33,712 nt of DNA from a virus: positions 1 to 33,712 of the IMG/VR virus record IMGVR_UViG_3300017963_000542; one strand, 5' to 3'. The notes under the pieces are model-generated. The model did no database searches and was not told the DNA's origin. It worked only from the letters and a program-made list of their open reading frames with translations. Position numbers and translations under genes: made by a program. Positions 1 through 33,712 of this stretch are shown here, one piece after another. How positions within the stretch are numbered: the stretch's first letter is position 1; each line of letters begins with the position of its first letter.

Positions 1-420
1 CGGGCTGCCCAGGATTCCCCCCAGCGGTACGTACTTGAAACCCGCTGGGTGCGAAGTAGGGTCCGCGTCATTCAGACTGTCACCTCGCTCCCCCAAAATC
101 TCAGTACTGTCCGCTCTTATCAAGACAGATCGCACAACTAAATAATATTCGAGCCGCTGATACAGCGTCATATCAATGGTCAGCGTTTCGGTTATCGCCC
201 TGCCTACATAAATGAAATTGGGATAATCCAGCAACGCCGGATCTCCCGCAGCCACGTCTGATAGATAGACTTCGTACTCCCACGATTCGCCCGTGAGTAA
301 CACTGGTTCCGCCGGCGCATCCCATGATGCAATCGCCGAGTCTCGATATAAAATATCCTGCGCGCCCGCCGTGCAAGCGAACAATGTGACCAGTACCACC
401 AGCAACAAAAATCGTTTCAT
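1..420 (-). CDS. Secreted protein, partial (3' end beyond window)
   Basis: The reading frame starts at ATG 418-420 and is open to base 1, so 140 residues are visible and the C-terminus is missing. An AAGGAG Shine-Dalgarno lies 6 bases upstream of the ATG. The N-terminus MKRFLLLVVLVTLF is a typical signal sequence. Cleavage after AGA (signal peptidase I) is likely; LFAC is a poor lipobox, so a lipoprotein is possible but less likely. The rest is beta-rich with alternating hydrophobic residues (SWEYEVYLSD, LEYYLVVRSV), resembling one Ig-like or fibronectin-III-like sandwich. It follows a virion-type gene by 10 bases, so it is probably co-transcribed with the lysis and tail genes. Function is unknown. 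A phage-encoded secreted protein could act in the periplasm or on the cell surface, but that is inference. Confidence 0.7.
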   Translation of the reverse strand, partial: MKRFLLLVVLVTLFACTAGAQDILYRDSAIASWDAPAEPVLLTGESWEYEVYLSDVAAGDPALLDYPNFIYVGRAITETLTIDMTLYQRLEYYLVVRSVLIRADSTEILGERGDSLNDADPTSHPAGFKYVPLGGILGSP

Positions 421-430
421 TGTCATCTCC

Positions 431-967
431 TTATGATCCGGTAATCGTGATTTTCCATGTAATTTCGATCGTGTCCGATGAGCTTACATCAACCGCCGGC
501 GAGATCTCCGCATAGGCCAGCGTATCCGTTCCGTTGCCAAGCAGCGCCTCATCGATACCGGTGTCGTTCAAATCACCCGCTTCGAACGTTGACTTGTACA
601 CAATGACGTTATCATCGGCAGCCGCCCAATCGCCCTCGGTCTGCGGGTATCCTGTATCCATTGCCTCGTTTGATCCGGTTTGCGTAACCAGCGCGTCAAC
701 GGTCTTTGTCTCCGACACAAACCCCGTGCCGACACCGATCACCGCGTTTGCATTGTCAAGCTTGGTTCTTTCCGGTGTCTCCTGAAGCAAGTCGGCAATG
801 AGCGCATCGCCTTCGTTCGTCATGATATTGTGATTCGTGACTTCCATCGGACGCCCAGGCTTCTTGAGCAATTTCTCAAGGCGTGTAGGTGGAAAACGTT
901 TAAGCTTCCCGTCCGGCCCGTAAACACGGACAGTAATCTGCCCGCTTAATTTGAGCTTGTCCTTCAT
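431..967 (-). CDS. Hypothetical beta-rich virion-type protein, 178 aa
   Basis: The start is ATG at 965-967 in an ATGA overlap with the stop of the upstream 57-aa membrane protein; a longer in-frame extension upstream is rejected because it would read through that gene. The protein begins MKDKLKLSGQITVRVYGPDG and continues with a short Lys-rich stretch and a motif HNIMTNEGDALIADLLQ. A long beta-rich part with many Thr, Asp and Gly residues follows and ends TIEITWKITITGS. I recall similar proteins (HNxxTNEGxxLIADL, then YKxTFEAGDLN) as unannotated genes beside tail or lysis modules in other phages. The composition fits a decoration, fibre-tip or adhesin-like structural protein, but no catalytic motif is visible. 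Function is unassigned. Confidence 0.75.
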   Translation of the reverse strand: MKDKLKLSGQITVRVYGPDGKLKRFPPTRLEKLLKKPGRPMEVTNHNIMTNEGDALIADLLQETPERTKLDNANAVIGVGTGFVSETKTVDALVTQTGSNEAMDTGYPQTEGDWAAADDNVIVYKSTFEAGDLNDTGIDEALLGNGTDTLAYAEISPAVDVSSSDTIEITWKITITGS

Positions 968-1137
968 TTTCTCACCCCATTTACCAGCGCCGCAATCGCA
1001 GCGGCAACCGCAAACGCTAACCCGACTATGCCGGACGCGCCTTCTACTGTCGCGCCGGATAGATACATTGCGCCGGAGCCTATCGCTATTGCGATTGCTC
1101 CGCCGATTCCGAGAGCCCTTCGTGTTTTGTCGTTCAT
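964..1137 (-). CDS. Small two-helix membrane protein, 57 aa (holin candidate)
   Basis: A short frame from ATG 1135-1137 to TGA 964-966, preceded by GGAGGG six bases upstream and overlapping the next gene by ATGA. It encodes 57 residues: a charged N-terminus (MNDKTRR), a hydrophobic helix rich in Gly, Ala and Ile (residues about 9-25), a short turn with Glu32, a second hydrophobic helix (about 37-53, AFAVAAAIAALV) and a basic tail NGVRK. Two short helices with charged ends match small phage holins (class II-like) and also accessory membrane proteins of lysis cassettes. It sits downstream of the spanin candidate and three genes after the endolysin. There are several candidate holins here, so which one makes the hole is open. 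Confidence 0.7.
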   Translation of the reverse strand: MNDKTRRALGIGGAIAIAIGSGAMYLSGATVEGASGIVGLAFAVAAAIAALVNGVRK

Positions 1138-1152
1138 ATTTCCCTCCGATAT

Positions 1153-1539
1153 TTACTTCGCGCCTACTGCGCGGTATTCCCGTAGTTTGTGGATCGCATC
1201 GAGAATCCAATACACAAGATAGCCGGCAATGAACCCGATCCCGCCGGCGCCGATCACCTGGAAAAGATTAGCGTTTCTTTCCTCTTGCAAGGATTTCTCG
1301 ACCGCGTCTAATGAGCTCAGCGCCCCTTTCGTTTCCTGCTCGGAGATCATCAGCTCGGTCTCGAGCTCGCTGATTTGCGTCGCTTGCTGCTTGTTGATGC
1401 TCTCGAGCTCGTCGAATGTCTTCATCAGCTCGCTGTGATCCTCGTCCTCGTAGCAGACCTCCGCGTAGGATGAAGCCGAGAACAAAAAGAAGCACGCCGC
1501 CAACAATAAGAAGAATGCCTTTGATTTTTCCCATTTCAT
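1153..1539 (-). CDS. Putative spanin (u-spanin-like), 128 aa
   Basis: It starts at ATG 1537-1539 in an ATGA overlap with the holin-like gene, with GGGAGA six bases upstream. The N-terminus (residues 1-26) is a signal sequence containing LAAC at 13-16, a formal lipobox match, followed by a possible signal peptidase I site after SSYA. Residues about 37-90 are Glu, Leu, Lys and Ser-rich with heptad character, a predicted periplasmic coiled coil. Residues about 93-113 form a clear transmembrane helix (VIGAGGIGFIAGYLVYWIL) with a basic C-terminal tail. Lipobox plus periplasmic coil plus C-terminal inner-membrane helix is the layout of a unimolecular spanin such as phage T1 gp11, which fuses outer and inner membranes at the end of lysis. 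The hydrophobic residues after Cys16 are unusual for a lipoprotein, so a simple exported coiled-coil membrane protein is the alternative. Confidence 0.6.
   Translation of the reverse strand: MKWEKSKAFFLLLAACFFLFSASSYAEVCYEDEDHSELMKTFDELESINKQQATQISELETELMISEQETKGALSSLDAVEKSLQEERNANLFQVIGAGGIGFIAGYLVYWILDAIHKLREYRAVGAK
1268..1534 (-). CDS. Overlapping-frame ORF, i-spanin-like, 88 aa (uncertain)
   Basis: A second reading frame begins at ATG 1532-1534, five bases inside the spanin candidate, and runs 88 codons in the +2 frame. It encodes one N-terminal hydrophobic helix (residues about 5-27, GILLIVGGVLLFVLGFIL) followed by a long Arg/Ala/Glu/Asp-rich helical region with no proline. That is the shape of an inner-membrane i-spanin (lambda Rz type). 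Out-of-frame overlap of spanin genes is well known for Rz/Rz1. The same GGGAGA ribosome site could serve both starts, at spacing 6 and 11. Against it, a T-rich signal sequence encodes hydrophobic residues in more than one frame, and GAG/CTC-rich coiled coils often leave Arg/Ala-rich shadows. I give it less than even odds. Confidence 0.3.
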   Translation of the reverse strand: MGKIKGILLIVGGVLLFVLGFILRGGLLRGRGSQRADEDIRRAREHQQAASDANQRARDRADDLRAGNERGAELIRRGREILARGKKR

Positions 1540-1751
1540 TTTGTCTCCCTGATTTTCTGGCCGTATTTTAACAACTCGCCTGAACCGACCATGCCGGCAC
1601 CGGCTATCACGATTTCAGCTCTCTGGAGTACAATTCCCGCTGCCACCGTCGCAATGCCGGCACACGTCGACATAAAGGCGAGCAGGCGACCCATGCTGTT
1701 TTCAACTGAGCCGTCGGCGTGTTTGACTTGGAAGAATCCCACTGTTTCCAT
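1536..1751 (-). CDS. Putative holin, two-helix membrane protein, 71 aa
   Basis: It starts at ATG 1749-1751 with a strong GGGAGGGG site four bases upstream. After a short polar N-terminus (METVGFFQVKHADGSVENS) come two hydrophobic stretches, about residues 24-41 (LAFMSTCAGIATVAAGIV) and about 47-58 (IVIAGAGMVGSG), and a charged end KYGQKIRETK. The pattern of a short N-terminal polar head, SMxRLLAF, a first helix, a second helix and a K/Q-rich tail is one I recall from small holin-like phage proteins placed beside endolysins. The gene overlaps the 3' end of the 63-aa membrane protein upstream and abuts the spanin candidate, so it fits a lysis cassette. The holin assignment is inferred from size, topology and context. 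Confidence 0.6.
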   Translation of the reverse strand: METVGFFQVKHADGSVENSMGRLLAFMSTCAGIATVAAGIVLQRAEIVIAGAGMVGSGELLKYGQKIRETK

Positions 1752-1893
1752 ATATCCCCTCCCGTGTGAGTGTTTTCAAAATATTATCCATCGATCGAGC
1801 GGTACGGCTGATGAACCAGAAGTTGAGGCAGCAGCACACCGCCAGGATCACGATCAGCACCATAACCGCTATCAACAATGCCGCGACGGTCAT
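1702..1893 (-). CDS. Small single-pass membrane protein, 63 aa
   Basis: The start at ATG 1891-1893 is in an ATGA overlap with the amidase stop, which supports translational coupling and rejects the longer in-frame extension. Residues about 3-29 form one long hydrophobic helix (ALLIAVMVLIVILAVCCC) containing three consecutive cysteines. A basic cytoplasmic-type tail follows (SRTARSMDNILKTLTREG and ending RRRLS). It overlaps the next gene by 50 bases. Such a protein next to the endolysin could be a pinholin, an antiholin or a lysis regulator. The sequence does not distinguish these. Confidence 0.65.
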   Translation of the reverse strand: MTVAALLIAVMVLIVILAVCCCLNFWFISRTARSMDNILKTLTREGIYGNSGILPSQTRRRLS

Positions 1894-2468
1894 CGCTCTG
1901 CAACCTGGTAAAAGATATCGTCGCGGAAGCCGAGCCAGGCCGCCTCGTGTTTGACAAACCATTTCGGACAAAGCTTCCCGGTAATGTCGTAGTGCCTGTA
2001 TACGTCGTGCGAGCCAAGCAAGTGCGTCCGGAGCAGAGACTTGCCCAAACTGACCGCTGCTTCCAGGGTTGCCTCTGTAAACTCGCCGGTCCAATCCGGG
2101 TGATTGAGCTCGATCCCGATCGTGCACCAGTTGGGAGTAGCGCGTCTTTCGTTCGATGTGTAGCCGTGGAATTGGCGCTGCGCAAGAGCGGTGTAGCGCC
2201 GGGCGCCAACGTGGTAGGCTACTTCTTCGTCTGGTATGCACCGGATAATCTCGCCGTCCATGCCGATGATGTAGTGGGCGCTGGCGTAGCGATCCGGATC
2301 CTCGTCGTCGAGGTCCTGGTTGGATAAAAGCTCGAAGTAGCGCGCCGTAGCATCATTCTCCTGGCCCGCGGCGCCGACCCAATGGTATACAATGCCGAGC
2401 GTGTCCGGTCTCCTATGCCCCGGACGCGAAAACGGGTTGACCGGCAAGAGCTTTTCTTTAATTATCAT
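1890..2468 (-). CDS. N-acetylmuramoyl-L-alanine amidase endolysin (Amidase_2)
   Basis: 192 residues, starting at ATG 2466-2468 behind GGGAGGGG. It belongs to the Amidase_2/PGRP fold that cleaves the bond between MurNAc and the L-Ala of the peptide stem; T7 lysozyme is the classic relative. Visible signatures are YHWVG with His29 as first zinc ligand, ASAHYIIGMDG (63-72) for the central strands, AYHVG (84-88), IGIELNHPDWTGEFT (117-131), and YRHYDITGKLCP (157-168) supplying His159 and Cys167 as the other ligands. This H/H/C set matches T7 lysozyme. No signal peptide or cell-wall-binding domain is present, so release needs a holin. Single-domain endolysins of this size are typical of phages infecting Gram-negative bacteria. 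It is flanked on both sides by small membrane proteins. Confidence 0.93.
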   Translation of the reverse strand: MIIKEKLLPVNPFSRPGHRRPDTLGIVYHWVGAAGQENDATARYFELLSNQDLDDEDPDRYASAHYIIGMDGEIIRCIPDEEVAYHVGARRYTALAQRQFHGYTSNERRATPNWCTIGIELNHPDWTGEFTEATLEAAVSLGKSLLRTHLLGSHDVYRHYDITGKLCPKWFVKHEAAWLGFRDDIFYQVAER

Positions 2469-2495
2469 CGTAGTTCCCCTCCCAGGAAAAAATCT

Positions 2496-2783
2496 TTATA
2501 TCAACAGCACCACCCATGTGGTCGCGAGCGAAGCGCCGGCGATAATAAGCGCCACGAGCTGCCCCGGAGGTATTTTTCGCTTGACCAGCGGGCATTCGAG
2601 CGGATGATTTTTCACGTATTCCTCGAGATCGTTTAAGCGTTGTTCGTGGCCCTTGCCGCCGTTGCCGCAGACCGTGGTTTTTAATCCTTTGAGATCTCCG
2701 GCCATTTCGCTCTGTCTTTCCTCGATCGCCTTGAGTACGCCTTTTTCAATGCGCTCGAGCGCATTGCTTTCTTGTTTTGTCAT
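2496..2783 (-). CDS. C-tail-anchored coiled-coil protein, 95 aa
   Basis: It starts at ATG 2781-2783 in an ATGA overlap with the previous gene, with GAGG just upstream. Residues 1-35 are amphipathic and charged (MTKQESNALERIEKGVLKAI onward). A conserved-looking middle follows (TTVCGNGGKGHEQRLNDLEEYVKNH, written in two parts: TTVCGNGGKGHEQ, then RLNDLEEYVKNH). The last 21 residues (75-95) are a transmembrane helix that ends the protein. I recall the pattern of C-x-G, a coiled segment and a C-terminal helix from small proteins directly upstream of endolysins in many phages. Plausible roles are a holin or antiholin partner or a lysis timer. No enzymatic motif is present. Confidence 0.7.
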   Translation of the reverse strand: MTKQESNALERIEKGVLKAIEERQSEMAGDLKGLKTTVCGNGGKGHEQRLNDLEEYVKNHPLECPLVKRKIPPGQLVALIIAGASLATTWVVLLI

Positions 2784-3016
2784 CGTGTTACCTCGCGCAG
2801 CTTTTCGCGGGCGGCTCTGCGCTCGTTGTAGTGCAATCGGCTGTCTGTGACACTCAACCCGTGCAAGTGTTCCTCGATGACGGCCAGCACATCGTCCTGC
2901 GTGTCGGCAAGGAATTCTCTCGCCTTCATCCTTTCGAGTTCTGCCAGCCGCACTGCCTCTTTTGCGTCTATTTCGGCCTGCGTTTTGCCATTCGGCTTTA
3001 TCCACTCTACCGCCAT
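2780..3016 (-). CDS. Hypothetical protein, 78 aa
   Basis: The preferred start is ATG 3014-3016 (MAVEWIKPNGKTQAEIDAKE), overlapping the previous gene by 10 bases; the longer frame upstream would run deep into that gene. The ribosome site is weak: GGGGAGG lies about 13 bases away. The protein is short, highly charged and predicted helical, with many Glu, Arg and Ala. The opening WIKPNGKTxxE resembles short proteins beside phage fibre genes, but I do not recognise the family. It sits between the fibre module and the lysis genes. Function is unknown. Confidence 0.65.
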   Translation of the reverse strand: MAVEWIKPNGKTQAEIDAKEAVRLAELERMKAREFLADTQDDVLAVIEEHLHGLSVTDSRLHYNERRAAREKLREVTR

Positions 3017-3285
3017 GTCAGTACCCGATCCTCCCCGTGATCTATCGTTACCGATTCGTTGAGTCTGCCGAAGCTCGGCATCACCAGGTGGAGCACGCCG
3101 TCTTCGCGCCACGCCTTGTGGATGAAATCAAGAACCGGTGGCTCCAGGTCATACTCGACGATCCCCGCATCTGAGAAGTCCACCGCCACGGACCGGCCGT
3201 TCCATTCGACGATGATCTTGTCTTTTTCCGGCTGCATCCATGAAGCCGGTCTATGATCGTAACAAGGGACCCAATGAATTATCAT
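3007..3285 (-). CDS. Hypothetical protein downstream of fibre, 92 aa
   Basis: The start is ATG 3283-3285, an ATGA overlap with the fibre stop; an in-frame extension lying inside the fibre gene is rejected. The protein begins MIIHWVPCYDHRPASWMQPE and contains alternating beta-type segments (KIIVEWNGRSVAVDFS, LHLVMPSF) with several Trp and Asp residues. It ends DHGEDRVLTWR. Its position directly after a fibre gene suggests a fibre-assembly or fibre-associated protein, but it lacks any recognisable chaperone motif. I do not recognise the family. Confidence 0.7.
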   Translation of the reverse strand: MIIHWVPCYDHRPASWMQPEKDKIIVEWNGRSVAVDFSDAGIVEYDLEPPVLDFIHKAWREDGVLHLVMPSFGRLNESVTIDHGEDRVLTWR

Positions 3286-6200
3286 CTCCACCAACCCCAA
3301 GCTATATATTGCACGCTTCGTGTACTTCCATATGTACCAAGATTGACTGAAAAACCTGTTGTTGATGCATTTATTGTCCCGATAGTAGTAAGTTCCGCCG
3401 CGCTTGAATCTAATGATACTATTGGTCGAATGTTGGATGTAAATGCTGCCGGGTAGACTACGACGTATGCCACGCTTGAAACTGGTACACCTTGTTTCCA
3501 GCAAATCTGGATACCATTTGAAAAGCGGATGTACTCACCGTAAATATTCGCGCCATGTTCTACAATGCCTGCTCCGGCTTCGAGCCAATCGGAAGTTGCA
3601 ATAAGTGGATTTCCGCCGCCGGCATTATCATCGCCAACAGCCACAAATCTCCCGTACGTCGCATCGTAGGTAACACCAGATATGTAGCCTGTCGTGCCGA
3701 ACGGATGCTGTACTGTTGCTTCGCCGTATACTTGGGCCCCCCAGGACAGTCCGCCGTCCACAGATCTTGAGATCTTCCCATCTTCTCCCGTGGCGATCCA
3801 GATACCACCCCCGTACGCAAGGCAAAGAATTAGCGAAGAACCGAATCCGGCATCTATTAGCGCCGACCAGGTGGCGCCGTTGTCAATTGATCGAGACAAT
3901 TTACCGTCTTCGCCGGCAACAATAAATACGCCCCCACCGTAAGCCGCGCAACGGATCATCGTCGCGCCAAACGGATCGCTCACAAGGGAAAAAGAAGCGC
4001 CATCATTGATTGATCGAGCTATTTCGCCAGCTTCCGATACCGCAATCCATGTGCCATTACCATTGGTTGCCAAAGCAAACAATCTGTTGGTAGCTGCGAA
4101 AGGATTTGAAATCAAGGTCCACGATACGCCGTCATTAATCGAGCGCGCAATTTCAGCGTCACCGGTCAAGGTTCCGCCACCACATAACCATACACCGTTG
4201 CCGTAACAAACAGTCATGATGATGCAAGTAGAACTGAATGGCATCGTAATAAGAGAGCCCCACGAAGCACCATCATCCGTAGATCGCGCGACCTTCTCGC
4301 TCCATCCCACCGCTATGAATACGTCGTTACCAAAAGCCACATCTTGTATCGCTGTGGTCCCAAATGGATCTGTTACCGTGGACCAGTTTATACCATGATC
4401 TGTTGAGCGCTCTATCCTTCCTGCATCAGAAACCGCCACAAGAACGTCATTCCCAAAGGCCACGCGAACTATTTGTTCGCCTGAAAATGTGTGATTATTT
4501 CTTCTTCCCCACATCAATCCAAGAGACGAAAGAACGGACTCCCCGGCTTGAAAAAATCCCGACACAAGTGCATCGGCAACATTGCCGCCGCTGCGCATAC
4601 CAGCCCTAAAACGTTCTTCCCAATTTTCACCGTTATGCTCCTTAATAGCCGATTCAACTGGATCGGTCGTTCCCTGTGATCCTGCCGGATCTTTGCCAAG
4701 ATAGGCTCTTACGTCTCCACTGACAGGCGCGGCCCTGTTCTCAGATCCGACCGCCTTAGTGAAAAAGAAGTTCTCCGCTGCCATCTTCACGGCAGTAACC
4801 GCCCCTGCCACGAGCGATGCGGTCACTACCTTATCGGCCTTGACCGTGCCATCGACGTTAATACCCGCGAGCGCCCGGATTGTCTGCTCGAAGCTGTACT
4901 GCCGCCAGTCCCGGCGATAACCGATCAGCGCATATTCGTCCGCAGCTTCATCGTTCGTCCGTGCGTAAAATGGTCCTGTGCCGAGCATCAGCCACGGCTC
5001 TGCGCTCGATTGAAGCGGAGTGCCGCTTCCAGCAGATTCCCCCTCGCTTATGTGTACCGGATTAGTTCTTGATGCTGCTGTCAGATCATGTTCAGCGTGG
5101 AGATTCCACTGACCACCAGACCAATAATAAACCCGCACCGTGCAGGGCTCGACCGCTACTAATTCATACCCGGTGATTTGATGCGGTATCCCATAAGTAT
5201 CGCCACACAAGGACGGAGCCATTCCCTGTTCTGCTGCGTTTCCAGCGCCATCGCCTATACTTGTTGCCTGGATCTCCGTATCTGCTGAGAAATAATAGTC
5301 CCGATCTATGGAAGAACTGCCGTCCCAAGTAGCTCGATATTGATCTCGCCAGATCATGGTCTCTTTGGTAACTGGTATTAGATGAAAACGGTCTCCTCCG
5401 CTGCCCAGCTTTGTGATTACTACTGGTGCGTCGGACCATATCCTCACTATTCTCCCAGCGTCGCTCAGATTCATAGTCTCTTGAGAGGTTACGGTTGCTC
5501 TTGCTGCGTCCACCGATTGCCAGCTACCATCATCGACCTTCCATTCTACATGGGCAGATGAGTACGGCGCGTAAATGTAAATGGTCTCAGGAGATTGGTT
5601 TCTGGTGCATTGATAGATAAACCTTTTTCCTGCAAGGAGAAGATGCCCCAAGGCATGCTGCGCCCCCTGGTAGCACATAGCAACGGCGCCATCTGTCGTT
5701 ATCAGGTCTCCCTGGGATAAAGCGAGTGTTCCCTGATCTCCCTCGACCAAAGGACCGACCACTCGTGCTTCGTTCTTATAGATGTTCGCATTTTCCAAAG
5801 CGACATAGTCTATCGTCCCGCCTCCCATCGCCACCTTCGGCCCGAGCATCGCCATTGCGGCGTTGTCGGATGGTTTTTGCGAGATCGCCGGGTTTGCGAT
5901 GCTTATCCCGCCTACGTGCCAGTCATATATCGCGCCGGCAGTAATATCGTCTGAGGCAATAGTCGACGTCGTGGCTGACGCGCTCGCGCTCCAATCGCTT
6001 TTTGTGCCGTCGACCGTCGATTGCCGGACCCTGTAGTAAAGCGTCCTGCCTGTAGGGTTCTGCGCGGTGCCGGCGTGCGGGATGGGCACATGCAACAGAA
6101 ACGTCGCCGCAGTTTCCGTCCACGCATTGAGTGTATCTTTCCAGTCCGTACCGTCGAACTCGAGTGAGTACCAGGTCGCGTCGTCGTCGGATACCTGTAC

Positions 6201-6458
6201 CTCGTAGTGGTCAAACGTCCGAAGATTGTATTGCGGAACCCACCGCAGCAGGATCGCCTTAAAGGCGCCGGTAATCGACGAAAACGAGATTTGTACGGGC
6301 GTGGTTGTCGTGGCGGTAAGCGTGGCGATCGCGGTTGTCAGGTTTGAAATTGTCGGGCCAAAAAGCGCGCCCGTTACTTCCATGTCTCCCGCATGGAGAT
6401 GGTAGCCGGCGCTGGATGCCCGCTTGTGCAGGTCTCGTCTCAATCTTCTGGTGCTCAT
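3282..6458 (-). CDS. Tail fibre/spike with BNR-type beta-propeller, 1058 aa
   Basis: It starts at ATG 6456-6458, an ATGA overlap with the giant upstream gene. In order: a basic N-terminus; a fibronectin-III-like domain (about 55-165; DHYEVQVSDD, LYYRVRQST); a long beta-rich central part (170-530); a short linker with ADKVVTASLVAGAVTA (541-556); six Asp-box motifs of S-x-D-x-G-x-x-[WF] form (RSTDHGINW 684-692, RSTDDGASW 725-733, RSINDGVSW 772-780, RSINDGASF 815-823, RSIDNGATW 856-864, RSVDGGLSW 898-906) plus a degenerate seventh (IATSDW 953-958); and a C-terminal domain (970-1058) opening with YGEYIRFSNGIQICW, the pattern of gp53-like fibre tips. The Asp boxes space out like blades of a seven-bladed propeller. 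The role is host receptor binding; a sialidase-like activity is not shown. The 3.3-4.5 kb part looks more AT-rich than its neighbours. Confidence 0.85.
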   Translation of the reverse strand: MSTRRLRRDLHKRASSAGYHLHAGDMEVTGALFGPTISNLTTAIATLTATTTTPVQISFSSITGAFKAILLRWVPQYNLRTFDHYEVQVSDDDATWYSLEFDGTDWKDTLNAWTETAATFLLHVPIPHAGTAQNPTGRTLYYRVRQSTVDGTKSDWSASASATTSTIASDDITAGAIYDWHVGGISIANPAISQKPSDNAAMAMLGPKVAMGGGTIDYVALENANIYKNEARVVGPLVEGDQGTLALSQGDLITTDGAVAMCYQGAQHALGHLLLAGKRFIYQCTRNQSPETIYIYAPYSSAHVEWKVDDGSWQSVDAARATVTSQETMNLSDAGRIVRIWSDAPVVITKLGSGGDRFHLIPVTKETMIWRDQYRATWDGSSSIDRDYYFSADTEIQATSIGDGAGNAAEQGMAPSLCGDTYGIPHQITGYELVAVEPCTVRVYYWSGGQWNLHAEHDLTAASRTNPVHISEGESAGSGTPLQSSAEPWLMLGTGPFYARTNDEAADEYALIGYRRDWRQYSFEQTIRALAGINVDGTVKADKVVTASLVAGAVTAVKMAAENFFFTKAVGSENRAAPVSGDVRAYLGKDPAGSQGTTDPVESAIKEHNGENWEERFRAGMRSGGNVADALVSGFFQAGESVLSSLGLMWGRRNNHTFSGEQIVRVAFGNDVLVAVSDAGRIERSTDHGINWSTVTDPFGTTAIQDVAFGNDVFIAVGWSEKVARSTDDGASWGSLITMPFSSTCIIMTVCYGNGVWLCGGGTLTGDAEIARSINDGVSWTLISNPFAATNRLFALATNGNGTWIAVSEAGEIARSINDGASFSLVSDPFGATMIRCAAYGGGVFIVAGEDGKLSRSIDNGATWSALIDAGFGSSLILCLAYGGGIWIATGEDGKISRSVDGGLSWGAQVYGEATVQHPFGTTGYISGVTYDATYGRFVAVGDDNAGGGNPLIATSDWLEAGAGIVEHGANIYGEYIRFSNGIQICWKQGVPVSSVAYVVVYPAAFTSNIRPIVSLDSSAAELTTIGTINASTTGFSVNLGTYGSTRSVQYIAWGWWR
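3579..4481 (-). repeat. Seven-blade Asp-box repeat array within the fibre gene
   Basis: Residues about 660-960 of the fibre consist of seven tandem units of roughly 40-45 residues. Each has a core of the form hydrophobic-AFGNDVFIAV (or AYGGGIWIAT), then a GR/GE/GK turn, then the Asp box S-x-D-x-G-x-x-[WF], then a DPFGTT-like link. Six boxes are canonical and the last is degenerate. The repeats differ enough at DNA level that slippage alone would not keep them. Confidence 0.8.
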
Positions 6459-9400
6459 CTACCTTCTCTCGGCCAGCCAAGAAGATCACGAAGATCCTTC
6501 GACTTCATCATTCTCACGGCCTTTATCGGCCCGCTCGTCGGCAGTCCCGTCGCGAAGGCCGCGCCTTCGGCCAGGTTGCCGAGTGCCGTCTCAATCTTCC
6601 CTTGCGCAAACTGCTTCGGCACGTACCGGATATAGTCAATCGCCGGGAAGATCTTCACGCCGCCGGACTGGAATTGCCGGTTCGAGACGATATTCATGAT
6701 GTCGTTGCCGAAGAATGGAATCGCGTCGATGTACTGGCTGAAAGCGCCGACGATCATTTTCTTCTTCTTCTCTTCGGGTTCATCGCCCTGGAGCGCGCCG
6801 GCAGCGATCGCAATCGCCATGCCGACGATAGAGAAAGAAACCATATCGCCGAGCGCGTGCATGAGCTCGTGCCGTTTGAGCGCCAGGGGCACATCGAAGA
6901 CCATCCTGTTCCAGATAGCCGAGAGCTCAGAGGTAAACATCATGAACCACTTCAGGATCTCGCCTTCACGGTAGATCTGCGCCATGTCCTGTACGCGGTG
7001 AGACGGCTGCGTCCGGATCGTCGCCTTATCCGCCGCCTGGATCGCCTTCGCCTCGATGCCGTGCTTTGCCATTTCCTTGTCGTAGACCGCCTTCCAACCG
7101 ATATAGACGGTGACCTTATCAATGAGCTCGAGACCGTGCATCCCCACGTGGCCGATCTTCTTCACAAACTGCATGTAAAGGTTCTTGTCGACCCTCTGCA
7201 GATCAGCAAACTCCTGGGAGATAAGCCTGCTCTGCAGGAGCTCCGTCTTCGAGTCGACGAAATCAACGAGCGTATTATTGAGAAACTTACCCTTGAGCGC
7301 ACTTTTACCCTTGCCCGCGGCGAATTGCGCCGCAGCGGACGCCAAGTAGAAAGGTCCGGTGTCCGCCAGGTAATTCAATGGCCCGGTAAGCTGCTTGAGA
7401 TGCGGCGACAGATTGAACGCGAGCCAACCGACGGCGGCGTTCGTCCTGACCGCCCGGGAAAACTTCTCGATCCCGCTCATCGCCGCGTAGGCATCGGCTT
7501 GCGCGAGATCGTTTATGTACTGGCGAAGCCACTTGTTGAAGTCCGGCCCATATTTTTGCTGGACGGCGAGCCTGACCTCATCACTCTCGAAGATCGCGTG
7601 GAGCTGTTTGACGAGCTGGTCCTGATGGATGAAGCCTTCCTGAATCTTCACGCCTTCGATCCACAAGCTCATGAGATCTGTCCGGATCGGCTTCTGGTGC
7701 TCGTCGGCTATATCGATACGCGCATAGGTGGGGTTCCGGGCGATGAACTGTTTTCTCACGCCGGCGCGGCCGGTGAGCTCCATCGCGATCTCTTCTTCCC
7801 GCGTCTCATAGCTCAACATGAGCCGGCGCATGGGCACGTAGAAATCTTCGCCAGGAAGATCCATGTTGAATATGTCGATGAAGGCATCCCGGAGCCGGGG
7901 GAAGTTTTCAACGAAATCTGCGGAGATCGCATCGGCAAAGGCTCGCTGTTCCGGCGTCAGCATCATGATCCCCTTGAGAAGGATCTCTTCGGGGATATTG
8001 TTACCGTGAACAAGCGCCGGCGCGGTCTTTTCGTTCCTCATGCCGATGTACCAGTACATTGCATCCTGGATGGTCGGCTGTTTCCCGTTCGTATACTTAA
8101 ATCCCTCTATGTCCAGGCGTTCCCCGATGAAGGTAAATCCTTTCGTCACGCGGCGGACATCGAGCGGATCCGCCGTGAGCTTGAGCTCGGCCATCTTCTT
8201 GAGGACCGGCTGCGTTCGTTTGCGGATCATCTTCTTCATGGCCGACCAGGCTTCGTTCGGGCGGTCCTGCAGCCATTCGGTGTAAATACCTGGTTCTCCA
8301 CCTTCGAAAACGCCATCGAACCATTTGGCAACGCGATCAGGCTTAAGCAAGAGAAGAAGAATTTTGTAGAGGAGGCGAGTCGGCTTAACGCCCCCGACAG
8401 GCTTTTCCGGCGGTTTCCCTCGGAGGACGGTGCTTTGCGCGAGAGCGATTGCATGATTTCGGAGCCGGCGCTCCTGGGTGAGCTCGAGCGAGCGTTTCAG
8501 CCGGCCAAGTTTGCGGAGTGCGTCAATCGTCTCTTTGATTTTCTCGAGCTGCTCGAGGGTCATATCCGGTAGCGAGACGGAGTACACTTTGTCGAGAAAA
8601 TCGGGATCCATGTACGCGGCGGCTTCGGGATTTTGCTCGAGGAACTTTCTCGTCTGCTCGCGGCGCCACAGTGTTTTCTTTTGGCGTTTCACCGGATCGA
8701 GTCCGCGCTGGATGTTGCGGATCTCTTCGGCGTATCCCTTGTAGGCGACACCGCGCCCGGGCGGCCGCATGATATCTCCGATGATCTTCTTCTTTGCCTC
8801 GCGGTATTTCTTCTTTGCCCGCTGCTCCTTCTGTTTCGCGCGGAGCTGCTCCTTGTAGCGCTTGAACTGCTCGCGTTTCTTGGCGTAGATCTTCGCCCTC
8901 GAGGCTTTATGCCGTTCGGCAATTTTCGCTCGTTCCTTCTTCCACTTTTCAGAATCGAGCGCCTTCTGCAATTTCCGCCCGAGCCCGACGGCCTTTTCGA
9001 GCTGCTCGCCGGCGGCGGTCTTGACATCCTCGGCCGCTTCGATCTGCGAAGGCATGATGATCGCTCGAGTCCACACCATATCGCTTACCAGCGCCTCAGC
9101 AGTCGACAGATCGGACATGAGCGCTTCCTCGAATCTCTTGTACAAATCGGCGAGTTTTTCCTCGTAGCGTTTTATTTCTTCTTGCCGCGTCTCATCGGGT
9201 TCTTCTACTGCCGGCGGCTGCGCTTCTATCGTCTCATCGATCTCGTCGCCGAGCTCGACCATGCGCTTCCCTTCTTCGCTAAGCTCGCCGCGAGCCTGGC
9301 GTTCTTCTTCGCCGGCACGTTCGGCCTCGTCTCGCGTTGTCTCCAGGTCTTCCGGCGGCGTCTCGAGGTCAGCGTCGTTCGCTTCGCCACGTTCCATCTT

Positions 9401-12400
9401 GGTCGCCAGCTCTTCGTCTTCTATGTCCTGGGCGGCTTCCCGCTTCTCGTCGTAGTCGTACTTGTCAGCATCGCGCATCTCCGGAGAAGGAATGTCGAAA
9501 AGATCCTCCTGTTCTACCTCTTCCTCGACATGAGCTTCATCCCACACCGCCTGATAGAATCGGGCCGCTTCCTCTGCCGGCATCGTCTGAGCAGCCGGGC
9601 CAGCGGCGCGGCGATCCGCCTCCTCAATCTCCGCCTGAAAATCCTCCGCAGAAAGATAGCCTTTTGCCCGTCTGACGTATTCGTTCCAGATCTCCTCGTC
9701 GACCTCGGTCCCGTAGATGAACTGGCCGGCCCATTCGCCGGAGAGGTGCTTGAGCATCCGGGGCGCCCGGTCGAAAAACGCCTTTACCGACGAAACGGTC
9801 GGGCGAAACATCTGCGTGAAGCCCTGGTCCCTGCCGTCTGAGGCCGAGATAGACAGGTAAATATTTGTCGCGTCATTGTCTATCCAGCCCTGCACCATCT
9901 TCCGGATCTGCGTCGAGGTCGGGCGGACGACGGCGGAGGCATAGCCCATCTTCGCCTCGTACCGTACGGCCTGGCTGCGTTTCTGGAACTCGAAGATCTT
10001 GCCGAAATAATCGTCCGCTTTTGATTTGAGTCCAAGCCGGCGGGGCTTCAGCGCATCTCCATGATCGAGAACGCGGTAATTTTTCTCGCCTTCGCTCATA
10101 TCGAGCATCGATCCATCCGGGAAGATATAGCCGGTTTCGTTCGGATTATCAGTAACGCCGAGGTACTTCTTCGCCGCGTCGATGATGCGTTTCTGATCCT
10201 CGGCCTGGTGGAAGAGGTACAGGCTTTTTTCGGTACCGAGCTCCTTCCGCATCTGATTGTTGATCGGGAGAGAGTGCACAGTTTCCGGCTGCTGCAACCC
10301 GGTTTCTTTGATCTTCGCGAGCATCGCTTCTGCCTGTTCGCGAGTCTCGAAAGCGCCGTACGTAGTGCCTGAGCCCTCGAGCTCAATCGTAAAATAACCA
10401 GGTCCGGGCCATTGCGCCGGGATAACTTTCGTCGGCGTTCCCTCGATCGGCGTCTCGTCCGTCTCGACGTTCCACGGCTCGACTTTTACGCCCCACTTCT
10501 TCGCGAACTTGTTGGCGTACTTCACCAGGATGCTATCGTAGAACTGCTTCATCCCTTCGCCGCCGACGGATAGGTCTGTGGTATAAAGAATGCGCCCAGG
10601 TACGCCTTCGGCGTCCGTGTCGTCTCCGCCATAGTCCTGCCGGATCAATTCCGCAACATCGCGACCGACAAAACCATCGAGCTCTTCGTTATTATAATTT
10701 TGCTCGAATACTTGCCGGCCCCCCGAGATCCCCCTAATCACATATGTTGTATCTGTAACGCGCTCTCCCCCGGCGGTCCAGGACACGAACGCAGACTCTT
10801 CCGGTGTCACCCTGCGATACCGGATCTCATCGATGTATTGCGCCAGGTTGTACCGATCCGCCTGTTGCTGCCCCGTCGTCCACGCGAGCCTGTCGTATCC
10901 TTTTTCAACTGCAAGATGGAGCATCCGGCGAAAGACAAGCCCATGCCAAGTTTTGCGCCATGGGGCGTCAGGGATTCCATGGTCTGCGATGTCGTGAAAT
11001 CGATTGAGATTTATTCCTGAACCCGCAACCGCCTCGTTCAACAGAATCCATTCCGCCTGTGTGGGCCGTTCCGGTCTGTCCAGCGGCTCTTCCGCAAGAT
11101 GATCGAACGCCGCGCCTACTGCTTCCAGGTCGAACTGATTCTTCTTGGCTGCCGCTATGACTTCTTTGCGAAACTCGGAAAAATCACCCTGATAGCCTTC
11201 CTTCCTCCCCTCCTGGTGCCAATCGCTCTGGATCTCCTCGATAAACAGGATGTTCTCGTTGCCCGCGCCAAGGCGTTCGTTGATTCGGGAGTGCGCGACG
11301 ACGTTTTCTTGCTCCCAATGCCCAGTTTGATACGTCTCTTGCAGTGAGGGCAATATAAAAAGAATCTCGGCGTAGTTTTGTCCACCGGAAAGGACCCAGC
11401 CTTCGTGTCTCGTTTCTGCGTAATCCTGCCCACCGCGAAAATCGGCTTCATATATATCGCGAGCGCTTCTTGTAGCGGTGAGGGTTTTTTGCGCCTTCGG
11501 TAATGCCTCCCAATCATAATCAGGGGCGATAGCGAGATACTTCGCCGGTAAGTCTTCTTCACCCTTAGCGTATCTAAAGAGATCCATGTATGCGACATGT
11601 GAATCGACTTGGTTTCGCTGAAGGAGGCTCACTGCATCGTTTAACAGCCGGGTGAAACCGTGTTCTGCTTCGAGCGCTTCGACTCTAAGATCGGCAAGCT
11701 CTTGCGGTATGGCGATATCACTTTTACCCAGCACCACTTCTGTGAGTTGGATATTATTCTGCTGGATATGCTCAAGCATTTGCTCCGGGGTGATCTTCCG
11801 CTCTTTCTCAAGGAAATCGTCCAGCCCGATCCACTTCATCTCATCCGCTTTCACGCCGTTGTTCTGCAGCATCTTCTTGATCGCGGAAGCCTGCATGGGG
11901 CCTTGCATCTTCTCGGTGATTATTTCGAGCGATTTTAATGTCCAAAACTCAGGGCTTTTAGAATGAAAGAGAAAAGCATCTGCCGGATGGAGCAGCGTAT
12001 CCTTTTCGAGCCGCTCGCGGAGCTCGGCATGTTTCTCCGCGTCGGTGGTCCAATCTTTCCATGCTTCGATCTCGAAGGTAAGCTCGTCGACGCGACTCTG
12101 AACCGCTACGGCGTCGCCAGGCTGGTAGCCGTACTTCGAGAGGATCTTCTGCTGCTCGCCTCGAGATAGCCGGAGGGCGCCTTTCAGCGCCCGGTACTCG
12201 TTCTGGAGCTCGGCCTGCTTCTTCACGGCCTCGCGGGCGAGCCGCGCAGCCTCGAGCATGAACGGATCATCCTGTCCGAAAAGATCCGTCTGCTCGGCTT
12301 TGCCTCGAGGGTGCATGTCCTGGATGATGTTGAGATAGTTGACGAGCTCGTCGGCGTTGAGCTCTTTTGCCTGTCTTATTCCTTCGTTTTGGACGGATTC

Positions 12401-15400
12401 GTTGGCAGGAGCGGCGGAAGCAATCGCGGCCGCCTTCGTCTCGTTGATTTGCTCGTTCCGGTAGAGGGTATAGAGACCATCGGTGGCATATCGGCCAATC
12501 GCAAAGCCCGTTCTTCCCTTGTTTCTTTCAAGAAGTCCTCTGCGGGATGCTTCTTCCTCGGTGATTTCGGAGAATCTGAAATAGTTGGCATAATCCCTTA
12601 CACTCCCCTGACCATCGCGGATATTGCTCTCCGCGTCGAAGGTCATTGCCATCGCAGCGGTGAATCCTTCTGATTCCCGCATGATCTGCGCGGGGATCGT
12701 CTTTTCGCCGAGTCTCCTCGCGAGATCGAGACGGTGCCGGCCGGTTATCACTTCGAGCCGGCCGTCGGTGCGTTCCCACACAACTATCGGCGCGGTACCG
12801 ACACGCTCGTAAGCTTCGCCGCCCAGGGGCTCGACAATCCCGGACTCATCCGCTCCTTCCTTAAAGTTAGGCACTTCCTCGGACAGTTGCAAGTCTTTTA
12901 TCGGGAGCTCGACGATGCCGGCGGCAGATTCCGCTGCAACCGTCGTTGTAGGCACCGGCTCCGGTTCGGCTGCGTTCGGATCGATAGTCGTTTCGACGAT
13001 CTCTTCGGCCACTTCGTCGGCGAGATCTTCGCGGCTTTCGACATACTCCTCGTATTCTCGCCGGATCTGCGCTCCTCGTTCCTGCGGTGTTGCGGGAGCG
13101 GTCTCTTCTCCGGGCACGAATTCCGGTTGCGCTTCCGGGGTAATGAAAAGCGCATCGAAAGCATTTTGTAGCTCATCTGATAGCCGGAAACCGGGAGCTC
13201 CCCCGCGTTGGCGTTGCTCCTGGACAAACGAGACGATCTGCATGAGCAGTCGCTTGAGCTGCTCGAAAAGCGTACGGTGCGCCTCGCTCGGCGCCCATCC
13301 CGTCGCCAGGTAATCCTCGAAACGGTCGGCCAGGAACTCGAGATCTTGCTCCGTCCATTGTGCTCGCCGTTTACCGAGCGCCTGCTCCATGAGTCGAATC
13401 TGATCCTGAGAGAGCGCCAGGCGTTCTACAGCATGAAAAAACTCATGAAGAGCGATGTGAAGGTCGGCCCCTTTCATCGCTGCAAACAGCGCTCGTACGC
13501 GCGTCTTGAATTCCTCGGCATCGACCTCGAGCGGCGCCACTGCTTCGCCTTCAACTGTTTCAAATCGGGTGCCGGCAACTCCACGGCCCGCTGCAAGCTC
13601 TTCTTCCACGCTCGGGCCGCCGACTATCACTTCGCGCCCGATAAACGATTGCAGATACGCATTCGCGCTCATACCGCGCGCCCGGGCAAAGGCTTCGACA
13701 ACACCGGCAAAGGCTCTCGCCTCTTCCGTGTTCAGGTTAAAGCCTTCGGAGATCCGCTGGACGAATACGCTCGCGGTGATCTCGACCTCGGGCTCGGTCG
13801 TTTCTGCAGCGTACCACTGCAACCCCGGCTCAACCCCTTCCGGCGTATCGGCGATGATGCTCTCTTTTATGGCAATTTCATCCTCTTCGGTCGGATTCCA
13901 TTCAATCTCCGCTTCAGGATGTCTCGCTGCGAGCTCGAGGAGCATTTCGCGCCGGAGATCCTGCTCGACCTCGTTGACAACCTCCTGAATATAGATGTCG
14001 CCAGCAGTATGCTCATACAAGATATACCCATAACGAATTCGATTGTTCGGATCGCCGACTTTGAAAATCGCATTTCTCCCTTCCTTGGTCGCCGTGAGCT
14101 CTTGTTCGATCACGTACAGCCGGCCTTCTTTCGTCCGATACTCACCCTCCGGCCGAGGAGCTGGTTCTGCGCCCTCCGCTGGTTGCGGGCGTGCCTGTGT
14201 CTCCGCTGCGGTGGTCGGCCGTTCCGGGATGGCGCCTCCGGGATGCTCCTTCGCCCATACTTTCCCGAGATAATCACGCCAACCGCGCATGTCCGCGCCG
14301 ATGCCACGAATGAACAAATCTTCCCGGATCGCCTGGTTGACAAACTGCGCTCTATCGGGGGTTGATTTCGCGAGCTCCCTAATACGGTTCAACCTGGATA
14401 CATCTGCCCTGATTCCTGCCGGCGCGCCGGCGACGCCGAAGATCACGCCAGCCGAGAAACCGCCAGAGAATGCCTCGGTCACACGTGAAACAAACTCCGC
14501 ACTCGTAACAGGCTCTATCGCTGTCTGGATACCGCGATCCTTTGCAATTTCCATTGCCAGCTGTTCGGAAAAAATCGAAGTAATCTCCTGGAGCGGCTCC
14601 TCGATCCCCTCCGATAGTCCCGCCGCGACGGCGTTGGAAGCAATCCGCGTCGCAATCGTGCCGAGGGTGCCGGTCATCATGAGCTTATTGGCAACCATCG
14701 TGCCGGCGCTCTTCAACGCCGGCGTCACGCCGGGTAGTTTCACGCCGAGGAGCATCTGCCCCACCGACTCGATAGCGCCCTGGACGATGCCGGAAATATC
14801 GGCGATCGGTGTGGCGATCTCGTGTGGGACTCCCTGGTCGCGGAGATCCAGGTATTGTAGGCCGCGCATAACGTCCATGAGCTCCTGCGTGCTCCCGGTA
14901 ACATATCCGATTTGCGCCATCGTAACGGCGATTGCGGGAATCGAGAGCCCGGCGGTGAAAGGAGCTGCCGCAAGTCCGATCAACGCTCCCGCAGCGGCAC
15001 CGGCCGCAGCACCGAGACCGCCGGAAAAAAACGATTTCGCCATCAGCGGCGCCGATTCCGTGGCGATCAGTAGTGCGTTTTTCACCCAGGGACGAGGGAT
15101 CTCGTCGAGCGGTTCCACTTGCCCGAGGAGATCCGCGAGCTGCTGCTCAATCTCGGGATTCGTTCCGCCGGCTTCCATGAGCCGGGCTGCCAGGTGCCCG
15201 CGTTTGACGTTTATAACGCCGTTGTTCCATGCCTTTTTGAGGCTCTTCAGGAACACGTCGGGCGGCTTGATTTCGCCGAACCAGTATTGAGAAAGGGCCG
15301 AAAGGTCGCGGTATGCAACTTTGGGATCGATGCCAACCGCCTTAGCCGCATATTCGGCGGCATTCATATAGGCAAGGGCGCCGGCAGGGTCATCTTCTTT

Positions 15401-15622
15401 TGCGAGATTTTTCGCCAAATTGTAAAAAATAGCTCGGTTTCTTTTTTCTTCCTGTATTTTGCGTTTTGTTTGCTCGTAGGCTGTCAAGGGAGTTAAGCCC
15501 AGTTTTTCTTGATATTTATCGACTGGGCTTGATTGCGTCAGGATTTCATGAGCTTCTTCTGCATTCTCGGTTTGTCTATCGTAGGGCGCAATTAGCTCGT
15601 TAATGTCCTGGAGATCACTCAC
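6455..15622 (-). CDS. Giant polyvalent internal virion/ejection protein, 3055 aa
   Basis: A single open frame starts at GTG 15620-15622 (GTGA overlap with the upstream stop, AAGGA eight bases away). Its place after internal proteins A-C and before the fibre is that of T7 gp16-type ejected proteins. In order: a helical N-terminus; a hydrophobic Gly/Ala-rich segment (about 195-245); a zincin motif HEFFH at 726-730 with helical ERxxx and EFLADRFEDYL downstream; a ParB-like domain (about 903-1100) with GRHRLDLARRLG at 961-972; conserved LPP-type blocks, including FIEEIQSDWHQEG (1460-1472), VHSLPINNQMR (1782-1792) and GYIFPDGSMLDMS (1831-1843); a Glu-rich stretch (2000-2150); a Lys/Arg-rich coil (2220-2330); and a C-terminus resembling LPD38 (about 2650-3050) with a hydrophobic helix near 2927-2944. 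It matches the polyvalent-protein concept: several effector domains delivered with the DNA. No lytic transglycosylase motif was recognised. Confidence 0.85.
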   Translation of the reverse strand: MSDLQDINELIAPYDRQTENAEEAHEILTQSSPVDKYQEKLGLTPLTAYEQTKRKIQEEKRNRAIFYNLAKNLAKEDDPAGALAYMNAAEYAAKAVGIDPKVAYRDLSALSQYWFGEIKPPDVFLKSLKKAWNNGVINVKRGHLAARLMEAGGTNPEIEQQLADLLGQVEPLDEIPRPWVKNALLIATESAPLMAKSFFSGGLGAAAGAAAGALIGLAAAPFTAGLSIPAIAVTMAQIGYVTGSTQELMDVMRGLQYLDLRDQGVPHEIATPIADISGIVQGAIESVGQMLLGVKLPGVTPALKSAGTMVANKLMMTGTLGTIATRIASNAVAAGLSEGIEEPLQEITSIFSEQLAMEIAKDRGIQTAIEPVTSAEFVSRVTEAFSGGFSAGVIFGVAGAPAGIRADVSRLNRIRELAKSTPDRAQFVNQAIREDLFIRGIGADMRGWRDYLGKVWAKEHPGGAIPERPTTAAETQARPQPAEGAEPAPRPEGEYRTKEGRLYVIEQELTATKEGRNAIFKVGDPNNRIRYGYILYEHTAGDIYIQEVVNEVEQDLRREMLLELAARHPEAEIEWNPTEEDEIAIKESIIADTPEGVEPGLQWYAAETTEPEVEITASVFVQRISEGFNLNTEEARAFAGVVEAFARARGMSANAYLQSFIGREVIVGGPSVEEELAAGRGVAGTRFETVEGEAVAPLEVDAEEFKTRVRALFAAMKGADLHIALHEFFHAVERLALSQDQIRLMEQALGKRRAQWTEQDLEFLADRFEDYLATGWAPSEAHRTLFEQLKRLLMQIVSFVQEQRQRGGAPGFRLSDELQNAFDALFITPEAQPEFVPGEETAPATPQERGAQIRREYEEYVESREDLADEVAEEIVETTIDPNAAEPEPVPTTTVAAESAAGIVELPIKDLQLSEEVPNFKEGADESGIVEPLGGEAYERVGTAPIVVWERTDGRLEVITGRHRLDLARRLGEKTIPAQIMRESEGFTAAMAMTFDAESNIRDGQGSVRDYANYFRFSEITEEEASRRGLLERNKGRTGFAIGRYATDGLYTLYRNEQINETKAAAIASAAPANESVQNEGIRQAKELNADELVNYLNIIQDMHPRGKAEQTDLFGQDDPFMLEAARLAREAVKKQAELQNEYRALKGALRLSRGEQQKILSKYGYQPGDAVAVQSRVDELTFEIEAWKDWTTDAEKHAELRERLEKDTLLHPADAFLFHSKSPEFWTLKSLEIITEKMQGPMQASAIKKMLQNNGVKADEMKWIGLDDFLEKERKITPEQMLEHIQQNNIQLTEVVLGKSDIAIPQELADLRVEALEAEHGFTRLLNDAVSLLQRNQVDSHVAYMDLFRYAKGEEDLPAKYLAIAPDYDWEALPKAQKTLTATRSARDIYEADFRGGQDYAETRHEGWVLSGGQNYAEILFILPSLQETYQTGHWEQENVVAHSRINERLGAGNENILFIEEIQSDWHQEGRKEGYQGDFSEFRKEVIAAAKKNQFDLEAVGAAFDHLAEEPLDRPERPTQAEWILLNEAVAGSGINLNRFHDIADHGIPDAPWRKTWHGLVFRRMLHLAVEKGYDRLAWTTGQQQADRYNLAQYIDEIRYRRVTPEESAFVSWTAGGERVTDTTYVIRGISGGRQVFEQNYNNEELDGFVGRDVAELIRQDYGGDDTDAEGVPGRILYTTDLSVGGEGMKQFYDSILVKYANKFAKKWGVKVEPWNVETDETPIEGTPTKVIPAQWPGPGYFTIELEGSGTTYGAFETREQAEAMLAKIKETGLQQPETVHSLPINNQMRKELGTEKSLYLFHQAEDQKRIIDAAKKYLGVTDNPNETGYIFPDGSMLDMSEGEKNYRVLDHGDALKPRRLGLKSKADDYFGKIFEFQKRSQAVRYEAKMGYASAVVRPTSTQIRKMVQGWIDNDATNIYLSISASDGRDQGFTQMFRPTVSSVKAFFDRAPRMLKHLSGEWAGQFIYGTEVDEEIWNEYVRRAKGYLSAEDFQAEIEEADRRAAGPAAQTMPAEEAARFYQAVWDEAHVEEEVEQEDLFDIPSPEMRDADKYDYDEKREAAQDIEDEELATKMERGEANDADLETPPEDLETTRDEAERAGEEERQARGELSEEGKRMVELGDEIDETIEAQPPAVEEPDETRQEEIKRYEEKLADLYKRFEEALMSDLSTAEALVSDMVWTRAIIMPSQIEAAEDVKTAAGEQLEKAVGLGRKLQKALDSEKWKKERAKIAERHKASRAKIYAKKREQFKRYKEQLRAKQKEQRAKKKYREAKKKIIGDIMRPPGRGVAYKGYAEEIRNIQRGLDPVKRQKKTLWRREQTRKFLEQNPEAAAYMDPDFLDKVYSVSLPDMTLEQLEKIKETIDALRKLGRLKRSLELTQERRLRNHAIALAQSTVLRGKPPEKPVGGVKPTRLLYKILLLLLKPDRVAKWFDGVFEGGEPGIYTEWLQDRPNEAWSAMKKMIRKRTQPVLKKMAELKLTADPLDVRRVTKGFTFIGERLDIEGFKYTNGKQPTIQDAMYWYIGMRNEKTAPALVHGNNIPEEILLKGIMMLTPEQRAFADAISADFVENFPRLRDAFIDIFNMDLPGEDFYVPMRRLMLSYETREEEIAMELTGRAGVRKQFIARNPTYARIDIADEHQKPIRTDLMSLWIEGVKIQEGFIHQDQLVKQLHAIFESDEVRLAVQQKYGPDFNKWLRQYINDLAQADAYAAMSGIEKFSRAVRTNAAVGWLAFNLSPHLKQLTGPLNYLADTGPFYLASAAAQFAAGKGKSALKGKFLNNTLVDFVDSKTELLQSRLISQEFADLQRVDKNLYMQFVKKIGHVGMHGLELIDKVTVYIGWKAVYDKEMAKHGIEAKAIQAADKATIRTQPSHRVQDMAQIYREGEILKWFMMFTSELSAIWNRMVFDVPLALKRHELMHALGDMVSFSIVGMAIAIAAGALQGDEPEEKKKKMIVGAFSQYIDAIPFFGNDIMNIVSNRQFQSGGVKIFPAIDYIRYVPKQFAQGKIETALGNLAEGAAFATGLPTSGPIKAVRMMKSKDLRDLLGWPREGR

Positions 15623-17868
15623 CGGAATATTCCTTTTTCTTTCAGGCGGTTGAGGATCTCCGTTATGGAATCGAGTTCCCGTGCATCCATTGCTGTGCCG
15701 TCAGCGCGGATATAAACACCGGGGCTTGTCTCGATGAAATCCTCGGGTTTGTAGGGAAGAAGAAGCTTAAGATCAGAAAGAGCAGCACTTTTCTCTTTAT
15801 CGAGTACGAAGCCGCCACCCTTGGCTCGCCAGTGGCCGCTTCCCGGGCGTGTTTCTTCGTATTTGCTTAAATCGTATCCATAATCGGCCGTCAGGCGTTT
15901 CCGTCTTTCCTCTGCGCCTGCTTCGACCTCGGCGTATTGCTCGGCAGTTTTCTGTATCTGGCGCCCGAATGCGCCGAGAACGGCAAGCTCGGGCATCACA
16001 TTAACTATCGCCGAGATTGATTCGGCTTTTTCGGCCCGCGTTGTTTCGCTTGGCGGCGCCGAAAGCACTGCCGGCGCCCTTGCTGCAGCCGCCGCAAGCT
16101 CTTTTTCTCGCGTTTCTGCCGCTTCTATTGCAGCTCGTTCAGCTTCAGTTATTACCGGCTTCCAAAACCATCGCCCCGTATCTTTTTCTTCTGTATAACG
16201 ATAGAGCTTCGGTTGGTTATCCTCGACCAAAAACGTGTATAATATATTACCGGGATCGATCATAATAGGGTGGCCGTGCCCAAGCCCGTAAAGGTTTTCT
16301 ACGTCGGGCGTAGCATTGTAAAGACGTCTCTCCGGATAAATCTCTTCGGCATAATCGACCAACATGGCACACGCAGTATCAAGAGTATCTGAACGCAGCC
16401 CGGTTAGCCCAAGATATTTGTCTTCCGAAATATCCATCAACAGTTGCTCTAACGGGCTGATATTCCTGCCCCGCCATATCATTTCCTGTGTACGCTTAAA
16501 AGAATTCTCCAAATTTTGTTGCTTTACAGGATCAACGATGTTTTTTGCCGCCTTATATAGCTCGTCCAGCGTCATTGTCTGCGCGGATTGATATACTTTT
16601 CTCAGTGCGTTGATTGCGGCATATTCCTGGTCGCCATCCAGCTTTTCGTCGATGTAGCTGATACCGGGCTTGAGCCGCTCATCTAATGCGGTATCGATCA
16701 TAGTGTCAAATTCTTTAAAATGCTTGGAATTGATCCTCGTTATTTCCGTCGGTTCACCTGTTTCGGGATCAGTTATATATCCATACCATTCTTGTTCAAG
16801 CCGCGTTCGCAAGAATTGTATTGGTACGCCGTTATTTATGTCTATGATGAGTTGGGCGCGATATTTGTCGGCAAAAACGTCTTGAGCTTCGGCAATCCAT
16901 TTGGCGTTGTCTGCCGGATCTCCCGGGAGCGCAAAAAGCGCTTCAATCTTTTGCTTCCTTGCTTCAAAACGTATCTGCCAGGTATATTTCTTGTCGCCGT
17001 CGTGGTAATCGGTCATCTCGAGCTTGGCAAGGGCGGTATCCACTTGCTCGATTGTCTCCGCGTTGATGTGGAGGTCGGCGTAGATCCGATCAAGCTCCAT
17101 GTCCTCTCTACGGGCGATTGCATCCCATTCCCGGCGCACATCGCCGATGAGCTCTTCCCTGGCATCCGGGTTCCCGTCGTAGAACGGCGTGTTCTCGCGG
17201 ACCCACGCTTCGCCGGCGTCGAGATCGTTCGCTAAACGAATTGCCTCGAGGGCACCACCTTTCGCATACGTGTACTGCGCTGCGTCCGTCGCCTCCTGAA
17301 CGATGATCTGACCTTGATCCTCAGAGAGCCTGCCGGCGCGTACGCCTTCGACAACACGGTTGGTAATCCGGGCGACTTTCTCTTCCCAAGGGATATCCGC
17401 CTTCATCGTGGCATCGTAGAGCTTTGCCAGTCCCGTTTTAAAGTGGGCATCGGCGGCTTGGTCCCACACACGGAGAAGATTGCGGCGCTCCTGGACGGCC
17501 TTCTGTTGCAAGTGCCAGAGCAGCTCCTGGCGAGCCTGTTTGTGGGTTACGTTGTTCTTGATGTATTCCGCTTGCGCGTCGACGAATTGGGCGTAGTCGT
17601 TCGCGACGGTGGAAAATTGCGCTTCGCCGAAAGATTTCGGCACGGCGGCGGTTATCTCGCTGTCCTCGAGGTATTCTTCATACTTTCCTTTTGGCGCGTT
17701 GTCGATATAGTTGCCGAATGATTCTTCAAAATATGCCAGATTATCGTTGACGGCGGCCACACGAGCCCGTTCATTTAAGTCGCGGCTGATCCCGCCGAAC
17801 ACGTTCCCCATGCGACCCAAAGTGTTGGCGAATTGCTGTACGTAATCACTTAGGCGTACTTCGGGCAT
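15619..17868 (-). CDS. Internal virion protein C-like (T7 gp15 position), 749 aa
   Basis: The start is ATG 17866-17868, a TAATG overlap with the previous stop, with GGAGG upstream; a GTG five codons earlier is possible but lies on top of the ribosome site. The protein is almost entirely helical and soluble. It opens MPEVRLSDYVQQFANTLGRM and carries many Gln/Glu/Ala-rich segments. An Ala-rich region lies near residues 590-620, and the C-terminus ends ITEILNRLKEKGIFR. Size, helical content and position between the gp14-like and giant gp16-like genes fit internal virion protein C, which forms part of the DNA-ejection conduit in T7-like phages. The assignment rests on context and general character; I see no diagnostic motif. 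Confidence 0.7.
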   Translation of the reverse strand: MPEVRLSDYVQQFANTLGRMGNVFGGISRDLNERARVAAVNDNLAYFEESFGNYIDNAPKGKYEEYLEDSEITAAVPKSFGEAQFSTVANDYAQFVDAQAEYIKNNVTHKQARQELLWHLQQKAVQERRNLLRVWDQAADAHFKTGLAKLYDATMKADIPWEEKVARITNRVVEGVRAGRLSEDQGQIIVQEATDAAQYTYAKGGALEAIRLANDLDAGEAWVRENTPFYDGNPDAREELIGDVRREWDAIARREDMELDRIYADLHINAETIEQVDTALAKLEMTDYHDGDKKYTWQIRFEARKQKIEALFALPGDPADNAKWIAEAQDVFADKYRAQLIIDINNGVPIQFLRTRLEQEWYGYITDPETGEPTEITRINSKHFKEFDTMIDTALDERLKPGISYIDEKLDGDQEYAAINALRKVYQSAQTMTLDELYKAAKNIVDPVKQQNLENSFKRTQEMIWRGRNISPLEQLLMDISEDKYLGLTGLRSDTLDTACAMLVDYAEEIYPERRLYNATPDVENLYGLGHGHPIMIDPGNILYTFLVEDNQPKLYRYTEEKDTGRWFWKPVITEAERAAIEAAETREKELAAAAARAPAVLSAPPSETTRAEKAESISAIVNVMPELAVLGAFGRQIQKTAEQYAEVEAGAEERRKRLTADYGYDLSKYEETRPGSGHWRAKGGGFVLDKEKSAALSDLKLLLPYKPEDFIETSPGVYIRADGTAMDARELDSITEILNRLKEKGIFR

Positions 17869-18506
17869 TAGTCTCGCCTCCACGTGCTTGCATCAAACAG
17901 TCCGACCTTCGCTGCGTTATAAAAAGAACTGGTGAGTCCAGGAAGGCCGCCCGCGCCGGCCAGAAAAACCATTTTGCTCCTGTTGTATTCAAGCGCCCAG
18001 CTCTCATCGATCGTTCGCTGTTTTTGCCGGCCCCATTGTTCAGTCAATGCGGTGGATGTTCTTTGCTCCTTCGCCAGGCTGCTCGCCAAACGCAGGCCGC
18101 CTATTTTCAGGGCACTCTCTCCTCGCTCGACATTACGATCCACTGCCGCAAAGGCAAGATCTACATCCTGCTGTGCACCCATCACCGGGCTGCCGATCGC
18201 GCGGACGCCGGAAGCTCCGATGCGGTTTTCTGCCGATAGCGCGAGCCGCTCCGCCGTCGTATAGCCGGTTTTTGCCTGGAAGCCCGCTTCTCTGCCGACT
18301 TCTTTTAGCTCTTCGACGCCGATCCGTCGCGTTTCATCCATTGACGCCCGGGTAAGCCCTTGCTGCGTGACAATCTTCGCTTCGAGCTCTTTGATATCGC
18401 GCCCATACGAGGCGATTGCTTCGTTGATTTGCATTTCCGTGGCCGTTGCTTGAGCTGCCATGCCGCCAATTTGGGCGAAGATATCTAATGCTGCTGCTAC
18501 ATTCAT
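17868..18506 (-). CDS. Internal virion protein B-like (T7 gp14 position), 212 aa
   Basis: The start is ATG 18504-18506, with GGAGG six bases upstream and the previous gene's stop just two bases away; a longer frame inside the GNAT gene is rejected. The protein opens MNVAAALDIFAQIGGMAAQA, an Ala/Gly-rich helix that could insert in membranes. It continues as a long helical protein with many Ala, Glu, Arg and Gln residues, then ends with GAGGLPGLTSSFYNA and TWRRD. An Ala-rich N-terminal hydrophobic helix followed by a long helical bundle is the usual form of gp14-type ejected proteins, which pass into the outer membrane. Position after the GNAT-type protein and before the gp15-like gene supports this. 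Confidence 0.7.
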   Translation of the reverse strand: MNVAAALDIFAQIGGMAAQATATEMQINEAIASYGRDIKELEAKIVTQQGLTRASMDETRRIGVEELKEVGREAGFQAKTGYTTAERLALSAENRIGASGVRAIGSPVMGAQQDVDLAFAAVDRNVERGESALKIGGLRLASSLAKEQRTSTALTEQWGRQKQRTIDESWALEYNRSKMVFLAGAGGLPGLTSSFYNAAKVGLFDASTWRRD

Positions 18507-18507
18507 T

Positions 18508-18957
18508 TCATTCCTCCGTCCATGCGTACATGTCGTTGTCACGGCCCCTCGGGCCGTATTTACGAAGCCGCCCCTCAAACTTGAAACCTAAATGCTGTAC
18601 AAAGCGTATCGCCTCATCATGATCGGAGATTACGTGCGCCTGAATGCGCTTGAGGTCATGCCTGTGACGGACAAAAGCAAGAGCTTCGCGGCATACGTGT
18701 AAAAGGCGAATATGGTTACGAACATTCTGGCTACAAATCAACCATGCTTCCGCTGTGCCAGACCAGAACAGCGTTAGGCCAAAACAGGCGACAATTTCCC
18801 CCGCGTCATTTGTGACTGTTCCTGATGGGCCGGCGGTCTTGTGGTTCGTGGCTATATAATCGACTGGCAAATCTTCTCGATCCTGTTTTTCGGACTCAGT
18901 TACCTCGATTTTCAGATAGTCGTCCGGCTCATATTGTCGTATGTGTAGTTTTCTCAT
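18508..18957 (-). CDS. GNAT-fold protein, internal virion protein A position, 149 aa
   Basis: The start is ATG 18955-18957 (MRKLHIRQYEPDDY), an ATGA overlap with tail-tube B; an in-frame extension upstream is rejected. Residues 1-15 look like the first strand of a GNAT acetyltransferase (LHIRQYEPDDYLKI). Residues 51-65 (DAGEIVACFGLTLFW) are the central strands, and 83-130 hold helix-strand-helix ending DHDEAIRFVQHLGFKFEGRLRKYG, here split as DHDEAIRFVQHLGF and KFEGRLRKYG. The canonical acetyl-CoA loop Q/RxxGxG/A is not evident; VRNHIRLLHVCREAL occupies that place. Internal virion protein A genes of many podoviruses are annotated as N-acetyltransferases of this size. Whether it binds acetyl-CoA or keeps only the fold is open. 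Confidence 0.75.
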   Translation of the reverse strand: MRKLHIRQYEPDDYLKIEVTESEKQDREDLPVDYIATNHKTAGPSGTVTNDAGEIVACFGLTLFWSGTAEAWLICSQNVRNHIRLLHVCREALAFVRHRHDLKRIQAHVISDHDEAIRFVQHLGFKFEGRLRKYGPRGRDNDMYAWTEE

Positions 18958-20900
18958 GTCTCCGCCACCTCCGGCACTAATGCCAGCACGCAGGATCGAT
19001 ATGGCTGATCCTGCACGATCCATACCCATGAATCTTTCGACCATTCGCCCTGGAACGGAATATACACGTCGCCCGAGTAGGCGCTGTTCCAGGTCACTTC
19101 GTCTGAGCGCCTGGCGGTCTCGAGCCAGCTCGCGTCGTTCTTAAAGCCCGCTTTGAACGGCATCGAATTGAGTACGCGCGCGGTGACGCCCACCACGTTG
19201 TCGCGTTTCATCTGCGGCCTGTTCAAGCGCATGGTCTGAAGCTCGCAGGTAATCGCCTTGCCGATAAAAACGTTGTCGCCAACATCGCAGCCGGTGGGAT
19301 AGGTCAGCGATCCGCCGGAGACCGCGGCGGTATGGACTTCGGAATCGGTCACATTCCAGATCGTCACCGTCTGGCCGTTGAACCGCTCGAGTCCGGTCTC
19401 CGTTGCGCCGGCGATAGAAGCGACTTCCACATACGAATCGAGGGGAACCTTCGTGAGATCCCACATGGGATCGAGCATTTCGATGACACGGCCGTTGGCG
19501 CGGTTGACCGAGAGATACACGTCGTAGTCAGTGGTACCGGGAACGACGGCCACACTCTCGATAGTCCCGCCGTCGGTGTCGAAGTGATACCACGCGCGCG
19601 CGCCGTTCGGTTTGTCGTGCACGAGGACCGCGATCTCGCCATTCGTTACGCAGAAGATCTCCGGTTGCGGCATGGTCCGGCTGTCGAGCTGCGTGATCCC
19701 GTTCTCGAGCATCTGATCGGCGTGATACGAAAGATCGGTGCTTTGCAGCGCTGCGCTTTCCGCCAGGTAGGCATATTCGTAGAGCCTTGCTTTTGAGTTG
19801 TTCCCCACCGCCATGATCGGCGCATCGTTGAATATGATCGGCTGCAGCCGGGCAGATCCAAGACCGCTTCGGTGTAGCGCCTCGATATCGAGCGCATTAA
19901 CGCTCTTTGGTACCACCCACTCATTCTCGCTCGAGAAAACGATGAGCGCCTCGGCTGCGGCGTAGCCGTAAATCGAGTCTTCCTTTTTCGAGGCGACCTG
20001 AAAGAAAAAGGCGCTTCCTTCGCCGGTAATGACGCTCTTCTTCGTCACCGTTTCAGTCTCCGGGACGTTCGGATTCGCCCATAAACTATCGTCTTTCACT
20101 CCGGTATAGGTATAGGTAATAACGCTGAAATACGAGAAAGCGTTGTACCAGTAGGGAAGCGATGTCCAGGTCCATTGCGGCCGGTTCACGGTACCGCCGT
20201 AGATCATCCGCTGGTTCATGTACCCGATGGCGCTCGGATAATCGTCGGCCTGGCTGAAGGGTTTCGTCCATTCCCATATCCAGTGCACCGTGCCGTCGGT
20301 GATATCGTCCCCTTCGGTCGTCGGTCCGCCCGAACCGGCGGATGTGCCGGCGGTGATGCAGCTATAGCATTTCGTCGGCGTACCGTTGGTCACCACGTCA
20401 CCGACTTCATAAGCAGTGCTTCCCTGCCAGGCATCGATCGATGTCTCGATCTCGATGGTGATATCGGCAAGGGTGAATGTCGTTCCGCCGCTCCAGGTAA
20501 TCGTCGCGATCGGATGTTGATCGTGAACCAGGTACATCACGTTGCCGACCTGCTGGAATTGGATATAGAAAAGCTGCGCGGCGGTGTATGGCGGCGATCC
20601 TGTGATCGTCGCGTATACCGAGCCGCTCTTCCACACTCGTATGTAGGCATTAGTGAACTCTAATACAAAAGGATTAGACGCATTGACAGCGAACGGTATC
20701 AGGCGCGCCTTCGCGGTGTTATACGTTGTCGCTTTATACGATAGCCCGGGCCTGGTGATAACGCCGCCCTGGGGGAAGGGCACCCAATTCTTGACGGTCT
20801 GCCCGCCTCTCCAGTAGATGGGGAGGTTGAATCTGCCGCCGAACTTCCCGCTGAGCTCGCCGGCGGAGAAATCGGTAATGACTTCCGCTTTGAGCTGCAC
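18954..20900 (-). CDS. Tail-tube protein B / nozzle (T7 gp12-like), 648 aa
   Basis: It starts at GTG 20898-20900, directly after the tail-tube A stop, with GGGAGG eight bases upstream. The N-terminus (DFSAGELSGKFGGRFNLPIYW, i.e. FSAGELSGKFGGR then FNLPIYW) with NWVPFPQGGVITRPG and LIPFAVNASNPFVLEFTNAY is the signature of podovirus tail nozzle or stabilisation proteins. A later beta-propeller-like body contains SVNALDIEALHRSGLGSARL and many beta strands. Between residues 158 and 210 it carries an inserted module, WQGSTAYEVGDVVTN to TDGTVHWIWEW, like two found in tail-tube A. It forms the lower tail tube through which DNA leaves. No truncation is visible. Confidence 0.85.
   Translation of the reverse strand: MQLKAEVITDFSAGELSGKFGGRFNLPIYWRGGQTVKNWVPFPQGGVITRPGLSYKATTYNTAKARLIPFAVNASNPFVLEFTNAYIRVWKSGSVYATITGSPPYTAAQLFYIQFQQVGNVMYLVHDQHPIATITWSGGTTFTLADITIEIETSIDAWQGSTAYEVGDVVTNGTPTKCYSCITAGTSAGSGGPTTEGDDITDGTVHWIWEWTKPFSQADDYPSAIGYMNQRMIYGGTVNRPQWTWTSLPYWYNAFSYFSVITYTYTGVKDDSLWANPNVPETETVTKKSVITGEGSAFFFQVASKKEDSIYGYAAAEALIVFSSENEWVVPKSVNALDIEALHRSGLGSARLQPIIFNDAPIMAVGNNSKARLYEYAYLAESAALQSTDLSYHADQMLENGITQLDSRTMPQPEIFCVTNGEIAVLVHDKPNGARAWYHFDTDGGTIESVAVVPGTTDYDVYLSVNRANGRVIEMLDPMWDLTKVPLDSYVEVASIAGATETGLERFNGQTVTIWNVTDSEVHTAAVSGGSLTYPTGCDVGDNVFIGKAITCELQTMRLNRPQMKRDNVVGVTARVLNSMPFKAGFKNDASWLETARRSDEVTWNSAYSGDVYIPFQGEWSKDSWVWIVQDQPYRSCVLALVPEVAET
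20271..20429 (-). repeat. Carbohydrate-binding-like module, copy in tail-tube B
   Basis: Residues about 158-210 of tail-tube B: W-x-x-STAY-x-VGD-V-x-N, Y-x-C-ITAGTSAGSGGPT, ITDGTVHW. The pattern W...Y..GD.V...Y.C...G...GP....W resembles small aromatic-rich carbohydrate-binding modules (CBM5/12, chitin-binding type 3). It is very similar to two copies in the neighbouring tail-tube A gene. Confidence 0.65.
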
Positions 20901-21842
20901 CTACACGTCCTCCCACCTGGTCGGCTCCGGCGGCGCCTCTTTCCCTTCACTCATCGCGATGCCTTCGGCGAGATTCTTCTGATCTACCCATTTCTGATAG
21001 AGCAGCACCGCGAGCTGTCGGTCTTTGGTTACGTTGAAACAAATCGCCTGGGCGATATGCAGAGCAACTGTCTGCCGGCAGAGCTCGTCCCACCGCCCAG
21101 GGTCCTTCTCGTCGATCACGTACTTGAGATCCGCATCGTCGCGATCGCAGTAGATCGTGATCCCTTCATAGGCGTATTGCTCGCCCTGGTCGGTTTCGTA
21201 GACTTCGGCGTCCTTCGGAATTTTGATAATCCGCAGACAATCCGGCGGCTTGATGTAGCGATAGGCATAGACCGTATGGTTCTGCCGGGGCGGAGCGCCG
21301 TAGTACGCCCAATGTACTGTATTATCGGTAATATCCTGGTTTGCCCCGGTGGGGCCTCCTGATGCAGCCGAGGTGCCCGCCGTAATGCACTTGTAGATTT
21401 TAAACGTGTCGTTCGATACGAGATCGCCCACCGCGTAGGCGGTGGACGCTTGCCAGGACCAGTTGTTGAGCGCAGTCGACGCCTCGACGTATGCCCACAC
21501 GCAGGTGTTGTCCGTAATCCCGGTTCCGGTACCTGTTGGGCCTCCGGACGAATCGGAGATTCCGGCCGTGGTGCATTTGTACGTTTTTCCCGAGTCGTTG
21601 GTGACACGATCACCCACGTAGTAGGCCGTGCTCGCCTGCCAGGCGCACGCCTGCTCGTCCATCTGTTTCATCGGCGCCCGGTGCGTAGTCCGTGGCCACT
21701 CAATCATACGGAGCACTTGCGGTCGGCTGATCGCGTATTGCGATGTCGCTTTGCGTTGTGCGTAATCCGAAATATTGTCCATTGTGGCCGGCGCCGAGCC
21801 GATCTCCTGCAGGGCCATATTGACGATATCGATATCGTCCAT
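20901..21842 (-). CDS. Tail-tube protein A / adaptor (T7 gp11-like), 313 aa
   Basis: It starts at ATG 21840-21842 with GGGGAG six bases upstream. The first 62 residues (MDDIDIVNMALQEIG, then SQYAISRPQVLRMIEWPRTTHRA) and the last 125 (RYIKPPDCLRIIKIP, DEKDPGRWDELCRQTVALHIA, with LLYQKWVDQKNLAEGIA) make up the usual helical and beta parts of the gatekeeper/adaptor protein. That protein joins the portal to the tail nozzle. Between them two tandem modules of about 52 residues (about 68-119 and 130-181) have been inserted, making the protein longer than a standard gp11 (about 190-200 aa). The modules are carbohydrate-binding-like. If folded out from the adaptor ring, they would decorate the neck of the virion. 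Confidence 0.85.
   Translation of the reverse strand: MDDIDIVNMALQEIGSAPATMDNISDYAQRKATSQYAISRPQVLRMIEWPRTTHRAPMKQMDEQACAWQASTAYYVGDRVTNDSGKTYKCTTAGISDSSGGPTGTGTGITDNTCVWAYVEASTALNNWSWQASTAYAVGDLVSNDTFKIYKCITAGTSAASGGPTGANQDITDNTVHWAYYGAPPRQNHTVYAYRYIKPPDCLRIIKIPKDAEVYETDQGEQYAYEGITIYCDRDDADLKYVIDEKDPGRWDELCRQTVALHIAQAICFNVTKDRQLAVLLYQKWVDQKNLAEGIAMSEGKEAPPEPTRWEDV
21300..21455 (-). repeat. Carbohydrate-binding-like module 2 in tail-tube A
   Basis: Residues about 130-181: WQASTAYAVGDLVSN, YKCITAGTSAASGGPTG, ITDNTVHWAYY. It shares the string WQASTAY with module 1, and shares CITAGTSA, SGGPT and TVHW with the tail-tube B copy. Confidence 0.7.
21486..21641 (-). repeat. Carbohydrate-binding-like module 1 in tail-tube A
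   Basis: Residues about 68-119: WQASTAYYVGDRVTN, YKCTTAGISDSSGGPTG, ITDNTCVWAYV. It is tandem with module 2 after a linker of about 10 residues (EASTALNN). Confidence 0.7.
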
Positions 21843-21861
21843 GTTTTACTCCCCGGCTCGG

Positions 21862-22179
21862 TTATTTCTTCGCGACTTTGGCTGCCTCTTCGGCCGCCTT
21901 TACAGCTTCATCTTCGTCCTTCGGGTCTCCGGTTGCTTCGGCTTTCTGCTCCGCCCGTTTTGCGGCCAGCTTCTTCTTGTTGATAATCATGCCGTCGCGG
22001 ACCTCTTCTTCCGCTTCTTTCTGTTGCACTTCCTCGATGGGCTGGAAATGCTTGAGTATGTCCCTGTCCTCGGCCCAATCGAGATCAAGCAGGTATTCCC
22101 GGCCTGCGTAGTAGTAGTTGTAGTCCGCTGCCGTTGCCCTTATACAACGAGCCCGGACAACCGTTCTTTCTTTCGCCAT
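21862..22179 (-). CDS. Hypothetical small head/neck-region protein, 105 aa
   Basis: The start is ATG 22177-22179 (MAKERTVVRARCIRATAADY), chosen because GGAGGA lies seven bases upstream; a GTG five codons earlier overlaps that site. The first half has a beta-like core (VVRARCIRATAADYNYYYAGREYLLDLDW). Written separately, the notable features are the Tyr-rich DYNYYYAGREY and the following LDLDW. The second half is a charged helix rich in Lys, Glu and Ala that ends EEAAKVAKK. Similar small proteins with one compact N-terminal fold and a charged tail sit between capsid and tail-tube genes in BPP-1-like phages. The exact role, possibly head completion, is not known. Confidence 0.7.
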   Translation of the reverse strand: MAKERTVVRARCIRATAADYNYYYAGREYLLDLDWAEDRDILKHFQPIEEVQQKEAEEEVRDGMIINKKKLAAKRAEQKAEATGDPKDEDEAVKAAEEAAKVAKK

Positions 22180-22207
22180 GTTTCTGTCCTCCACATAAAA
22201 TTAAGCT

Positions 22208-22225
22208 CCCGCCCCGAAGGGCGGG
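22208..22225 (-). terminator. GC hairpin with UUCG tetraloop after capsid cement gene
   Basis: On the minus strand the stem is CCCGCCC / GGGCGGG, seven perfect GC-rich pairs closed by a TTCG tetraloop with C-G closing pair, followed by AGCTTAATTTTAT. It lies in the short gap between the cement gene stop (22248) and the ribosome site of the next gene. The T-tract is weak, so it could be a partial terminator or attenuator, or an mRNA 3'-end stabiliser that keeps capsid mRNA abundant over tail mRNA. Confidence 0.6.
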
Positions 22226-22247
22226 ATGCTGGTTGCTTGGGTTACTC

Positions 22248-22697
22248 CTACGACGTCGCAGTAGGATCGGCCGCGATGTGATGCGGCGCATCCGGGGTGA
22301 TGAAACAGCGCCAGGAGCCGGCAGTAAATACCGCAGTACCAATGATGTACTGCATGCCGAGATACCGCAGAGGAATGTTGGCCGGTACCTTCTGCTTATA
22401 GATCGTGCTGTTTGCAGTCCAAGCAACGATTGTCGCATTTGCCAACACGCCGGAACTCCACAGTACCGTCGGCGTGGTCAGTGCGGCCGCAGCCGAACAC
22501 ACGAGCTGTATGTTCAGCGTACCGCCGCCGGCCGAGACGATAGCCGTCTCGATCTGGAAAACGAGGACGCCTGCCTTGAGGATGCTCTTGTCCACGATGG
22601 TCATATCGTAGACGTTGTCCGAGTTGTGGGTGTCGACCGTCGTTTCCGCCTGGGCCGTGCCGTAGGTGTTAAACCACAGTTGGTAATCAGTTATCAC
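22248..22697 (-). CDS. Capsid cement/decoration protein (Bbp16-like), 149 aa
   Basis: It starts at GTG 22695-22697 with a perfect AAGGAGG seven bases upstream. The protein opens MITDYQLWFNTYGTAQAETT, continues VYDMTIVDKSILKAGVLVFQ and is all-beta thereafter (IYKQKVPANIPLRYLGMQYI then AVFTAGSWRCFITPD). This is the arrangement of BPP-1 Bbp16-type cement proteins, which sit on the capsid lattice directly after the major capsid gene. The order capsid gene, then cement gene, with 12 bases between them, supports the call. The high-quality ribosome site fits a protein needed in hundreds of copies. Confidence 0.75.
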   Translation of the reverse strand: MITDYQLWFNTYGTAQAETTVDTHNSDNVYDMTIVDKSILKAGVLVFQIETAIVSAGGGTLNIQLVCSAAAALTTPTVLWSSGVLANATIVAWTANSTIYKQKVPANIPLRYLGMQYIIGTAVFTAGSWRCFITPDAPHHIAADPTATS

Positions 22698-22709
22698 GTG
22701 ACTACCTCC

Positions 22710-23720
22710 TTAGGTTACGACCGCTTCTGTGTTCAGAAGCGCGTCGCAGCGTTTTATCGGGATCCCCATGAACGAAGTCTTCGGTTTCCCTTCGACCTCG
22801 TCGTACTTGAGAGCCAAAACGGTCTTGGCAATGGCCTGCAGTTGCAGCCACTGGAGAACCAGGTTGTTCGCGTAGAACACCGCGTTCCCCATCTCGAGCG
22901 CCGGAATCCGGTAATACGCTTTTGTCATTGCAGTGATGAGATCGACGGTGCTCGCGTTCAAGGCGCTGGTGTCGATGTTGCAGATCCGTACGATGTAGCG
23001 CCAATCCCGCTGAGTGAGACCGAGATCCCATTTGTAATGTGAGCGATAACCCTGGTAGTGGCCGGTCGGCGTTTGCGCGTCGTCCAGGGTCACTTCTCCA
23101 AGGTCCTTATGGTTGAAACCACCCGATTCCGATCCTTTCGGATACAGGCCGTGCAGCGTGTTTTCGCCCCACACGACGAGCCAGACAGACGTTTGATCGG
23201 CGCCGGATGCGCTCGTATAGGCGTTGATGACGTTGTACGCCGTCACGGTCATGTCGGTCGCGCTCGCAGGGAGCGAAGGATACCGGGGCATGAGGCCGGT
23301 GAACCGCTCGGGGTTCGTCTGCTCATTCCCGTAGAATAGGGTGGTAGCCATTTCTTGATTCATCGCCTCAAGAAACGCCTGGTCTTCCGAGAGCCGCCAG
23401 GCGGCGGTGTTGCCGTTTAGATCGGCAAGCGCCTTGTCAACCTCAGCGTATGCTTCGAGCATACCCGTGGTGTCCGTGATTTGTGCTGTCGTTGATTTCG
23501 ACGGCTGGACGCCGTAGTTCAGGATACGCCAGGTGACGGTTGGCAGCCCGGTACGGATCGTGGTTTGATGCCCGGTACCGTTGTTACACTGTACGACAAG
23601 CATATCATCCAGGATCCTGTTGGTTCGGTTACAGATCTCTATGATCGCAGAGATCTTGTGGTCAGGGCCAAGCCTCGAGGCGATGTCGAGGTAGCTGACC
23701 GCTGTACCTAAAGTGCCCAA
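22710..23720 (-). CDS. Major capsid protein (BPP-1 Bbp17-like), 336 aa
   Basis: HK97-fold coat protein of the BPP-1/P22-like podovirus type. Recognisable stretches: SYLDIASRLGPDHKISAIIE near the N-terminus, GHQTTIRTGLPTVTWRILN (50-68), QPSKSTTAQITDTTGMLEAY (72-91), LNGNTAAWRLSEDQAFLEAM, FYGNEQTNPERFTGLMPRY, VWLVVWGENTLHGLYPKGS, and LTQRDWRYIVRICNID. All are near-diagnostic for this family as I recall it. The start is TTG 23718-23720; no ATG or GTG lies nearby, and AAGGAG sits seven bases upstream. It follows the scaffold gene by 17 bases. The protein forms the shell lattice; its length is usual for the family. Confidence 0.93.
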   Translation of the reverse strand: MGTLGTAVSYLDIASRLGPDHKISAIIEICNRTNRILDDMLVVQCNNGTGHQTTIRTGLPTVTWRILNYGVQPSKSTTAQITDTTGMLEAYAEVDKALADLNGNTAAWRLSEDQAFLEAMNQEMATTLFYGNEQTNPERFTGLMPRYPSLPASATDMTVTAYNVINAYTSASGADQTSVWLVVWGENTLHGLYPKGSESGGFNHKDLGEVTLDDAQTPTGHYQGYRSHYKWDLGLTQRDWRYIVRICNIDTSALNASTVDLITAMTKAYYRIPALEMGNAVFYANNLVLQWLQLQAIAKTVLALKYDEVEGKPKTSFMGIPIKRCDALLNTEAVVT

Positions 23721-23722
23721 TG

Positions 23723-23734
23723 AAAGGCTCCTTT
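23723..23734 (-). promoter_or_regulatory. Ribosome site in small inverted repeat before TTG start
   Basis: The 12 bases AAAGGAGCCTTT on the minus strand hold the Shine-Dalgarno AAGGAG of the major capsid gene within an inverted repeat (AAAGG / CCTTT, two-base centre). It decides the unusual TTG start seven bases downstream. The stem is too tight to be a stable hairpin in RNA, but the symmetry may be a protein-binding or pairing element. Confidence 0.5.
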
Positions 23735-23737
23735 AGA

Positions 23738-24595
23738 CTACTTTTTCTCTCCGTAGATTGCCGTAGCCAATTCCGCGTTTGACCGCCGGCCGTATGGCGC
23801 CCCTCCGGGGCTTGGCGCCGCCTCGGCATCGACAAACAGCGATTCGCCGATGGCCGCCCCGATGTCTGAAAACATCTTGAGGAACGGCGGGAAGTTGCCT
23901 ATGCCTGTGAGCTCCATCATCGCAGCGACCTCGTCGCTGCCGTACTTCTGGAAAGCACGGGCCATGAGGTTTTGCGCTCGCTTCGCTTCGTCGGGCTTCA
24001 TGCCCTTGGTGAATTCCTTGATGGCGTCCTCTTCGCTCGTTTTCACGATTTTCTGAGCATCGGCCAGGCTTTGAGCCATGTACGGATAGTACCGTTCACG
24101 GAGTCCATTGACCTGCTCTGGCGTGAGCTTGAGCTCGTGGAACCACTTGAGGAATTCCTTCTCGGCTTTCTTGTCGGCTTTGAACAGCGAATCTTTGGGC
24201 AGCTCTACCTTGGAAAGTTCGTAGTCTTCTGGTGATTTTGGTACGCCTAAACTTTCGTAAAAGGCGTTGACCTCCTCGTCAGGAGCACCTTCTTCGGGGA
24301 TGGCCGGCTTGCCCGTTTTGCGCGAGAGCTCGACGTAAGCCTTTGCCATGTCGGGAATCCCTTTTTTGAATTTCTCGAGCGTGGCAATAAACTCCTTGTC
24401 GGCCTTTTGTTCGGCGGTCAGACCATTCATCCATTCGTGAGGTAACTCTGGTGGGGTCTGATCCTGCGACGCAGGATCATCGTCGACAACTTGGTTTTCG
24501 TCGTCGGCAATGACGGTGTTGTCATCTTCCGTTTTCACCGAATCATCCGGCTGAGAGTTGTCCTGTTCGGGCTCGTCAACCTTGTTTATTACCAC
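23738..24595 (-). CDS. Capsid scaffolding protein, 285 aa
   Basis: It starts at GTG 24593-24595 with AGGAGG eight bases upstream, overlapping the preceding gene by 20 bases. The N-terminal 50 residues are very acidic and disordered (DDSVKTEDDNTVIADDENQV). A helical region follows: HEWMNGLTAEQKADKEFIAT, KAYVELSRKTGKPAIP, then a PEDYELSKVELP motif, KEFLKWFHELKLTPEQVNGL and a C-terminal helical part. The PEDYE motif and the order portal, scaffold, coat are typical of podovirus scaffolding proteins. It drives coat assembly around the portal and leaves the prohead. The C-terminus (GRRSNAELATAIYGEKK) is basic and probably binds coat protein. Confidence 0.85.
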   Translation of the reverse strand: MVINKVDEPEQDNSQPDDSVKTEDDNTVIADDENQVVDDDPASQDQTPPELPHEWMNGLTAEQKADKEFIATLEKFKKGIPDMAKAYVELSRKTGKPAIPEEGAPDEEVNAFYESLGVPKSPEDYELSKVELPKDSLFKADKKAEKEFLKWFHELKLTPEQVNGLRERYYPYMAQSLADAQKIVKTSEEDAIKEFTKGMKPDEAKRAQNLMARAFQKYGSDEVAAMMELTGIGNFPPFLKMFSDIGAAIGESLFVDAEAAPSPGGAPYGRRSNAELATAIYGEKK

Positions 24596-24854
24596 TTTTC
24601 TGTCCTCCTATGATCGCGTTAACGATCCTGTAAAAAACCTGCTCGCCGCCAATCATGCGGGCGAGCCCTTTTGCATAGTTGCTCAATGCTTGCTCGTGAA
24701 TATCCTCGGCGTGCCGCAACAAAAAAAGTTGATGGAACATCGTCAAGAACACGATTTGCCCGTCTTCCGTCGCAGCCACGCGCTTGAAAGCCAGATCAAC
24801 ACGATCTTTGTGATCTTTCTCGTCGATCTGTTCCAACCAGGAGAGATCAGGCAT
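24576..24854 (-). CDS. Bbp19-like small virion-associated protein, 92 aa
   Basis: It starts at ATG 24852-24854, with GAGG 11 bases upstream. The core reads AFKRVAATEDGQIVFLTMFH (23-42), close in pattern to the short Bbp19-type domain (AF-x-x-V-F-x-x-x-x-G-x-x-V-L), then a helix HAEDIHEQALSNYAKGLARM and IGGEQVFYRIVNAII. In BPP-1-like genomes a protein of this size and pattern lies directly after the head-to-tail connector gene, as here. Its function in the head is not known to me. It is helical, with no signal or membrane segment. Confidence 0.65.
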   Translation of the reverse strand: MPDLSWLEQIDEKDHKDRVDLAFKRVAATEDGQIVFLTMFHQLFLLRHAEDIHEQALSNYAKGLARMIGGEQVFYRIVNAIIGGQKSGNKQG

Positions 24855-24877
24855 TTACTCGCTAACCTCTTCCCAAA

Positions 24878-24943
24878 TCACGCCGAATAGGCCGACGGCC
24901 ACGGCCAGGCGTCGATTACAACGGGAATCTTGCGGTATCTCAT
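24878..24943 (-). CDS. Very short ORF, 21 aa, resembling start of a PGDYG-type protein
   Basis: It starts at ATG 24941-24943 in an ATGA overlap with the portal stop and has a perfect AGGAGG six bases upstream, so it is very likely translated. It reads MRYRKIPVVIDAWPWPSAYS and a final Ala, then TGA. The YRKxPVVI(D/E)A opening is that of a common short phage protein (YRKKPVVIEA, the PGDYG-type family) that normally continues for 80 residues or more. Here it stops after 21. The next 24 bases are open in another frame to a TAA touching the next gene's ATG. It may be a truncated remnant kept as a coupling leader. Confidence 0.6.
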   Translation of the reverse strand: MRYRKIPVVIDAWPWPSAYSA

Positions 24944-26592
24944 TCGCGTCCTCCTGCAATTTGCGCGAGAGCGCTATCGGGATTCACCGGCTGGTTGAGC
25001 TTGTCGAAGTTGCCGGCGACGTTTTTCTGCGTTTCGAGGCTCATAGCGAGCTGCTGTTGCTCGGCCTGCTGCTGCTGCCTCATCTGGCGGATCTTCCGGA
25101 TCTCCGGGAGCTCGCGGATCGCTTTTTGCGGCGCGCCCTGGGCGTCGAGGCCCGCCCGCATGAGCTCGTCGCCGTCGGCAATATCGAGGGACTCCGGGAA
25201 GATCGTGCCGATATCGGCCGCGAGCGCGGTGGCTGCGATAACGCCTTGGCTCCTGTGATACCGCTTCTGCGCTTCCGCCAGCGGCCCCATGAATTCGATC
25301 TTGATAGTGCGGTTGCCGCCGGCATACAGCGCCAACGGCGCCGGCGGGAGCTTTGCGTTACGGTCACAGATGTCGTACTCCCTGTTAATGAGCGGGATTA
25401 GCGTCTCGGAATTGAGCCGGCCAATGGTGGCGCCCAGGACCGCAGCCTGCTCGCCCTTGATCTCTCGGACCTCCGTCGCCGTCCGGTTGGTGCCCTCGAG
25501 CATCTCCATGAGCACGAAGATCCGGGAGCGGAAGATCGAACGGATCTGGTCCCGGATCTCCTGCTCCTCTTCCTTCGCGACCTGGTAGCGGGCACCGAGA
25601 TCGATCGGCGAAATAATCTTCTGCGGGTTGGTGTAGTAGTTATAGCCGCGCGGTACGATCCGCTCTTTGCCCTGCATGTCCTGCGGTACGTTAAGGGGCG
25701 GCTCGACGGCGAGCTGGCCGGCCATGAGCGACGTCTTGCCCATCTGATTAAGCCGCATGACGTCGTTGATCGCATCGGCGGCCGGCGAACGGCCGTAGCT
25801 CTCGTCGGTGTTCTTCCGCCAGCGCCACACGAGGAACGGGAACGAATCGTAGCCCCCTTCGTCGATCACGACCTGGTTCTTCATGTCCCAATACTCGCTC
25901 GCCCAGGGCTTGTTGATGCCGTCCGCCCGGGTGTAGTCGCGGTCGCTTCGGGGATACACGCCGTGCACAATGCGCGTGGTGCCGTAGGGAGAATTCTTGA
26001 TATCCTCGAGGAGACTCGGGTGTAGCTTGTCCGCGCCCCAGGTCTGCATGATCTTGCGGTTGGTGAGCTTGTAATCGCGGAAGAGGGTATCGACCAGGCC
26101 GGTTCGCGCCTCGGCGATCCGGTATTCCTTGATGTGAAAAGTCCTGAAAAGGGTTCGCTGTTCGGCAACGTCGTCCTCGACGAGCATCGCCGCGGTGCCG
26201 ATAGACGCAGCGTCGAGAAAGAACTCGCTGACCGCCTCGTAGAAGTTACTGCGGGCGAACTCGGCGTAGAGCACGTCCTCCACTTCTTCGAGGTAGTCCA
26301 TCACGCCGGGGAGCTTGTTCTGCTTCGGATCCTGCATCTGTAGCCGGAACCACTTGTTCTTCGGGCTTACCAGGTAGCCGACCATGCCGTCGACGAGGAG
26401 CTGCAGCGAATCCAGCGCGGAGTCGTCGTAGATCTTCGTTGCCGGCCGCTTGCCTTCCTGGCCTTCCATGTCCCAGAAACTGCGCCGCTGCAGCACGTAA
26501 TCGGTGATGTCCTGCCAGAGTGGCTTCCACCACTGATGGATTTTGGTTAAGGCGCCGAGGTAGGCATTCAGGTCGAAATATTCCAGCGCCAT
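24940..26592 (-). CDS. Portal / head-to-tail connecting protein, 550 aa
   Basis: Family of bacteriophage head-to-tail connecting proteins (PF12236 type, T7 gp8-like). It starts at ATG 26590-26592 in a TAATG overlap. Signature stretches: WWKPLWQDITDYVLQRRSFW (21-40), SALDSLQLLVDGMVGYLVSP, RFARS-like EFARSNFYEAVSEFFLDAAS, GTAAMLVEDDV, RTFHIKEYRIAEARTGLVDT, SFPFLVWRWRKNTDESYGRS, PADAIND-like AADAINDVMRLNQMGKTSLM, EGTNRTATEVREIKGEQAAV, and a Gln-rich C-terminal helix. It forms the dodecameric ring through which DNA is packaged and ejected. Next to it are the scaffold-side genes and the adaptor further on. Length is in the normal range for the family. Confidence 0.93.
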   Translation of the reverse strand: MALEYFDLNAYLGALTKIHQWWKPLWQDITDYVLQRRSFWDMEGQEGKRPATKIYDDSALDSLQLLVDGMVGYLVSPKNKWFRLQMQDPKQNKLPGVMDYLEEVEDVLYAEFARSNFYEAVSEFFLDAASIGTAAMLVEDDVAEQRTLFRTFHIKEYRIAEARTGLVDTLFRDYKLTNRKIMQTWGADKLHPSLLEDIKNSPYGTTRIVHGVYPRSDRDYTRADGINKPWASEYWDMKNQVVIDEGGYDSFPFLVWRWRKNTDESYGRSPAADAINDVMRLNQMGKTSLMAGQLAVEPPLNVPQDMQGKERIVPRGYNYYTNPQKIISPIDLGARYQVAKEEEQEIRDQIRSIFRSRIFVLMEMLEGTNRTATEVREIKGEQAAVLGATIGRLNSETLIPLINREYDICDRNAKLPPAPLALYAGGNRTIKIEFMGPLAEAQKRYHRSQGVIAATALAADIGTIFPESLDIADGDELMRAGLDAQGAPQKAIRELPEIRKIRQMRQQQQAEQQQLAMSLETQKNVAGNFDKLNQPVNPDSALAQIAGGRE

Positions 26593-26867
26593 TAAAACTG
26601 CATCCTCGGCTGCCGGCCTCTGCCCATGGGGATATCGACGGGAGGTCGCGTCAGGGCAGTGGTGCCGGCTTTAGCGTTAGTGAGTGCGGATCCGCTTTTG
26701 GTCGCCAAGATCGAGCGGGCGGTGGTTGCTGCTTCCTCGTCGGTGTTGACGAGATTGATTGCCTCTTCTCGCGTTTTCACCTGAAGCGCCTGGCGCAATC
26801 GTTTCCAAGCCGCTTGTGATGCTTGCATGATCTGCTCGGCGAGCGTGGGCATGGCATCGGTGGCCAT
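26592..26867 (-). CDS. Hypothetical protein upstream of portal, 91 aa
   Basis: It starts at ATG 26865-26867 behind a strong GGGAGGGG site and ends in TAATG overlap with the portal gene. The first 45 residues are helical (LAEQIMQASQAAWKRLRQAL); the rest is flexible, Thr/Ala/Gly-rich and basic at the end (MGRGRQPRMQF). It is the first gene after the promoter at about 26.92 kb, so it leads the structural operon. I do not recognise the family. A minor head protein or packaging accessory is possible. Confidence 0.7.
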   Translation of the reverse strand: MATDAMPTLAEQIMQASQAAWKRLRQALQVKTREEAINLVNTDEEAATTARSILATKSGSALTNAKAGTTALTRPPVDIPMGRGRQPRMQF

Positions 26868-26905
26868 AATCCCCTCCCAGTTTGGAGATTGCTCTCCTGG
26901 TACGA

Positions 26906-26935
26906 AGGTTACGCCACCGAAAAATGTGAAGTCAA
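26906..26935 (-). promoter_or_regulatory. Sigma70-like promoter before the structural operon
   Basis: In the 109-base gap 26868-26976 the minus strand carries TTGACT (26930-26935), 18 bases, then TAACCT (26906-26911). The -35 matches TTGACA at five of six positions and the -10 matches TATAAT at four of six. An AT-rich run lies upstream. The transcript would start about 40 bases before the first ATG. A small stem GGAGA/TCTCC (26884-26897) lies in the leader. It is the largest gene-free stretch on this side of the genome. Confidence 0.55.
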
Positions 26936-26976
26936 TAGCAATCTACGAAAAATCGTCTCGAAAATGTCCGAAATCG

Positions 26977-27327
26977 TTACTTTCCGCGTAAATCGGGGAT
27001 ATTGCTCGCGATTTGGATATCAACTTTCTTCTGCCAGGCCGGACAAAAGTCAAAATTGAGCATCATCACCGGCCAGGGATACGGCTGCATGATGAGCGCG
27101 ATGGGCTGCATGTCGGCTTCCTGGCGCTCCTTCCCTTTGAGGTGCGCCCGGTCCCAAATCGGAATGTAATTCGGGTTCGGGATGTATTGCGCGGCCGGCA
27201 CCATCTTGTGGCATTGCCCGTGCTCGGGGCTCACCGGCAGACAGTGATGGCAGGTCCCGCATCGCTGCTCCCGGAACTGCGTTTGCGGCGGTTTCGGGAT
27301 CTCGATTCGCGGCTTTTGCTTAGGCAT
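26977..27327 (-). CDS. Cysteine-rich, probable zinc-binding protein, 116 aa
   Basis: It starts at ATG 27325-27327 with AGGAGG six bases upstream, overlapping the previous gene by eight bases. A Pro-rich basic start (MPKQKPRIEIPKPPQ) leads to CGTCHHC (23-29), GQCHK (38-41) and FCPAW (94-98). Cys23, Cys26, Cys39 and Cys95 could bind one zinc, with His27, His28 or His40 as alternatives. Between them are a Pro/Tyr-rich loop (QYIPNPNYIPIWD) and QPIALIMQPYPWPVMML. I have seen short phage proteins with CxxC and a late CPxW, but I cannot name this one. It precedes the promoter and the portal operon. Confidence 0.7.
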   Translation of the reverse strand: MPKQKPRIEIPKPPQTQFREQRCGTCHHCLPVSPEHGQCHKMVPAAQYIPNPNYIPIWDRAHLKGKERQEADMQPIALIMQPYPWPVMMLNFDFCPAWQKKVDIQIASNIPDLRGK

Positions 27328-27649
27328 CTTCTTCCTCCTGCTCGAAAAGCTCTTTCTGGCCGTCGCTCAACACAACAGCATTGATACCACGCGGCGTGTG
27401 ATCGAGCCCGATCATGCCGTCGCTCTTCTTGACCGCCGGCAGCTTGAGCTTTGAGCTGATCGTGACGATGGCGTTCTCGCCGGTCTCCCCGGGCTCGAAG
27501 TCGATCTGTATGATGATCGACCGCTTACTATCCGTGGGTTTGTCGTCGTTGTCGATGTCCTCGAGAATTCTCGAGAACTCCTGGGTGAACCTCCGGGGGA
27601 GCTCCCCGCCGTTGAGGTTCGCGAAATTGACGTTGTTGAGTGTTTGCAT
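27320..27649 (-). CDS. Phage 'replication terminator protein'-like, 109 aa
   Basis: It starts at ATG 27647-27649 with AAGGAG nine bases before; an in-frame extension lying inside the terminase gene is rejected as shadow. The opening MQTLNNVNFANLNGGELPRR, then FTQEFSRILEDIDN, SIIIQIDFEPGETGENAIVT and a Lys-rich LKLPAVKK match the pattern of short proteins called replication terminator protein in many phages: NxLNxxNLxxGxxxxxFxxEL, then a K/R plus ITIxLxxxP strand. The label in databases is historical; real terminator activity for this group is not established as far as I know. It lies between the large terminase and a zinc-type gene. Confidence 0.6.
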   Translation of the reverse strand: MQTLNNVNFANLNGGELPRRFTQEFSRILEDIDNDDKPTDSKRSIIIQIDFEPGETGENAIVTISSKLKLPAVKKSDGMIGLDHTPRGINAVVLSDGQKELFEQEEEDA

Positions 27650-27659
27650 ACATAACTCC

Positions 27660-29939
27660 TTATCTTGTTTCCACTCCATACCGGAGCGGGTCGTACTCTT
27701 TTTCTTGCGATGGCTCGCCGATCCCGAGCGGATCGATCTCGTTACCCTGGGGAAAGGTGGCGCCGATCTCGTCGTCGAGCACACGTGCCAAGCAGTCCAG
27801 CATGTCGTCGTGTGCCGTGAACGGGTGGGCTTTGTATTCGTCTTCAACAAATATCCTCGTGAGATCGACAGTTGTCTCGTCGTACTGGATGTACGGCGTA
27901 CTCGCCGGCAGATAGATCCGGTGCTGGTGAAAAATCGGAATGAGCCGATTGATCCGTTCGACCTTCGCCAGCGGGCCGCCAAGAGGCTGAATATCAAAGC
28001 GGTAGTTGTCCCGCTCCATGCGGTCTTCGTAATGCTCGATATCCGAGTCCTTGCCGTATTTCTCGTAGCCGACGCCGACGGGCTGGTACTGCTGGTGCCA
28101 CTTGAACAACACGTTGCTGCGCTCGACGAGGGATAGACGGTCGCGGATCCAGTTGACGATGTAGTAGTTGCGGTCGGCGCCCAGGCCGATGCAGATGAAC
28201 ACCGTGTAGTCCGAGTCTTGTTTCTTCGAGCTCGCCGGATCGCAGAGGATATACAGGTTGAGCTTGCGGTACATCTTCGCCCGCCAGTACCGGAGCCACT
28301 CCTCTTTGAAGCGGATGAGGCTGTCCTGCTGCGGGGCCATGAAAAGCTGACAGTTCTTTGACGCAAAACCGTTGGCAATATAGTTGCCCGTCTCCGTCTG
28401 GATCGACCACACGCGGCGACTTCCCAGAGGTTTGATTGACGTGACCTTCTCGAGCTTTTTGTCTTTATCACACCTTATTCTGGTCTGAAACATTGTGTTA
28501 ACGATCGCCGGCGCTTTTGCCGGACGATACCACAGCAGCAATTTGTGGCGCATTAGCCGCCCGCCGAGAAGCGTGAAGATTGTCGATCCCTTATGTCCTA
28601 TGCGTGGTGGACGATAATATTCGCGCCAGTCAAGGCCGAGACGGAGCATTGTTTCCCGCAGCTTTCTTGTTACGCCCGGATTGTGTTCTTCTGACTGCGT
28701 GATAGAGATTTGACCGTTTTCGTGAACCGAGCCTTCTCCGTCGATCATGCCAGACAACCAAGCTGTTGCGGCAAAGTCAGGGCATTTATCGGCGAACGAG
28801 ATCCGAACCAAGCCCTTCATGCACGCGTGACCTCCATCCCCAAGCACGGAATACTTACGCTTGGCGTCTCGCCTCCCGGTCCACCACTTGTGATCGGGAG
28901 TGCACTCAACGAAAGCGCCGGTTTCGAGGGAATAGCGATTGGCGAGAGCTATGCGCGCTCGGGTAGCAAGTACTCTTGTTTTGCGCAATCTCGCTTTTCC
29001 GTTCACGGCAAGATCAATACCAACAACAGTGTCTCCCGGTTTGATGTGTTCGACATTCTTATACGACCAATCGCTCATGAGGATTTTCGTGCCGTCACAA
29101 AGACAGCTCGCGATGTACGGGCCGTAGTCGCGGATTTTCTGTGCCAGTTCCTCCCGGGTGAGTAGGTAAGGCGTGCCGGTCTCTGTTCCGTCGACGGTAG
29201 CCGGGTAGATCCGGGGTTTGAAAGTGCCGGCCTTGATACAGCTCGCCGCGAGGTCGTTGTAATGCCACCTAGTGCAGAGAAACCGGCGATTGCCGCCACG
29301 CGTTCCCAGGTTAAGCGATTCCCGGAAGCGGTCGTAGGTAAGTTTGATCGCGTCGGGATTACGACAGGACTCGGCCTCGAAAGCGTCGTCGTAGTTGAGG
29401 TCAGTAAAATGCGGCCCAACAGGGAGGCTGTCGATCATGCCGAATGCGGAAAATGTCGGTTCCTTCGGATTGCCTTTACGCCGGACGATGAGTCCGTCCT
29501 TCTCGGACCACTTCGGTGCGTATCGCTGCGGATCCTCCCAAAACACTTCCGGCGCGATCTTCCACAACACGCTATTGTTCTCGAGCTCGGTCTTGATTTG
29601 TCGCAGGAACGGGAGTGCGACCTTTGAGGTCCGGCCGATGATGGCGATTGTGCGTTCAGGGTTGTGCCAGGCCTTCCAGATGTTGTGCGCAAAGGTGATG
29701 ATCGTCGACTTGTAGTGCTCTCTCGCCCAGGCGTCGAGGTATCCTTCCGGACGGGCCTGGACCTCGCGGCAGCGGGCATAGACGAAATCGTTGTTCGCGT
29801 CCTCGCGGTGAAGGACGAAGACCAGGAAGTAGAACAGGTCGTTGTACGCCAAGGCGCGGACCATTTCGAGGCGGTGGCCGTCCCGGGTCGCCTGCTGCAA
29901 GAGCATCCGGTACTTAGCGAGCGTCTGTATCCGTGTCAT
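27660..29939 (-). CDS. terL: Terminase large subunit interrupted by an intein, 759 aa precursor
   Basis: It starts at ATG 29937-29939 (AGGAAG upstream), overlapping the previous gene by 26 bases. The N-terminal ATPase has a deviant Walker A, WAREHYKST (71-79), an RTSKVALPFL segment, a Walker B-like stretch HFTDLNYDDAFEAE (177-190) and FLCTRWHYNDLAA as coupling motif. The C-terminal RNase H-like nuclease has YILCDPASSKKQDSDYTVF (563-581), with Asp567, VGYEKYG (623-629) and HDDMLDCLARV (710-720). Between the two, after YGPYIAS, an intein of residues 279-529 is inserted. Removal leaves a 508-aa terminase, normal for the family, with the joined sequence YIAS-CQLFMAPQ. The mature enzyme pumps and cuts phage DNA at the portal. 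Confidence 0.93.
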   Translation of the reverse strand: MTRIQTLAKYRMLLQQATRDGHRLEMVRALAYNDLFYFLVFVLHREDANNDFVYARCREVQARPEGYLDAWAREHYKSTIITFAHNIWKAWHNPERTIAIIGRTSKVALPFLRQIKTELENNSVLWKIAPEVFWEDPQRYAPKWSEKDGLIVRRKGNPKEPTFSAFGMIDSLPVGPHFTDLNYDDAFEAESCRNPDAIKLTYDRFRESLNLGTRGGNRRFLCTRWHYNDLAASCIKAGTFKPRIYPATVDGTETGTPYLLTREELAQKIRDYGPYIASCLCDGTKILMSDWSYKNVEHIKPGDTVVGIDLAVNGKARLRKTRVLATRARIALANRYSLETGAFVECTPDHKWWTGRRDAKRKYSVLGDGGHACMKGLVRISFADKCPDFAATAWLSGMIDGEGSVHENGQISITQSEEHNPGVTRKLRETMLRLGLDWREYYRPPRIGHKGSTIFTLLGGRLMRHKLLLWYRPAKAPAIVNTMFQTRIRCDKDKKLEKVTSIKPLGSRRVWSIQTETGNYIANGFASKNCQLFMAPQQDSLIRFKEEWLRYWRAKMYRKLNLYILCDPASSKKQDSDYTVFICIGLGADRNYYIVNWIRDRLSLVERSNVLFKWHQQYQPVGVGYEKYGKDSDIEHYEDRMERDNYRFDIQPLGGPLAKVERINRLIPIFHQHRIYLPASTPYIQYDETTVDLTRIFVEDEYKAHPFTAHDDMLDCLARVLDDEIGATFPQGNEIDPLGIGEPSQEKEYDPLRYGVETR
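28353..29105 (-). other. Intein with LAGLIDADG-type endonuclease inside terL, 251 aa
   Basis: N-terminal splicing block CLCDGTKILMSDW (279-291), with Cys279 as nucleophile, then VEHIKPGDTVVGID. Block B is VECTPDHKWW (344-353) with Thr347 and His350. The endonuclease motif WLSGMIDGEGSV (394-405) matches LAGLIDADG; only one such motif is visible. The C-terminal blocks are RRVWSIQTETGNYIANG (508-524) and FASKN (525-529), followed by Cys530 of the C-extein. All catalytic positions (Cys1, TxxH, terminal Asn, +1 Cys) are present, but the residue before the terminal Asn is Lys, not the usual His. The intein can excise itself, and the endonuclease can promote invasion of intein-free terL alleles. Confidence 0.9.
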
Positions 29940-30219
29940 TGATGAGCTTCCTGATCTCTGCTGCCCGGCGCCGGCGCTCGAGGATCACTCGGTGGCTTAC
30001 AAGCAGGTGGCGAGGTATCGCATAGGTGCGGTACATTTCCGCCCGCGCTTGATCGATCCACGCAAGGATCTTGCTTGAGCTCGAGGGACTGGCAACGTAG
30101 TAGATATGCTGCCCTGGCCGCGGCCACGGTTGTGCCCCGGGGTTGATTACCGGCACCCCGAGCTCAGCCAGGGCTTCCTCGTAGTCCCGCTGCCACTGCT
30201 CGTCTCGCCAATCACTCAT
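29914..30219 (-). CDS. Hypothetical protein between terminase subunits, 101 aa
   Basis: The start is ATG 30217-30219 (MSDWRDEQWQRDYEEALAEL), an ATGAGTGA overlap with the small terminase stop and GGGAGG upstream; a longer in-frame extension is rejected. After a charged helix there is a Pro-rich stretch (VPVINPGAQPWPRPGQ), a beta strand (HIYYVAS) and two basic helices that end in the overlap with terL. It is the only gene between small and large terminase. A packaging accessory or terminase-bridging role would fit, but no family is recognised. Confidence 0.75.
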   Translation of the reverse strand: MSDWRDEQWQRDYEEALAELGVPVINPGAQPWPRPGQHIYYVASPSSSSKILAWIDQARAEMYRTYAIPRHLLVSHRVILERRRRAAEIRKLINDTDTDAR

Positions 30220-30775
30220 CGCCGTTCCCTCCCAACCCGAGCTCGTCGGCCAGGTCCTCCACAACCTCGTAGTCAACATCCTCGAGCTCGTCGGTCTCGA
30301 TCCCGCGGCGAATCACTTCGAGCACGTCCGGGGATACCTCACGGATACCGGCCTCCATTTCCTCTTTGTCGAGATCGCGCTGCTCGAGCTCGCGCTGCGC
30401 CAGGGCCACCTTGATGATCGTCTCGATCTGCCGGCGGATCTCGCTCATGATGATGACGGCGCCGGAGCGGTCCTTCGCGTCCTCGGCCTGTTTCAGCAGT
30501 AGGAGCGCCCGGGCCTTGAGAGAGAGGATGTCCTGGACGAAGTTGTACTTGTGGGTTTCTTGAAGTTCTGGCGGTAGTGGAATATCAGGTGATTCGGCCG
30601 CCACGTCCATGAGCACGTGCGCGGAGGCGTGACGCCTTACGGCGTCCTTGCCTACATTGTGACGTCGAGCGATGGCGCGCAATGAGTCGCCGGCGCGAAT
30701 CGCGTCGTCAATAAGCTGGCGCTCTACCTCGCTCTTTTGACAGATTGAGCATTTTCGCCCTGCTTTTTGCGGCAT
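30212..30775 (-). CDS. Probable terminase small subunit, 187 aa
   Basis: It starts at ATG 30773-30775 with GGAGG seven bases upstream and overlaps its upstream neighbour by 68 bases. The N-terminus holds a CSIC pair (9-12), then a helix-turn-helix (about 17-53: ERQLIDDAIRAGDSLRAIAR and HNVGKDAVRRHASAH). A helical middle (YNFVQDILSLKARALLLLKQ) follows, and then a very acidic end. DNA-binding HTH plus oligomerisation helices plus acidic tail, just upstream of terL, is the common layout of small terminases that recognise the packaging site. I could not find a second zinc ligand pair, so the CxxC may be structural. A transcription regulator is the alternative. Confidence 0.7.
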   Translation of the reverse strand: MPQKAGRKCSICQKSEVERQLIDDAIRAGDSLRAIARRHNVGKDAVRRHASAHVLMDVAAESPDIPLPPELQETHKYNFVQDILSLKARALLLLKQAEDAKDRSGAVIIMSEIRRQIETIIKVALAQRELEQRDLDKEEMEAGIREVSPDVLEVIRRGIETDELEDVDYEVVEDLADELGLGGNGDE

Positions 30776-30971
30776 TCGCAGACCTCCGTATCGCTTCCGC
30801 TTTTTCTTTCGCTTTCTCTGCCGCGAGACGGTTCCGGTCGTTTACGCGGTCGATTCGGTTCTGCTCGATCTGCCGTTTTCTGTGTCGTGCTACCCGCTCA
30901 TCGTAGTCGAATCGCTGCATGAAGGGAACAGCGAGCCTGTACGGGCAGCGACGTACGCTGATTTGCATCAT
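30708..30971 (-). CDS. Basic helical protein, 87 aa
   Basis: The start is ATG 30969-30971 in an ATGA overlap with the preceding gene; a second ATG three bases on has better ribosome-site spacing and may be the real one. The protein opens MMQISVRRCPYRLAVPFMQR and is otherwise an Arg/Lys/Ala-rich helix (RQIEQNRIDRVNDRNRLAAE, KAKEKAEAIRRS). It ends RGRAPAY. Strong positive charge suggests nucleic-acid binding. Family not recognised. A long frame extending farther upstream is rejected, since it would lie inside the previous gene. Confidence 0.6.
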   Translation of the reverse strand: MMQISVRRCPYRLAVPFMQRFDYDERVARHRKRQIEQNRIDRVNDRNRLAAEKAKEKAEAIRRSANAAKSRAKMLNLSKERGRAPAY

Positions 30972-31318
30972 TCCTCGATGATTCGGAGGATTTCTCCGAG
31001 GTCGCCGCGCCTGATCGTGATTGTTGGTTTTCCGCTGGTGACATTCGCCCATCCCCGAATGTATCCCCGGATCCGCTCGAGTTTATTGCGGCAGTCATCT
31101 CTCGGGGGGGCGATCTGGCTATTTTCCGGCGCTATTTCGCCTGGCGCGGTTTCAATCGTTTCGCGCCGCTCGTTTTGTACGAGTTCGGCATGTAACTTCT
31201 CTTCTCGATTGAGCGAGTTTGCAATCTCAACGGTCATTCGGCAGACCTCCCGTACGTATCCGTCAGGATGATTCTGCGCTCCCTGGATGATAGCTCCTGG
31301 AATCTCGAACAGTTTCAT
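30968..31318 (-). CDS. Hypothetical protein, 116 aa
   Basis: It starts at ATG 31316-31318 with AGGAGC seven bases upstream, overlapping the upstream gene by 56 bases. It opens MKLFEIPGAIIQGAQNHPDG, has a helical segment with EIANSLNREEKLHAELVQNE, a Pro/Glu-rich middle and a C-terminal ITIRRGDLGEILRIIEE. It is a soluble, mostly helical early-type protein of unknown function between the initiator and the terminase genes. Confidence 0.65.
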   Translation of the reverse strand: MKLFEIPGAIIQGAQNHPDGYVREVCRMTVEIANSLNREEKLHAELVQNERRETIETAPGEIAPENSQIAPPRDDCRNKLERIRGYIRGWANVTSGKPTITIRRGDLGEILRIIEE

Positions 31319-31673
31319 GGTCTTTGCTCCTGTGTCGTTTTGCCTTGATGAGTCCCTCGAGGAGGTCGGTCATACGATCGGCCTGGTCCTCGATGGGGAG
31401 AGTATCTGGATCGGGGAGTTGTTGGCGTGGTGGTCTCGAGGAGCGGAGCTCGTTGACGATGGGCACGAGCTGCGCTATGTCGGGCACGTTGTGGTACTCC
31501 CCGGAGATTCGGGTTACGACGCGATCGTAGAGCTCGCCGAGCTCCTCGCGTGATAGGTTCTGTTTCTCGAGCCACCGGCGCACGGCTTCGTACGTACCTG
31601 GCGCGCGGTACTTGCCGTAGTACCTGACGATGGCATTCATGAAGGCCAGGACCTGGTCAGAAATTGAGCTCAT
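31263..31673 (-). CDS. Possible helicase-loader-like protein, 136 aa
   Basis: It starts at ATG 31671-31673, overlapping the initiator gene by 17 bases; the ribosome site is weak, which suggests coupling. The first 75 residues are helical (MSSISDQVLAFMNAIVRYYG, TYEAVRRWLEKQNLSREELG, ELYDRVVTRISGEYHNVPDI) and end AQLVPIVNEL. The cadence of helix, RRWLEKQxLS, a long helix with Y, then a PDIAxL turn resembles phage helicase loaders of the G39P type, and position right after the initiator fits the order in lambda and related phages. The C-terminus is charged and disordered. The match is by eye and weak. Confidence 0.5.
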   Translation of the reverse strand: MSSISDQVLAFMNAIVRYYGKYRAPGTYEAVRRWLEKQNLSREELGELYDRVVTRISGEYHNVPDIAQLVPIVNELRSSRPPRQQLPDPDTLPIEDQADRMTDLLEGLIKAKRHRSKDHETVRDSRSYHPGSAESS

Positions 31674-32613
31674 CGAGTATCTGCCCCATGTCTGAATCGG
31701 CGCCGGCGAGCTCGCCGCGTTCTTTGACGTGCTGGAAGATCTGTGCCCAATGGGTGAGCATAAACTTCGGCAACATCGGCATCGTGCGCCAGAAGCCTTT
31801 GTGGGAGTCGTCGTTCTCGCGGAGTTCTTTGAAGGCTTCGACGAAGGCGAGAGCTATGTCGCCGGCGGCGGGTCCGTCGCGGCTGTTGGTGGCGAGCTGC
31901 TCACAGCGAGCGATGATATCTCGGAGTGCGATGAGCTGCTTCTCCTGGTCGGGGAAGCCGCCGGGGTTGCAGTTGAGAAAGACTTGCGCGAGATCGAGCT
32001 CCTGGGTAGAAGCAGGACTGTTGTTAAGGGGGAGGAAAAAGCGCCGGCCGGAGCGCGGTTCTTCTTCCTCGCGCGCGCGCGCGCGTTCCTCCCTCTCTCT
32101 AGTTCCTCTAGTCTCTATAGTTCCTCTAGTTCCTGCACATTCTGTTGACATCATGCCTACATCTGTTGCATGGATACCCGAGTCAGCGGGGTTTCTGTTG
32201 ACATGATGCATACATAATCCCCGCTCAGCCGGGTTTCTGTCGTCATAATGCGGCGGGAGTGGGGCTGAGACGTTCCGGCGAGAGTAAACAGGTCGTAAAT
32301 TGTCTACAAAATTATACGACCAGAGAATATCTCTATCGAATAAATCTGGATCGATCATCCCGTAGTCGGCCATGCGAGTGAGGATTATGTAGACATAATC
32401 CCCACTCATTCGGGTTCGCGCTAACAGGTATTTTTGATCCTTTCGATCCCGCAAATCGAGAAAGTGGCCCCGTTTCTTCCCTAAAAGCTCCAACAGCTTG
32501 AACCACGCGACGTACGCATCGTTCTTGAACTCGTCTTCGAGCATTACCAAAGATCCCGTGTAGTCCACATAATGCGGAAAGTATTCAACTGTTTCCTTCG
32601 GTTTTGTCGGCAT
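31657..32613 (-). CDS. Probable replication initiator (Lin1244/Lin1753-like N-terminus), 318 aa
   Basis: It starts at ATG 32611-32613 with GGGAGG six bases upstream. The N-terminal domain (about 8-105: EYFPHYVDYTGSLVMLEDEF, AWFKLLELLGKKRGHFLDL, MADYGMIDPDLFDRDILWS) has the cadence of the Lin1244/Lin1753-like winged-helix domain of phage replication proteins. A low-complexity linker follows (RGTIETRGTREREERARARE, ending EEEEP). The C-terminal helical domain (about 205-318) resembles the small helical tails of DnaD-like initiators. The gene contains unusual DNA repeats between 32140 and 32416, suggesting an internal origin as in lambda O. It is followed by the loader-like gene. Initiator identity is inferred. 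Confidence 0.6.
   Translation of the reverse strand: MPTKPKETVEYFPHYVDYTGSLVMLEDEFKNDAYVAWFKLLELLGKKRGHFLDLRDRKDQKYLLARTRMSGDYVYIILTRMADYGMIDPDLFDRDILWSYNFVDNLRPVYSRRNVSAPLPPHYDDRNPAERGLCMHHVNRNPADSGIHATDVGMMSTECAGTRGTIETRGTREREERARAREEEEPRSGRRFFLPLNNSPASTQELDLAQVFLNCNPGGFPDQEKQLIALRDIIARCEQLATNSRDGPAAGDIALAFVEAFKELRENDDSHKGFWRTMPMLPKFMLTHWAQIFQHVKERGELAGADSDMGQILDELNF
32070..32130 (+). repeat. (CG)8 tract and TCTAGTTCC low-complexity repeats
   Basis: Within the initiator linker: eight alternating CG pairs at 32070-32085, then a pyrimidine-rich run, then several copies of a ctctagttc/ctctatagttc unit to about 32130. The tract encodes the charged linker of the initiator. Alternating CG can take Z-form and the repeats are prone to slippage. 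Confidence 0.7.
32140..32416. other. Candidate replication origin (iterons + AT-rich + palindromes)
   Basis: A cluster of DNA-level repeats in the initiator gene. TCTGTTGACAT-type 22-mers occur at 32141-32162 and 32194-32215 with two mismatches, and a weaker third is at 32236-32251. A 24-mer ACATAATCCCC.CTCA..CGGGTT occurs at 32212-32235 and 32393-32416 with three mismatches, in different reading frames, so protein coding does not explain it. Between them is an AT-rich stretch (about 32285-32347) with inverted arms GGTCGTA/TACGACC (32291-32297, 32315-32321). At 32376-32407 lies a long inverted repeat. The layout of iterons, AT-rich and palindromes inside the initiator gene is that of lambda-type origins. 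Confidence 0.5.
32376..32407. repeat. 15-bp inverted repeat in candidate origin
   Basis: Arms GAGTGAGGATTATGT (32376-32390) and ACATAATCCCCACTC (32393-32407) are complementary at 14 of 15 positions, with AG between them. The right arm is part of the 24-base direct repeat shared with 32212-32235. Confidence 0.85.
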
Positions 32614-32863
32614 CGTTTCCCTCCCTTTTCCAATCGAACCGCGCCTCTGATTCGCCGTATAGCAGGCCGTCGAAAAGAGCTTTCTCTATATCTGGCATGT
32701 GTTTTTTTATGATACGTTCGAGATCCTCCTCGCAGCCTGTCAGCCATAGCCTAGCCATATGCCGCCGGCGGAATTGCCACCGGGGGATAGTTCCAGGTTT
32801 TAATCGCAACTTTAAAATCGCCTGGATGAACTCACTCTTGTAGTGCTGTCGGCCAGCGGCCAT
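32585..32863 (-). CDS. Hypothetical protein upstream of initiator, 92 aa
   Basis: The preferred start is ATG 32861-32863 (MAAGRQHYKSEFIQAILKLR), where it touches the stop of the 23-aa ORF (TGATG) and AGGGA lies six bases upstream; an ATG two codons earlier sits on top of that site. The protein is helical, basic in the first half (GTIPRWQFRRRHMARLWLTG), with CEEDLERIIKKHMPDIEKAL and a charged tail that overlaps the initiator gene by 29 bases. Family not recognised. It may assist the initiator. Confidence 0.65.
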   Translation of the reverse strand: MAAGRQHYKSEFIQAILKLRLKPGTIPRWQFRRRHMARLWLTGCEEDLERIIKKHMPDIEKALFDGLLYGESEARFDWKREGNDADKTEGNS

Positions 32864-32934
32864 CAGCATTCCCTGGGCGGATCAAACTCGACACGTTCGC
32901 TTCGGCCATAGCATGGATATCTACGTCTACTCAT
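32863..32934 (-). CDS. Micro-ORF, 23 aa, coupled at both ends
   Basis: ATG 32932-32934 lies in ATGAGTAG, overlapping the stop of the zinc-ribbon gene, and its TGA (32863-32865) overlaps the next ATG (TGATG). GAGGAG precedes the start at a good distance. It reads MSRRRYPCYGRSERVEFDPP then REC. The tight fit between both neighbours suggests it is translated. Two Cys residues 15 apart could pair or bind metal. Function unknown; it could serve only as a coupling bridge. Confidence 0.5.
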   Translation of the reverse strand: MSRRRYPCYGRSERVEFDPPREC

Positions 32935-33235
32935 CCCACGGCTCCTCGTACTCGTCGTCCTCTTCGTCCTCATCCCACGAAGCAGGATGTGCCGGCGGAT
33001 CCGCTCTCTTTTCGACCAGCGAACGCGCAGTACATTCAACATCCTCATCTTCAGTTTCCTCATTTGCCGGCAGCGGCGGTATCACCACTTCAAGCGCTTT
33101 CCCGCAATAGCAACAATATTGCATGCCGTTTTCCGCCGGCGTGCCGTTGTACAACTCAAAGCAGTTCCCGCAATCCGTCTCCCATAAATCAAGGTATTCG
33201 TAATGATCAACAACTCGTGTCCACTTACATTTCAT
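32927..33235 (-). CDS. Zinc-ribbon protein with acidic tail, 102 aa
   Basis: The start is ATG 33233-33235 (MKCKWTRVVDHYEYLDLWET), overlapping the stop of its upstream gene by 11 bases; AAGGAGG is 12 bases upstream, just after a small hairpin. Cys22-x-x-Cys25 (CGNC) and Cys41/Cys42...Cys44 (CCYCG) form a typical zinc ribbon, with a beta turn NGTPAENGMQY between. The C-terminal half is strongly acidic (EETEDEDVE, DEDEEDDEYEEPWDE). Small zinc-ribbon proteins of this kind are common in phage early regions and usually unassigned; nucleic-acid or transcription-factor binding is plausible. An ATG farther upstream is rejected because it would overlap the 119-aa gene further. Confidence 0.75.
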   Translation of the reverse strand: MKCKWTRVVDHYEYLDLWETDCGNCFELYNGTPAENGMQYCCYCGKALEVVIPPLPANEETEDEDVECTARSLVEKRADPPAHPASWDEDEEDDEYEEPWDE

Positions 33236-33584
33236 TTTGCGCCGCTTCCTCCTTCCCGCCGTGGGCGGTTTCATGTTTTTTGACCCAATTGGTTACGTAT
33301 CGCTCAGCGTGCCCCGGGAAACCTATGGCGTGGTTTTTTACAGGATAACCAAGAGCTTCAATTTCACTGATTGCTGTTCTGGCGTCGAATACTTGCATGA
33401 GACGTAGACGCAAATGATAATTAAGCGCGTTCGTCTTGTGTTGGTAGAGAATAAAACTACAGCCCGCCATGGTCACCCTGAATACTTCGTGGGCATACAG
33501 GCTACGCACGATATTTGCATTAGGATAAATATCAATTATGCATTTTTCAGCACGTTTCCTGTCGTTCTCAGTCATCTCATACAT
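33225..33584 (-). CDS. Hypothetical protein, 119 aa
   Basis: It starts at ATG 33582-33584 with AAGGA six bases upstream, following a small GC hairpin. It opens MYEMTENDRKRAEKCIIDIY, has a beta core (EVFRVTMAGCSFILYQHKTN), LNYHLRLRLMQVFDARTAIS and a C-terminal WVKKHETAHGGKEEAAQNEM. The mix of helices and strands suggests a small globular protein. The HGG part is encoded by a second copy of the 18-base hairpin/ribosome-site repeat, so coding and RNA signal overlap there. Family not recognised. Confidence 0.7.
   Translation of the reverse strand: MYEMTENDRKRAEKCIIDIYPNANIVRSLYAHEVFRVTMAGCSFILYQHKTNALNYHLRLRLMQVFDARTAISEIEALGYPVKNHAIGFPGHAERYVTNWVKKHETAHGGKEEAAQNEM
33251..33268 (-). repeat. Hairpin plus ribosome-site repeat, copy 1
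   Basis: On the minus strand CCGCCCACGGCGGGAAGG: a five-pair stem CCGCC/GGCGG with a short loop, directly followed by GAAGG that belongs to the Shine-Dalgarno of the zinc-ribbon gene. It is identical to copy 2 at 33591-33608 and lies inside the end of the 119-aa coding region. Confidence 0.8.
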
Positions 33585-33590
33585 GGTTTT

Positions 33591-33608
33591 CCTTCCCGCC
33601 GTGGGCGG
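33591..33608 (-). repeat. Hairpin plus ribosome-site repeat, copy 2
   Basis: The same 18 bases in the 26-base gap before the 119-aa gene; here the stem extends to six pairs CCCGCC/GGCGGG. AAGGA follows at once and leads to the ATG. Perfect copy of 33251-33268, in the same position relative to a start codon. Confidence 0.8.
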
Positions 33609-33610
33609 GG

Positions 33611-33712
33611 CTATGTAATATCCACCTCAAGCCCATGCCGCTTTATTGCCGCTCGTATCACGTCTACAGGCTTCACTTCCTCCGAGAGTTCAAACCCTGG
33701 CGCGTTTACCAG
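33611..33712 (-). CDS. C-terminal end of an unidentified gene (partial)
   Basis: A frame open from the right edge ends with TAG at 33611-33613. The visible 33 residues read LVNAPGFELSEEVKPVDVIR then AAIKRHGLEVDIT. The start lies outside the window. The short stretch has one helix (VIRAAIKRHG) and is followed at once by the hairpin and ribosome site of the next gene. Too little is present for an assignment. Confidence 0.6.
   Translation of the reverse strand: MVNAPGFELSEEVKPVDVIRAAIKRHGLEVDIT

Follow-up and report, generated by a model that had tools for sequence, protein, structure and literature searches.

The window, as the DNA analyzed here is called, spans 33,712 bases and makes up one complete IMG/VR virus record. 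Its structural genes lie on the minus strand in the order portal, scaffold-like, major capsid protein, adaptor, nozzle, GNAT-like, large internal proteins and fibre, the same order as gp4-gp7-gp11-gp12-GNAT in epsilon15. Based on its GP7 capsid protein, Head-tail_con portal and this shared gene order, we assign the phage by sequence to the epsilon15/BPP-1/HTVC010P-type podophages, and it is not T7-like. The features needed below are these:

24940..26592, minus strand: portal, for context (Pfam Head-tail_con, 4.5e-128)
22710..23720, minus strand: major capsid protein, for context (Pfam GP7, 1.1e-129)
20901..21842, minus strand: adaptor (tail tubular A / epsilon15 gp11-type), 313 aa, two modules (phrog_394, 8ck1_E, AF2/Foldseek)
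21489..21641, minus strand: module A1, adaptor residues 68-118 (module HMM i-E 1.7e-30, an in-sample score from a profile built from our own modules; Pfam CBM_5_12 on the adaptor)
21303..21455, minus strand: module A2, adaptor residues 130-180 (1.3e-5 with Pfam CBM_5_12 when the module is searched by itself)
18954..20900, minus strand: nozzle (tail tubular B / epsilon15 gp12-type), 648 aa, one module (phrog_376, 8ck1_A, AF2/Foldseek)
20274..20429, minus strand: module N, nozzle residues 158-209, between strands 142-146 and 224-228 (AF2 model, alignments)
3282..6458, minus strand: probable tail fibre/spike, for context (phrog_2712, 1.6e-6)

The adaptor was identified by its matches to phrog_394 (5e-26) and, in a profile comparison, to the solved Carin-1 connector 8ck1_E (7e-29), and the nozzle by its matches to phrog_376 (2.6e-88) and the solved Carin-1 nozzle 8ck1_A (3.5e-20). 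AlphaFold2 models of the two proteins (pLDDT 92.1 and 89.4) were compared with known structures using Foldseek, which matched the adaptor to 8ck1_E, LME-1, P-SCSP1u and T7 gp11, and the nozzle to 8ck1_A (8e-37) and T7 gp12. Thus, the two proteins have the T7 gp11 and gp12 folds, although the phage is not T7-like; with these folds, encoded downstream of the GP7 capsid gene in the epsilon15 order, they belong to the epsilon15-type adaptors and nozzles. Two other minus-strand genes of the window were also noted. The large terminase (27660-29939) appears to bear an intein at residues ~279 to 528, in a frame that is open throughout, with weak matches to LAGLIDADG_3 (3e-4) and intein-splicing (0.007) profiles. 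A single protein of 3055 residues (6455-15622), with a weak ParB_N match (0.04), occupies the ejection-protein position and is probably a multi-domain internal virion protein.

An earlier note on this DNA had described three copies of a module between 20271 and 21641, two in the adaptor and one in the nozzle, and the coordinates, identities and shuffled alignments obtained here agree with it. The modules are 51-52 residues long and share 59-69% amino-acid identity pairwise (69% for A2 and N). Local alignment of A2 scored 181 with N, where the best of 1000 shuffles scored 66, and 184 with A1, where the shuffled maximum was 52. In the AlphaFold2 models of both proteins, each module was confidently predicted as a separate set of short strands, and the adaptor modules sit between strand 53-57 and strand 194-197. 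One region of the adaptor model superposed on the tailspike of phage Pam1 (7eea_A; 55 columns, 1.4 Å, 31% identity by Foldseek), and a profile of 44 modules covered 7eea residues 495-545 end to end (1.2e-7).

The same note had called the modules carbohydrate-binding-like, and comparison with the CBM5/12 profile did reveal kinship, limited to the N-terminal half. Pfam CBM_5_12 matched the adaptor at 4.7e-10 (39.8 bits, above the curated gathering cut-off of 26.2) and the nozzle weakly (E 0.2, 12.2 bits, below the cut-off), and at E values up to 1 it matched 38 of the 44 modules. However, only profile positions 1-31 of 44 were covered (2-30 for A2), which falls short of a full-length match, and the alignment of the 44-module profile with the chitin-binding domain of ChiA1 (1ed7; 6.7e-7) ended at 1ed7 residue 35. 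With CBM family 5/12 (Pfam PF02839), the modules share the N-terminal pattern W..xTAY..G..V...Y.C, the core Tyr and a C-terminal Trp, but they are slightly longer (~52 aa), and their C-terminal half reads GGPTG...ITDGTVxW. Chitin binding by CBM5 depends on an exposed Tyr/Trp-Trp pair together with a third aromatic residue (PMC8449059). This exposed pair is absent from the window modules, whose loops read SSGGPT, ASGGPT and GSGGPT, and its replacement by Gly-Gly-Pro makes a chitinase-like binding mode unlikely. Trp, Tyr or Phe of any kind was found in the binding-pair loop of 29 of the 124 modules that could be parsed, a figure that is an overcount, as some parsed loops reach the conserved end Trp. 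As judged from sequence, then, resemblance of the family to CBM5/12 is confined to the N-terminal half. The missing aromatic pair weakens the specific claim that the modules bind host glycans, although they may have a different ligand face.

Homologues of the adaptor and nozzle were gathered via the capsid protein, portal, adaptor and nozzle in the epsilon15-type podophage set. No module was found in 115 of 145 adaptors, one in 11 and two in 19, and of 127 nozzles, 113 had none and 14 had one; these sets include near-duplicates and partial genes, and the counts are not population frequencies, because the profile was seeded from these modules and some of the loci had been retrieved with module patterns. 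When only phages with distinct adaptors and with both genes long enough were considered (68 phages), both proteins were module-free in 53, and the remainder carried at least two adaptor modules plus a nozzle module (6 phages), one adaptor module only (5), two adaptor modules only (1) or a nozzle module only (3). All adaptor insertions examined fell in one common loop, between a 'W....KR..L' strand and 'Y.Y..P.D', where a beta domain opens whose counterpart in T7 gp11, a beta-strand domain lying outside the helix bundle, is the fibre dock (PMC6702177). The chain of the solved adaptor 8ck1_E is contiguous across this site, and the nearest outgroup, L205, has no module in either its adaptor or its nozzle. 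In the nozzle, the slot lies directly before a conserved 'YPG' and is filled, depending on the phage, by a short linker, by this module or by another domain. Epsilon15 gp12 (E 7e-4) and relatives such as L077 (3.5e-6) have a divergent module-like segment there, and in L014, L028 and L021 it holds a stretch that looks FN3-like by eye, for which Pfam gave no confirmation. The earlier reading of the modules as insertions therefore stands, and the alternative that they belong to the core fold is excluded, because most homologues are module-free, the adaptor insertions share a loop and 8ck1_E runs uninterrupted through it.

Several further loci bear on how the modules are arranged. In L127 and L130 the adaptor gene is present twice, each gene with a single module, in addition to a nozzle module, and L127 also encodes a Bbp16-like decoration protein with two further modules. 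Two adjacent adaptor-like genes, with or without modules, were seen in L127 (4207-5729), L130 (4291-5777), L202, L203, L211 and L231. Three candidates were set aside. The 'chitin-binding type-3' label of the Vibrio phage PS25B.1 nozzle was not reproduced, as Pfam reported E1_FCCH and the module profile gave no match, and the 'CBM' of Peru-2 proved to be an unrelated beta-helix region. A break at the nozzle module in L003, whose DNA is 97% identical, was rejected as an insertion event: the switch (L003 3884-4619) falls inside the nozzle gene, and since the downstream DNA encodes, on the opposite strand, what by eye is a bacterial succinate-CoA-ligase-like fragment, the contig is likely a chimeric assembly.

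To the question of origin, the earlier note had offered duplication across genes or repeated capture. The 69% protein identity of A2 and N might suggest that, within the lineage of this phage, the module was recently duplicated from one gene to the other or spread by gene conversion, and an ancient sister relation of these two groups is not rejected (AU p 0.31). However, the copies agreed at only 6/19, 4/18 and 3/20 fourfold-degenerate sites, no better than the 0.36 expected by chance, and the A1, A2 and N modules from the window's clade separated by position into three groups in a 34-module tree (support 82/45, 94/90 and 97/97, respectively). A single clade of the three window copies was rejected (AU p 0.009), as was a clade of window A1 and A2 (p 0.006), and a window A2 and N clade came near rejection (p 0.07). 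A recent event of this kind is accordingly very improbable. With fourfold sites saturated and each copy grouping with the modules that occupy the corresponding position in other phages, the sequences indicate that the copies are old and were inherited within the window's clade, and that recent triplication is rejected. Deeper groupings that join, for example, every A2 to every N were not rejected (AU p 0.24-0.31), and on the ~54 columns available the three lines may derive either from ancient copying between genes or from separate captures. Of the earlier proposal, repeated insertion across phages is well supported. On a tree of nozzle cores, at least 3 changes are needed to account for which phages have adaptor modules and at least 4 for nozzle modules, and the same module is borne by T7-type nozzles, a separate family, in L163 and L185. 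A Fisher test for joint gain of modules by adaptor and nozzle gave p 0.0005 across the 68 phages, but the tree offers no more than 2-4 independent pairs, and such a correlation is not claimed.

A tblastn search of named phages with the module alone found no match, and the module family was therefore built from IMG/VR loci. When 69 non-redundant other host proteins were scanned individually, 19 matched a baseplate wedge family, 11 a tail sheath family and 5 a head decoration family; two were T7-type nozzles (PF25675, 3e-256), and a cement protein, a Bbp16 and an SU10-type adaptor were each found once. The remaining hosts include fibres, pectate-lyase proteins and GDSL lipases; baseplate J is among the hosts, and bacterial genomes contain module-bearing loci as well. 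In the tail sheath proteins (phrog_205 / DUF3383) of L195 (4087-5589), L143 (4072-5622) and others, the module lies near residues 140-200. A phage apiosidase-like protein (L004 633-2420; Pfam 3e-18) also carries it, and some module-bearing proteins in alignment A8 match multihaem cytochrome and multicopper-oxidase families, indicating that the module exists outside phage structural proteins too. The insertions are patchy and occur in virion proteins of unrelated phages, as decoration domains do, and the range of hosts, from baseplate, sheath, head decoration and cement to nozzle and fibre, forms a surface-decoration pattern. The likeliest reading is thus that many phages share the module as a decoration of their surface. 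Whether it constitutes a general virion-decorating family of tailed phages, captured independently on the adaptor, epsilon15-type and T7-type nozzles, sheath, baseplate, cement and spike, and carrying a ligand face unlike that of chitin-binding CBMs, is a broader proposition that we consider evenly balanced. A limited open-access literature search found no paper describing the module as such a family.

We propose that the three segments are copies of an independently folding, CBM5/12-like plug-in decoration on the neck, perhaps acting as a weak multivalent adhesin, a reading to which we give about an even chance. Two copies lie in the loop at which the fibre-dock domain of the adaptor opens and one lies in a loop of the nozzle, and if the T7-like stoichiometry of 12 adaptors and 6 nozzles holds, ~30 modules per virion would surround the neck, close to where the fibres attach. 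Their position at the fibre dock and the sheath- and cement-type hosts elsewhere suggest that the modules would be displayed outward on the virion of this phage, in keeping with the earlier note, in which they would ring the neck if surface-exposed. Glycan binding is putative; it is suggested by kinship to CBM5/12 and to the tailspike domain, and by the report that the adaptor and nozzle proteins TTPA and TTPB of phage OWB bind the host receptor Vp0980 (PMC7241545). The most likely function would be to supplement the fibres by attaching weakly, through many modules at once, to polysaccharide on cell surfaces or in the environment.

Other roles were weighed against this one. The modules might extend the fibre dock, contacting the N-terminus of the fibre or spike or bracing the adaptor-nozzle joint, and so serve assembly or stability rather than host binding. 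The location of the adaptor insertion fits this idea, as do the missing sugar-binding aromatics and the view of the phage R4C authors, who favour local stability over adsorption as the role of a neck-located Ig-like domain on the adaptor of that phage (PMC10276861). In addition, the window fibre's N-terminus, which is 54% identical in the L197 record, was found in only two of nine related records searched, both with two adaptor modules and one nozzle module, but these same records are the closest kin and the correlation is confounded. The module also occurs on proteins of the tail sheath, on baseplate J and on cement, which have no common fibre partner, and assembly must proceed without it in the many module-free relatives. 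We regard a fibre-dock role as possible, though somewhat unlikely.

Patchy presence, very diverse host proteins and the lack of a recognizable canonical binding face would also suit passive or near-neutral mobile cargo, tolerated in exposed loops and maintained by drift or by a slight general benefit such as shielding. This appears rather doubtful, since all three positions are kept across phages whose nozzles are only ~56-60% identical, the module Trp, Tyr, Pro and Asp are retained among them, and third positions are saturated while protein identity stands at 59-69%, which together suggest purifying selection. True CBM5/12 activity, in which the modules would bind chitin or another GlcNAc polymer and anchor the phage to particles of chitin or to a host polymer resembling it, draws on the ChiA1 profile match and the breadth of CBM_5_12 matches, but the ChiA1 match stops at the binding-Trp region, where Gly-Gly-Pro replaces the aromatic pair, and we consider such activity improbable.

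The adaptor and nozzle are usually viewed as DNA plumbing. A clade with the same display module on both proteins, together with relatives that lack it, provides natural pairs with and without the module for studying the role of the neck in finding or holding a host, and these pairs bear equally on the role of the many non-Ig decoration domains of phages. If the module is a general decoration, it would be a non-Ig counterpart of the Ig-like domains, with a ligand face unlike that of chitin CBMs.

Among known systems, epsilon15 gp12 and the Carin-1 nozzle (8ck1_A) have a module-like segment at the same nozzle site, with Carin-1 aligning through the slot, but in contrast to the window adaptor, the adaptors of both phages are without a module. 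Ig-like decoration domains (Big2, I-set and FN3; Fraser et al., 2006, as cited in PMC10276861) are likewise small, beta-stranded and patchily distributed in structural proteins of unrelated phages, and in R4C they reach an adaptor, as the modules do here. However, they have a different fold, and the R4C adaptor domain is N-terminal, whereas the modules are CBM5/12-like and internal, placed in a loop. The receptor-binding domain of the Pam1 tailspike is proposed to recognize host extracellular polysaccharide (PMC9382816). A smaller domain within it (7eea residues 495-545) resembles the modules in both sequence and fold and is also carried on a phage virion; it differs in location, being part of a tailspike, while the window modules are in the adaptor and nozzle.
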